Of a stretch of DNA of 39,527 nucleotides, positions 1 through 39,527 are shown one piece after another. The translations under genes were made by a program, and so were the position numbers. The number at the start of each line of letters is the position of its first letter. The stretch's first letter is position 1. The stretch lies in IMG/VR virus record IMGVR_UViG_3300043409_001144, positions 1 to 39,527 of that record. One strand, 5' to 3'. Below the pieces are notes generated by a model that searched no databases, was not told the DNA's origin, and was given only the letters and a program-made list of their open reading frames with translations. The DNA comes from a virus.

Positions 1-90
<90 letters not shown>

Positions 91-204
91 AACCTGCCTG
101 ACCCTCTGGCCTCGTACCGTAGGCGGCAGAGTGACGGGCCGGCAAGTAAGGAATTTATTGAAGCAGTACAGCACGATTGGCAAGATCACGAACGATCAAA
201 GTAA
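91..204 (+). CDS. C-terminal end of an unidentified gene (partial)
   Basis: An open frame runs in from the left edge and stops at TAA 202-204. The last residues read roughly ASKEFIEAVQHDWQDHERSK, a charged, helical-looking tail. The part before about base 140 is more GC-rich than the rest of the window and may be corrupted by the neighbouring artefact. No family is recognised. If the genome is circular it could be the tail of the CI-like repressor cut at the right end or of a gene just after it, but no sequence joins the two. Confidence 0.35.
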   Translation, partial: NLPDPLASYRRRQSDGPASKEFIEAVQHDWQDHERSK

Positions 205-223
205 GCGGTTATGAGGATGGGCG

Positions 224-252
224 TTGGGATCACACCTATCTGAATGTAATAA
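224..252 (+). promoter_or_regulatory. Possible promoter upstream of the DUF1640 gene
   Basis: TTGGGA at 224-229 and TAATAA at 247-252 are separated by 17 bases and lie about 60 bases before the DUF1640 start. Each hexamer departs from the sigma-70 consensus, so this is only a candidate. Confidence 0.3.
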
Positions 253-313
253 ACACCCCGCAGAATGATAAGAAGAAATAAGTTATACTGATAAGAGATG
301 AAACGAGGACGCT

Positions 314-538
314 ATGACAACAATAAGTTTTGATACTGACAGACTGGTTGAAGATTTAAAATCTTCTGGACTTCCTCATGACCAAGCTCGTGCTATCGTT
401 CGTGGCTTAGTAGAAGCACAAACAGAGTTAGCAACTAAAGTGGATTTGGTGCAGCTTGAGCAGCGCTTAACGATAAAAATAGGCAGCATGATGGTAGTCG
501 CCATTGGTATTGTTGCTGCCCTAGTTAAGTTATACTAA
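314..538 (+). CDS. DUF1640-type small membrane-anchored coiled-coil protein
   Basis: 74 residues. The N-terminal half resembles the bacterial DUF1640 layout: a short region starting TTISFDTDRLVEDLKSSGL, an amphipathic helix with an AxAIVRGLVEAQTELATK pattern, then a heptad-like stretch. One hydrophobic C-terminal membrane helix (about residues 52-73) ends near the stop. GAGGAC a few bases before the ATG can serve as ribosome binding site. The family has no settled function; bacterial members are small membrane proteins that probably oligomerise by the coiled coil. It heads the plus-strand group that ends at the terminator near 1600. Such genes are common on host chromosomes, so this may be cargo picked up from a host. 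Confidence 0.7.
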   Translation: MTTISFDTDRLVEDLKSSGLPHDQARAIVRGLVEAQTELATKVDLVQLEQRLTIKIGSMMVVAIGIVAALVKLY

Positions 539-577
539 GTACAAGAGCTGATTAACAGCCGTAGCTTTGGAGAGAAT

Positions 578-901
578 ATGAGACCAAATCAATTAGTCAT
601 TAGATGCTTTGCAAAACAAGAAGAAGGCTTGTGGATAGCTATTTGTGTTGATTTTACCTTAGCTGCTCAAGCCTCCTCATTCTCTGAAGCAAAGAAAAAA
701 CTGGAAGAACAAATATATTATTATGTGAAAGAGGCTTTGGAAGATAAAGAATATGGCGCTCAATTAATTAATAGAAGCGCTCCATTATCGTCATGGATTG
801 AATATTACTACATTAAATTAACTGTCCTTATTAATCATAAAACCAATCTAATTTTTAACGAAACAATGCCTATGCGCCCTGCATGTGGAGTACAATTATG
901 A
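578..901 (+). CDS. HicB-like / DUF1902-like protein
   Basis: 107 residues. The first 50 follow the HicB partial RNase H-like fold: a strand with IRCFAKQEEGLWIAICVDF, then LAAQASSFSEAKKKLEEQI, which matches the usual pattern of a strand, an alanine-rich turn and a helix. There is no obvious C-terminal HTH or RHH DNA-binding segment of the kind classical HicB antitoxins have, and no HicA toxin next to it. It is therefore an orphan HicB-fold protein, perhaps a regulator or partner of its neighbours. GGAGAG precedes the ATG. The next gene starts inside its last codons (ATG at 898), showing translational coupling. Confidence 0.6.
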   Translation: MRPNQLVIRCFAKQEEGLWIAICVDFTLAAQASSFSEAKKKLEEQIYYYVKEALEDKEYGAQLINRSAPLSSWIEYYYIKLTVLINHKTNLIFNETMPMRPACGVQL

Positions 902-1143
902 ATGATTTAGAAAAAGAAATAGCCACATATAATAGATTATTCAAGACATTACTTTCCGATGAAGGTAAATTTGTCGTAATAAATGGAGACGATTTGCTTG
1001 GTGTTTATGTCGCTTATGAAGATGCTTTAAAAATTGGTTATGAAAAATGCGGCATAGATAAGAGATTTTTAGTTAAAAAAATATTATCTGATGAAAACGT
1101 GTCTTATTTTAGTAGAGACCTAAATAATTCATGCCTAGCGTAA
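898..1143 (+). CDS. DUF5678-like small protein
   Basis: 81 residues from the ATG at 898, which overlaps the stop of the HicB-like gene (ATGA) and is preceded by a GTGGAG ribosome site. A start at 883 is possible but less likely. The pattern GKFVVINGDDLLGVYVAYEDALKIGY followed by FLVKKI matches the DUF5678 type, small alpha/beta proteins that, from memory, are often found just upstream of retropepsin-like proteases, as here. Function is unknown. It overlaps the protease gene by 13 bases, so the two are surely co-translated. Confidence 0.65.
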   Translation: MNDLEKEIATYNRLFKTLLSDEGKFVVINGDDLLGVYVAYEDALKIGYEKCGIDKRFLVKKILSDENVSYFSRDLNNSCLA

Positions 1144-1571
1144 ATTCTCAGATCACCTTTGGCGGCCCAATAATAGAAATAAGTATTGGAGTTTCAATAC
1201 CAAGGCGAGACTTATTATTATCATTGGGAATGCCTGTTTCACCGCCTGTAACATGTAAATTATTAATTGATACAGGGGCTTCATGTACTTGCATTGATCC
1301 TTGGGTTATCGACAGTTTAAATATAGTCCCTAGTGGATTTACAACTATCCATACTCCATCTACTAACTCAGGTTCAAATCACCAATGTAGCCAATTTGAT
1401 GTATGTTTATCTATACCTCACCCACATATTAATAGACATTTTCACAATATCCCTGTTATTGAATCAAACTTTGTTCATCAAGGTATAGATGGGCTGCTTG
1501 GTAGAGATATTTTAGAAGGATGTGTATTTATTTATAATGGTGAAACAAGTTTTTATACTCTTTCTTTTTAA
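1131..1571 (+). CDS. Retropepsin-like (clan AA) aspartic protease
   Basis: 146 residues. The catalytic motif of clan AA proteases is clear: hydrophobic residues then DTGAS at 47-51 (LLIDTGASCTCID). The C-terminal half has the supporting GIDGLLGRDIL segment that follows the flap and closes the psi-loop in retroviral-type proteases. One such monomer carries one Asp, so the active enzyme should be a homodimer. No signal peptide or membrane segment is seen, so it is probably cytoplasmic. The start overlaps the DUF5678-like gene by 13 bases, and the gene ends just before a rho-independent terminator. Substrate unknown; the upstream small proteins are possible partners or substrates. Confidence 0.8.
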   Translation: MPSVNSQITFGGPIIEISIGVSIPRRDLLLSLGMPVSPPVTCKLLIDTGASCTCIDPWVIDSLNIVPSGFTTIHTPSTNSGSNHQCSQFDVCLSIPHPHINRHFHNIPVIESNFVHQGIDGLLGRDILEGCVFIYNGETSFYTLSF

Positions 1572-1595
1572 AATAACCCACCCCAATCCCCGCCT

Positions 1596-1619
1596 AAGCC
1601 TCTTAACCGAGGCTTTTTA
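1596..1619 (+). terminator. Rho-independent terminator after the protease gene
   Basis: AAGCCTC (1596-1602) and GAGGCTT (1609-1615) form a perfect 7-bp stem with a 6-base loop followed by a T-rich tail. It closes the plus-strand group that begins at 314 and separates it from the early promoter at 1705. Confidence 0.85.
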
Positions 1620-1704
1620 TTGCCTATCGAAAAATAAATCCCGTCATTAATCAATCACTTATGGTTTTAGGCGTTATTTTGTTTGAAATATCCACTATCA
1701 GTGC

Positions 1705-1732
1705 TTGCATTAATCCCCTAATGGTGGATAAT
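1705..1732 (+). promoter_or_regulatory. Candidate early rightward promoter (PR-like)
   Basis: TTGCAT (1705-1710) and GATAAT (1727-1732) are separated by 16 bases, which are occupied by the operator at 1711-1731. It points at the structured leader and the recombination operon that starts at 2059. The -10 box GATAAT and its overlap with the operator copy the arrangement in front of the cro-like gene at the right end of the window. Confidence 0.55.
1711..1731. promoter_or_regulatory. CI/Cro-type operator, distal copy
   Basis: TAATCC, nine bases, GGATAA. It matches 17 of 21 positions with the reverse complement of the operator in the cI/cro gap (39088-39108). A further half site TATCCAC (1689-1695) is an exact inverted repeat of GTGGATA (1724-1730). 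Overlap with the -10 box implies repression of rightward transcription by the CI-like or Cro-like protein. Confidence 0.6.
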
Positions 1733-1747
1733 AACATCCAACGAAAC

Positions 1748-1898
1748 GGAAAATCCCCGTAGAAGGATTGCAAGGCCGCCTGATAGCGATAGACCTTAGC
1801 AGCAACGCTCTTTGTACAAATAGCATTTTAACGAGTGCTATTTATACAACGTCCATGTTGTTACCTCACCTGCTCCGTAGCGATACGGGGCTTTTTTT
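1748..1898 (+). ncRNA. Structured leader or small RNA ending in a terminator
   Basis: No convincing gene. Successive hairpins can be drawn: AATCC/GGATT near 1755-1770; a 12-bp stem with one mismatch between 1814-1825 and 1836-1847; ACAAC/GTTGT near 1846-1861; and the terminator at 1872-1898. The stretch lies just downstream of the early promoter, so its transcript would be a short terminated RNA unless antitermination lets polymerase through to the operon at 2059. It could be an antitermination site, an attenuator or an independent sRNA. Confidence 0.45.
1872..1898 (+). terminator. Rho-independent terminator in the early leader
   Basis: GCTCCGTA (1872-1879) pairs with TACGGGGC (1884-1891) across a GCGA loop (one G-U pair), followed by seven T. 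It lies between the early promoter and the first gene of the early operon, the place where an antiterminated phage puts a control terminator. Confidence 0.85.
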
Positions 1899-1903
1899 GA
1901 GGG

Positions 1904-1969
1904 TTTATAAGACTGTCTATCTCGCGGATTTTTTTGAGAGACTTGACGCTTGGTAGGCAGTCTTATGAA
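1904..1969 (+). repeat. Long imperfect inverted repeat in the early leader
   Basis: 1904-1919 and 1954-1969 are inverted repeats over 16 positions with only two G-U-compatible mismatches. A short inner stem TCTC/GAGA sits at 1920-1939 around a T run. In RNA this is a stable arm just past the terminator. ACGCA/TGCGT at 1988-2004 forms another small hairpin before the first gene. The rest of 1970-2058 has no gene; a ribosome site AAGGGG lies at its end. Confidence 0.5.
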
Positions 1970-2058
1970 TACAGCTTAGACAACTAAACGCACTTCTCTT
2001 GCGTGTAATGTCCGAAACGGTGTGAAGCCGAAACAATAATAATTTTAAGGGGTACAAA

Positions 2059-2316
2059 ATGATTAAGTACGATTACGCAAGTAAAGAAAGACAAGACTTC
2101 ATTAAGAGTGAAGCGAAAAAGGTATTTCTTCCGGTTGTTGAAGAATACGAGGAGTTCCACTACGAACCTGAATCTGATAGCAAGTTCCTGATCGTCATGC
2201 TTGTTGGCTTTGTTTTACTCATGTCGCTTTACTTGGTTAATACCCAAGCCAAGGCTGATGGTGACTGTATGCCGATCTCGCCAATGTCGCTTGTTGATTC
2301 TTTTGGGGGTGAATAA
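2059..2316 (+). CDS. Small single-pass membrane protein, unknown function
   Basis: 85 residues. An acidic, charged N-terminal half (residues 1-44) is followed by one strong membrane helix (about 44-64, KFLIVMLVGFVLLMSLYLV) and a short polar C-terminal tail. There is no signal peptidase site, so type II or III topology is possible. AAGGGG precedes the ATG by 8 bases. It is the first gene of the early plus-strand operon and its stop overlaps the next start (TAATG). No family recognised. Confidence 0.6.
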   Translation: MIKYDYASKERQDFIKSEAKKVFLPVVEEYEEFHYEPESDSKFLIVMLVGFVLLMSLYLVNTQAKADGDCMPISPMSLVDSFGGE

Positions 2317-2498
2317 TGGCTACATCTATGAGTGTTCACTATGTCGAGAATCTGGCTTTCAAACAAGAAAACCTTTTTCTGCCCAACGATAAAATGATCC
2401 GGTTAATGCGTGTGACTGGAGTTGATAAAACGGGCGAGACTAACGAAGTTGTTTTCTTCTTGACTGATGATTGTTTGATCGAGGAGGTGCTTACATGA
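2316..2498 (+). CDS. Hypothetical phage protein, 60 aa
   Basis: Starts on the TAATG overlap with the gene before and ends on an ATGA overlap with the gene after, both hallmarks of real, coupled phage genes. The sequence has short alternating beta-like segments (VHYVENLAF, EVVFFLTDDCLIEEVL) and no recognisable domain. Confidence 0.55.
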   Translation: MATSMSVHYVENLAFKQENLFLPNDKMIRLMRVTGVDKTGETNEVVFFLTDDCLIEEVLT

Positions 2499-2656
2499 TT
2501 AAGTTTTTATTTGAAAATCTTGCTGACTATGACTTTAGACGGAACAAGCCAGCAAGACGGATAAACAACCAATTTTACTTGGCTAGATACGGCAATCTTT
2601 ATGCGATGGCTGAATCTAGCGCCCATTATACAGAGGTTTATGATGACTATTTATAA
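2495..2656 (+). CDS. Hypothetical phage protein, 53 aa
   Basis: The ATG at 2495 is chosen because GAGGAGG lies 8 bases before it and it forms an ATGA overlap with the previous stop. The product is 53 residues, tyrosine-rich (ARYGNLY, SSAHYTEVYDDYL), with no known motif. The ERF gene starts within its 3' end. Confidence 0.5.
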   Translation: MIKFLFENLADYDFRRNKPARRINNQFYLARYGNLYAMAESSAHYTEVYDDYL

Positions 2657-3170
2657 GAAATTGCAAGAAGCACGAATACGCTTGCAAGCTACGCCACTTA
2701 ATAAATCCGGTGTTAATGCTTTTGCTAAATATTCCTATTTTGAATTAGGCGATTACTTGCCACAGATTCAAGCCATTTTTAATGACGTTGGCTTAACGGG
2801 CATTGTGTCGTTTGGTATCGAATTGGCCGAGTTGAACATCTTTGAACATGAAGGTGACGGCAAGATAACCATTACTTCGCCCATGTCCTCAGCGGCTTTA
2901 AAGGGTTGTCATGACGTGCAAAACTTAGGCGCTGTGCAAACTTACCAAAGGCGTTACTTGTGGCAATCAGCGCTTGAGATTGTCGAGCATGACGCTTTAG
3001 ACGCAACAACCGGACAAGAAAAACAGCCGGACTATAAAGCCTTGCTGGAAACGGCAAAGAATGTTACCCAACTGGGATCTGCTTGGCAAATGATACCCAA
3101 GCCCATGCAACCTAATTTTGTTGAGATTAAGGACGAAATGAAATCTAAATTAACCGAGGTGGCAGCATGA
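2643..3170 (+). CDS. erf: ERF family single-strand DNA annealing protein
   Basis: About 175 residues from ATG 2643 (2640 is an equal alternative; AGAGG at 2632-2636 fits both). The N-terminal core YKKLQEARIRLQ, then NKSGVNAFAKYSYFELGDYLPQI, and later SSAALKGCHDVQNLGAVQTYQRRYLWQSALEI, is the ERF pattern: a conserved glycine-rich stretch and the QTYxRRYL box. ERF proteins form rings on single-stranded DNA and anneal complementary strands, as P22 Erf does for genome circularisation. The exonuclease and SSB genes that follow in the same operon complete a phage recombination set. Confidence 0.85.
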   Translation: MTIYKKLQEARIRLQATPLNKSGVNAFAKYSYFELGDYLPQIQAIFNDVGLTGIVSFGIELAELNIFEHEGDGKITITSPMSSAALKGCHDVQNLGAVQTYQRRYLWQSALEIVEHDALDATTGQEKQPDYKALLETAKNVTQLGSAWQMIPKPMQPNFVEIKDEMKSKLTEVAA

Positions 3171-3862
3171 GCATCCTTCATATTGATATTGAATCCATCC
3201 CTAGCCAAAAGAAAGGGGTTGTCGAGGCTATCCGCGAAAGTATTAAACCGCCTGCAACTATGTCAGTGCAAGCCACGATTGATAAATGGTACGCGGAAAA
3301 AGCCGATGATGCCGCCAATGAACAGCACCGTAAACAGTCCTTTGATGGCGCATTGGGCGAGATCATCTCGATAGCGTGGGCACTTGATGATGGCGAGGTT
3401 AATGTTAATTATCGTTATGATGATAATGAGGCTGGCTTGTTACGCGCGTTCTTTGTCGATATTAACGAGTTGACGGACAAGTACGGACAAAAGGCCCACA
3501 TCTCTACTTGGTCAGGGCATTACATTACAGGCTTCGACTTGCGGTTCATCTGGCAACGCTGCGTTATGTTAGGCGTGAGGCCATCCGTTCATATTCCGTA
3601 TGACGCTAAACCTTGGGATAGCAAAGTCTATGACACTAAGATTGAGTGGACTGGCTTAGGTCAAAGCTCCGGTATTGGTAGCCTAGACGCACTTAGCAAG
3701 GCTTTTGGCTTCGAGGGGAAAGGTGACATTGACGGCTCGAAAGTTTATGACTACTGGCTAGATGGACGTATTGAAGAAATAGCCGAATACAACAAGCAAG
3801 ATGTTGTTAAGTGCCGCGCTTTGTATAACAAAATGAATTTTATAACTGAGAGAATAGTATGA
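3167..3862 (+). CDS. DnaQ-like 3'-5' exonuclease (PolB-like type)
   Basis: 231 residues. The DEDDy exonuclease motifs are present in order: ExoI as D7-I-E9 (HIDIES), ExoII around D124 (YITGFDLRFIWQR), ExoIII as Y208-NKQ-D212 (YNKQDVVKCRALY). There is no polymerase domain, so it is a stand-alone nuclease of the kind often paired with phage recombinases. It would make or trim single-stranded ends for the ERF protein. Its start overlaps the ERF stop (ATGA), and it ends overlapping an inserted HNH gene. Confidence 0.8.
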   Translation: MSILHIDIESIPSQKKGVVEAIRESIKPPATMSVQATIDKWYAEKADDAANEQHRKQSFDGALGEIISIAWALDDGEVNVNYRYDDNEAGLLRAFFVDINELTDKYGQKAHISTWSGHYITGFDLRFIWQRCVMLGVRPSVHIPYDAKPWDSKVYDTKIEWTGLGQSSGIGSLDALSKAFGFEGKGDIDGSKVYDYWLDGRIEEIAEYNKQDVVKCRALYNKMNFITERIV

Positions 3863-4374
3863 GTAATGAACTTACTCTTGAAAGGCTTAAATATCTTGTA
3901 AGTTATGATCCTGATTCAGGGGTATTTACAGGCCAAAAAGGAATAAATGCCAGAGGTAGGCCGATTGGAGGAATTGAGTGTGGGAGTTTAGCTAAAAGAA
4001 GAAGTGATAAGTATTATCGGGTAATGAGTATAGATAACGTGCGTTATTTATCACATAGATTAGCTTGGTTATATTCATTTGGTGAGTTTCCAAAAAATGA
4101 AATAGATCATATTGATGGGGATAGCTTAAATAATAAAATCAATAATTTAAGGGATGTAACTAGAATCGAAAACTCTCAAAATATTAGAAAAGCTAGTTCT
4201 AATAATAAAACGGGGTATCTAGGAGTATTCCTTCATAAAGAAACAGGTAAATATAGATCAACCATTATGACCAACAGAAAGAGAGTGTCACTTGGTTTAT
4301 TTACAAATCCTGAAGAAGCCTCTATTGCATATATAAATGCAAAAAGAGAGCTTCATTCATCTTGCACTATATAA
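3859..4374 (+). CDS. HNH homing endonuclease with AP2 domain
   Basis: 171 residues. The HNH_3 core is SHRLAWLYSFGEFPKNEIDHIDGDSLNNKINNLRDV in outline (about 70-108), with the IDHIDGD metal-site motif. A C-terminal AP2-type DNA-binding domain follows (TGYLGVFLHKETGKYRS to SLGLFTNPEEASIAYINAKRELH). Such enzymes spread as free-standing homing elements. The gene is more AT-rich than its neighbours and sits between the exonuclease and ssb, as expected for an insertion. It is coupled to the exonuclease by ATGA, and its end abuts the ssb ribosome site. Confidence 0.85.
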   Translation: MSNELTLERLKYLVSYDPDSGVFTGQKGINARGRPIGGIECGSLAKRRSDKYYRVMSIDNVRYLSHRLAWLYSFGEFPKNEIDHIDGDSLNNKINNLRDVTRIENSQNIRKASSNNKTGYLGVFLHKETGKYRSTIMTNRKRVSLGLFTNPEEASIAYINAKRELHSSCTI

Positions 4375-4384
4375 GGAGTAATTT

Positions 4385-4768
4385 ATTTCAAACGTATTTA
4401 CAGCAGTATGCACAGTCACCAGAGATTGTGAGGTTCGCTATTTGCCCAGTGGTGGTGCAGTTTTAACGGTTAATGTCGCTAATAATCAGGGTTTTGGGGA
4501 TAAGCAAACCACCATGTTTATCCGTGTGGCATTGTTCGGTAAACGTGCCGAAGGCAACCTGAAAGACTATTTATTGAAAGGCCAGCAAGTCAATATTTCG
4601 GGTGAATTACACACCAATGAGTACCAAGCGAAAGACGGCACGACTAAAACCAGCATGGAGTTGAACGCCAATATTATTGACTTGGTAGGCGGTAGAAAAG
4701 AAGGTGCAGCACCAAGACAAGCAGCGCCTAAAGCTGATGTTGCTTATGATGGCGACATACCTTTCTAG
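4385..4768 (+). CDS. ssb: Single-stranded DNA-binding protein with apparent ATT start
   Basis: OB-fold SSB of 127 residues if begun at ATT 4385. The frame upstream of the first ordinary initiation codon (TTG 4442) reads ISNVFTAVCTVTRDCEVRY, which matches the universal SSB N-terminus (MSNVF..). AAGGAG (4373-4378) lies 6 bases before this ATT, and no ATG, GTG or TTG is in frame between. The body has GGAVLTVNVANN and TTMFIRVALFGKRAE, and the tail DGDIPF is the acidic tip that recruits partner proteins. Either ATT is the true start, as in a few bacterial genes such as infC, or ATG was mutated or misread. An internal TTG start would remove the first strand. Confidence 0.85.
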   Translation: MSNVFTAVCTVTRDCEVRYLPSGGAVLTVNVANNQGFGDKQTTMFIRVALFGKRAEGNLKDYLLKGQQVNISGELHTNEYQAKDGTTKTSMELNANIIDLVGGRKEGAAPRQAAPKADVAYDGDIPF

Positions 4769-4777
4769 GAGCCTGTA

Positions 4778-5134
4778 ATGGATAGATCAAAATTAATTTC
4801 AAGACGGGAAATTGGCGAACTGCTAAACGTAACTAAAGAACATGTCGGTGTGTTGGATGATCGGGGTAAATTACCTTGCGCCTCCATCACGCTGGATGTA
4901 GGCGTTAATCGAGGCAAACAGCCCAAATACTACGATAGAGAAACAATATTACATTGGATCTATGCCAGAGAACGCAAAAAGTTTGGCGCTACGGGACAAG
5001 TTACATTCCAACAGATATTTGCTGGCAACTTTGAATCCATGTACATGCGACGACGCTATGAAATGAAACGTATGCGTGCGCGACTCTCTAGGCCAAAGAC
5101 TCAAATTATAAGAATAAAAGGTGAAGTGGGATGA
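4778..5134 (+). CDS. HTH DNA-binding phage protein
   Basis: 118 residues. The N-terminal half has a MerR/excisionase-like helix-turn-helix look (LISRREIGELLNVTKEHVGVLDDRGKLP). The C-terminal half is very basic (MYMRRRYEMKRMRARLSRPK), suited to nucleic acid binding. AGGAG precedes the ATG by 7 bases, and the end overlaps the next gene by ATGA. A role in replication or transcription control is inferred from position only. Confidence 0.55.
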   Translation: MDRSKLISRREIGELLNVTKEHVGVLDDRGKLPCASITLDVGVNRGKQPKYYDRETILHWIYARERKKFGATGQVTFQQIFAGNFESMYMRRRYEMKRMRARLSRPKTQIIRIKGEVG

Positions 5135-5364
5135 ATAACTTAAGCAAATTGAATGATGTCTTATTCGATCAACTGATAAGGCTTACTGATGACACGGTAG
5201 GCGATGACTATTTAAGCACTGAAATTGAACGCAGCAAAGCGGTTAGCTCTATTGCTCGTGACATTATTTCAAACTCTAAACTTGCCCTTGATATTGTCAC
5301 TGTGCAAAAAAACATGGGTAGCGTTAAAGACTTACCCAAGATGCTTGAAAATGAACGGGCATAA
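5131..5364 (+). CDS. Conserved hypothetical phage protein, 77 aa
   Basis: An all-helical small protein with the pattern LNDVLFDQLIRL, then EIERSKAVSSIARDIISNSKLALDI, which I recall from many phages and prophages without assigned function. It starts on an ATGA overlap with the HTH gene, and the next gene begins inside its last 14 bases. Confidence 0.6.
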   Translation: MNNLSKLNDVLFDQLIRLTDDTVGDDYLSTEIERSKAVSSIARDIISNSKLALDIVTVQKNMGSVKDLPKMLENERA

Positions 5365-5929
5365 GTGGCAACCCTATCAAATAGCCTGGTTAAAAGATAA
5401 CCGTTATGAGCTTAATAATGTCGAGCTTGTCGCCCAATTTAACCGGACGTTTAGCCTCAATCTTATCAGTGACCAGATTATTCAAGCCTGTAAACGTCGT
5501 CGATTTCAGCATAAATACATAGGCTATCAAAAAGGCCATGTGCCTTGGAACGCTGGACTGAAAGGCGTTAATGGTAGCAGCTCAACGACCTTCAAAAAGG
5601 GTAATCCCAACCACAATACTCGCCCGGTAGGATCTGAGAGAATAACCAAAGATGGGTATTGGGAAGTAAAGGTAGCCGAACCGAGGCAGTGGGACGCTAA
5701 ACACCGAATTGTTTGGGAATCAGTACACGGCCCCATACCAAAAGGAAGTCTGGTGCTATTTCTCAGTGATGACAAGCTAAACGTCAACATAGAGAACCTG
5801 CAAATGGTGACACGGGCCGAATTAGCTGTATTGAATCGACATGAAAAGTATAGCAAACAAGCCCCAGAAGTCAGGCGGGCATTAATTAACGTGGTCAGGC
5901 TGGAACAAGCCGCAAAGAGGGCAGCATGA
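5351..5929 (+). CDS. HNH endonuclease family protein
   Basis: 192 residues from ATG 5351, chosen because the sequence before it (from 5225) only reads through the preceding gene in another frame. The N-terminal 60 residues look like a DNA-binding helix set (WLKDNRYELNNVELVAQFNRTF). The middle has the HNH_3-like pattern PVGSERITKDGYWEVKVAEP, then KHRIVWESVHGPIPKGSLVLFLS, NVNIENLQMVTRAEL. The usual HxxG-D core is partly replaced (VLFLSDDKLN), as in a widespread phage subfamily. It may be a Nin-region-style nuclease or a homing enzyme; it overlaps both neighbours, which argues for a resident gene. Confidence 0.75.
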   Translation: MNGHKWQPYQIAWLKDNRYELNNVELVAQFNRTFSLNLISDQIIQACKRRRFQHKYIGYQKGHVPWNAGLKGVNGSSSTTFKKGNPNHNTRPVGSERITKDGYWEVKVAEPRQWDAKHRIVWESVHGPIPKGSLVLFLSDDKLNVNIENLQMVTRAELAVLNRHEKYSKQAPEVRRALINVVRLEQAAKRAA

Positions 5930-6486
5930 AACTTTTAAGAATGACAGATCCTAGTTTTGGGGGTGACATTGTGACTAATAATGACAATGCTGGAGAATTA
6001 AAAAATAAAGAAATAGATTATAAAAATCTTGATGAGATCGAATTAAAAAACTTAATTGAAATAGAAATTGATAAACGAGACGATATTGATAACCAGATTT
6101 TAATTTATGGCAGGACTAGTGTTGATGATTGGTCTTTAAAGGCAACTAGGGCATTAAATGCAACAAAAAGAAGATTATTTTTTTTAAGGCGTTGTTTAAA
6201 TAAAATAACCAAGATACGCGCTGCAGAAATTAAGGAAGAAAATATAGAAAGAGCCAAGCAATTAATTGTAGATTCCATTGAAAGAAAGGAAAAGAAAAAA
6301 TACGATCATTTAATAACCACAATAAACGAGGATAAAAAATTTAGATCTATAGCTAGAAAAATGCTAGACAAGGATGTTTTTAAAATGCTTGCCGCTGAAT
6401 ATAACAGATTACACATTGTTGAGTGTGTTGCTGAATATGAAAGATTAAACATTGTTGAGTGTGAGGAAGTAGAGGTGACATTGTGA
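5926..6486 (+). CDS. Charged hypothetical protein with a C-terminal tandem repeat
   Basis: 186 residues, mostly Lys/Glu/Asp/Ile-rich helices that could form coiled coil (about 25-135). The end carries two near-identical units of about 13 residues (AEYNRLHIVECV, AEYERLNIVECE), mirrored by a DNA duplication at about 6393-6464. No domain is recognised. Markedly more AT-rich than the genes before it. Coupled to the preceding gene by ATGA. Confidence 0.55.
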   Translation: MKLLRMTDPSFGGDIVTNNDNAGELKNKEIDYKNLDEIELKNLIEIEIDKRDDIDNQILIYGRTSVDDWSLKATRALNATKRRLFFLRRCLNKITKIRAAEIKEENIERAKQLIVDSIERKEKKKYDHLITTINEDKKFRSIARKMLDKDVFKMLAAEYNRLHIVECVAEYERLNIVECEEVEVTL

Positions 6487-6523
6487 GTAAACAGCAAGAG
6501 TCTTTATGCGTGGGAGTCTATTG

Positions 6524-6703
6524 ATGAAACTGAAAGATTTACCGCTTAACGCTGTATTCACCATTACCGGTGATGAATCAAAAACTAAATACATAGTATT
6601 TAGAGATGATGGCGCATTTAGATTTTGCATGACAGGAACCGGCTCAATGGTTCATTTTGCAGAAAGTTTTAATGTCGATAAAGCAACAAAAGATAAAGAG
6701 TAG
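6524..6703 (+). CDS. Hypothetical phage protein, 59 aa
   Basis: ATG 6524 is preferred because GGGAG lies about 8 bases upstream; an in-frame start at 6506 exists without a good site. The sequence (LKDLPLNAVFTITGDESKTKYIVFRDDGAF) looks like a compact beta fold of the type seen in many short phage early proteins. Function unknown. Confidence 0.55.
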   Translation: MKLKDLPLNAVFTITGDESKTKYIVFRDDGAFRFCMTGTGSMVHFAESFNVDKATKDKE

Positions 6704-6708
6704 ATACC

Positions 6709-7074
6709 ATGAGCATTGAAAGAGAGTTGTTAAAAGAATTAATAACCAAAGACATGGTTCAATACTACTACCCAAAATTAGTAAAAAATGTAGAAGCCAT
6801 CCTCGCCCAACCTGAGCAAGAGCCTGAAGCATGGATAATAGTTAATAAAGAAACAGGCTATAGAACACAAGTATCTGACCTAACACCATTTTTGTACCAC
6901 AGGGAAATATTTGAAGTGATACCACTCTATACAGCACCGCCAAAACGTGAGCCTTTGAGTGACAAAGAGATAACTAAAAACACTCCAAAATTGATACATA
7001 TAGGAGAACGATTAGCGTTCCATGCTGGGGTGAGGTTTGCTGAAAAACATCACGGCATTGGAGGTGAGGAATGA
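6709..7074 (+). CDS. Ea22-like/DUF551-like early phage protein, paralogue 1
   Basis: 121 residues. It shares its layout with the next two genes: MSxERELL at the start, AQPEQEPEAW after a first helix, PLYTAPPKREPLSDKEI in the middle, and a C-terminal HHGIGGEE. These are the cassette pieces of Ea22-like proteins found in the early regions of lambdoid phages, whose function is poorly known. Coupled to the next paralogue by ATGA. Confidence 0.65.
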   Translation: MSIERELLKELITKDMVQYYYPKLVKNVEAILAQPEQEPEAWIIVNKETGYRTQVSDLTPFLYHREIFEVIPLYTAPPKREPLSDKEITKNTPKLIHIGERLAFHAGVRFAEKHHGIGGEE

Positions 7075-7412
7075 GTAAAGAAAGAGAGTTGTTGCAATTT
7101 ATTTTAAACAGCCATGCTGCAAATGGCTCAAAGTTAGACAAGTTTTGGAAAGCTAAGATAGAAGAACTACTCGCCCAACCTGAGCAAGAGCCTGAGCCTC
7201 TTTTAGCAGAAACAAAGATTGAATGGTATGGGAAAGGGTTTAGACAAGGGGTCAATGAGTTTGCACCACCCAAACCCTTAACAGAAGATGTTATATATGC
7301 TCTTGATAAAGAAGGGGTTGTTGAAAATATGGACGATCATCAAGTCAGATACGTCATTAGATGGATAAGAAGAGTAGAAAAAGCACATGGCATTGGAGGT
7401 GGTAATGAGTAA
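7071..7412 (+). CDS. Ea22-like early phage protein, paralogue 2
   Basis: 113 residues: MSKERELL, then LLAQPEQEPEPLLAETKIEWYG, a divergent middle lacking the PLYTAPPKREP box, and the shared end EKAHGIGG. Its first 23 bases are repeated almost exactly at the start of the third paralogue, and the CAACCTGAGCAAGAGCCTG block occurs in all three genes, so the array arose by duplication and can probably recombine. Confidence 0.65.
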   Translation: MSKERELLQFILNSHAANGSKLDKFWKAKIEELLAQPEQEPEPLLAETKIEWYGKGFRQGVNEFAPPKPLTEDVIYALDKEGVVENMDDHQVRYVIRWIRRVEKAHGIGGGNE

Positions 7413-7725
7413 AGAAAGAGAGTTGTTAAGTAGGGTATTAGAAGCCGATGATGGTAATAGCGAGTTTTATATTGACGGCAAACTGGAATGGGATATAAAA
7501 GAACTCCTCTCCCAACCTGAGCAAGAGCCTGTGGCTTGGATGTACGACTGGAATATTATAGGAGATGAAGAATACGGAGATACAAAATATGATGCGCTTA
7601 CAAGAGCCGAATCTATAACAAATAATCGCGCAATTACTAATATACAACCACTATACACAACACCAAAACGTGAGCCTTTGAGTGATGAAGAAATATACAA
7701 ATTAAGTTTAGAAAATTTTAAATGA
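7405..7725 (+). CDS. Ea22-like early phage protein, paralogue 3, with premature TGA
   Basis: 107 residues from ATG 7405, overlapping the stop of paralogue 2 by 8 bases: MSKERELL, LLSQPEQEPVAWMYDW, PLYTTPKREPLSDEEIY. The frame stops at TGA 7723-7725. Past that stop the same frame continues for 22 codons through FARAIEKAHGIGGEE to the TGA at 7791-7793, which overlaps the start of the excisionase-like gene. This is exactly the family's normal C-terminus. One base change (for example TGG to TGA) has therefore truncated the protein, unless the stop is read through. Confidence 0.65.
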   Translation: MSKERELLSRVLEADDGNSEFYIDGKLEWDIKELLSQPEQEPVAWMYDWNIIGDEEYGDTKYDALTRAESITNNRAITNIQPLYTTPKREPLSDEEIYKLSLENFK

Positions 7726-7790
7726 TTGTTAACCGATAGAATTAACTTTGCAAGAGCAATAGAAAAAGCACACGGTATTGGAGGTGAGGA

Positions 7791-8123
7791 ATGAAAATTG
7801 AACCTAGAGTAATCAGAGCAGGACAAGCACCAGCCTATTTGGGCATGTCAGCCCCTCATTTTAATACGCATGTACGTCCTTTTCTTGTTGAAGTGAAAGA
7901 CGCAGCAAAAATGATTAGTTTTGACAGGCTTGACTTAGATGCTTGGTGGGAACAACATAAACAGGCTAACGGAAAGCCAGCTCAGGAGAAAGTATTATGG
8001 CAAAAAGAACACCAGGACTTAGAAAGAAAGGCAACATCTGGCACATCGAGAAAGTCATCACAGGTCAACTCATTCGAGTTAGCACTGGTGAGGCTGAACT
8101 CGAAGCAGCAGAACGAATATTAG
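7791..8123 (+). CDS. Excisionase-like protein overlapping the integrase gene
   Basis: 110 residues. The N-terminal 65 residues have a winged-helix or AlpA-like look (VIRAGQAPAYLGMSAPHFNTHVRPFLVEV, then ISFDRLDLDAWWEQHK), the family commonly found just before phage integrases. The C-terminal 43 residues (SGTSRKSSQVNSFELAL) are encoded in the same DNA as the integrase N-terminus, 127 bases in another frame. I recall the same SGTS-type tail in relatives, so the overlap appears genuine rather than a run-on. Likely role: directing excision with the integrase. Confidence 0.7.
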   Translation: MKIEPRVIRAGQAPAYLGMSAPHFNTHVRPFLVEVKDAAKMISFDRLDLDAWWEQHKQANGKPAQEKVLWQKEHQDLERKATSGTSRKSSQVNSFELALVRLNSKQQNEY

Positions 8124-9061
8124 CTCTGTTGATTGATCGGCAACGAAAGATTCATATCTATGGCGAGAAGGTTGAGCGGTCTTTTAACGAAGCTGCTGCT
8201 CGTTATGTTGATGAGAATGAGCATAAGAAATCGTTACAGACTGACATTTATTCGTTAAAAGCAATTATGCCTTATATCGGTAATTTAAATTTACGTAGCA
8301 TTCACTCAGGTTCATTTGATGAATTTATTGCCGATAGAAAAGCCGCTGGACGGTCTGCCGGAACGATAACCCGTGACTTATCTGTTGTGCGTAGTGTCTT
8401 AAGCACAGCAAATCGGTTATGGCGTGATGATATGGGCAATCCTTGGTTAGAAACAAGGCCGCTGTTGCCCGTAGTTCAAGGTAAGAAGCGGAAACCAAGA
8501 CCTATATCTTTTGAGGAACAAGAAGGTTTATTGAAAGCCTTACCAGACTACTTGGCAGAAATGGTTTTGTTTGCTCTGAATACTGGCTTAAGAGATCAAG
8601 AACTTTGCGGCATGAAATGGACAGATGAATGTAAGGTTAGTGGCCTTGATACATCTGTCTTTGTCATCGAAGAAGAAAGAGCAAAAAATACACACGAAAG
8701 AATTGTACCACTCAACTCGGTAGCAATGTCTATTGTCAATAAAAGACGTGGCAACAAATCTGAATTTGTATTTGATTATAAGGGTCGTAAGTTGGCCCAG
8801 ATGACTAATGGCTCTTGGAAACGTGTTAGAGCATCATTAGGGCTTGAAGGCGTGCGTATTCATGATCTACGCCATACGTTCGGTATGCGTTTAAGAGCGG
8901 CTGGTGTGACTTATGAAGATAGACAAGATTTATTGGGTCATCATGCCGGACGCATTACAACACATTACTCAAAAGTTGAAATTGCTCGACTAATTGAGAG
9001 CGTAGAAATGCTGTGTGAAACTCGAAAACCCGAACTTACATTAGTTAGACGGGCGATATAA
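7997..9061 (+). CDS. int: Tyrosine integrase
   Basis: 354 residues. Catalytic residues are in order: R199 (NTGLRDQEL), K230 (AKNTHER), H289-xx-R292 (HDLRHTFGMRL), H315 (LLGHHAG), Y324 (TTHYSK). The N-terminus KRTPGLRKKGNIWHIEK is the typical arm-binding start of this phage integrase subfamily, followed by a SAM-like core-binding domain (about 62-160). AGGAG precedes the ATG. It catalyses site-specific integration and excision of the phage genome. Its 5' end overlaps the excisionase-like gene, and the putative att repeats follow at once. Confidence 0.92.
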   Translation: MAKRTPGLRKKGNIWHIEKVITGQLIRVSTGEAELEAAERILALLIDRQRKIHIYGEKVERSFNEAAARYVDENEHKKSLQTDIYSLKAIMPYIGNLNLRSIHSGSFDEFIADRKAAGRSAGTITRDLSVVRSVLSTANRLWRDDMGNPWLETRPLLPVVQGKKRKPRPISFEEQEGLLKALPDYLAEMVLFALNTGLRDQELCGMKWTDECKVSGLDTSVFVIEEERAKNTHERIVPLNSVAMSIVNKRRGNKSEFVFDYKGRKLAQMTNGSWKRVRASLGLEGVRIHDLRHTFGMRLRAAGVTYEDRQDLLGHHAGRITTHYSKVEIARLIESVEMLCETRKPELTLVRRAI

Positions 9062-9070
9062 AATTAAACT

Positions 9071-9273
9071 AAACCGTCAAAATCACGGAAGTGCTTTTTT
9101 AAAACCTATGTAACTAACTGATTTTAAATGAGAATAAAAAAGAGAATACATCATGGATTATGGTGTACTAACTTACAATCTTCTTATAAATCAATAACTT
9201 AACTTTTCTATTTCCGTTAGCAAACCCAATAGAATCGACTGTACTTGCAATTAAAACCGTCAAAATCACGGAA
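9071..9273. repeat. Pair of 20-bp direct repeats next to int (candidate attP or arm sites)
   Basis: AAACCGTCAAAATCACGGAA occurs at 9071-9090 and again, identically, at 9254-9273. Inside each copy CCGT and ACGG form an inverted repeat around 7 bases, the layout of a tyrosine-recombinase core site. Their position directly behind int fits attP, but two copies in one place could equally be Int/Xis accessory sites or operators. The sequence between them is AT-rich and holds no gene. No tRNA-like sequence is present. Confidence 0.5.
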
Positions 9274-9407
9274 CACCTATGGCAATCAAAAACTATTTAA
9301 TTGGTTCAAACCGGAACACAAATGTAACCGATTTAAAGAGTACACTAAACTTAATTTAAAGATTTGCGAGTATTGTTACAAACATCTAAGAATGTGGGAT
9401 TAAATAG

Positions 9408-9444
9408 TGTGAGCAACTCACAAATTAAATGTGAGCAACTCACA
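9408..9444. promoter_or_regulatory. Tandem 15-bp palindromes, likely paired protein-binding sites
   Basis: TGTGAGCAACTCACA occurs at 9408-9422 and 9430-9444. Each is an inverted repeat (TGTGAG/CTCACA) and the centres are 22 bp apart, two helical turns, so two dimers would bind the same face of DNA. They lie 120 bases before the small secreted-protein gene in otherwise non-coding sequence. Confidence 0.55.
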
Positions 9445-9491
9445 GAATTAAATTCGCACCTATTTAAAAACTGGCCGAGTTTCTTTTACTT

Positions 9492-9531
9492 TAGGAAAAA
9501 TAGGAAAAATAGGAAATTCCCATATTTCCTA
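9492..9531. repeat. Three tandem 9-mers plus an inverted copy
   Basis: TAGGAAAAA at 9492-9500 and 9501-9509, then TAGGAAATT at 9510-9518, followed by ATTTCCTA at 9524-9531, which pairs with TAGGAAAT at 9510-9517. The block lies just before the secreted-protein gene and may be an upstream promoter element or a small iteron set. The rest of 9062-9563 is AT-rich without any gene I can support. Confidence 0.45.
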
Positions 9532-9563
9532 TATTCGCAGTATTGACAAACAGGAAAAAACTA

Positions 9564-9824
9564 ATGAAAACATTTATACTACTTACTACCTTACTTTTCT
9601 CAGCACAAACATTTGCATGGAGTGAAGGAGAAGAAGAAAATCTGCAACAACTTCAACAATTAGCTAGAGATAGTGCTGTTATCAATCAAATGCGTAGCCA
9701 AGAATGGCAGCAGTCATTGGATACTCAAGAATTAATACGCCAAGAACGTATTAATAACTATCGGACTAATGCTATCTTGTTAGATAACCAATACAGTAAT
9801 CAATATAACCAAAACAGGCAATAG
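9564..9824 (+). CDS. Small secreted, glutamine-rich protein
   Basis: 86 residues from ATG 9564, which has AGGA 8 bases upstream; an in-frame TTG at 9543 is less likely. A signal peptide is evident: MK, hydrophobic TFILLTTLLFSA, then an AxA-type site before WSEGEE (cut after QTFA, about residue 17). The mature part is a Gln/Asn/Arg-rich helix with no cysteine. It stands alone between the att region and the end of the late operon, facing the opposite way. This is a typical place for a lysogenic-conversion gene exported to the periplasm. No family recognised. Confidence 0.6.
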   Translation: MKTFILLTTLLFSAQTFAWSEGEEENLQQLQQLARDSAVINQMRSQEWQQSLDTQELIRQERINNYRTNAILLDNQYSNQYNQNRQ

Positions 9825-9825
9825 T

Positions 9826-9850
9826 AAAAACGGGAGCTATTTAAACTCCC
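9826..9850 (-). terminator. Terminator of the late operon
   Basis: Read on the minus strand, GGGAG and CTCCC form a 5-bp stem around a 9-base loop, followed by GTTTTTAC. It lies just past the stop of the last late gene at 9863 and between the two converging gene sets. Confidence 0.6.
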
Positions 9851-9862
9851 AAGTGAGCGCAA

Positions 9863-10810
9863 TTATCTATACCTATTAATAAGCTGATCCAATGGTATAT
9901 CGCTTAACTTACCACCTGCCAATGGATAAGTATCCCGCCTTTGTTGCATATTCATATTTATGCGATCTTGTGTAGCTCTGGCTTGTGCTTCTCCGGTTAA
10001 GCGTCTATAAGCATTTTGTTGCGCCATTGGAAGCATTGCCATTGCTTGTTCTGTACTAGGAATTTCACCGCTTGCAACATCACGCCTTAGCATTGCTAAT
10101 GCTTCTTCTTTCATTTGTTCAGAATTCCCACCCATTGCCCATCCTTCCCTGTCTTGGATGGCATGCTGTAGCTCATGAGGGATAACGTATTCTGCGCTTT
10201 TTCTAGGCAAATCACTTCTAATCTGTATTGCATTACCAGTAAAAGATCCTAATGTATTTTTTGATTTTGGTATAAATTCTGCATTTAATTTCATTAAATC
10301 AGAATATTCTTCACTTAAAGGGTAATGCTTATATATGTCTGATACATTTAAACTATTATTTATCATATCTCGACCAGTATTTTCAAAAGCATTATATCTA
10401 TTCATTACTAAATCATTATAATTCCCGCTTCCTTTTAAAAAAGCTCTACTATCATCAATCTCACTAAACAACGATTTATCAGGCATACGACCTATAAGGT
10501 GAGACTTCCATACTTCAGCAGGGTCTATACCAGCATTTAATAGTTTCTCAGCTTCAGCAGCTTTTACAGGATTCCAATTTGCAGCATTTTTGCCTATAAA
10601 TGTTAACCCCATCGGTGCATTTAAAGCAGCAGCAGTTCCCCAGTCACGCATAGCTTCGGGCGATTTAAAGTCTGCATTGCTGGGAATTAATTGACCTACA
10701 CCTTTTTGCAGTACAGAAGCAAAGCTATCCATCCTAGGGTTATTATTAAACAACTGGCCGTAATCTTGACCGGCAGACTTTAGGTTATTGACGATCTCTT
10801 CAAGTGTCAT
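9863..10810 (-). CDS. Late-operon protein with HELQH metallopeptidase-like motif
   Basis: 315 residues. Near residue 210 it has VIPHELQHAIQDREGWAMGGN, the zinc-peptidase-like HExxH pattern seen in large polyvalent-protein-associated (LPD) domains. The C-terminal GEAQARATQDR and PLAGGKLSDIPLDQLI also match the end of such domains. LPD pieces are typical of phage and plasmid proteins delivered into the recipient cell with DNA. As the last gene of the virion operon, right after the lytic transglycosylase, it is a candidate ejected protein acting early in infection. The zincin activity is inferred only from the motif; a third ligand is not obvious. Confidence 0.65.
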   Translation of the reverse strand: MTLEEIVNNLKSAGQDYGQLFNNNPRMDSFASVLQKGVGQLIPSNADFKSPEAMRDWGTAAALNAPMGLTFIGKNAANWNPVKAAEAEKLLNAGIDPAEVWKSHLIGRMPDKSLFSEIDDSRAFLKGSGNYNDLVMNRYNAFENTGRDMINNSLNVSDIYKHYPLSEEYSDLMKLNAEFIPKSKNTLGSFTGNAIQIRSDLPRKSAEYVIPHELQHAIQDREGWAMGGNSEQMKEEALAMLRRDVASGEIPSTEQAMAMLPMAQQNAYRRLTGEAQARATQDRINMNMQQRRDTYPLAGGKLSDIPLDQLINRYR

Positions 10811-10826
10811 ATTAGTTGCCTTGATA

Positions 10827-12905
10827 TTAAATAGAAGTACCCAGTAATAACTTAATTAAGCTATCAGCCTGTTTTCCACTCCATCCTGATATACCTTGCC
10901 TTTCATTAGGCAATCGCATCAGTTGCGCTGCTTTTTTAGGATTTAACATAGCATCAGCAAGTGACTGTCTTAGTGATAGTTCAGCTGGAGCATTAGCAAA
11001 CTGACTAACTGCTTTTGCACCTGGTATTTTGCTCAATAAATTACCAGCTATTCCAAATCCACCAGTGGAATCAACCATATCATTAAATATCAAGTTTTGT
11101 GCTGTATTGCTATTAGGCCCACGTCCAAGAGTATCGGCTTTTCTTACCCTAGCCATATCATTAGTGATTCGATCAAGCAGCTTTAGTTGTGGCTTTGTCA
11201 TCGTATTAGCAAGGGTTGCATTTTTCCTACCTGTAGCCGCTACCGCTGTTTTATCACCTGACTTAATAGCTCTTGCTAACTGCGTGACTGTTTCCATGCT
11301 GTCATTGCCGCCATAATTACTAAGTGCTGGCTTGGCCTTGTCGTATAAGTAACTTCCTATTTCAGCTCTATTGACACGCCCAGAAGCGTCCTTGTATGCC
11401 TTTTGTGCCACCGCATAATCAGGAGCAACAGCTTCCCTCCATGTCTCAAATGCGTTTCTTGTTCCTTTCATCGCTGCGCCCTCTACAGCAGAAAGAGGGT
11501 TCTTGGGATCAGAGATCATAGAATCTAAGCCTAACTTCAAATGGTGTAAGTTATCGCCACTTATATCAGGCAATAAATTACCAGCATCATCATAAAGATT
11601 AGGGAGTGTTTTACCATTTTCTGCCGCTATTGCTTGTGCCTTGTTCCAAGATGCTTTCATAGATGGGCGCTTCATTAGCCCTGCAAAGGTATCATCAAGT
11701 GGTATTGTTCCTAATTTTGCTAGGTCATACAGTGGCCCTGTTTTTAACGCTCGTTTATTGGCTAATAGTCCAGCATCAGGCGCTAATGCACTTAATGAGT
11801 AATCTCTAGCGGCTGCGTTCTGCGCTCTTCTAAATGCGTAGGCTTCAGGATTAGCCGCTTCTGCTGATCGTTGTAGTGCCGCTAAACCACCGCTATCTGC
11901 AACTTCTGCAACCGTTGGCATAGAACCTTTTACCAAATTATTGTTACCTTCAAGCCTTGCTAGTAGATCATCTAAATTTACACTGCCTGGGCTTACCCCA
12001 TCACCTTTATTGATTGCATTACGCAATATTCTGCCCATGACAATATCACGGCCTTTTTCTGTGTAAGGTTGCGTTACTTTTCCAAGTACGCCTAAAAGAT
12101 TACTTGCATATTTGCCAGCCACCCCTAATGCGCCACCTTCTGCCCCTGCTGTTAATCTATTTTTTAAGCCGCCTTCTGTCGTTAATGCTGAATAGGCCGC
12201 ACCTGTTCCAGCTAATGCAGGATAAGTCATAGGTGATAATATAAGTGGCAATCCAGATGCAACTGACCCAACAAGCTCACCAGCCATAGACGCGCCTGTA
12301 GGTGGCGCTTTTCGGTCAATTTCTGATGTATCCCCAAGAAAATCATTACCGAATAACTGAGTTATAGCATTGGCGGCATGTGCCATAGGCTTGCCAATTC
12401 CCTCAATAAACGTCATTGGAGGTTGCTGTCCAACTGCTGGTTGCGTAGGTGTTTCTATGCCCAAAACTTTAAGCTGATCTGGGGTTAATTCTTTAAGTGA
12501 TTTAACTTGTGGCATCCAGCTACCTTCTTTTGATATAGGTTTTCCAGAAGAAACTGAGCTTGGCCCGTCATGATAGGCAGAATATGCTCTATCTTTACCA
12601 AACCTATCCTGCTGTTGTTTATAGTATCTTGCGCCTCCGCTTATATTAATTTCAGGATTAAATCGTTGGTCAGGATTGATTCCTGAATCAACAGCGGCTG
12701 CATGACTTAACTGCATAACTCCTTGTGGCCCAGTAGGAGAAACTGCATTTGGATTAAGGCTTGATTCATGGATAGCCACTTGTTTAATTACTCTTGGATC
12801 AAGCCCAGTATCATTAGCGGCAGACTGTATTGCATTATCTATTCTGGTATGGGGTTGTAAGCCCAACTTAACTATTTCATCATTAGTTAATTCTTTAAGC
12901 GCCAT
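10827..12905 (-). CDS. Internal virion protein with lytic transglycosylase (SLT) domain
   Basis: 692 residues. The N-terminal 115 residues form a Slt/goose-lysozyme-like domain: catalytic Glu47 in AIHESSLNPNAVS, then TGPQGVMQL, NPEINISGGARYYKQQ and AYSAYHDGP. The rest is Ala/Leu-rich and helical, with small hydrophobic Gly/Ala stretches (about 205-250) that may insert in membranes. Podovirus ejection proteins of this kind leave the capsid, degrade peptidoglycan locally and form a channel for DNA. It is followed directly by the HELQH protein and preceded by three other probable internal proteins. Confidence 0.85.
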   Translation of the reverse strand: MALKELTNDEIVKLGLQPHTRIDNAIQSAANDTGLDPRVIKQVAIHESSLNPNAVSPTGPQGVMQLSHAAAVDSGINPDQRFNPEINISGGARYYKQQQDRFGKDRAYSAYHDGPSSVSSGKPISKEGSWMPQVKSLKELTPDQLKVLGIETPTQPAVGQQPPMTFIEGIGKPMAHAANAITQLFGNDFLGDTSEIDRKAPPTGASMAGELVGSVASGLPLILSPMTYPALAGTGAAYSALTTEGGLKNRLTAGAEGGALGVAGKYASNLLGVLGKVTQPYTEKGRDIVMGRILRNAINKGDGVSPGSVNLDDLLARLEGNNNLVKGSMPTVAEVADSGGLAALQRSAEAANPEAYAFRRAQNAAARDYSLSALAPDAGLLANKRALKTGPLYDLAKLGTIPLDDTFAGLMKRPSMKASWNKAQAIAAENGKTLPNLYDDAGNLLPDISGDNLHHLKLGLDSMISDPKNPLSAVEGAAMKGTRNAFETWREAVAPDYAVAQKAYKDASGRVNRAEIGSYLYDKAKPALSNYGGNDSMETVTQLARAIKSGDKTAVAATGRKNATLANTMTKPQLKLLDRITNDMARVRKADTLGRGPNSNTAQNLIFNDMVDSTGGFGIAGNLLSKIPGAKAVSQFANAPAELSLRQSLADAMLNPKKAAQLMRLPNERQGISGWSGKQADSLIKLLLGTSI

Positions 12906-12907
12906 AG

Positions 12908-14179
12908 CTATTGCTCCATATAATATTTTCCATCTTCACCAATATGGATAGATAGGCCGTCTTTTATAATGGTATGAATAATTTTAGGTTGTATTGTTTT
13001 TGACGTGCCAGCCGGAGCTTGTGAACCAGCTATGCCTTCAGCTACTCTTCTTCTTTCTGCCTTACGCATAACTTCTTCTTTGCTATCGCCAGGCTCAGGC
13101 CAGTATATTCTTAACTTTGTGCTATATTCACTAGGCGCAATAGATGCACCTGACTCATCACGCAAGTTTTTCTCAGCCCATGTTTTCTTGATGTTGTTAT
13201 AAGCCTTTTGTCCATCGGGTATTAAACTAGAGCCAACTGTTGATATAAGTGGGTTATCTGAACCTTGAATAGCCTCACCTAGCTTTGCTTTAACAATAGT
13301 TGAGCTTGTAATGGGCGCAGATGGATCAAAACCAGTGCCAATAAGTTCATCATATTGCTTGTTTATCTCATTTGAAAGCCTTGAGTTTCCTAATGATTTT
13401 ACTTGTTCAGCGGTAGGATTTTGAGTCTTTGTTGCTCCTGTAAAGTTATTTGTTTCGGTTTTTATTCCTGATGTAGTATCTATAGTATTAGTAATTTTTT
13501 CAGGTGCTGTCTTTACAACATCTACCTTACCATGACTGTTTATTTGAACGATTGACTTTGGGGGGAAGGCTCCACCGAGTCCTTCATCATCTTGTCCACT
13601 GCCAACGATAATAGGTTTGTCATAGGAAGTCTGATCTAGGAAAGCACGATATGGAGCGCCTATAGGGATTACTTCATTATTTGGCCCAAAGATATTTTGC
13701 TGCCTCATTAATGGATCGCCTTTAACTCCACCAGTCCAAGGTTGAGCCTGTGTTCTTGGCTTGTTTTGTTCAACCATCATAGATAATCCATGTATAGCCA
13801 TACTAGGGTCAGGATTAGCCGCTAATCTAGCTGCAAATTCTCTATCAGGCATATCGCCTCTTAGATACCCAGTACCCGGCAAGCCATTCGCCAATACTGG
13901 ATCAGCACTATCAACACCCATAACTGGACGTGTACCGATCAACTGCCTCATCTGCTCAGTCGCATCAGCTTGCTGTTTCTCTTTCCTGCGCCCTGCTGAG
14001 ATAGACGCTAATTCGCTTAGGCTAGGCATTTGTGGTGCATCAACTTTCGCTACCGGCTGTTGGTTAGAGTTCATCAGGAAACTTAGCATCTGCCCGAGTC
14101 CAGCACTACTATTGTCCTGTGGCGCTTGTCGTGGCTGAACGATATTGCCACTCAGCATCTCTGCTATTGAAAATCCCAT
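12908..14179 (-). CDS. Probable internal virion/ejection protein, 423 aa
   Basis: Low-complexity, polar sequence rich in Gln, Ser, Pro and Gly, with no cysteine seen and no recognised domain. Segments such as EQVKSLGNSRLSNEINKQYDELI suggest helices; the start MGFSIAEMLSGNIVQPRQAPQDNS is typical of podovirus internal proteins. It sits two bases before the SLT protein gene and overlaps the preceding one, in the block that in podoviruses codes for ejection proteins. Function is inferred from place and composition only. Confidence 0.6.
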   Translation of the reverse strand: MGFSIAEMLSGNIVQPRQAPQDNSSAGLGQMLSFLMNSNQQPVAKVDAPQMPSLSELASISAGRRKEKQQADATEQMRQLIGTRPVMGVDSADPVLANGLPGTGYLRGDMPDREFAARLAANPDPSMAIHGLSMMVEQNKPRTQAQPWTGGVKGDPLMRQQNIFGPNNEVIPIGAPYRAFLDQTSYDKPIIVGSGQDDEGLGGAFPPKSIVQINSHGKVDVVKTAPEKITNTIDTTSGIKTETNNFTGATKTQNPTAEQVKSLGNSRLSNEINKQYDELIGTGFDPSAPITSSTIVKAKLGEAIQGSDNPLISTVGSSLIPDGQKAYNNIKKTWAEKNLRDESGASIAPSEYSTKLRIYWPEPGDSKEEVMRKAERRRVAEGIAGSQAPAGTSKTIQPKIIHTIIKDGLSIHIGEDGKYYMEQ

Positions 14180-14715
14180 TAGCCACCTCCAGAAAGCATT
14201 TTAAGTAAAGTATCCCATGTTGCATTAGGATGTACTGCACCAGGCATTTGAGGCATACCAGCAGGCGTCATCATCTGTCTCTGTGGCTGCTGTTGATTAC
14301 CTTGGGCACCTTGGTTATTAACCACACCTTGCTGCGCTTGTTGCATCATCTGGTCATACATTGGGTTTTCTGGTTTGGCAGCAGCAAGTCCAGCAGATAC
14401 ATCTTGTTGCTGTGCATACTTTTGCCATTTACCTTTACCACCATTTGGTGCGGATGTAGTAGCTGGAGGAGCTTGCGAGCCAATATTAGATGACATCATT
14501 GGGTTAGTTGCATTTTGAGAGCCAGACAATGCTTGATTTAAACTATTTTGTGGTAGTGATGCACCAGGTACTGGCCCAGACATCATACTATTAGCACCAC
14601 CCATTGCACTTGCGCCACCTTTTAGCAAACTCATTAGTCCACCGCCAGCTGCGGCACCGCCCCCACTACTAAATAGTCCTGATAACATTGGTATTAACCC
14701 TGCTATTGGGGCCAT
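14179..14715 (-). CDS. Gly/Met/Gln-rich probable internal virion protein
   Basis: 178 residues of strongly biased sequence: an N-terminal hydrophobic Gly/Ala/Leu/Met segment (AGLIPMLSGLFSSGGGAAAGGG), then Gln/Asn/Pro-rich linkers. This resembles the short membrane-active ejection proteins of podoviruses. Start and stop overlap the neighbouring genes by one base each (ATGG and TAATG types), so translation is coupled. Confidence 0.55.
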   Translation of the reverse strand: MAPIAGLIPMLSGLFSSGGGAAAGGGLMSLLKGGASAMGGANSMMSGPVPGASLPQNSLNQALSGSQNATNPMMSSNIGSQAPPATTSAPNGGKGKWQKYAQQQDVSAGLAAAKPENPMYDQMMQQAQQGVVNNQGAQGNQQQPQRQMMTPAGMPQMPGAVHPNATWDTLLKMLSGGG

Positions 14716-15554
14716 TACTTGCCACCTCCTGCACTAGCACCCATCGCATTACTATTACCGGAGCTACCACCTGAGCTAAGCACTGTTGGTGAGCCAATAG
14801 AATTTGCATAGTTAGACATGTTTTGCCAAGGCATCATGGTAGGTGCAAAGCTACCCATACCTAGATTTTGCATTTGACCACCAGCATTTAACGCACCTGT
14901 TTGTACGCCTTGCTGAGCGCCTAGCATATCTGACATCATTTGTTGTCTTGCTAACGTACCGGAATCTGCCTGTTGAGCGATGTTGAGTTTGTTAGTTAAG
15001 TCTTTATCGAACGTATCGTAACCAGTTTGTGCAAGATTCTTTTGCAGATTACTGTTGATGTCATACATGCCTTGAGACGTTGCGACACCATGCCTTGAAC
15101 CACCTGACATACCAGAAGCCGCAGCTCTAGAGTCAAGGTTAGCCAGCATGTTATCTGTTGCACGATTAGCATCACCAAGATAAGATGCTTTCATAGCATC
15201 AGCATAGTTGTTGCCTTGTCCACCCATCATCTGGCCATAGATGTTTTGCGTATTGGTCGGGCTACTTAATGATTGCTGTAAAGAATTGGATAGTTGATTG
15301 GCATTATCCATACCCTGATAAACACCACCAGCTAATTGATTCTTCCATTCTGGCATTGCTGCTTGGTTGGTTTGGTCAATGTAAGATTGCACACCTGGGG
15401 CTTGTGCGTTTATTGCATTACCAGTATTGCCGAATGTGTTGGCAGCAGCACCGTACATTTTAGTGAGTGCATCAGACTGCCATTGTGGTATTGATTGATT
15501 AAAGTTACTTTGATTCTTTGCATTACTTTGACTATAACTTCCACCTCCAGACAT
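14715..15554 (-). CDS. Probable DNA ejection/internal virion protein
   Basis: 279 residues, Gln/Asn/Ser/Gly-rich and helical, with the repeating pattern of N-x-x-x-N and Q pairs common in ejection proteins of P22/SU10-like phages (PQWQSDALTKMYGAAANTFGN; DANRATDNMLANLDSRAAASGMSGGSRHGVATSQ). The latter segment with SGMSGGSRHG is shared by many podovirus virion proteins I recall. The start codon follows a GGAGGTGG-rich region. No enzyme domain. Confidence 0.6.
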   Translation of the reverse strand: MSGGGSYSQSNAKNQSNFNQSIPQWQSDALTKMYGAAANTFGNTGNAINAQAPGVQSYIDQTNQAAMPEWKNQLAGGVYQGMDNANQLSNSLQQSLSSPTNTQNIYGQMMGGQGNNYADAMKASYLGDANRATDNMLANLDSRAAASGMSGGSRHGVATSQGMYDINSNLQKNLAQTGYDTFDKDLTNKLNIAQQADSGTLARQQMMSDMLGAQQGVQTGALNAGGQMQNLGMGSFAPTMMPWQNMSNYANSIGSPTVLSSGGSSGNSNAMGASAGGGK

Positions 15555-15563
15555 GTTATTCCC

Positions 15564-15725
15564 CTATGCGAAAGTATTGTTGAAGCCGTCTATCCATGCT
15601 TGATAAGCTGGAACTCCGACAGAAAATGGGTTAGTACCGACTAGCGCACCTGTTTGTGCCGCTCTGCGTCCTTCACCCCAAACAGCATTTAACAAAAAAG
15701 AGTTTTTATATATTTTACCGGCCAT
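15564..15725 (-). CDS. Small conserved virion-region protein, 53 aa
   Basis: ATG at 15725 with an AGGGGAATAAC leader, stop TAG at 15564-15566. The protein reads MAGKIYKNSFLLNAVWGEG at the start, then RRAAQTGALVGTNPF and PAYQAWIDGFNNTFA. The same AGGGGAATAAC precedes the next late gene at 15554, a direct sign that both are translated. Unknown function; likely a small structural or assembly protein between the GNAT-like and ejection-protein genes. Confidence 0.6.
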   Translation of the reverse strand: MAGKIYKNSFLLNAVWGEGRRAAQTGALVGTNPFSVGVPAYQAWIDGFNNTFA

Positions 15726-15740
15726 GTTATTCCCCTGGAT

Positions 15741-16154
15741 TTAAAGTGATTTACCTGTTACTACATACTTCTGCGTCATACCATGACGATGCCATAATCT
15801 TATTATTGACTCACGGCCTGAGCCTTCTAATGATGTTGCACCATTTTGCCTAAGAATATCCTCAAATTTCCCGAAGTTATTTTTATTGATAATACATCTC
15901 CCCCCTATAGCGACAACAAACGCCACTCTATCGGTTGGTCTATTAAAGTACGATACAACTATCGCGCCATGTACTTTTTCATTGTCATCAGTAACAATAA
16001 TCAGCTGCCAGTTACCTTGTGAAACCATGACCCTTATCTCTGCCGTGTCATAGTCTCCAGCAGAATAGGCAAGTGCCGAATCTATGTAGTGTTCGATATA
16101 GGGCCATGTTTGGTTGACATAATTGGTGTGGATTGCCTGTACTTTTAAATTCAT
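15741..16154 (-). CDS. GNAT-like protein of the virion module
   Basis: 137 residues from ATG 16154, which makes an ATGA overlap with the previous stop; an in-frame ATG at 16169 is also possible. The order fits an acetyltransferase-like fold: YIEHYIDSALAYS helix, then NWQLIIVTDDNEKVHGAIVVSYFNRPTDRVAFVVAIGG and a C-terminal GRESIIRLWHRHGM. Similar GNAT-like proteins lie next to ejection protein genes in T7-like and P22-like phages (T7 gp13 position), often without proven acetyltransferase activity. The acetyl-CoA loop is not convincingly present. Confidence 0.55.
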   Translation of the reverse strand: MNLKVQAIHTNYVNQTWPYIEHYIDSALAYSAGDYDTAEIRVMVSQGNWQLIIVTDDNEKVHGAIVVSYFNRPTDRVAFVVAIGGRCIINKNNFGKFEDILRQNGATSLEGSGRESIIRLWHRHGMTQKYVVTGKSL

Positions 16155-16384
16155 CCTAATAGTGTCCATACACCAGTTGATTTATAAACCCATGCACCTT
16201 CCACTGTAATCGTTGGTGCTATGATATTTTTGAAGTAATAGATTTTGCCCACCACAGGCTTCGTAGGTAGTGCAGTTAATACATTCATATCACCTAGTTG
16301 CAGTGACTTGTTTTCGAGTGCTGATAGCTGTCTAAATAGGTATTCAGTCAACCGAGCATCGGTATTAGCTGGGGGTTGTTCCAT
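16151..16384 (-). CDS. Small tail-region protein, 77 aa
   Basis: Starts EQPPANTDARLTEYLFRQLSALENKSLQ, a helix motif common in small podovirus tail-region genes, then a beta-rich end (VGKIYYFKNIIAPTITVEGAWVYKS) that looks like part of a virion adhesion or tail-tip piece. Its ATG overlaps the stop of the nozzle gene (TAATG) and it overlaps the next gene by ATGA. Confidence 0.6.
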   Translation of the reverse strand: MEQPPANTDARLTEYLFRQLSALENKSLQLGDMNVLTALPTKPVVGKIYYFKNIIAPTITVEGAWVYKSTGVWTLLG

Positions 16385-17946
16385 TATCTAAGCCCATTAA
16401 CGACATACTGGATGTCGAGTCCTGTTAAGGTGAAAGGTAACGTACCGGTAGAATAAATACGCCATGAGAGTAGTTTGCCTGTTGTCCTTATATCCACCTT
16501 ACGCATGGTATTGGGGTCAAATGATACAGGTGCTTTCCAAGCTATTGGGCCAGCTACAAACTGTTGTGAACCAAGCTGAATCAGTACCGGTTTTTGTGAA
16601 ACGATATGTGGAAACACACTCTGTGTTGTGGTTACTGTTTCTTGGCCCTCTACTGGAAAACTTAAGCGTTCAAGCAATGTGTTTTGGGTAGTCGTAGCAT
16701 CATCTAGTTCAAGTGAGATAATGGCACTATTAACATTGTTAGTTGATACAATCGTTCTTGAGAAAATAGATGTTGGGTCATACGTCCAGTTTTTAGGGTT
16801 CTGATCCCAACCGCCTAGCGCATTACTCCATAGAATAGGCACTTGCAAATTCGGGCCAAACGCTAGACCAGTTGTTGTGTTTGGAATACTCCGCATTGAC
16901 ACGAGATCGTCTTGGGTATTAATAACAAACGCTATGTTAGGCAGTGTATGATTAACCTGTGGAACACAGAACCATATTTCTTCAGTAACAGGATTTGCAT
17001 AAGCAAACGAGTTCATGTAATAAGTTGGGTCTATATTATTAACCAACTGTGTCTGCATCTGGTTATGCAGCACAGAGACAAAGCTGTTGCCATCTGTCTT
17101 TAGAATGTCACCATCTGATAAGAAGTAATGATACCCCTTACTTTCAACTACGCAGTTTTTAGCCAGTAGTCCATAACTGGTGGTTAATACACTCCTAGCC
17201 CAGACAAACTCACCACCCACATATGATAAAGAACTGATACCACGCTGACTGTACAGCATGAAGTTATCACGCAATGTCATGCCGTCAACTAGGTCACCCA
17301 TATCACCACCGACTGAGGCAATACCTGCTATTGCAGCCAAGTCTGTCTCATCCCATGTATAAGGAAGGCCATTAATATCGGCAGGGTGCGACCAACGATA
17401 ACTAGTCGCTAAGACAGTTGCAGACTGTTGGAGGTTAAGGGCAAACAGGAAGTTCTTGTGGGAGCGTACTACTTTGGCGCTGAGTCCATGTGCTTGCCAA
17501 GTCTGGCCAGCTTTAAAATTGAGTGCTTGAAGTTTCTGTGCAGTTTGTTGTGGTGACCAGTAGTTAGGGTAATCTTGAACATTATTAACAATGGGTATGC
17601 TGCCCAACAAGCACCCTGTCCATAGCAGTTCACCTCCTGCACTAACGCCAGGGTAGCCACCCGTTTTGGTAACGTCAGTCCATGAGGTTCCGTTATAAAC
17701 CCACGCTGCACTCTGACCAAGAAGCAGATAGAAGTTGCCGCTCTCACCTAGTACCGGCAGGATAAGCCCAGCCTTGAAGTTAGCACTAGGTGTGGCTAAC
17801 GTGTAAGACATATTAGAGGCTTTGATCTTGCCGTTTAACAACTTATAGTTAGTGCCATAAGTCAGTGTATTAGCCGGTAAATCACAGGGTTCTAAGTCAA
17901 AGTTGATATTCTGAACGCCCAGACTATTGAGCTTTAAAACTGTCAT
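16384..17946 (-). CDS. Tail nozzle protein (P22 gp10-like beta-propeller type)
   Basis: 520 residues, strongly beta. It starts LNSLGVQNINFDLEPCDLPANTLTYGTNYKLLNGKI in outline, the standard opening of podovirus tail stabilisation/nozzle proteins (small-molecule of the pattern GGxxxDxxPxxLPxxAxSxxxN). It continues with repeated W-Y-strand units (AAWVYNGTSWTDVT; YRWSHPADINGLPYTWDE; MLYSQRGISSLSYVGGEFVW). In P22 and SU10 this protein forms the hexameric nozzle at the tail tip, below the adaptor ring. Position after the adaptor and tail fibre genes agrees. Confidence 0.75.
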   Translation of the reverse strand: MTVLKLNSLGVQNINFDLEPCDLPANTLTYGTNYKLLNGKIKASNMSYTLATPSANFKAGLILPVLGESGNFYLLLGQSAAWVYNGTSWTDVTKTGGYPGVSAGGELLWTGCLLGSIPIVNNVQDYPNYWSPQQTAQKLQALNFKAGQTWQAHGLSAKVVRSHKNFLFALNLQQSATVLATSYRWSHPADINGLPYTWDETDLAAIAGIASVGGDMGDLVDGMTLRDNFMLYSQRGISSLSYVGGEFVWARSVLTTSYGLLAKNCVVESKGYHYFLSDGDILKTDGNSFVSVLHNQMQTQLVNNIDPTYYMNSFAYANPVTEEIWFCVPQVNHTLPNIAFVINTQDDLVSMRSIPNTTTGLAFGPNLQVPILWSNALGGWDQNPKNWTYDPTSIFSRTIVSTNNVNSAIISLELDDATTTQNTLLERLSFPVEGQETVTTTQSVFPHIVSQKPVLIQLGSQQFVAGPIAWKAPVSFDPNTMRKVDIRTTGKLLSWRIYSTGTLPFTLTGLDIQYVVNGLR

Positions 17947-18239
17947 ATAACCCCCTGCATTTTTGCTAGTAGTAATTGACTGGACTGATTAGCATTAGTC
18001 ATCTCATTTCTAAAGGACTCTACCGCTGCACTAGTGGAGCGTTGTTGCATAGAGTTTTCAATTAAAAGCATCGGTAGCCAAGCCATACTACAAGCAGCTT
18101 CATCTGTCTGCTCACCAGTGTTAGGATTAGTACCTGCTAACTTTGTGTACCATGCACAACGGTGTATAGCTCCGTCTTTTATCTCTTCGCACGCCCCCAT
18201 ACCTAATGGACATATTGATATTATCTTAATAGATGTCAT
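17943..18239 (-). CDS. Conserved four-cysteine phage protein
   Basis: 98 residues. Cysteines at 10, 17, 28 and 50 in CPLGMGACEEI, IHRCAWYTKLAG and AACSMAWLPMLLIENSMQQRST. I recall relatives next to nozzle genes in other podoviruses with the same cysteines, suggesting a metal or Fe-S site. The C-terminal half is a long helix (SAAVESFRNEMTNANQSSQLLLAKMQ). It overlaps the HNH gene before it and the nozzle gene after it by four bases each. Function unknown. Confidence 0.65.
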   Translation of the reverse strand: MTSIKIISICPLGMGACEEIKDGAIHRCAWYTKLAGTNPNTGEQTDEAACSMAWLPMLLIENSMQQRSTSAAVESFRNEMTNANQSSQLLLAKMQGVI

Positions 18240-18799
18240 AAAAAATACCTTGCGTATTCAAGTTTATATCGCTCCCCTCTACATATTTTACCAACTGTTC
18301 CAAAGGCAATGCCTTTTAACTCAGCTATTTTAGGGTACTTTAATTTTTGTATTAAGCTCATATTTAAAATGTCAATAATATCGTCTTCGTTTAATTTCCT
18401 ACTAGCCCCCCTGCTTTTTTCTCTACATAATGTAGATATAGTCATTAGTCCTGTATTATACGCATGTTGTGAATTTTCTTTAGCTGTACACCATTCTAAA
18501 TTGTCAACAGTGTTATTTAATTTATTCCCGTCAATATGACTTACACACGGTTTATTTTCAGGGTTTGGTATAAATGCTTTTGCCACAAGTCTGTGTATAC
18601 GATGTTGTACCCCATTATAGCTATCTGTTGGGTATAGCCATACAGTGCAATACTGTGCATTTTTACGCCCTGAATATTGTGGTTTTAATATACTCCCTCT
18701 ACCATTACTTCTATTACTATATACGTTCCCACAAGACCCTATAAAATATTTGTCCCCACACCCTTCAATACTTACAAACCCGTCTGGTATTTTATTCAT
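18236..18799 (-). CDS. NUMOD4-HNH homing endonuclease
   Basis: 187 residues from ATG 18799 (GGTGG upstream); a longer frame from 18844 lacks a site. N-terminal NUMOD4-type segment (DGFVSIEGCGDKYFIGSCGNVYS), then the HNH_3 core HRLVAKAFIPNP, VSHIDGNKLNNTVDNLEWCT and KENSQHAYNTGL, and a C-terminal HTH-like piece (IAELKGIAFGTVGKICRG). It interrupts the late operon between the tail fibre and the four-Cys gene and is more AT-rich than both, as expected for a homing element. Its end overlaps the next gene by ATGA, so the insertion keeps translation running. Confidence 0.85.
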   Translation of the reverse strand: MNKIPDGFVSIEGCGDKYFIGSCGNVYSNRSNGRGSILKPQYSGRKNAQYCTVWLYPTDSYNGVQHRIHRLVAKAFIPNPENKPCVSHIDGNKLNNTVDNLEWCTAKENSQHAYNTGLMTISTLCREKSRGASRKLNEDDIIDILNMSLIQKLKYPKIAELKGIAFGTVGKICRGERYKLEYARYFL

Positions 18800-18874
18800 A
18801 ATATTCCACCTAAATAAAAATATTATATCACAGGTTACATCCAAGCGGGCATGTTAAGACTGTTTTAATTTCCA

Positions 18875-19510
18875 TTAGTTCTTAGCGCAAATAATCATAT
18901 CAATATACCTTGGCACCCAGTTAGCAGCTCCAGCGTTTGCGGCGTTTGTACCTGCTGGCGTACCTGCTGATGCACTTTGAATGTTGGCGTAACCTATTCC
19001 ACTAGTTCCCCCAACCGCACCTGCATTAGCAGGATTAACTTGAAACCCATTGAAGGATACTGCTGATGCATGAGCATGACCTGCGTCAGTGTGTGTATGT
19101 GCAGCTAATGCAGACCCAGTAAAAACGTGAGTATGCGATGGAACAGCATTATTCAAAATAGGTGAATTTGTACCTGCAACACCACCGCCAGTTGTATTAA
19201 CTACCCTGAGCATACGGTTAGTAGCATTATCAGTAGTATCTTGCGTCCAACCTGTAGGCGCTGCTGCTTGTGCAAAGGGCATCCTTGTGCCTGATAGGAA
19301 GTAATAGTTTGTTAGTCCATGCAAGGCATTTAACTCTGCCTCAGTCGTTGTTATAGCTGTCGCATAACCTAGTCCACCAACACCTGGGAACTGTGCTCGC
19401 AGGACTGACTTAATCAATCGTAAATGGTCATCACCCTGGTTGACTGGGTCAGAACTGGTTGGGTTTGATGTAATAAAACTTGAGATCGTTGAGCCTGTTT
19501 CTAAACCCAT
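18875..19510 (-). CDS. Tail collar-type fibre or needle protein
   Basis: 211 residues from ATG 19510 (AGGG upstream, five bases after the previous stop). N-terminal TGSTISSFITSNPTSSDPVNQGDDHLRLIK is a widespread phage tail-fibre opening. Then comes an RMPFAQAAAPTGWTQ collar motif and a His-rich tip: AVPSHTHVF, ALAAHTHTDAGHAHASA. HxH motifs of this kind bind iron in trimeric tail spikes and needles such as T4 gp12 and gpV. The end GAANWVPRYIDMIICAKN is the collar-domain signature. Probably a second adhesion or tip protein besides the DGR-diversified one. Confidence 0.8.
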   Translation of the reverse strand: MGLETGSTISSFITSNPTSSDPVNQGDDHLRLIKSVLRAQFPGVGGLGYATAITTTEAELNALHGLTNYYFLSGTRMPFAQAAAPTGWTQDTTDNATNRMLRVVNTTGGGVAGTNSPILNNAVPSHTHVFTGSALAAHTHTDAGHAHASAVSFNGFQVNPANAGAVGGTSGIGYANIQSASAGTPAGTNAANAGAANWVPRYIDMIICAKN

Positions 19511-19515
19511 AGTAG

Positions 19516-20136
19516 TTACCCTGCAAAAGTGGTGAGTGAAGTGCCTGACCAAGTGGACTTAGCATCGTTTAAAGTGATCTCTGACATTGCTTGCTGAAAC
19601 CGTCCATCCCACAAGGTCGAGGCTTCAGCGTCTTTAACAAAGCTGTTAATCTCAACTAGTAACCCAAACACATAAGCATCTGGGTTGGAATCAGACAGCC
19701 AGTTAGTTGTGATAAAAGAAGATAAAGGCGGTAGTGTTTGGAAATAGTCAATCTCAAGACTATGCGTGTTGTCGTAGAACGGTTGCACCTGTATAGCACC
19801 TGATATAACGGTGTAGCAGGGAAACTGTGTCTCACCGTTATTGACTAGGTTAGCCATCTGCTCTGGGTTGACTTGCAAGAGAGTCACTCGACTTGCTGAG
19901 TTAGTATTGTCAATGACCTTGATAGCTCGCATCACAGAGTAGTTAGTTGGTAGGGTATAGAACTCTTGCGTTGAGTCCATCACCGTCTTAACCCTGCTAG
20001 ACATATCTAACGTCATCAATGTGCGGTTGATGCGTGACTCTGCGACCCTGAGAAAAGAATCAACTCGACTAGTCACCTCTGTGTCTTGCCTGTCTGCGTA
20101 CCCTAAAGCTAAGTCTACAATTTGTGCATAATTCAT
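19516..20136 (-). CDS. Head-tail adaptor protein (SU10-adaptor type)
   Basis: 206 residues: YAQIVDLALGYADRQDTEV, then VDSFLRVAESRINRTLMTLDM, the I/V-xx-FV-xxAExRI-xR-L pattern of SU10-type adaptor proteins, followed by a beta-rich middle (FYTLPTNYSVMRAIKVI; AIQVQPFYDNTHSLEIDYFQTLPPLS). Such adaptors bind the portal and connect it with the nozzle. Gene order adaptor, fibre, four-Cys, nozzle is consistent. Confidence 0.75.
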   Translation of the reverse strand: MNYAQIVDLALGYADRQDTEVTSRVDSFLRVAESRINRTLMTLDMSSRVKTVMDSTQEFYTLPTNYSVMRAIKVIDNTNSASRVTLLQVNPEQMANLVNNGETQFPCYTVISGAIQVQPFYDNTHSLEIDYFQTLPPLSSFITTNWLSDSNPDAYVFGLLVEINSFVKDAEASTLWDGRFQQAMSEITLNDAKSTWSGTSLTTFAG

Positions 20137-20137
20137 A

Positions 20138-20311
20138 TTAGCTCCAAGTGGTCGATGGTGGTAATTCGTCTGTCCATGACGATTCTGTGTTCGGTTCGTC
20201 TACCCAAGTATTTATTGCTGTTGCCTCTAGTTGCCAAGTTGCTTCATCTACAGATTGTGCTGTCCACTCATCTGACTGATTAACCTCTATCTCCCAAACC
20301 GTTGTAGCCAT
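20138..20311 (-). CDS. 57-aa tryptophan-decapeptide protein
   Basis: ATG at 20311 overlaps the previous stop (TAATG), and TAA is at 20138-20140, one base before the adaptor ATG. Tryptophan occurs at residues 6, 16, 26, 36, 46 and 56, exactly every ten residues, each preceded by a short Thr/Ser/Glu-rich run (TTVW, DEW, EATW, INTW, ESSW, STTW). Six regular units suggest a small beta-solenoid or beta-stack, perhaps a virion decoration or linker. Similar short W/T repeat genes occur in phage tail regions, but I know of no function. Confidence 0.65.
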   Translation of the reverse strand: MATTVWEIEVNQSDEWTAQSVDEATWQLEATAINTWVDEPNTESSWTDELPPSTTWS

Positions 20312-20583
20312 TAGATAACTGGATCAACAGTCAACACAACACTTGGATCGGCTGCTAACTCCTCTTTGCTAAACCCAAATCTTTCGATTGTGCTTAAATC
20401 TTCAACGTCTAGCCAGATAGGTTCTAATGCTTCACCTGCATACTCAGGTTGGTTATAGTCATCTGGGTACACTTGGCTGTCTTGTTTGCGTGTCATAGAG
20501 CCTTTTAATAACGCTATGAACTCAGCATGACGATCAGTACCTACTACAGCGTCTAAATCTTCTCGTGTGTTAATAATATTCAT
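20311..20583 (-). CDS. Small tail-region protein downstream of the DGR
   Basis: 90 residues from ATG 20583, which overlaps the last 14 bases of the reverse transcriptase gene; a longer frame from 20640 lies wholly in the RT gene and is rejected. The sequence MNIINTREDLDAVVGTDRHAEFIALLKGS looks like a short phage assembly protein: a helix, then a proline- and acid-rich tail (YPDDYNQPEYAG; LDVEDLSTIERFGFSKEEL). No family recognised. Confidence 0.55.
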   Translation of the reverse strand: MNIINTREDLDAVVGTDRHAEFIALLKGSMTRKQDSQVYPDDYNQPEYAGEALEPIWLDVEDLSTIERFGFSKEELAADPSVVLTVDPVI

Positions 20584-21568
20584 ATTTGTTATCCAGCCAG
20601 TTAAATAAATTGTGAGTATCAGCCCAACTTGCATGACCACGCCATGAAGCTAAGAATTTGGTGAGGTTTAAAAACTCATGGTGTTCTATAAAATGCTTAA
20701 TCTTATGCTTTGCTCGTAATACCGAGTCCTTTCTGATTAATTTGTGCGTATTCCAAATGCGATAACCTAAAAAATTAATACCCCGTTTAACACTAGAACA
20801 TTGCCATCTACTAATAGATAACTTTAAGTTTTCTTTTGAAAATTCCTCAATCCTGTAAAAATCATTCCGCAATCTTTCTGGATCATCACCAAGAATCACT
20901 ACGTCATCCATGTATCTTGCCCATCTTCTGTGCTTTAGCTCATGGTGAATAAAGTTATCTACTTTTGAGCCATAGATATTGGCAAATAATTGACTAGTAA
21001 GACTACCAATGGGGATGCCAGTACCTTTACTAAAAAGCAGTTGGTCTATAATTAAGCATGTTTTTTCACATTTAATTTTTCTCTTTATCATCGCTTTCAA
21101 AATATCGTGATCGACACTAGGAAAGAATTTTCTATAATCTGTTTTTAAATAGTACAAAGGTTTTGGTGATCTTCTTAGTTCGGATTGTATATATTTAACG
21201 CCTGCGTGCGTCCCCATGCCAGTTCGACAGGCAAAGGTATTTGGTAGAAACATTGCCTCAAAAATCTCACCTATCACCGCCACTAAAGCATGTTGAGCCA
21301 ATCTATCTTTAAACTCTAATGCTGAAATTAATCGCTGTTTTGGTTCATATACATAAAACTGCTTATACTGACCAATAGTATAAGTACCCTCTAAAAGCTC
21401 TTTTGCCAACGCCTCAATATTCAACGCCTTAAATTCCTTAAACTCAAGGTAGCCATAAGTCATTCTTTTAGCCAATGCGGTTCTATCAAAAGCCAGCAAC
21501 ATATTTTCTTTACTGGTAATTTTTTCAATTAAATTATTATGTGCTTTCATGCTGGTAGCCCGATTCAT
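20570..21568 (-). CDS. Diversity-generating retroelement reverse transcriptase
   Basis: 332 residues. Palm motifs are clear: motif A with D144 (YLKTDYRKFFPSVDH), motif B region GIPIGSLTSQLFANIYG (184-200) with IGxxxSQ, the form that marks DGR reverse transcriptases instead of QGxxxSP, and motif C Y219-MDD (RWARYMDDVVILGDD). Size is normal for the family, with no added maturase or nuclease domain. It copies the template-repeat RNA into error-prone cDNA with adenine-specific mutation, together with Avd. A downstream ATG at 21550 is an alternative start. It directly follows TR, as in phage BPP-1. Confidence 0.95.
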   Translation of the reverse strand: MNRATSMKAHNNLIEKITSKENMLLAFDRTALAKRMTYGYLEFKEFKALNIEALAKELLEGTYTIGQYKQFYVYEPKQRLISALEFKDRLAQHALVAVIGEIFEAMFLPNTFACRTGMGTHAGVKYIQSELRRSPKPLYYLKTDYRKFFPSVDHDILKAMIKRKIKCEKTCLIIDQLLFSKGTGIPIGSLTSQLFANIYGSKVDNFIHHELKHRRWARYMDDVVILGDDPERLRNDFYRIEEFSKENLKLSISRWQCSSVKRGINFLGYRIWNTHKLIRKDSVLRAKHKIKHFIEHHEFLNLTKFLASWRGHASWADTHNLFNWLDNKYEYY

Positions 21569-21697
21569 TAAAAACTACTAAGGGCATCCCAGACCTTGAA
21601 ATGTATTTGCCGAAGCAGGACAAAATGGCTGACCATATAATAAAAGGCCGGCCTACAATGCCGTAGCGATTGCAAAGCGAAAGAACTAATATCGTCA

Positions 21698-21811
21698 CGA
21701 CACCACGCCCACCAATGTTGTTATTCGAATTCGTAGGAGAGTTGTTCCAATTCGAACAACGCGAACCTGTATTCGCACCATTGTTCCAGTTGCCACTAAA
21801 GATGACAGCGT
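21698..21811 (-). repeat. DGR template repeat (TR)
   Basis: 114 bp, starting one base after the avd stop. It aligns without gaps with 22237-22350 (VR). On the coding strand TR has 29 adenines; 20 are different bases in VR, while of 85 other positions only one differs. Read in the VR frame, TR is rich in AAC/AAT codons (NWNNGANTG, NWNNSPTNSNNN), the codons that give the widest range when A is mutated. It is non-coding and, with flanking sequence to 21569, provides the template RNA. The remaining space to the RT start holds a GGCCGGCC-type palindrome (21645-21654) and no gene. Confidence 0.95.
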
Positions 21812-21812
21812 G

Positions 21813-22187
21813 TTACCCATTTTGCCCCTTACGCTTAGTAATCCATGACCCTAGCATAGACCCCACCTCCGCAAGCATGATTAAGACAACTTGGTGCTGG
21901 TGAGGTGTTATGCCGCGTGTACTCGGTATTACTAAGAAACGTAACCAAAACCGCAGCTGCGCTAATCCTGCATCTGCTTCATATATTTTACTGATTTGAT
22001 TACTCTTGCCGGCTATATAAAATAACTCAGCTTGATTAAACAAAGTCTGTAAAAACATATCCCTTACTACCCCATGCTTTCTCGGTAACGATTGCGCAAT
22101 GGGGTATAAATAATGAATCACCGCTTCGTACTTCTCGATGATCGCCATCTGACTATAATTAACAACTGCTTGTTTTATAGGTTGCAT
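21813..22187 (-). CDS. avd: DGR accessory variability determinant (Avd)
   Basis: 124 residues, all helical, in the place and size of BPP-1 Avd (about 128). Helices are evident at MAIIEKYEAVIHYLYPIAQSL, RDMFLQTLFNQAELFYIAGK, ADAGLAQLRFWLRFLV and HQHQVVLIMLAEVGSMLGSWI, the four-helix-bundle pattern related to 23S rRNA intervening proteins. The family forms a basic pentamer that binds the reverse transcriptase and template RNA and is needed for mutagenic retrohoming. It starts about 27 bases after the VR gene stop and ends one base before TR. Confidence 0.9.
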   Translation of the reverse strand: MQPIKQAVVNYSQMAIIEKYEAVIHYLYPIAQSLPRKHGVVRDMFLQTLFNQAELFYIAGKSNQISKIYEADAGLAQLRFWLRFLVIPSTRGITPHQHQVVLIMLAEVGSMLGSWITKRKGQNG

Positions 22188-22197
22188 TTTAAAGGCC

Positions 22198-22213
22198 AGT
22201 GGCTTTCGCCACT
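22198..22213 (-). other. DGR hairpin with GAAA tetraloop after VR
   Basis: On the coding strand AGTGGC, GAAA, GCCACT: a 6-bp perfect stem with a GNRA-type tetraloop directly behind the stop codon of the variable protein. A hairpin or cruciform with a similar tetraloop just past VR is a known feature of the BPP-1 DGR and raises the efficiency of retrohoming into the target. Confidence 0.8.
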
Positions 22214-23209
22214 TTAATCAAGTAACAAGTGGTCAACGACACCACGCCCACCAACGGAGTTAGACGAAGCCGGAGGAGAGGTGACCCAACCCGAACAACG
22301 CGAACCTGCAGTCGCACCAGTGCCCCAGCTGCCACTAACGACGACAGCGTTAGGCAGTTGATAAGTTTGACCACGACCCGTTGTATTAGCCGCCCATCCT
22401 GCTGCCGCTGCGCCACCACCAAAATCTCTGCCCCATACCCACATAACCCCTGTAGATTGCATCACACCCCATTTGGAGGTGTAATCCGCATTAAGAATGG
22501 TTGATACTTGATCTGCACCGATAGCAGAGGCTTCTGTTGTACCGAAAGCTAAGGCTGCATATTCTTGATAGCTGGCCGATCGTTTACCATTAGCCGCTAA
22601 GACTTCATTAGCTTCCCACCAAGTTAGCGTGGTATAAGCTGTTGTGCCATTGCCACCAAACTTAACAGGTACTTTTGGAGGACTAGCCCCATCAGCAATA
22701 GTGACATTGTATTTAGATGTGCCGTTGGTATCAGGGTCGGTATTTAATAGGTAAATATCTGCCCAGAAATTACCAGCAACTAAGGTCATACCGCGCGGGT
22801 CTTGACAAGCAGGCTTAAATTTTAAATCCCAGAATGAATAGGCATTGATATAAGGCGTAGTATCACCACCTGATCGAGCAGCTGCATTACCACCGGGAGC
22901 ATAATGGAAGCCACCAATCTTACGAGCATTAGCCGTAGGTGGTGTAGTGTGGTTATTAGTACAGGTTAGAGTTCCTGCTGTTTCTGCCCATATCGCATAA
23001 TCAGTACCTGTTACAGCGCTTGGCATTGATACAACAGTACCTGAAGCAAATGTTAGCATTATCCCGTTCACTTCGAGATATAGCTGAGTCTGTGTCGATA
23101 CTGCAAAAGCATCGGTTGTAACAAAAGAGACAATGGTCGAGCTACCTTTAGCAAACATGCCTCGTAGGTTTGATATTGTGTTCCTTGATAAGTTTAAGAA
23201 TTGACGCAT
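22214..23209 (-). CDS. DGR variable protein: lectin-fold tail/receptor-binding protein
   Basis: 331 residues from ATG 23209 (TGATG overlap with the gene before; GGA upstream). A beta-rich N-terminal part (about 1-100) is followed by a C-terminal C-type-lectin/formylglycine-type fold: GKRSASYQEYAALAFGTTEA, STGVMWVWGRDFGGG, TTGRGQTYQLPNAVV, then the variable part and GGRGVVDHLLLD. This matches the DGR target family ending in G-x-RGVxDHL. The last 44 codons contain VR. As a late tail gene it probably forms the receptor-binding tip, diversified to follow changing host surfaces. Confidence 0.9.
   Translation of the reverse strand: MRQFLNLSRNTISNLRGMFAKGSSTIVSFVTTDAFAVSTQTQLYLEVNGIMLTFASGTVVSMPSAVTGTDYAIWAETAGTLTCTNNHTTPPTANARKIGGFHYAPGGNAAARSGGDTTPYINAYSFWDLKFKPACQDPRGMTLVAGNFWADIYLLNTDPDTNGTSKYNVTIADGASPPKVPVKFGGNGTTAYTTLTWWEANEVLAANGKRSASYQEYAALAFGTTEASAIGADQVSTILNADYTSKWGVMQSTGVMWVWGRDFGGGAAAAGWAANTTGRGQTYQLPNAVVVSGSWGTGATAGSRCSGWVTSPPASSNSVGGRGVVDHLLLD
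22237..22350 (-). repeat. DGR variable repeat (VR)
   Basis: The 3' end of the lectin-fold gene. Of 29 positions that are adenine in TR, 20 carry G, C or T here. The encoded variable stretch reads SGSWGTGATAGSRCSGWVT against SGNWNNGANTGSRCSNWNN in TR, with the non-adenine framework residues kept. The coding-strand 3' end holds GGTGGGCGTGGTGTCG, identical in TR, probably the initiation-of-mutagenic-homing boundary; past this the two sequences diverge. Confidence 0.95.
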
Positions 23210-23532
23210 CAGCTTTTTCCTTGTACTAAGCACATCTTGCCATCTGAAGATTGGAGAAATCGGTTCATCTCACGCCCTGCAATCTTGCTGTCTGGGCAGT
23301 TCAAGTCAAAGCCAGCCCTGATTGCCTTCTCGAACATAATGAACGGTATTGTTGCCACCATGCGTCCGAATGACTCGCCACTCTGTGCGCCCAAGTCATG
23401 CAAGATGCCAGGGTTATTACGCATCTGTGCATTTCGTGCCAAGATGAGCTTCTCGGTAGGCTGAGTGGTGATATGTGTCAGGGTATTTGAGTGATTGTCA
23501 TAGTGCATATCACTCTTGATGACGCTATCCAT
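23209..23532 (-). CDS. Hypothetical virion-associated protein, 107 aa
   Basis: The sequence MDSVIKSDMHYDNHSNTLTHITTQ resembles proteins found right behind major capsid genes in other podoviruses; then helices LILARNAQMRNNPGIL and MVATIPFIMFEKAIRAGFDLN. No domain recognised. Both ends overlap neighbours (TAATG and TGATG), so it is translated in line with the lectin-fold tail gene. Confidence 0.6.
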   Translation of the reverse strand: MDSVIKSDMHYDNHSNTLTHITTQPTEKLILARNAQMRNNPGILHDLGAQSGESFGRMVATIPFIMFEKAIRAGFDLNCPDSKIAGREMNRFLQSSDGKMCLVQGKS

Positions 23533-23693
23533 TACTGAACCTTTTGAACGTATGCTTCGAGCGCTTCAGCCTCAGCGAGTGAGATAGTTCCCTCTTCGCC
23601 TGGTGCTAGTGTGCAAGTCTCGAAATTGATAGGTGCTTCCCAGATATTTCGCACCTTAACTGTTTTTGCTTTTACTACTTTTTCTTCAGCCAT
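23532..23693 (-). CDS. Small head-region protein, 53 aa
   Basis: ATG 23693 is chosen because GAGGAATTAAG leads straight into it; an ATG at 23720 lies inside the attenuator hairpin. Lys-rich N-terminus (AEEKVVKAKTVKVRNI), then a beta segment and a short acidic helix (SLAEAEALEAYVQKVQ). Probably a capsid decoration or assembly piece; function unknown. Confidence 0.55.
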   Translation of the reverse strand: MAEEKVVKAKTVKVRNIWEAPINFETCTLAPGEEGTISLAEAEALEAYVQKVQ

Positions 23694-23705
23694 CTTAATT
23701 CCTCG

Positions 23706-23735
23706 TAAAAGATGGCCCACCGGTTAAGATGGGCC
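23706..23735 (-). terminator. Attenuator/terminator after the major capsid gene
   Basis: Minus strand: GGCCCA and TGGGCC make a strong stem (extended by a G-U pair), followed by ATCTTTTAC. It lies just past the capsid gene stop at 23742 and before the next ribosome site. A weak terminator here would leave capsid mRNA more abundant than the downstream tail genes. Confidence 0.65.
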
Positions 23736-23741
23736 GTCAGA

Positions 23742-24803
23742 TTATGCAGTTACAGCAGATGCAATAGTGATGTCACCAATGATTGCGTGAGATTTTTCAG
23801 TATTACAAATCAATGACCAATCAACCGACATTTGACGATTCTCAGCCAAACCTGTTTTAGCCAATTCTTCTGTTCTATAGCCTTTCATATAAGTCATGGC
23901 TAAGTAAGAAGGATCAATGATAAACACGTCAGCAGATACGCCATTTGCGGCATAAACACCCGTAGTAGAACCAGCAGTTCCTGTGTAAGGAGTTTGTAAA
24001 CGGTTAGGTACTAACTTCAGAGTACCAAAGTCAGTTACGAACACGTTTACAGAACCTAACGCAGTTGCAGCAGAAGCGTCTTTACCTTGATCTGACATCA
24101 GAGTCGCAACGCGAGCAGATGAAGTAAATAAATACTCGCTGAACTTACGAATAGTGCCAGGTACTGACATCATGATGCTTGGATCGCCACCTTGAGTGTA
24201 TACAGACTGAACAGCGTCTCTAACCAAAGTCTCAGTTAATGCGCGAGCAGTACCGTATGTTCTAAGAGCAGTTACGCCAGATGATTGGAAACCACCAACA
24301 GCGCCAGTTGCACCGGCAGAGAAGTTAGTAGTTAGCCAAGTTGGTAAACCACCAGCCTTACCAGCCGCAGAACCTGTATCAGCAAATGAGGCTTGGTTAG
24401 TCAGTACAATCGCTTCAACGTCGCGTCTTAGCTCTTGCTGTCTACGCATCATCTGATATGACAATTCTTTCGTACGACCAATAGTATCTGACTCATCGGC
24501 TCTAAAAGAGGTGCGAACCACTTTAGTAGAGATTTGGTGATGATTACCGACTCTTAAACCTAAAACAGTGTTGTTACCTGACGCATCAGAGCCGTCAATT
24601 ACTGCGTTGGTTAAGTTAGGTGCAGCTAGTGCATCAGTAGTCCATTCTTTGTATGGGTTTTTAGATGTTTCAGAGCCGACTGCGTCAGTGAACGGTAATG
24701 GGATTTTAGATATATCCCAAATAGCGTTCATGACGTCTTCACGGATTAAACCGCCTCGAACTACGCCCTTAAGTGTTGCAGCGTCTAAGTTAGCTGTACT
24801 CAT
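23742..24803 (-). CDS. Major capsid protein (SU10-like, HK97 fold)
   Basis: 353 residues. The sequence follows the SU10-type/DUF5309 capsid family: an N-terminal LKGVVRGGLIREDVMNAIWDI, then KELSYQMMRRQQELRRDVEAIVLTNQ, GGLPTWLTTN, and C-terminal DVFIIDPSYLAMTYMKGYRTEELAKTGLAENRQM with the final EKSHAIIGDI. The family uses the HK97 fold. It follows the scaffold gene directly and is backed by an attenuator. Confidence 0.85.
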   Translation of the reverse strand: MSTANLDAATLKGVVRGGLIREDVMNAIWDISKIPLPFTDAVGSETSKNPYKEWTTDALAAPNLTNAVIDGSDASGNNTVLGLRVGNHHQISTKVVRTSFRADESDTIGRTKELSYQMMRRQQELRRDVEAIVLTNQASFADTGSAAGKAGGLPTWLTTNFSAGATGAVGGFQSSGVTALRTYGTARALTETLVRDAVQSVYTQGGDPSIMMSVPGTIRKFSEYLFTSSARVATLMSDQGKDASAATALGSVNVFVTDFGTLKLVPNRLQTPYTGTAGSTTGVYAANGVSADVFIIDPSYLAMTYMKGYRTEELAKTGLAENRQMSVDWSLICNTEKSHAIIGDITIASAVTA

Positions 24804-24823
24804 TTCGATACCCTTAAATTAAT

Positions 24824-25897
24824 TTATAATCCACCGAGCAACATTGCTACGGCATCTGTCTCCGCTGCACGCTTGCTATAACCTTTTGCGTTATGCGCTT
24901 GCTGTGTCAGTTGTTGGAGCTTGCTTACTGTTTTCGATGACTTGCCGGTTGACTTCTGATAAGAAGGAACCTTTACCGCCATCTTAGTTTTTGCTGATTC
25001 TTTACTCGATCTGTACGCCATCGCGTCCTTCACGATCTCTAAGATTCTTGCGTCTTGGATATTGGCGAACTCTTGTTGGCTAAATCCGTACGCTGATCCT
25101 AGAAAATCAGTCATCTTGCCGAGTGCCTTCTTGAACTCATCAGGGTTAGCCCATGAGGGGTTCTTCTCCAGCACTTTGTCTACTTGTCCGAGTACATACT
25201 CTTGGTTGAGTTGCTGTTGCTGCGCACCCATCTGGTTATTCATATCCCCACGCTCATTAGCGACAGCGTTCGTGATGCTTTCTATTTCCTGATTACGGAA
25301 ATTAAAGTCTTGAACAGCGGCAGCATATTCACCAGGGTTTTCATAACGCAGTTTGTTCCAATCGACATTGGCGTACTCACCGAGTAGGTTCTTCTTTAGA
25401 TGTCCAGTCAGTGCGTCTATGGTCTCGATCTTCTTGGTGTAGTCATTCACTACGGCATACTTCACTTCATCAAATTCCCTGCGATCATCTGCCAGCTGCT
25501 TTGATTTGTTGGTATTGCTTTTGTTGGACTGATAACCAGCGATCAAGTCTTTAACGCCCACTGTATTAACTTTGCCATCGACTTTGACGTTGATACCGGA
25601 AAGGTTGCCATCTTCATCTAGCACAACACTCTTCTCATCTACGCCCAAGGTTTTAGCCCAAGTTACTTCTTCATCCGATTCCGCATCTGCGTCCTCTTCT
25701 TCTTCCTCTGCGCCTTCCTCATCTTCTTGGGTAGAATCGTCTGGTTGGGTATCAGCCTCCTCAGATTCTTCAGTCAGTTTCTTTTTGGCAGGGGGTTCTT
25801 CAGAGCCAAACAACAGCTCAGATATTTGGTCAACAGCATTTACGCTTCCAGCATCACTTGATAGTTCAGCCGTTGAAGTAGTAGATTCTTCACTCAT
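24824..25897 (-). CDS. Scaffolding protein
   Basis: 357 residues, very acidic in the N-terminal third (runs of Glu/Asp, about 35-75), followed by mixed helices and a Gln-rich coiled coil (about 185-250) and a basic, helical C-terminus (VSKLQQLTQQAHNAKGYSKRAAE). This charge layout and the place between portal and capsid are the usual marks of a podovirus scaffold: helical core, basic end binding the capsid protein. No catalytic motif seen. Confidence 0.8.
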   Translation of the reverse strand: MSEESTTSTAELSSDAGSVNAVDQISELLFGSEEPPAKKKLTEESEEADTQPDDSTQEDEEGAEEEEEDADAESDEEVTWAKTLGVDEKSVVLDEDGNLSGINVKVDGKVNTVGVKDLIAGYQSNKSNTNKSKQLADDRREFDEVKYAVVNDYTKKIETIDALTGHLKKNLLGEYANVDWNKLRYENPGEYAAAVQDFNFRNQEIESITNAVANERGDMNNQMGAQQQQLNQEYVLGQVDKVLEKNPSWANPDEFKKALGKMTDFLGSAYGFSQQEFANIQDARILEIVKDAMAYRSSKESAKTKMAVKVPSYQKSTGKSSKTVSKLQQLTQQAHNAKGYSKRAAETDAVAMLLGGL

Positions 25898-26137
25898 TTA
25901 TAATGTGTCCTGTGTTTGTATTCGGGCAAGTCGCCCAGTGTCAATAGCGTTCAGTAGGTCACGTTCAACCACTTGGATCGCTCTTAGTTCGGCCTTTATA
26001 GCCAGTAATTCTTCAGCCTCATCGGACTTAAACTTCTCGTATAAGCCCTCGTATCTGTTCTCAAAGTACGCCTTGAAGTAGGTGTGGTAAGCCCTTTCAG
26101 CACGTCCACCGAAGTCAATCTGCTCCTCAACTGTCAT
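25898..26137 (-). CDS. Small helical protein between portal and scaffold
   Basis: 79 residues from ATG 26137, which overlaps the portal stop by 11 bases and has GAGG six bases upstream. Tyr/Phe-rich first helix (RAYHTYFKAYFENRYEGLYEKF), then a charged helix (EAEELLAIKAELRAIQVVERDLLNAI). Typical of small head-assembly genes; no family recognised. Confidence 0.6.
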   Translation of the reverse strand: MTVEEQIDFGGRAERAYHTYFKAYFENRYEGLYEKFKSDEAEELLAIKAELRAIQVVERDLLNAIDTGRLARIQTQDTL

Positions 26138-28304
26138 ACATGCCTCGGTCATCTTGCTCGATCATATCTTCGTTATTGATGTAGTTAGCGTCTTGATCTG
26201 TCGCGCTAGTCGCTTCTATTTCGGTTAGCTTCAGTGCCACTTGGGTATAGAGTTGCTCGTACTTGAACTGCATCTCTTCCATGTCTTTCTCAGCACCTTG
26301 AACGGCCTTGGCTTTCTCCAGTTCAGCCGTCAGTCCAGCCAGTTGAGCTTTAAATGTTTGTTGCTCCATATCACGTTGATGTTTAGCCATCTCGACTTGA
26401 CCTTTCATGGTCACGTTTTGCATCTGCGCTTCAGCCGTAGTCGTAGCACTCTTAGCCAGTTCAGCTTGCATACGCATCTGCTCCATCTGGGCTTGCTGTG
26501 CTTGCTGTTGTTGTTGCTGTTGTTGCTGTCCTGCTTGCTGCGCCTGTTGCTGGCCTTGTGGACTGTTGGGATCAACGAAATACTTGTTAGCTGAATCAAG
26601 GCCGCTAAACTTACAGAAGTCGTCTATGGTGGCGTATATCTTTGAGGGGTTAGTCAAGGCCTGACCAGGTATAGCCATGATCTTTTCTTGCAGCATTTGT
26701 ATCTGCTGAATCGCCATTAGCTTGGCTTGTGTGTCGCCTGTACCGGTTCCAACTCTGACCGTACTTTTAGTGCGTGTGGGCCATGTTGCAGGGTTTACTT
26801 TCACCCATTGACCACGAAACTTGAAATCCTGAATCGTATCAACATGCTCAGTCACAAGGTCTCTGATCTTTTCGCACAATGGCTTGATGCCAGTCTCACA
26901 GATGACACGGATGATTAAGCCGACCAGCTCTTCCTTGGCTGTCATGATACGAGCGACACCTTGCGAGCCGATGCCATCACCAATATCTTCAGGACTTGCT
27001 GTGCCGTCAGCAGATACGCCCGTTCTTCCTGCTCGTACTTCGTCCAAGTATCTCATCATGTCAAAGGCTGACGATCCGAGAGCCGGAGTAGCGAGAGGCA
27101 TGATAGCGTCAAGACGTTTGGCACGAATCAATCCACCCGGCTTAGAGACTAACAAGTCATCTAGGTTGACCTGACCTTCCAACACCACGTTGCGCTGATT
27201 ATTCTGCAAGTACATGTTGTCCATGATGTTACGGATAATCGCAGTCTTGTTGTCTTGTATGGACTTTAGCCGGTCAAAGATTGATAGCCCTTGGAACTTA
27301 TGAGACATTAGAATTGCTGTCGTGGTAATCCAAGGCACGCAGTCAACAGACTCTTTGCTTAGTATCAGTGTCGGAGTATCAACACCAGCTACGGTTATCT
27401 TCATTAGCTGTGTGATGCCTGAGCCGTCAATGTCGAGCTTCATGTAACACTCAGCGATCTCGATCAGCTTATTAGCCTCGTCACCTGTTGTTGTGCTGGG
27501 TACTTGCGTTGACTCACCTTGCATGTTAAAACGGTAAGCAGAGCGCAACAAGTCTGAGCTAACCAACTCTTCTATATCTTCATCACGATAGCCCTCCTCG
27601 CGTAGATCAGATAAGGTTTTGTTGATGATGTGACATGTAAAACGTGCGTTAGCCAAGCTAATATTGTTGTGCTGTGAGTTGACGCGGAACTCTTCGGGCG
27701 CTACTGGATCAATACAAATCTTGCCGATGTTGTCCGATACTTTGATCTTAACGTCAAAGCTCATGCTTGGCGGTTGCATGGGATCATCAGACGGTACTTC
27801 AACCGGTGACATCTCAATAATCTCAGCGTTCTTCTCGTTCAAGATGATCGCGAGTTGATCTTCGTTTAGGCCGGTATAGTTATAAGTCTTAACTTCTTCA
27901 GCTTCCTCGTAGTACACCTTCAAGATACCGTTACGCTGCATCAGGGCATCTTTAACAAACTGGTGTATCAAGGTGAAGCCGTCATTCTGCTTCATCAATA
28001 CGTCATAGATATACTCTGACTCGATCTGAGCTTGTAGCTCGTCACCTTCATTAACCGGATCAAAGACCACGACCTCGTTTGATTGCGTGAAAGAGCGCAT
28101 GATCTGAGGCATGATCCACTCAATACTATCTGCAACATCTGTAGAGACGATAGCAGAGCGTCCTTCTTGCTCAGTGCCTAGCGGAAGCCCTAAGTAATAG
28201 CTCAGTGGTACTTGAAGCGATGGCGCAGTATTAGTCGTGATGTTAGCGTTCGACATCTCATTGGTGATGATGGTGAGAATTTCACTATCCGTCATTTTTG
28301 CCAT
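26127..28304 (-). CDS. Portal protein
   Basis: 725 residues, the size of podovirus portals. N-terminal signature TDVADSIEWIMPQIMRSFTQSNEVVVFDP is the D-x-x-x-x-I-EW-x-x-P-x-L/I-M-x-x-F pattern of the P22/SU10-type group, then a wing with KVYYEEAEEVKTYNY, and the crown. The C-terminal barrel is Gln-rich, with a polyglutamine run (about 600-615, coded by CAG/CAA repeats at 26505-26560) and long helices (QAEMEQM-type). Forms the dodecameric DNA channel and docks terminase and the adaptor. Confidence 0.85.
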   Translation of the reverse strand: MAKMTDSEILTIITNEMSNANITTNTAPSLQVPLSYYLGLPLGTEQEGRSAIVSTDVADSIEWIMPQIMRSFTQSNEVVVFDPVNEGDELQAQIESEYIYDVLMKQNDGFTLIHQFVKDALMQRNGILKVYYEEAEEVKTYNYTGLNEDQLAIILNEKNAEIIEMSPVEVPSDDPMQPPSMSFDVKIKVSDNIGKICIDPVAPEEFRVNSQHNNISLANARFTCHIINKTLSDLREEGYRDEDIEELVSSDLLRSAYRFNMQGESTQVPSTTTGDEANKLIEIAECYMKLDIDGSGITQLMKITVAGVDTPTLILSKESVDCVPWITTTAILMSHKFQGLSIFDRLKSIQDNKTAIIRNIMDNMYLQNNQRNVVLEGQVNLDDLLVSKPGGLIRAKRLDAIMPLATPALGSSAFDMMRYLDEVRAGRTGVSADGTASPEDIGDGIGSQGVARIMTAKEELVGLIIRVICETGIKPLCEKIRDLVTEHVDTIQDFKFRGQWVKVNPATWPTRTKSTVRVGTGTGDTQAKLMAIQQIQMLQEKIMAIPGQALTNPSKIYATIDDFCKFSGLDSANKYFVDPNSPQGQQQAQQAGQQQQQQQQQAQQAQMEQMRMQAELAKSATTTAEAQMQNVTMKGQVEMAKHQRDMEQQTFKAQLAGLTAELEKAKAVQGAEKDMEEMQFKYEQLYTQVALKLTEIEATSATDQDANYINNEDMIEQDDRGMYDS

Positions 28305-29579
28305 CTAAATAATTCCTCTTTCTAAGTAGCTGTAATCCAACCGACCTACATTCCAAGTGTCGTTTGTCATGTCATGCTCACTCATCGCTATATATCTAAA
28401 GCAATCAGCGCCATGCGAACTGTCATCGTGAAGTGGCGCACCAAATGTGCCGGTTGATTGATTCTGTGTGCGTCTGTAGCGTTTGAGTTGGTTAAGCAGC
28501 ATTGCCGCCTTATGATCGATGTAGACTCTGCCAAACATTAGCCTTGCTGATCGTATGCCTTCCTCGACATCATCCCGACCAAGGACAGTAACGCTACGAC
28601 CTAGTTGCTGTAGTATCTCTTCAGTTGACTTACCGGACTTAAAGTCTCGGCTTCTGCCATCGTGAGGAATATAATCAGTTCCCCAGTTGTATTGTTTGTT
28701 GCGCAGTTCATCGACATAGCTGTCTAGTGTTCGGTGTGAGTCCTCAATGTAATCAATGACTCTAACTTCGCCGGAACCTGAGCGTTGCACCATAGCGATT
28801 GACATGGAATCATTCCAGCCCAAATCCCAGACGGTATGGACTTTTAGCATCGGATCGTAGGGTGCGTTGCAAAGTCGTTTATCGAGTAGCAGTCTGGCTA
28901 TTTCATGGGCGTAGATTGCACCTTCAACAGCATGACGACATTCACCACCCCAAACAGTCTTGTAGCCTTCTGGATCGCGCTTGAGCCAGCTAATGCGTTC
29001 TTTGTCTAATTCTTCAGGGAACCAAGGGTTATCAGAGTAATTGACATTAACCACTAATGAATCATCAGACTGGTTGAGTACAAAGCGTTGATAGGTTTCA
29101 TCAGTGTCTAGCTCAGGGTTAAAGGTGATCCAGATCTCTGAGCCTGGCGCACGGATGGTAGGAACTAAAGCATCCCATGACTTGCGTGTTATAATTGATG
29201 CCTCTTCGCACCAGCATATCTGGCAATTCTCGTAGGATTTAAGATTTACGATTGATTGCTGACGGATACCAGCAAAGATAAACTCTGATCCGTTTTTACA
29301 GCTAATTCTGTTTTGCTGGATAGTGAACAGGTCGCCAAAACCCATATCTTCAATTTGTTTCTTAAGCAGGAAATGGACAGATTCTTGGATGGAGCTTTGT
29401 GTCTCTCTGGCGCAGAGTATGCGTGTTTGTTTTTCTATCGCTTTAATAATGAGTAGTCGTGCAACTGTCCAGCTCTTGCCGCTTCCTCTTCCACCGTAAG
29501 CCACTTTATAGCGCCAAGGCTCAAGGAATGGCATCAGCTTCATAGGGATGTCTATATCAGCGTCAATGTTATTTACCAT
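28305..29579 (-). CDS. terL: Terminase large subunit
   Basis: 424 residues from ATG 29579, inside the last codons of terS; an ATG at 29615 lies further upstream in the terS frame overlap. The ATPase has Walker A GGRGSGKS (29-36) and Walker B-like CQICWCEEAS. The nuclease half has TVWDLGWNDSMSIAMVQ (first acidic residue of the RNase H-like fold), YIPHDGRSRD and DDSSHGADCFRYIAM. It cuts and pumps DNA into the procapsid. The fold and motifs fit the Terminase_3/6 group used by headful-packaging phages. Confidence 0.9.
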   Translation of the reverse strand: MVNNIDADIDIPMKLMPFLEPWRYKVAYGGRGSGKSWTVARLLIIKAIEKQTRILCARETQSSIQESVHFLLKKQIEDMGFGDLFTIQQNRISCKNGSEFIFAGIRQQSIVNLKSYENCQICWCEEASIITRKSWDALVPTIRAPGSEIWITFNPELDTDETYQRFVLNQSDDSLVVNVNYSDNPWFPEELDKERISWLKRDPEGYKTVWGGECRHAVEGAIYAHEIARLLLDKRLCNAPYDPMLKVHTVWDLGWNDSMSIAMVQRSGSGEVRVIDYIEDSHRTLDSYVDELRNKQYNWGTDYIPHDGRSRDFKSGKSTEEILQQLGRSVTVLGRDDVEEGIRSARLMFGRVYIDHKAAMLLNQLKRYRRTQNQSTGTFGAPLHDDSSHGADCFRYIAMSEHDMTNDTWNVGRLDYSYLERGII

Positions 29580-29949
29580 TGATCTTGATTCCCACATTAA
29601 AGTTACCAGTGACATTAATGTTATCTGTGTAAAGCTGGGCTACCTTTCCTCTTGCGACTTCAGCAGAGATAGCGGCTGTGAAACTCTCAGCATCTTCTGC
29701 TTTCTTGCCTAGATGTTCGAGTCTGGCAAGGTGTGACTCTAGCGTAATTCCTGCGGCTTCAATGATCGGTTTCTTGAGTTCATCAACCCTCGCCCTGACC
29801 TCGCCCTTTTGCATCATTTGATATGCTTTGTTTTGCACTGTCTCAGGCTTTGTTTCCGGCTTAACATTGTAGGCAGACCGATAAGCATCAGCCTGTGTCA
29901 TTCCACTCGCAACAGCAATAGCAAATGCTTCTTGCTTAGGCGTTAGCAT
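29569..29949 (-). CDS. terS: Terminase small subunit
   Basis: 126 residues. LTPKQEAFAIAVASGMTQADAYRSAYNVKPETKPETVQNKAY is the Terminase_2 small-subunit N-terminal HTH pattern; a helical oligomerisation middle (ESHLARLEHLGKKAEDAE) follows, then a short beta end (DNINVTGNFNVGIKING). It recognises the packaging site and hands DNA to TerL, with which it overlaps by 11 bases. Confidence 0.85.
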   Translation of the reverse strand: MLTPKQEAFAIAVASGMTQADAYRSAYNVKPETKPETVQNKAYQMMQKGEVRARVDELKKPIIEAAGITLESHLARLEHLGKKAEDAESFTAAISAEVARGKVAQLYTDNINVTGNFNVGIKINGK

Positions 29950-30150
29950 CTACTTGATCCTGCTCTCAACAACACTGAGACGAGATTCAATAGCACTGAG
30001 TTCTTTGCGTATGTCACGCTCGATTGAGATCAGTGTCTCGTTGATGTCGGTTAGTCTTGAGTTAAGCTGATTAGCACTCCAACCAATAATCATTATTAAA
30101 ACGGAGATAAGACCACCGATAACCGGCATTAAGATAGAGCTGTCACTCAT
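29950..30150 (-). CDS. Small membrane protein with coiled coil
   Basis: 66 residues: one N-terminal membrane helix (ILMPVIGGLISVLIMIIGWSA, 6-26), then a heptad coiled coil (LTDINETLISIERDIRKELSAIESRLSVVESRI). This is the shape of XhlA-like hemolysin or spanin-like lysis accessory proteins. No lipobox or Rz-like motif is seen, so its class is open. It lies between holin and terS and overlaps the holin gene by four bases. Confidence 0.55.
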   Translation of the reverse strand: MSDSSILMPVIGGLISVLIMIIGWSANQLNSRLTDINETLISIERDIRKELSAIESRLSVVESRIK

Positions 30151-30554
30151 TTACTAATTCCTTTTGATTTCTCGAATGAGCGCATACCAGCCAAGCCAAG
30201 TAGACCTAGTAATATTTGCAGGGTTAATTCAGTATTGATGATTGGGAACAAACCCGTGTAAGTAAACAAGACCGTGGCGATGAATCTAGCGATAGGCTCA
30301 ACTAATGCAGCATAGAGTAATGAAACGCCACAAACCCAACCGATTGCTGGACGCCAGCCTGACACGAATATTGATGTGCTTCCTGCTTCGACCTTGTTGA
30401 TCTCTAACTGTGATAGCTGGAGTTGATAGCTGTTGTTGATTTCACTTGCTGCGGCCTCTAGCTTTCCCTTTAGCTCAAGGTCAGCGTCTGGAAAGAACTT
30501 ATCTAGTCCAGTCTTGATTAGGTCAAAGCCAGCAGTGAAAGGATCAAGCGCCAT
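30147..30554 (-). CDS. Holin, three-TM type
   Basis: 135 residues from ATG 30554 inside the lysozyme gene's end. An N-terminal amphipathic part (FDLIKTGLDKFFPDADLELKGKLEAA) is followed by membrane segments: AIGWVCGVSLLYAALVEPIARFIA, TVLFTYTGLFPII and LQILLGLLGLAGM. The end FEKSKGI is basic. SGWRPAIGWVCG is the conserved motif of GTA-type 3TM holins. It makes lethal holes that release the lysozyme at the end of the lytic cycle. Confidence 0.8.
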   Translation of the reverse strand: MALDPFTAGFDLIKTGLDKFFPDADLELKGKLEAAASEINNSYQLQLSQLEINKVEAGSTSIFVSGWRPAIGWVCGVSLLYAALVEPIARFIATVLFTYTGLFPIINTELTLQILLGLLGLAGMRSFEKSKGISK

Positions 30555-31014
30555 AAGCACCACTCTTCATCTGTGTGGATAGTTCTAATGCTCTTCCCTT
30601 TACATCCTTTGCCCACTTGCTATTAAGTAGCTCAATAGATGCCTGGGAGTATTCACCAGCTTCAATCAGCAATAATGATTTCTTGAATTTAAGCAGTCCA
30701 GCCAGACCAATGTTAAATACCATATTAATAAGTACGTCTTGTCTGACAGTATCTAGCTTAGAAAAGAATGGCAGGGTTACTTCGAGTTGGTGACGGCATT
30801 GAGTAATCATGAGTTTAAGCAGTCGTTCTGCCTCTACCTGATTAATGCCTTTTGTGTGTGCCTGGGATATTTCTAAGCTGGATAAGTGTAGTGGGTTAGC
30901 CTCAAGATTATAGCCATAGCCGCATGTTTCCTTACCAGCACTGCAAATATACACCCGTTTCCGGAAGCCTTCGTGCCGCTTTAGTTGATCCAAAAGATGT
31001 TCGGATGTGGGCAT
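30544..31014 (-). CDS. GH24 (T4-type) lysozyme with Cys in place of catalytic Asp
   Basis: 156 residues. The GH24 catalytic Glu is E15 (LKRHEGFRKRVY), and Thr is T30 (KETCGYGYNL). The position nine residues after Glu, Asp20 in T4 lysozyme, is C24 (VYICSAGKE). The rest fits the family: SRAL-like packing helices, MVFNIGLAGLLKFKKSLLLI. No signal peptide or signal anchor is seen, so it needs the holin. T4 lysozyme with Asp20 changed to Cys is known to keep activity, so this enzyme is probably active. First gene of the late operon, 31 bases after the candidate promoter. Confidence 0.85.
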   Translation of the reverse strand: MPTSEHLLDQLKRHEGFRKRVYICSAGKETCGYGYNLEANPLHLSSLEISQAHTKGINQVEAERLLKLMITQCRHQLEVTLPFFSKLDTVRQDVLINMVFNIGLAGLLKFKKSLLLIEAGEYSQASIELLNSKWAKDVKGRALELSTQMKSGAYGA

Positions 31015-31020
31015 AAATAC

Positions 31021-31068
31021 ACTACAAATAGTATTAATTTGGCTTCATTATACTACATATAATATTAA
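31021..31068. repeat. 17-bp direct repeats in the late promoter region
   Basis: 31021-31037 and 31052-31068 are 15/17 identical (ACTACAAATAGTATTAA and ACTACATATAATATTAA). They are 31 bp apart, three helical turns, and flank the -10 box before the lysozyme gene. Likely binding sites for a late-gene activator or repressor. Confidence 0.5.
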
Positions 31069-31076
31069 ATCAATAA
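31047..31076 (-). promoter_or_regulatory. Candidate late promoter
   Basis: On the minus strand a perfect TATAAT (31047-31052) is preceded by TTATTG (31071-31076, 18-base spacer) or TTGATT (31068-31073, 15-base spacer). It sits about 33 bases before the lysozyme ATG in an AT-rich gene-free gap (31015-31121) and would drive the 21-kb late operon. Confidence 0.45.
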
Positions 31077-31121
31077 CTTATATAAACTTTCTAATAACTT
31101 ACATTACATATTATCTATAAG

Positions 31122-31220
31122 CTATTGTTTATATTCTAAATATTTATAAGAACTCTCATCGGCTTTAAACTTAGCGATCTTCTTTCTATTCTTGTTGCTC
31201 GTCTTAAGCGCCATCGTCAT
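31122..31220 (-). CDS. 32-aa basic peptide
   Basis: ATG 31220 (31214 is also in frame) overlaps the end of the 38-aa membrane protein gene. Product: MTMALKTSNKNRKKIAKFKA then DESSYKYLEYKQ, Lys-rich and probably helical. Support comes from overlap and coding-like composition only; no family. Confidence 0.35.
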   Translation of the reverse strand: MTMALKTSNKNRKKIAKFKADESSYKYLEYKQ

Positions 31221-31320
31221 CCCATAAATCATTGAACTTTATCAGTGCGTATTTAACCAGGCACATAGTCACGCCTATTACTCCAATGCAGATTGCGATT
31301 AATCCTGTAAGCAGTTCCAT
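31204..31320 (-). CDS. 38-aa single-TM peptide
   Basis: ATG 31320 with AAAGGA at the right distance; an in-frame ATG at 31359 would add 13 residues. One membrane helix (MELLTGLIAICIGVIGVTMCLV) and a charged tail (NDLWDDDGA). Adjacent to the lysis genes, so a small lysis- or membrane-related role is possible, but no evidence beyond shape. Confidence 0.45.
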   Translation of the reverse strand: MELLTGLIAICIGVIGVTMCLVKYALIKFNDLWDDDGA

Positions 31321-31330
31321 ATCCATTCCT

Positions 31331-31507
31331 TTACCTCTGATGTTGAATTTCAAGTTCATAAAGTGGCTTTTCTAAGCCGCAATCTATGCAAGTATGTTTT
31401 TTCCAGCTCACATACGTTGCCCAGTCCTTGTGTTCACAATCAACAGACTGAACAGGCGCATTGAGCAGATTGATAGGATCGAAGCTCATGTCAGGCCAAC
31501 AAGTCAT
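31331..31507 (-). CDS. 58-aa putative zinc-binding protein
   Basis: ATG 31507 forms an ATGA overlap with the DUF3310 stop. Cysteines and histidine in CEH (24-26) and CIDC (40-43) fit a small zinc ribbon: SVDCEHKDWATYVSWKKHTCIDCG in outline. Function unknown. The overlap and the zinc-like pairs support a true gene. Confidence 0.55.
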   Translation of the reverse strand: MTCWPDMSFDPINLLNAPVQSVDCEHKDWATYVSWKKHTCIDCGLEKPLYELEIQHQR

Positions 31508-31698
31508 ATAAAATCATCCAGCATAGCCAAATAATCTAAGGCTTTAGCCGCATCATCATTACTGCCCTCTTTGCGTCCTGCTCTCAGCGAATACTTAATA
31601 GCGTTGCCCTTAATGAAGCCTATGAACTCTTCTGGACTTAGCAACCTTTCCATCAATGTGAATGGTTCAATCGGCATATATTTATAGTGCTGTTTCAT
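31504..31698 (-). CDS. DUF3310-like phage protein
   Basis: 64 residues from ATG 31698, which overlaps the previous stop (ATGA). The core PEEFIGFIKGNAIKYSLRAGRKEGSNDDAAKALDYL is the DUF3310 pattern, common in small phage early genes, sometimes described as nucleotide-kinase-like; no role is proven. Confidence 0.7.
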   Translation of the reverse strand: MKQHYKYMPIEPFTLMERLLSPEEFIGFIKGNAIKYSLRAGRKEGSNDDAAKALDYLAMLDDFI

Positions 31699-31877
31699 TT
31701 GATTACCTTTGCAAATGCTCTGTATCGAGCAGGAATTGGCGACAAACCTTCTTCTACGACTATCTTCCAAAACATGTCTTTAAATGCCTCCTCTTCTTCC
31801 CCTGTTGGATTTCGCTTGAATGTCTTTCGGCACTCATTGAAAAGAAAGTTGTTGTTTAGATCATCCATGTCATCCAT
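31695..31877 (-). CDS. Hypothetical phage protein, 60 aa
   Basis: Starts on an 8-base overlap with the sigma-like gene and stops on an ATGA overlap with DUF3310. Acidic first part (DDMDDLNNN), then EEEEAFKDMFWKIVVEE, an amphipathic helix, and a basic tail. No family recognised. Confidence 0.55.
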   Translation of the reverse strand: MDDMDDLNNNFLFNECRKTFKRNPTGEEEEAFKDMFWKIVVEEGLSPIPARYRAFAKVIK

Positions 31878-32460
31878 TTAATAACATCCCATAAATATCT
31901 TTCATTCCGCTATCTGGATGACGTAGTTTTCTCAACGCCTTTTCTCTAATCTGCCTAACTCTTTCCCGCGAAATATCAAATTTTGCACCGATCGCATCTA
32001 AAGTCATTTTTTCACCATCAATTCCGAAGCTGTGATTTATCACTACTTGTTCACGTTTAGTTAGTTTTCCAAGCGCGCCATCCAAAGCATCAATAAATTC
32101 ACTATTACCTATCTCTTTCAATGGGTCGCTTGATCTTTCCAGTCGAGCAAGTTCTTGATAAGAAAACTCAACATCTCTTTTATTCGACTCTAAAGCTACT
32201 AACTGATTGTCAGACCAAACCTCATAAGGCATTACACAAAAGTAATCACAAATTAATTGTGCGTTTTGCTTAAGTTCTCCAGTCTTTTGGAGCAATGGCG
32301 AGACAGTCATATTCAAGTAATCATTTAGAGACGAATAAGTTATACCAATTAATCCTGCTGTTTCTATAGGGCCAACTCCTCCCTCCTCGATTAAGCGCAA
32401 TAAGTTATTATTTCTAACTCGTATTGTTACTCGATAATCTTTAGCGTCATCCATCATCAT
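31870..32460 (-). CDS. Sigma-70 region-4-like regulator
   Basis: About 196 residues from the ATG run at 32454-32460; GGGGAA upstream fits the second or third ATG. The last 65 residues copy region 4 of RpoD: LTKREQVVINHSFGIDGEKMTLDAIGAKFDISRERVRQIREKALRKLRHP. This is the part that reads the -35 box and binds the beta flap. The N-terminal 120 residues have no region 2 but hold a phage-regulator-like helix set (NNNLLRLIEEGGVGPIETAGLIGITYSSLNDYL). It probably works as a late-gene activator or appropriates host polymerase, and it precedes the late promoter. Start uncertain by six bases. Confidence 0.8.
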   Translation of the reverse strand: MMMDDAKDYRVTIRVRNNNLLRLIEEGGVGPIETAGLIGITYSSLNDYLNMTVSPLLQKTGELKQNAQLICDYFCVMPYEVWSDNQLVALESNKRDVEFSYQELARLERSSDPLKEIGNSEFIDALDGALGKLTKREQVVINHSFGIDGEKMTLDAIGAKFDISRERVRQIREKALRKLRHPDSGMKDIYGMLLNG

Positions 32461-32536
32461 TTCCCCAAGCCTTATAGATTGCATACATCATAAAAATCAT
32501 CGTTAAATAGAAGGGTAAAATAATCCACTCAAACAT
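32447..32536 (-). CDS. 29-aa membrane peptide
   Basis: ATG 32536 lies in the last codons of rusA (8-base overlap) and TGA falls just past the ATG run of the sigma-like gene. Sequence: MFEWIILPFYLTMIFMMYAI, then YKAWGNDDG, one membrane helix. Double overlap suggests it is translated; no function known. Confidence 0.45.
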   Translation of the reverse strand: MFEWIILPFYLTMIFMMYAIYKAWGNDDG

Positions 32537-32882
32537 ATCTAACCTCGAAAATCATTTTGCTAATTCCTTTCTGGTACTCTTTGGTAATAATCATGGTGGT
32601 GAAGTAACCATCATCAATCTTAAGTGCCTCTGAAAAGCCATCTATATGTGCTTTAGCACTTGCCAGGCTGTTATCAATATCGTGATTGCGCCTCGTTGGG
32701 TGAATAAAACGTATGCGTAGGCAGTCAGATGGAAAATAGGGCGTATTACCTATGGCTTGCAGAGTAATAATCTTTGCTAGTGCATGCGCTTTTTCTTTCG
32801 CTAATCTATAGGCATAATAAGAGCGTCCATTCTTATTGTTGGGTGATAGTTTGGTGTCAGGTTTATCAAATTCAATAATCAT
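32529..32882 (-). CDS. rusA: RusA-type Holliday junction resolvase
   Basis: 117 residues from ATG 32882, which overlaps the previous stop (ATGA). Catalytic acidic residues are D68, D70 (NHDIDN), D81 (AHIDGF) and D90-D91 (LKIDDGYF); K77 matches the conserved Lys. RusA resolves four-way junctions during phage recombination or replication. The Nin-type order ninB, DUF1364, rusA is as in lambdoid phages. Confidence 0.88.
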   Translation of the reverse strand: MIIEFDKPDTKLSPNNKNGRSYYAYRLAKEKAHALAKIITLQAIGNTPYFPSDCLRIRFIHPTRRNHDIDNSLASAKAHIDGFSEALKIDDGYFTTMIITKEYQKGISKMIFEVRYV

Positions 32883-33163
32883 CGTGTTGTTACCATGCCA
32901 TTCTCTATCCAATAGTTCTGCGTTCTCTCAACACCCTGACGGTGTGCCAGTTCTGTATAATCTTTTTCGAATACCCAAGTGCGCCTATCTACTTCGTCAT
33001 GGCAACTGCTACAACAAAATGCGCCCTGCAAGTCATGTTTCTTCAGTGCCATGCCTCCACCGCCTAAATGAGCCAATACCACGGTTTCCGGATTGCGATT
33101 ACAAACACCCGGCAATCTGACTAAGCACTCTTGTCCACGTGCGCTTTCTCGTAATTTACTCAT
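32879..33163 (-). CDS. DUF1364 (YbcO-like) nuclease
   Basis: 94 residues. Close to E. coli prophage YbcO by pattern: LRESARGQECLVRLPGVCNRNPETVVLAHL, then GAFCCSSCHDEVDRRT, and the C-terminal RTQNYWIENGMV. The Cys pairs and His form the zinc site of a ββα-metal-like nuclease. Part of the Nin-region recombination set, coupled to ninB and rusA by four-base overlaps. Confidence 0.85.
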   Translation of the reverse strand: MSKLRESARGQECLVRLPGVCNRNPETVVLAHLGGGGMALKKHDLQGAFCCSSCHDEVDRRTWVFEKDYTELAHRQGVERTQNYWIENGMVTTR

Positions 33164-33588
33164 AAGTTACTCGTAAATCTCACGTCCAACTCAGTCACCG
33201 CATAGGCATAGAGTTTTTCAAAATAAACACTCATACCCTTAGTGGTTAGCTTGGTTGTGCTACCGACCATCTTGAGTGTTCCGTCTGGCATTTCTTCCCA
33301 TTTCACATAACTTGGTAGAGTCAGTTCTTCACTGGGTACGTCCGGTAAAAACAATCCTTTTAAATGTTCGTGCCAGATTGCCGGAGTAAATCCTTTTCCT
33401 TCTATCCTTACCTGTCTTGATATGTCACCCAAGATAGCCTTCCACTGATAACGGTTCTGCCCACTGGTGCGTTTCTTGACGTGTTTTTGTATAACGACTT
33501 CCATGCTTCCATCTGTTGGCAAGTCGTTAATCGTCTTTATTGCGTGGAAGTGTTTACGGTCACTGTCGATAACAAAGCGAGCTGTCAC
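33160..33588 (-). CDS. ninB: NinB recombination mediator
   Basis: 142 residues with GTG start at 33588, overlapping the previous gene's TGA (GTGA). Typical NinB/Orf segments: FVIDSDRKHFHAIKTINDLP, then KRTSGQNRYQWKAILGDISRQ, and KMVGSTTKLTTKGMSVYFEKLYAYA. Lambda Orf/NinB binds single-stranded DNA and helps Red recombination by a RecFOR-like function, fitting the ERF-SSB set on the other strand. Confidence 0.85.
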   Translation of the reverse strand: MTARFVIDSDRKHFHAIKTINDLPTDGSMEVVIQKHVKKRTSGQNRYQWKAILGDISRQVRIEGKGFTPAIWHEHLKGLFLPDVPSEELTLPSYVKWEEMPDGTLKMVGSTTKLTTKGMSVYFEKLYAYAVTELDVRFTSNL

Positions 33589-33728
33589 CAGCTAACCCTC
33601 GACTTCGGCACTGTCATATCTCTAACGCCCTGAAACTCACCTTCATTCATTAATAATTTTCCTTTGTGTCTCATGGCTTTAGCTTGTATGCCAAACTTAC
33701 TTTCTAGGCTGTCCGTTAATGCTTGCAT
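33585..33728 (-). CDS. Hypothetical phage protein, 47 aa
   Basis: ATG 33728, TGA 33585-33587 overlapping the GTG of ninB. Sequence: MQALTDSLESKFGIQAKAMR, then HKGKLLMNEGEFQGVRDMTVP and KSRVSW. Short but tightly packed between the primase and ninB genes; without it the gap would break the otherwise continuous overlaps. No family. Confidence 0.5.
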   Translation of the reverse strand: MQALTDSLESKFGIQAKAMRHKGKLLMNEGEFQGVRDMTVPKSRVSW

Positions 33729-33734
33729 TTTCAG

Positions 33735-34685
33735 TCAATTAGCCGCTTTCATAATCACATAGTCGTTGTAATCGCATTTATGCCCGTAATCCTGGATGAC
33801 TTCTTTATCAACTAAAGTAACGACTCGAACGGTTTTACCCTCTCTTATCTTTAAGCGATTAGCCAGGTCAAAAGCGGCTTTCTGTCCGGTAAAACTCTCG
33901 TCTGAATCGGCATAAATCCACACGACTTTGACAGTCTCAGGAATAACAATGTTGACCATCGCTTGTGCAGATCCAGCCGCCCAACAATGGATACCCTGAT
34001 CTTGTCTGACGGATAACGCGGTTTCTATTCCCTCCGTAATGGCTAATACTTCTTCGGCCTCAAACAATCTAATAGCACTCCCTACCATTGGACGCATAAC
34101 GGGTAATATCTTTCTAGGTATTTGTACGGGTGCTTTCTCCCCCTGCTTGGTCACATAAGTAATGTGATAGGTTGACACTTCGCCTGTTGGTGTTCTAAAC
34201 ACCGATACCATTGCCGGATAACTGCCCGTTTTAACGCCCTCCTCCCAATAATCTAGGCTGGGGTGTTCATAGCAATCATGATCGGGTAAGACTGTGATGC
34301 CGCGTTTAGCTAGGTATAAAAATACCGCTGAATCAGGGGTAATCTGTTTTAACCCTGCATGAATCTTGCGTATTCTGGCCTCGGCTTTTTCTGTATCGGC
34401 AGGCTTAACGATCTGGAGCGGTGTAGTCATTACGTTTGGCCTGATTAAGTTAGTGGTTTCTTTAAATGACAATCCGGTGTGTTCGATTGCCATGTCGATT
34501 GGCTGTTTCTGTCCGCATTGTGAACAGTAATAAAATTCTTTCGCCCTATCCCACCTTGCCCTATCCTTACCACCACAAAAGATACAAGGTTGATGCTTGC
34601 CATTGAATAACTGCGCGTTTATGCCCAAATTTGTCAGAATGGGCGCCCAACGGCCTATACATTCCTGTTTAATATCAACTCTCAT
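33735..34685 (-). CDS. Phage DNA primase with zinc finger and Toprim
   Basis: 316 residues. Zinc ribbon at C34-xx-C37 and C54-xx-C57 (QPCIFCGGKD; YYCSQCGQK), then a Toprim domain: catalytic E218 (LAITEGIETALS), and D260-D262 (IYADSDESFTGQKAA). This is the P4-alpha/gp4-type primase without helicase, and the helicase gene lies just upstream, overlapping by ATGA. It would lay down RNA primers for phage replication. Zinc finger reads the template start signal. Confidence 0.88.
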   Translation of the reverse strand: MRVDIKQECIGRWAPILTNLGINAQLFNGKHQPCIFCGGKDRARWDRAKEFYYCSQCGQKQPIDMAIEHTGLSFKETTNLIRPNVMTTPLQIVKPADTEKAEARIRKIHAGLKQITPDSAVFLYLAKRGITVLPDHDCYEHPSLDYWEEGVKTGSYPAMVSVFRTPTGEVSTYHITYVTKQGEKAPVQIPRKILPVMRPMVGSAIRLFEAEEVLAITEGIETALSVRQDQGIHCWAAGSAQAMVNIVIPETVKVVWIYADSDESFTGQKAAFDLANRLKIREGKTVRVVTLVDKEVIQDYGHKCDYNDYVIMKAAN

Positions 34686-36142
34686 GCTGCCGCCCGTGAG
34701 TTTTTAATATTCAAATGCTGCATAAAACCCAACACTTCGGGTGTGGGTGGTATGGGCATAACGCCATTTTTCTTGTGAGGCCATTCGCTGAATTTCTCCA
34801 TGAACTTATTAGCCGCCCAACCGTCTTTGTAACCTTTGCTTCTGCTGATATAGAGAAATTGTGCGTACCAATCAGCCTTTATAGCTGGAGCTGGTTTCTT
34901 TAACTCTTTAAGTTCAGCCTGGTGAAACGGGATAGCCTCGCCTTTTTGAATCATTGCCAACCCACATGAAGGACATACCCGACTAGCCCTAAACACATAA
35001 CCACATTTGCACTTAATGTCTTTCGGTTCCTTAGCCGCTTTTTTAGCCGCCTCTTTGCGTTCGCGTATCGTTGACTTATCGTCTAGCGTCCACTCAATCG
35101 GATCGTCTATGCGCCCTAAGTCGTCAAAGTTGTCACCGTGATAAATCACTAAGCAGTCTTTCTTATCTGGATATAAGCGCGAGCCACGCCCAATCATTTG
35201 TATCCAGCTTGAAATGTTGCGCGTGACTCTGGCAATAATGACGCAAGAAATAATGGGCCAGTCAGTACCGAACGCCATAACCCCTATATTGACTATGACC
35301 TTACTTTTACCAGACATAACACGCGCCTTTATTGCCTCCCGTTCTTCTGTGGGTGTTGAGCCGTCAATATATTCAGACGATACCCCATGACGCATAAATT
35401 CATCATGAATGTGTTGCGCGTGTTTGCAGTTGACCGCAAAAATTAACGTAGTTCTATCACCGGCAATGCGTTTGTAATTCGTATAAATGGAACCAATCAA
35501 TTCAGGCTTGTCGGTAGCTTCTGCCAAGCCTTTCTCCTGATAGTCACCATCTGCGTTGAGTTTCACCAAAGCCAAGTCGGGCGCGTCAGCCCCGTAATAA
35601 CGCATAGGCACTAAATAGCCTTGATCCACCATTTCCGCCATAGATAAACCCTCGACTATATCGGTATAAAAAGCGCCCATGCCTTTACCGTTTGCCAGTG
35701 CCGGTGTTGCGGTTATGCCGATCACTAACGGATACTTTTTTAATAATTCAAGTCGTGCCTGACTAAAACACGCATGAGCTTCGTCAACCATAACTACATC
35801 CGCAGCCGGTAACTGCATTGCACCCGAACTTACGCGGCTGGTAATGGTGTCAAAGCTACCCACTTGCAGTAATGGCATACCGAAAGGCCTTTCACCAGCC
35901 ATAATTAAGCCCGTGTTAATGCCATAATTCGTAAAGGTCTGTACGGCTTGATAGGCCAACTGTCTGCGTGGCACTAAAAACAATACTTTCTTGTAATGGC
36001 TAACCGCTGAACGGGCTATTTCTGCCGCTACTACGGTTTTTCCTGCGCCTACGTGCATTTGCAGAATAATCCGTCTATTGCCCTTGCCATAGGATTGACG
36101 GCTATCTTTGATAATCTGGTTTTGGTAGTCTCTTAAAATCAT
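34682..36142 (-). CDS. SF2 helicase with C-terminal zinc ribbon
   Basis: 486 residues. Motif I at 30-36 (HVGAGKT), motif II DEAH at 120-123, motif III TAT near 144-146, motif VI QMIGRGSR at 315-322. The C-terminal part has a Cys cluster (C378, C380, C390, C393) and a Lys/Ala-rich linker. Similar to phage DEAD/DEAH-box replicative or recombination helicases (UvsW/RadD-like). Together with the primase that follows it should serve phage DNA replication. Confidence 0.85.
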   Translation of the reverse strand: MILRDYQNQIIKDSRQSYGKGNRRIILQMHVGAGKTVVAAEIARSAVSHYKKVLFLVPRRQLAYQAVQTFTNYGINTGLIMAGERPFGMPLLQVGSFDTITSRVSSGAMQLPAADVVMVDEAHACFSQARLELLKKYPLVIGITATPALANGKGMGAFYTDIVEGLSMAEMVDQGYLVPMRYYGADAPDLALVKLNADGDYQEKGLAEATDKPELIGSIYTNYKRIAGDRTTLIFAVNCKHAQHIHDEFMRHGVSSEYIDGSTPTEEREAIKARVMSGKSKVIVNIGVMAFGTDWPIISCVIIARVTRNISSWIQMIGRGSRLYPDKKDCLVIYHGDNFDDLGRIDDPIEWTLDDKSTIRERKEAAKKAAKEPKDIKCKCGYVFRASRVCPSCGLAMIQKGEAIPFHQAELKELKKPAPAIKADWYAQFLYISRSKGYKDGWAANKFMEKFSEWPHKKNGVMPIPPTPEVLGFMQHLNIKNSRAAA

Positions 36143-36170
36143 GTATACTTACTCCTTAGTTGGATGATTA

Positions 36171-36207
36171 GCCGGTTACTTTCTTTGCGGGATTGACCGG
36201 CTTTTTT
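36171..36207 (+). terminator. Plus-strand-oriented terminator between nuclease and helicase genes
   Basis: GCCGGT (36171-36176) and ACCGGC (36196-36201) form a stem followed by six T on the plus strand. The flanking genes run on the minus strand, so this would stop antisense transcription; read on the minus strand it is only a hairpin preceding the helicase ribosome site. Confidence 0.55.
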
Positions 36208-36736
36208 ATGCTGCTTGTTCTAGGCTTAACGGATAATCCGCTAAATACTTCAGTGAATCTTTATTCCAGTAAACCATTCCATAGAGACCATGCTTATCTG
36301 ATTCGTGGTCAATGCAATTTCTTAAAATATCAATATCATTCCCATATAATCCTGCTGGGCTTGGTGGAGAATCTTTTGCAGTACCTCCCCTATGTAAAAA
36401 TAAAATCCATACGGGAATATCTAATAATTCCCGTATTTTTATATATTCATAAAAGTGTTTTTTATCTATACCAGTTGTCCATATTCCTTTTGTTCTATAC
36501 CAAGAAAACGCGTTTTTATGCTTTGCCTCGATAAACCTAATTACCCCATTACTGAAAACGAGCATGTCTGGAGCAATTACATCACTGCCATCAGATGCGT
36601 AAAGTGACGGCCCTTTAAATTGATTTTCTGCAATTTCATAAATTGGCAAAATATGGCTTCCTCTATTCATTAGCCAATTTGCTATCTCTGTCTCTCCAGT
36701 TTTTCCTTGAGAAAGAGTTAGTTTGAAATTACTCAT
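36206..36736 (-). CDS. PD-(D/E)XK-like nuclease
   Basis: 176 residues. KTGETEIANWLMNRG at the start, then the nuclease core DVIAPDMLVF (catalytic Asp) and IRFIEAKHK (E-x-K), followed by a WTTGIDKKHFYEYIKI segment. The D-(x)n-ExK layout is that of PD-(D/E)XK enzymes such as VRR-NUC/holliday-type phage nucleases. Its substrate is open, perhaps junctions or single-stranded ends. Coupled to the methyltransferase gene by four bases. Confidence 0.7.
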   Translation of the reverse strand: MSNFKLTLSQGKTGETEIANWLMNRGSHILPIYEIAENQFKGPSLYASDGSDVIAPDMLVFSNGVIRFIEAKHKNAFSWYRTKGIWTTGIDKKHFYEYIKIRELLDIPVWILFLHRGGTAKDSPPSPAGLYGNDIDILRNCIDHESDKHGLYGMVYWNKDSLKYLADYPLSLEQAA

Positions 36737-37785
36737 TCAGCGTGAGACATTACAAAGCCAAATTGTGAAAAGTTCTTTTTGAACCTATCGACTGAACTTC
36801 CAAAATATAAAAATGTTTGCCCCTGTAGTGGTGAGCCACTTTCTTTGCCTTCTTTATCTATAAATTTAATTCTTGCCTCTGGAAAACAAATAGCAGTAGC
36901 CTGTTTAGCCATGAGTTGAAACCACTTTGTCTCAGTAGCGTTATTAACCAACACGATTGCTGTACATAACTCAGGCAATTCAGAGATTAATTTTTCTGCA
37001 AATTGAGTCATTAATGGTTGTGCATACGGTGGGTTCATCCATACATTACCAAACCAATCTTGTGCCAAACCATCATCATCAATGGTATAAATAACACCTG
37101 CTTTAACCGTTTTATTTGCCCTTTCAGAGGATGCTGGGTCAAGGTCTATTTGCCCCATTGTTAGCCTTGCTGCCTCAATAAATCTTTCCGGTGTGTACCA
37201 CTCATTTTCACCAGAGTTCTTTCCAACATGGGTGTCTCCAGCCTTTACAGCCTTGTAAGCCTCATTAATACTTACCTCACCCGTTAAAACCTGTTCTTTA
37301 ATTTCTGGCGTGGCATCCTTCCAAACCTTGTCAGCCATAGCTACTTTGCCGGTACTCCAGCCTAGTTCGGAGGCTATGGTGTCGCGTGTATTGTGTGTGC
37401 CTTTGTCAACTATTGACAAACCCACATGCTCGCCACCAACATTAGTTTTTAAATTTTCCTTCCCAGCCTCTTGTAATATCTCTTTCTTTGACTGCGTTAG
37501 TTGATACTTCCAGCCGTCTGTTAAGTTTCTGCGCCCGTTTTGGTTGTCAATCATCCATAACTTAGCCGCGCCACTGTCAGTAAAATCTTTCTCTAAAATA
37601 CTGAATGGCAAATCATGCTTGGTGCATATCTCATAGCGGTTATGCCCGTCTACCAGCGTATTATTGAAAACCACCAGCGGTTCTCTGCACCCGTCAGCAA
37701 TAATGTTTTTTTCAAGCTGGCTGTACTCCTCGATTGAAAGTGGTGGTATCAGTGCTTTAAATTCAGTGCAGATTTCAATATTCAT
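36733..37785 (-). CDS. ParB-like/DNA N6-adenine methyltransferase fusion
   Basis: 350 residues. Residues 1-90 have a ParB/Srx-like layout (PPLSIEEYSQLEKNI; LVDGHNRYEIC at 45-54). Residues 190-350 are a phage-type Dam domain: NEWYTPERFIEAAR, IDLDPASSE, and the catalytic NPPY at 251-254 (VWMNPPYAQP). It should methylate adenine in the phage DNA, protecting it from host restriction or marking it for replication or packaging. The ParB-like part may provide DNA recognition. First gene of the replication operon after the RMF-like gene. Confidence 0.85.
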   Translation of the reverse strand: MNIEICTEFKALIPPLSIEEYSQLEKNIIADGCREPLVVFNNTLVDGHNRYEICTKHDLPFSILEKDFTDSGAAKLWMIDNQNGRRNLTDGWKYQLTQSKKEILQEAGKENLKTNVGGEHVGLSIVDKGTHNTRDTIASELGWSTGKVAMADKVWKDATPEIKEQVLTGEVSINEAYKAVKAGDTHVGKNSGENEWYTPERFIEAARLTMGQIDLDPASSERANKTVKAGVIYTIDDDGLAQDWFGNVWMNPPYAQPLMTQFAEKLISELPELCTAIVLVNNATETKWFQLMAKQATAICFPEARIKFIDKEGKESGSPLQGQTFLYFGSSVDRFKKNFSQFGFVMSHAE

Positions 37786-37819
37786 TAGTCGTAGGTATCG
37801 CTAGAATTGATGAAAAGCC

Positions 37820-37993
37820 CTAACCATGTGTTAGTAGCTGTTTAAGTTCGTTGTAGCCCGTTTCAAACCAGTGTTTCAGCGAAATTTGCTGACGGGTTGT
37901 GTACGGACATTCTGTAATTTCTTTCCCCTGAGAGAAGAAGTATCTACCCGCCTCGTGTGCGCGGTAAGCTGCTGTACCTTTCTTAGGACTCAT
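37820..37993 (-). CDS. RMF/CrpP-like small protein
   Basis: 57 residues, ATG 37993, TAG 37820-37822. AAYRAHEAGRYFFSQGKEIT, CPYTTRQQ and LKHWFETGYNEL follow the ribosome modulation factor pattern (YxxGxxAGxxGxxxxxCPY..W..G). RMF dimerises ribosomes in stationary phase; CrpP-like relatives occur on mobile elements. A phage copy could affect host translation or act in another process. Only the motif supports this. Confidence 0.65.
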   Translation of the reverse strand: MSPKKGTAAYRAHEAGRYFFSQGKEITECPYTTRQQISLKHWFETGYNELKQLLTHG

Positions 37994-38407
37994 TTAATAC
38001 ATTCCTTATGGTTAGGGCAGAGAAGCAAAACCCTCATGTTTGTCAGTAGTCGGGGTAAAGATTCCCCTACCCAAATGATCGGGTAGATCGAATCTACTTA
38101 GAGTGTCACAGCACTCAGGACGGCAATCCTCTAGACATATTTTGTTGCCGCTGACCAGACTTAACACCTATGGCAGATGCCTCACTTCGGCTCTGGTCGT
38201 CCACTTGACTTGCTACCTACCTAAACCAGATCACCCTTAGCTATTAGGCCGAGGTTCTGTTTTTCGGTACGATTTGCAACAAATCATTTGGGATGATTCC
38301 CACCGATAGGGGCTTGCGCTTTCTTCCCCTCTATCACATCAACCCGAACGCGTTTCACCTGAAATTTGCTGATGCTTTTTAAACAGCCAAGTCTGAGTTG
38401 ACGTGTC
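37994..38407 (-). ncRNA. Structured non-coding region (early leader or origin candidate)
   Basis: About 410 bases without a supportable gene. On the minus strand there are many hairpins: CTACCC/GGGTAG and GGGG/CCCC near 38050-38090, GAGTG/CACTC near 38100-38116, GATTTG/CAAATC at 38271-38285, AATCA/TGATT near 38282-38298, and GATAG/CTATC with GGGG/CCCC near 38304-38336. A 15-codon frame (38023-37991 area) overlaps the RMF-like start, possibly a leader peptide. It lies between the regulators and the replication genes, the usual site of an antitermination RNA or a replication origin. Confidence 0.4.
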
Positions 38408-38590
38408 TTAATTCTTACTATTTCTAATTGCAATACACTGCTGAATACGATTTCTTTCACAGTGATCTATGTCGGTAAGTGCTGGAGTAAACTCAAAGCC
38501 TCTACCAAACGTGTTCTTCTGTGCAGGCCTAGGTTGCAATTTCAAACTTGCTGCCCTCTTATCCCCTGCTATGTTTCTTTTTTGACTCAT
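38408..38590 (-). CDS. Hypothetical basic protein, 60 aa
   Basis: ATG 38590. Lys/Arg-rich first half (SQKRNIAGDKRAASLKLQPRP), then FEFTPALTDIDHCERNRIQQ. No good ribosome site, and no recognised family; it may be a genuine early gene or a chance frame. Confidence 0.35.
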   Translation of the reverse strand: MSQKRNIAGDKRAASLKLQPRPAQKNTFGRGFEFTPALTDIDHCERNRIQQCIAIRNSKN

Positions 38591-38605
38591 ATTTAATGTC
38601 GATCC

Positions 38606-38685
38606 ACTACTAAGTAGTTGTTACATAGTGCATTTCTTCAATAATGCAAATTAACAGCGCAAAATTTAATGTTTACTTAGTAAAC
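38606..38685. promoter_or_regulatory. Two palindromes with a TACTAAGTA core
   Basis: ACTACTAAGTAGT at 38606-38618 and GTTTACTTAGTAAAC at 38671-38685 share the 9-bp palindrome TACTAAGTA (or its complement). They lie just downstream of the RHH gene and bracket about 50 bases. Such sites suit a ribbon-helix-helix dimer, so they may be the targets of the neighbouring protein, controlling the next genes. Confidence 0.45.
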
Positions 38686-38883
38686 CTAACTTATCTGTTT
38701 TCCGAGGGCTTCACACAGTAGAATTAACTCAGCTTCTTTTTTCTCAACATGTGAAAGCACTAAATCATGAAGATACTCAGACTGGCTAACATCATCGAGC
38801 TGACAAAGACCCGCCAAGGCCCTCTTAACCTTGTCAGTAGTCTTGAAGCCTATCGTTTCCATTCTTTTTTCTGGATGTTCCAT
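38686..38883 (-). CDS. Ribbon-helix-helix regulator
   Basis: 65 residues. METIGFKTTDKVKRALAGLCQLDDVSQSEYLHDLVLSHVEKKEAEL has the strand (METIGFKT), helix, SQSEYLHDLV second helix order of Arc/CopG/MetJ-type repressors. It begins two bases after the Cro-like stop, so both are on one leftward transcript. It may regulate its own operon through the TACTAAGTA palindromes directly behind it. Confidence 0.65.
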   Translation of the reverse strand: MEHPEKRMETIGFKTTDKVKRALAGLCQLDDVSQSEYLHDLVLSHVEKKEAELILLCEALGKQIS

Positions 38884-38885
38884 GT

Positions 38886-39080
38886 TTATTTACCAAAAAT
38901 GTCGGGGCGGATTTCTTCGCGAGGTATGCCGAAAAGAAGTGCAATTTTTTTAGTGTTTTCAACTGACGGCTTTTTCTGCTCTAAAACCCAAGCTGAAAAC
39001 GTAGATGTAGAGACACCAAGCGCTTTACACGCTTTTTCTTGACTGCCATGATTGGCTGAAATCTTCTGGAATATGTTCAT
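38886..39080 (-). CDS. cro: Cro-like HTH repressor
   Basis: 64 residues. The HTH spans GSQEKACKALGVSTSTFSAWVLEQKKPS in outline (12-40), of the YdaS/Cro type, then ENTKKIALLFGIPREEIRPDIFG, the usual closing helix. Divergent from the CI-like gene with operators between. It is transcribed leftwards with the RHH gene, as in an early lytic transcript. The -10 box ends six bases before the ATG, so the mRNA may be nearly leaderless. Confidence 0.8.
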   Translation of the reverse strand: MNIFQKISANHGSQEKACKALGVSTSTFSAWVLEQKKPSVENTKKIALLFGIPREEIRPDIFGK

Positions 39081-39086
39081 GATTCA

Positions 39087-39115
39087 ATTATCCACCAATA
39101 AGGGATATTTTACAA
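39087..39115 (-). promoter_or_regulatory. Promoter of the cro-like gene
   Basis: TTGTAA (minus strand, 39110-39115), 17 bases, GATAAT (39087-39092). The operator overlaps the spacer and -10 box. The same -10 box and overlap recur at 1727-1732. Confidence 0.65.
39088..39108. promoter_or_regulatory. CI/Cro operator in the divergent gap
   Basis: TTATCC, nine bases, GGATAT: an inverted repeat TATCC/GGATA centred at 39098. A distal copy at 1711-1731 matches 17 of 21 bases. A weaker GGATT/AATCC repeat (39127-39149) with wider spacing covers the cI promoter. Confidence 0.65.
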
Positions 39116-39118
39116 CCA

Positions 39119-39147
39119 TTAATTGTGGATTTAATAAAGAATATAAT
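39119..39147 (+). promoter_or_regulatory. Promoter of the cI-like gene
   Basis: TTAATT (39119-39124), 17 bases, TATAAT (39142-39147, perfect). The -10 box ends seven bases before the ATG, so transcription should begin on or next to the start codon, as for leaderless lambda cI mRNA from pRM. The weak -35 box would fit activation by bound repressor. Confidence 0.55.
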
Positions 39148-39153
39148 CCTCTA

Positions 39154-39527
39154 ATGGAATATCTAAATTATGCAAAGCGATTAAAGGAATTACAGAGCGA
39201 TAAAGGGATAAAAACACAGATAGAATTATCTGCGTGGACGGGGTTCTCTAAATCTATTATTAGCGCATGGATGCGAGGCGAAAAAATACCATCTATGGAC
39301 ACGGCTTTGAAAATAGCTGAGATGTTTGACGTGCGTGTTGAATGGCTATTAACTGGCAAAGGTAGTAAGCGCATAACTGATGCCCCACAATTACAAAACT
39401 ATATCAATGTATCAAACTTAACAAGCGATCAGCGTGCATTGATTAACCAAATGATTAACCAATTTGCACCTAAATCTAGTCAAAATAACCCAAATAAACC
39501 CTTGACAGCTCGACCGGAAAATGTGGG
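39154..39527 (+). CDS. CI-like HTH repressor (partial, cut by window end)
   Basis: 124 complete codons from ATG 39154, open at the right edge. The N-terminal XRE/CI HTH reads MEYLNYAKRLKELQSDKG, then KTQIELSAWTGFSKSIISAWMRGEKIPS and MDTALKIAEMFDVRVEWLLTGKG, the classical phage-repressor end of HTH with W-LLTG. It continues into a Gln/Asn/Pro linker (LINQMINQFAPKSSQNN). Whether a LexA-type peptidase domain follows cannot be seen. Divergent from cro, it is the probable lysogeny repressor. Confidence 0.85.
   Translation, partial: MEYLNYAKRLKELQSDKGIKTQIELSAWTGFSKSIISAWMRGEKIPSMDTALKIAEMFDVRVEWLLTGKGSKRITDAPQLQNYINVSNLTSDQRALINQMINQFAPKSSQNNPNKPLTARPENV

Follow-up and report, generated by a model that had tools for sequence, protein, structure and literature searches.

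The 39,527-base window analysed here comprises an entire IMG/VR record that is classed as linear, yet its two ends very probably adjoin and carry the right and left operators (OR and OL) of a lambda-type immunity region. Comparison with related phages suggests that the contig is the circular genome of a temperate phage, which the assembler opened inside the repressor gene cI at a homopolymeric G tract. A sequence-only reading of the same DNA had already proposed that the ends join and that a lambda-like immunity region results; it had not placed the break within cI at the poly-G tract, nor had it recognized bases 91-204 as the missing 3' end of the repressor gene. The G tract itself varies in length between relatives, and we lean towards the view that it renders the repressor phase-variable.

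The proposal of joined ends had started from an element at 39088-39108, TTATCCACCAATAAGGGATAT, said to match 1711-1731 at 17 of 21 positions in reverse complement, with a GATAAT box covered by both copies. We reproduced the match exactly and found the hexamers at 1727-1732 and, on the minus strand, at 39092-39087. Taken alone, such a match is only moderately unlikely to arise by chance, as five out of 300 Markov-1 sequences of window length hold one. The similarity is, however, longer than first described: 1673-1732 and 39087-39146 agree in reverse complement at 44 of 60 positions (73%) with a single gap (E 5.7e-4 across the contig as a whole), and this stretch takes in two operators per place. 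The genome was also scanned for further matches, as the sequence-only reading had suggested, using a position weight matrix made from the eight operator sites of the relatives L005 and L006 only, the window being left out. The four operator sites listed in Table 1 ranked first to fourth. The next-best site in the window, excluding the same sites read on the other strand, reached 14.3 bits. In 300 Markov-1 sequences the maximum averaged 13.7 bits, and two of the 300 reached 20. A third operator was not detected by the matrix in either region, each place showing only two high-scoring sites. OR1 overlaps the -10 box of the promoter PR, and OL2 overlaps the GATAAT assigned to PL. The promoter scan did not report PL, and its -35 hexamer is poor in the window; in several relatives this hexamer reads TTGACT or TTGACA.

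Table 1 Features of the window and their coordinates (operator scores are those of the position weight matrix).
Feature	Position	Strand	Remarks
Poly-C/poly-G junk at contig end	1-90		non-phage; without counterpart in the closest relative, L003
3' end of cI past the G tract	91-204	+	NLPDPLASYRRRQSDGPASKEFIEAVQHDWQDHERSK, then stop; translation read from sequence; homologous to the tail of the uninterrupted L003 cI
Variable accessory genes between cI and OL	314-1571	+	missing from L003; other genes take their place in L005 and L006
Accessory gene, coiled-coil/TM type	314-538	+	
Accessory gene, HicB-like	578-901	+	
Accessory gene without assignment	883-1143	+	
Accessory gene, aspartyl-protease-like	1131-1571	+	retropepsin-like; Asp_protease_2, E 5.9e-6
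Terminator-like hairpin upstream of PL	1596-1615	+	would close the cI operon
Operator OL1	1690-1706	+	ATCCACTATCAGTGCTT; 19.8 bits
Promoter PL	1705-1732	+	TTGCAT, 16 bases, GATAAT; read by eye
Operator OL2	1713-1729	-	ATCCACCATTAGGGGAT; 23.6 bits
Terminator-like hairpin in PL leader	1872-1898	+	
PL early operon	2059-9061	+	ERF, exonuclease, SSB, integrase (gene at 7997-9061)
Right arm		-	from the cro-like gene to ParB-Dam-type methyltransferase, helicase, sigma-70 region-4 protein, terminase and structural genes; terminase and structural roles assigned partly by eye, partly from TerL matches
cro-like HTH gene	38886-39080	-	
Promoter PR	39087-39115	-	TTGTAA, 17 bases, GATAAT; 6 bases before the cro ATG
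Operator OR1	39090-39106	+	ATCCACCAATAAGGGAT; 21.9 bits
Operator OR2	39114-39130	-	ATCCACAATTAATGGTT; 22.3 bits
5' part of cI (HTH domain and linker)	39154-39527	+	interrupted where the G tract begins (GTGGG)

Evidence for joined ends comes from the closest relative, L003 (record IMGVR_UViG_3300044715_000695, 35,982 bases), which we regard as circular because it carries an exact 127-base terminal repeat. L003 contains the equivalent of window 37970-39527, then, after 10 bases, that of 91-283, followed by 1588-3843. Both window ends thus lie side by side in a circular relative, in full agreement with the earlier proposal. Between the flanking homologous bases L003 has only a run of 13 G and GTG, compared with the 90 bases of C and G runs in the window. 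The order of genes is the same in other relatives. L005 and L004, which are identical to each other, and L006 all begin this region with cro and cI; next come a homologue of 314-573 and 1578-1733 in the first two, and roughly 5 kb of different genes followed by 1677-1733 in L006. Accordingly, cI, accessory genes and PL are contiguous on one strand in L003, L005 and L006, and in the window only after its ends have been joined. The arrangement that results is cro, OR, cI, accessory genes, OL/PL and an early operon ending in int, which is the lambda-like region that had been predicted. On the evidence of the relatives, bases 39527 and 91 would be neighbours apart from the G tract; the assembler presumably halted at this tract, perhaps because artefactual poly-G reads overlapped it. 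Once the ends are joined, cI would span from 39154 through the tract to 204 and would be followed by the accessory genes and then PL.

If the sites are operators of CI, they are expected to change together with the DNA-binding domain of the repressor. This was examined at ten loci chosen to represent differing CI N-termini. Within one phage, OR and OL mostly share a sequence, and both indeed change by type along with the DNA-binding domain of cI, while the DNA downstream of OL stays alike. The operators read ATCCAC...GGGAT in the window type, ATCCGC...GCGGAT in L062, ATAGG-N5-CCTAT in L049, AATACTATAGTATT in L050, ATACA/TGTAT in L060, ATACG/CGTAT in L063, TACCAAATGGTA in L056, ATAGG-N5-TGGAT in L055 and are of a GTTACC/GATAAC type in L057. 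In eight of the ten immunity types, the phage's own OL proved to be the best partner of its OR, and only five out of 500,000 random pairings reached the observed pairing sum. One exception is L048: its own OL belongs to the L056 type, and the best partner for its OR is the OL of L055, of which the truncated segment used here contained one site out of two. In the other, L056, the OL of L048 scores better than its own. Since its OR and OL belong to different types, we regard L048 as either a naturally arisen mosaic or a chimeric contig. Note that L036 and L040, for which the early leader was not found, and L047, in which the start of cI is cut, were left out of the pairing, and that L137, L141 and L142 were not among the loci analysed for operators.

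These data also bear on the question of which protein the sites serve. Operators for Cro only, or for a regulator of the host, would likewise be expected to overlap PR and PL and to adjoin cro, as these sites do. Nevertheless, operator type follows the HTH type of cI, and L006 combines a different Cro with a type-1 CI and type-1-like operators, so that we consider this explanation very improbable. Cro may also use the operators. That the resemblance is a mere accident in an AT-rich genome has a practically negligible chance: a single 17/21 match does turn up in random sequences, but the 60-bp double-site match, the ranking of the four sites and the type-by-type pairing of OR and OL in the relatives lead us to reject it, unless the relatives are all misassembled alike. 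We infer that CI would bind two operators between cro and cI and two more upstream of the left early operon, and that it would thereby shut both PR, with cro and the right arm, and PL, with the recombination genes up to int.

The surroundings of the immunity region yielded further observations. The PL leader (1738-1960) is strongly structured (z -3.2) and contains a terminator-like hairpin. A hairpin followed by a T run is also found in the PL leader of the aligned relatives despite differing sequence. Pairing of bases 1750-1761 with the terminator's 3' half is conceivable, which makes an antiterminator/terminator switch possible. Within the PR operon, about 400 bases at 38000-38400 lack a long open reading frame, are conserved in L003 and have an RNA fold z of -1.9; a search for an Rfam match to this stretch gave none. 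On the minus strand, the single gene at 36733-37785 joins a ParB-like N-terminal part to a C-terminal Dam methyltransferase; in its place L003 has a different Dam-like gene (by eye). A diversity-generating retroelement occupies 20570-23233 on the minus strand, with the phage DGR RNA RF03022 at 21551-21678, a reverse transcriptase at 20570-21568 and an Mtd-like target protein at 22214-23233. Directly past int, the exact 19-base direct repeat AACCGTCAAAATCACGGAA occurs at 9072 and 9255, 183 bases apart; the two copies are likely integrase sites. In L006, the cargo between cI and OL (7051-10116) includes a HicA/HicB-like pair and a 428-aa protein which we take to resemble IscB from its RRXRR and HNH seen by eye.

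In the relatives, cI encodes an HTH domain, a short helical part and a conserved end, TTGACNNCNCMNNYNRAAAATGNG, after which the G run begins. The run is present with both flanks in 19 contigs and measures 8 (L036, L056), 10 (L006, L061), 11 (L004, L005, L050, L053, L142), 12 (L040, L060), 13 (L003) or 14 bases (L047, L048, L049, L062, L063, L137, L141). The window as well as L043 and L052 end within it. In L057 the tract is interrupted, GTG TGG GGG G replacing the pure run, and the frame is kept. The C-terminal tail is in frame in 15 of the 19 contigs, including L142, which ends 26 bases past the G run and whose frame was read from context, and out of frame in L006, L040, L060 and L061. At an expectation of one third, at least 15 of 19 has a binomial probability of 6e-5, a value that overstates the excess because the contigs are related. 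When L004 (identical to L005) and L047 (99.4% like L048) are left aside, 13 of 17 remain in frame (P = 3e-4), which is still optimistic for the same reason. Close relatives differ in the tract: L060 has 12 and L061 10 G (96.8% identity over 3.8 kb), both out of frame with different ends, and L006 and L036, which are 96.5% identical over 5 kb, have 10 and 8 G and differ in frame as well. Of the glycine codons in 21 window genes, among which the truncated cI was counted, just 10.6% are GGG, and since the tract uses GGG exclusively it does not reflect ordinary codon use. A structure model of one full-length CI (mean pLDDT 65, too weak for a fold search) predicts the HTH domain, one helix, a disordered stretch at residues 110-149 and a long helix, and would place the glycines of the tract within the disordered stretch.

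Some candidates were dropped. A conserved TTGACA before the tract was considered as a promoter and discarded, as no -10 box was seen by eye at the right distance. A pattern match in Saccharospirillum impatiens (L046), located after a gene identified by eye as encoding a type II topoisomerase subunit, and one in L139 were treated as chance, as neither place has a cI. A related CI in L007 (513-917) lacks the G tract and ends in short repeats (PASQPACEPACEPS), another low-complexity C-terminus.

Substitution patterns indicate that the tail is real protein sequence under purifying selection in the fused frame. For the long tail type, the three pairs among L048, L049 and L050 gave pS values of 0.34-0.61 against pN values of 0.035-0.068 in this frame, and the opposite relation in both remaining frames. 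A similar trend, based on few differences, is seen for the short tail (L003, L062, L063). One conserved linker precedes tails of dissimilar sequence, and a given tail can follow dissimilar HTH domains; the linker with the tract is thus a junction of modules. No Pfam family fits the tail, and PHROGs returned a single weak match for one of four tails (E 0.046). Searching with the tail gave no match in phages and none in 369 genomes of the class to which the L046 genome belongs, the latter search being run without a positive control; the full L048 CI had no match in plasmids. An S24 domain was detected neither in the tract-bearing CIs scanned nor in the CI fragment of the window. The sister phage L055 has a repressor with a Peptidase S24 domain at the same place (E 6.7e-22), and so does L058 as read by eye; in L054 no cI was seen.

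The tract shows two features of a contingency locus: it is a long simple repeat within coding sequence, and its length differs between near relatives and thereby changes the frame. We therefore propose, with slightly more confidence than doubt, that slippage in the tract reversibly joins the C-terminal tail to the repressor or removes it and so alters CI. Some phages or lysogens would then be unable to hold lysogeny, and switching by the tract could take the place of SOS cleavage. This latter step is possible but rather unlikely to be correct; it derives from the presence of S24 in L055 and L058 and its absence from the tract-bearing CIs scanned, a contrast that amounts to a correlation from few lineages and no more. 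The boldest reading combines these elements and is put forward tentatively: in a family of environmental temperate phages, a poly-G contingency tract would have replaced the SOS-cleavable C-terminal domain, and tract and tail would be exchanged as a module between phages with unlike DNA-binding domains and matching operators. Full-length and truncated CI would then alternate, and lysogeny would be lost and regained by random, heritable frame shifts and not by DNA-damage signalling.

In principle, the tract could also be neutral or structural, that is, a poly-glycine linker which was expanded by slippage, is held in frame and has no switching function; contigs out of frame would then stem from misassembly or from dead phages. 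We take this alternative seriously while giving it somewhat less than an even chance. A flexible linker of this kind would yield most of the same observations: it also accommodates the 15 in-frame contigs, fits the location of the tract in a predicted disordered linker and agrees with the interrupted yet in-frame tract of L057. Moreover, long G runs are error-prone in short-read assemblies, and L060, L061 and L006 could contain decaying repressors, both of which speak against phase variation. Against a neutral linker, however, stand the exclusive use of GGG where GGT and GGC are the preferred codons, the retention of at least 8 G in 19 contigs although slippage would endanger the repressor, and the existence of four out-of-frame contigs, including one closely related pair whose tracts measure 12 and 10 G. 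Alternatively, the tail could be a separate protein translated from a GTG past the tract, with the tract acting as Shine-Dalgarno sequence and a GTGA stop-start overlap with cI. GTGA does follow the tract directly in many contigs, and cI of L061 would stop exactly there. On the other hand, L004, L005, L040 and L049 have GTA at this position, L006 and L036 lack a start codon there, and the in-frame tail in 15 of 19 contigs would be needless for a separate gene. We consider two genes improbable.

The immunity region resembles those of lambda and P22 in several respects: cro and cI are divergent with operators between them, accessory genes lie on the same strand as cI, a second operator set of the same specificity covers the opposite early promoter, the left operon ends in int and the arms have the same order. 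In lambda, the order is cI-rex-PL, and each region holds three operators. The present phage differs from lambda and P22 in that two operators were found per region, in that its repressor has a poly-G tract and a new tail and lacks an S24 domain, and in that no antitermination protein was identified at the level of detail examined. Short XRE/CI phage repressors without S24 domain are known from the TP901-1 type. They share with the CI described here an HTH domain and a short helical C-terminal part; what sets the present repressors apart is that a G tract encodes a poly-glycine linker and that several dissimilar tails are shared by dissimilar HTH domains. A literature search, from whose coverage subscription papers were largely absent, retrieved no instance of a homopolymeric contingency tract in the immunity repressor of a phage. 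The nearest case found is neuO, a gene borne by phage CUS-3 with heptamer repeats that form a simple-sequence contingency locus (PMC13001214). A change of repeat length within the coding sequence switches the reading frame of neuO (PMC13001214), as proposed here for cI; neuO is a cargo gene with heptamers, whereas the present tract consists of G only, resides in the phage's own immunity repressor and is a putative switch.

Ten loci with unlike repressors and mostly matched OR and OL within one phage family constitute a natural data set for repressor specificity. The tract suggests why genomes of this kind become "linear" contigs broken at cI, and catalogue entries on completeness and immunity may mislead in such cases. 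Should the tract truly act as a switch, it would give a temperate phage a kind of bet-hedging for which the literature search turned up no description: the choice between lysis and lysogeny would depend on random changes of frame in the repressor that the phage itself encodes.

Follow-up and report, generated by a model that had tools for sequence, protein, structure and literature searches.

The minus strand of this viral record, whose full 39,527 nucleotides are referred to here as the window, carries at positions 20570-23209 a target gene (mtd), an avd gene, a template (TR) and a reverse transcriptase (RT) gene, in the same order as in Bordetella phage BPP-1 (Table 1). Diversity-generating retroelements (DGRs) were first found in BPP-1. 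They copy a template with errors at its A residues and so rewrite the tip of a host-binding protein. An earlier note, made from the letters of the window alone, had placed a complete element in BPP-1 order between these coordinates. The interval does enclose mtd, avd, TR and RT on the minus strand, and no known part of a BPP-1-type DGR is missing. The locus is therefore a complete DGR of this type. Its sequence is new, since none of the 50,697 phage records searched in GenBank provides a near DNA match, but its kind is well known.

Table 1. Features of the DGR locus, with the integrase gene of the window
Feature	Position	Strand	Basis or remark
mtd-like receptor-binding (target) gene, 331 aa	22214..23209	-	VR encodes C-terminal end
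VR, 115 bp	22236..22350	-	ungapped alignment to TR
hairpin/cruciform AGTGGC-GAAA-GCCACT	22198..22213	-	22 nt 3' of VR, directly 3' of mtd stop
avd, accessory variability determinant, 124 aa	21813..22187	-	PF22296 bAvd, NF033474
TR, 115 bp, 29 adenines	21697..21811	-	TR/VR alignment
DGR RNA spacer domain, between TR and RT	21551..21678	-	Rfam RF03022 Phage_DGR
DGR reverse transcriptase, 332 aa, IGSLTSQ and YMDD	20570..21568	-	RVT_1, BPP-1 brt, bRT structure 8UB7
bbp4-like gene, overlaps RT end	20311..20583	-	66% to BPP-1 bbp4 region
tyrosine integrase	7997..9061	+	PF00589 1.6e-22

Within the window, TR and VR align without gaps at an offset of 539. The gapless 114 bp reported earlier is confirmed, and one further matching base extends it to 115 bp. 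Twenty of the 29 TR adenines are replaced in VR, compared to one of the 86 other positions (hypergeometric p = 1.6e-14); the earlier counts of 20/29 and 1/85 are exact for the shorter alignment. Ten of the replaced adenines have become G, seven C and three T. The sole difference at a non-adenine position is a T to G change near the 5' end. The adenine-specific mutagenesis that was read from these numbers is upheld by the same adenine-only pattern in 26 further loci. No second copy of TR or VR exists elsewhere in the 39,527-nt record. TR adenines fall in 16 in-frame codons, 11 of which are AAC or AAT, and the computed outcomes at these codons never include a stop and amount to about 9e15 protein variants. 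An exact 19-base tail pattern was found among viral contigs in that of a relative, L008 (IMGVR_UViG_3300049008_000005; there as L011), and once in a 122-kb contig, L012, roughly the number expected by chance for 19 bases.

The RT has both motifs described earlier, IGxxxSQ (here IGSLTSQ) and YMDD, and it matches Pfam RVT_1 (2.6e-20). Its nearest phage protein is BPP-1 brt (59% over 97%), and the solved bRT complex 8UB7 matches it with an E-value of 3.8e-127. These motifs, together with best matches to bRT in both sequence and structure searches, place the enzyme in the DGR clade. All models of group II intron, retron and DRT enzymes score far below their cut-offs on this RT (104.7 bits against 300 for group_II_RT_mat, 51.1 against 235 for retron St85, 45.3 against 200 and lower). 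A group II intron or retron affiliation, which the earlier note would have taken as a refutation, is thus not seen. A search of bacterial genomes did not find a close DGR relative, only a single distant RT at 33%.

The accessory parts are equally recognizable. Avd matches PF22296 bAvd (5e-28, above the cut-off) and NCBIfam NF033474 DivGenRetAVD (104.8 bits, cut-off 80), and avd is 97-98% identical to that of relatives. The RNA between TR and RT is a full-length match to Rfam RF03022 (97.5 bits, cut-off 50, E 5.1e-16). The window has a hairpin past VR and none past TR, with a GAAA loop that fits the 5'-GRNA consensus (PMC3240598). Guo et al. (2011) found that efficient homing in BPP-1 needs such a GRNA-loop hairpin (PMC3240598). 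The 6-bp stem in the window is one pair short of the published range of 7-10 bp (PMC3240598). Stems of at least 6 bp follow VR in 23 of 29 related loci (22 with a 4-nt GRNA loop) and TR in one; shuffling predicts 1.95. The stem sequences vary among loci while pairing is kept.

The mtd product matches PF21916 mtd_2nd (1e-14), the tail family phrog_11262 (4e-109) and the solved Mtd structures 1YU0-1YU4 and 2IOU (E down to 1.7e-89). A structure model was built from 32 relatives, with a pLDDT of 75.8 that is low in the VR segment (below 50 at 287-306). A search with this model returned five Mtd structures as top matches (E 2.4e-32, TM up to 0.88). The lectin fold proposed earlier for the target is accordingly the Mtd C-type lectin fold by Pfam, solved-structure matches and model search alike. 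The protein is 46% identical to BPP-1 Mtd, with the same fold, and its gene lies among head and tail genes. The tail fibre gene 17 of two GenBank records labelled Escherichia phage T7, LR745707 and LR745708, also matches Mtd (48-50%); these are presumably laboratory constructs.

Ahead of the Mtd core there are 15 residues in the window and 77-206 in several near relatives. Mtd of the window (23150-23209) and of relative L007 starts with a short lead, MRQFLNLSRN, to which the core is joined. At the matching place, L008 (7076-8400) contains two small genes along with some 190 extra N-terminal Mtd residues. Judged from these sequences, the short lead looks like a deletion fusion, and the mode of virion anchoring is hence uncertain. 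The bbp4-like gene that overlaps the RT end matched no family in Pfam or PHROGs; as a guess, its product is possibly a chaperone or assembly factor for Mtd.

Relatives provide evidence of VR turnover. Mtd relatives in IMG/VR number 53. Pooled over the 27 distinct loci that have both TR and VR, 390 of 725 TR adenines are changed compared to 9 of 2434 other positions. VRs were compared between loci whose TRs are identical or nearly so. Between the window and L008, VR differs at 21 of 27 TR-adenine sites and 1 of 76 others (Fisher 1.5e-15). The corresponding values are 14/26 and 1/79 for L026 and L028, 15/23 and 0/82 for L047 and L049, and 14/27 and 0/78 for L015 and L017. L017 and L062 share 99.55% identity over 4.7 kb, and the only differences between their VRs are at two TR adenines. 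A spread of VR variation over non-adenine positions had been named in advance as a refuting outcome; it did not occur. Since relatives with the same TR carry VRs that differ almost solely at TR adenines, the family appears active, and these comparisons are strong evidence that it mutates VR from TR in nature. In L003 (4385-4496), the TR slot lacks 20 of the 29 adenines of the TR of L004 (IMGVR_UViG_3300047277_000087), with 3 of 83 other positions changed. This could be a TR that was itself rewritten, or an assembly chimera that brought in a VR allele.

We are highly confident that the locus is a BPP-1-type DGR by which the phage rewrites the tip of its Mtd-like receptor-binding protein. The 6-bp hairpin stem, the missing G/C run at the VR end, the short lead of the Mtd core and the low model confidence in the VR segment count against this reading. 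It is established for BPP-1 that RT and Avd copy TR RNA with random insertion opposite adenines, and that VR is replaced while TR is kept. BPP-1 Mtd is a demonstrated determinant of tropism. In the window phage, RT with Avd would reverse-transcribe an RNA that covers TR together with the Phage_DGR spacer, inserting random bases opposite template adenines, and the mutated cDNA would then replace VR and leave TR unchanged. The hairpin after VR would mark the end of the target. By analogy, we infer this biochemistry, its current activity in the window phage, and receptor switching through the resulting variation. The window genome itself is a record of past mutagenesis, not present.

Three other readings bear on this conclusion. 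It is unlikely that the DGR, although real, no longer works in the window phage, with VR a record of the past and the short Mtd and stem products of decay. Two close relatives, L007 and L009, are without most of avd-TR-RT and have kept mtd, and the Mtd N-terminus is short in both the window and L007. However, in the window neither avd nor RT is truncated, their motifs are intact, the spacer RNA retains its high score of 97.5 bits and TR its 29 adenines, and avd remains nearly identical to that of relatives. Moreover, L008, which has the same hairpin and a TR differing at 2 of 105 positions, carries a different VR. There is little reason to believe that the Mtd-like protein is diversified for a purpose other than receptor choice, such as evading binding partners in the host or environment, when it shares its fold and 46% of its residues with a known tropism determinant and is encoded among head and tail genes. 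DGR targets do lie outside structural genes in some phages (PMC8008677). The idea that TR and VR are an ordinary duplication that drifted under selection, next to an RT of the group II intron, retron or DRT family, draws on the weak general RT matches described above but has practically no chance of being correct, as those scores are far below their cut-offs, Avd and DGR RNA are present, and it is refuted by substitutions that are confined, across 27 loci, to the adenines of a single copy.

In a number of relatives of the window, the cassette is missing or incomplete. Twelve lack avd, TR and RT. In ten of these there is a direct junction, with the gene after mtd, mostly bbp4-like, beginning within about 50 bases (L014, L019, L027, L029, L033, L039, L041, L042, L050 and L059). 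The bbp4-like gene adjoins mtd in relatives with and without a DGR. The other two, L045 (5890-6429, minus strand) and L046 (5797-6336, minus strand), have an HNH_3 (NUMOD4-like) endonuclease gene in the slot that avd-TR-RT occupies in L044. Cassette-bearing L044 and HNH-bearing L045 are 97% identical in mtd, and from the bbp4-like gene onward 836 bases are 100% identical. Three further relatives have an intact mtd and a mostly deleted avd-TR-RT, each with a different breakpoint (L007:7268-7737, L009:9983-10168, L048:5607-5750). The breakpoint in L009 lies just beyond the VR hairpin.

On an Mtd tree, made by a quick method that renders the count approximate, cassette presence among 46 scorable relatives switches at least nine times on branches with good support, without clustering. 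Such counts alone cannot separate gain from loss, but remnants point to loss. The three remnants and the HNH replacement in L045 and L046 support cassette loss in at least four lines as read from these sequences. Metagenome assembly is a caveat for all of these comparisons, although the three partial deletions differ in their junctions, and long repeats were not seen there.

VRs of several such relatives retain an adenine footprint. Compared to the nearest TR, changes occur at 12 of 25 adenines and 0 of 92 other positions in L048, at 15 of 24 and 3 of 95 in L045, and at 12 of 29 and 3 of 83 in L009. In these phages, a tip made by a DGR was thus retained past the loss of the DGR. Not every such mtd copy need work, since the L045 gene has an in-frame stop. 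A tentative reading, which we hold to be possible but somewhat short of an even chance, is that avd-TR-RT acts as a plug-in, inserted between mtd and the bbp4-like gene, which phages acquire, use to diversify the receptor-binding protein and then often lose, so that a fixed but already diversified mtd stays behind ('diversify, then fix'). A literature search found nothing specific on DGR loss, and such work may still exist. Together with about 50 relatives, the window offers a natural series in which the BPP-1 cassette, on different backbones, is intact, partly deleted, replaced or absent. With this series one can ask, from sequence, how often phages drop targeted hypermutation after finding a good receptor-binding tip.

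The podovirus label given earlier to the window phage is fair, judged from its portal. Cronobacter phage vB_CsaP_Ss1 and Pseudomonas phage PaP3, which we take to be podoviruses, are among its best matches, and the nearest portals are those of Vibrio phage VA-RY-3 and Cronobacter phage Ss1 (45-47%). The integrase gene indicates a temperate phage. The early region includes two HNH_3 endonuclease genes (3859-4374 and 5225-5929), one with AP2. A protein with a sigma-70 region 4 domain is encoded at 31870-32484; perhaps, as a guess, it regulates late genes including the DGR operon.

Outside mtd, avd, RT and the bbp4-like gene, the window and BPP-1 share only weak integrase and transglycosylase matches. 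Membership of the whole phage in Rauchvirus is rejected, as it does not share related head, portal and packaging genes with BPP-1. The window backbone also occurs in L008 and L007. In L004, L009, L015 and L022, the same block (Mtd 70-82%; avd 91-97% where present) is found on a backbone of BPP-1 type, with the portal at 57% and the major head at 49-50% to their BPP-1 counterparts. The presence of one mtd-avd-TR-RT-bbp4 block on unrelated backbones indicates that it has moved between phages. Transfer of DGRs between organisms is known in general (PMC8144416).

Compared to the BPP-1 DGR, the window element has the same gene order, Mtd fold, Avd, RT, RF03022 RNA and adenine-only TR/VR differences, as well as a GAAA-loop hairpin and a bbp4-like gene after RT. 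The differences are in the surroundings and in details. BPP-1 has the tail fibre gene bbp9 upstream of mtd, where the window has small genes and the major head gene; an Mtd core lead of about 55 residues; a hairpin stem of 8 bp; and a 14-bp G/C run at the VR end, which the window lacks. L008 has the same cassette, with portal and major head 98-99% identical to those of the window. However, its Mtd is 522 aa long owing to the long N-terminal part, its contig ends within RT, and its VR is changed at most of the shared TR adenines. L004 resembles the window in block DNA (82% over 2.8 kb), avd (97%), Mtd (82%) and RT (78%), but its backbone (portal 57%, major head 49%) is of BPP-1 type. More broadly, phage-encoded DGRs with an adenine bias are the common pattern of the metagenomic survey of Roux et al. 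(2021), which covers more than 30,000 DGRs (PMC8144416), and the window element conforms to it.
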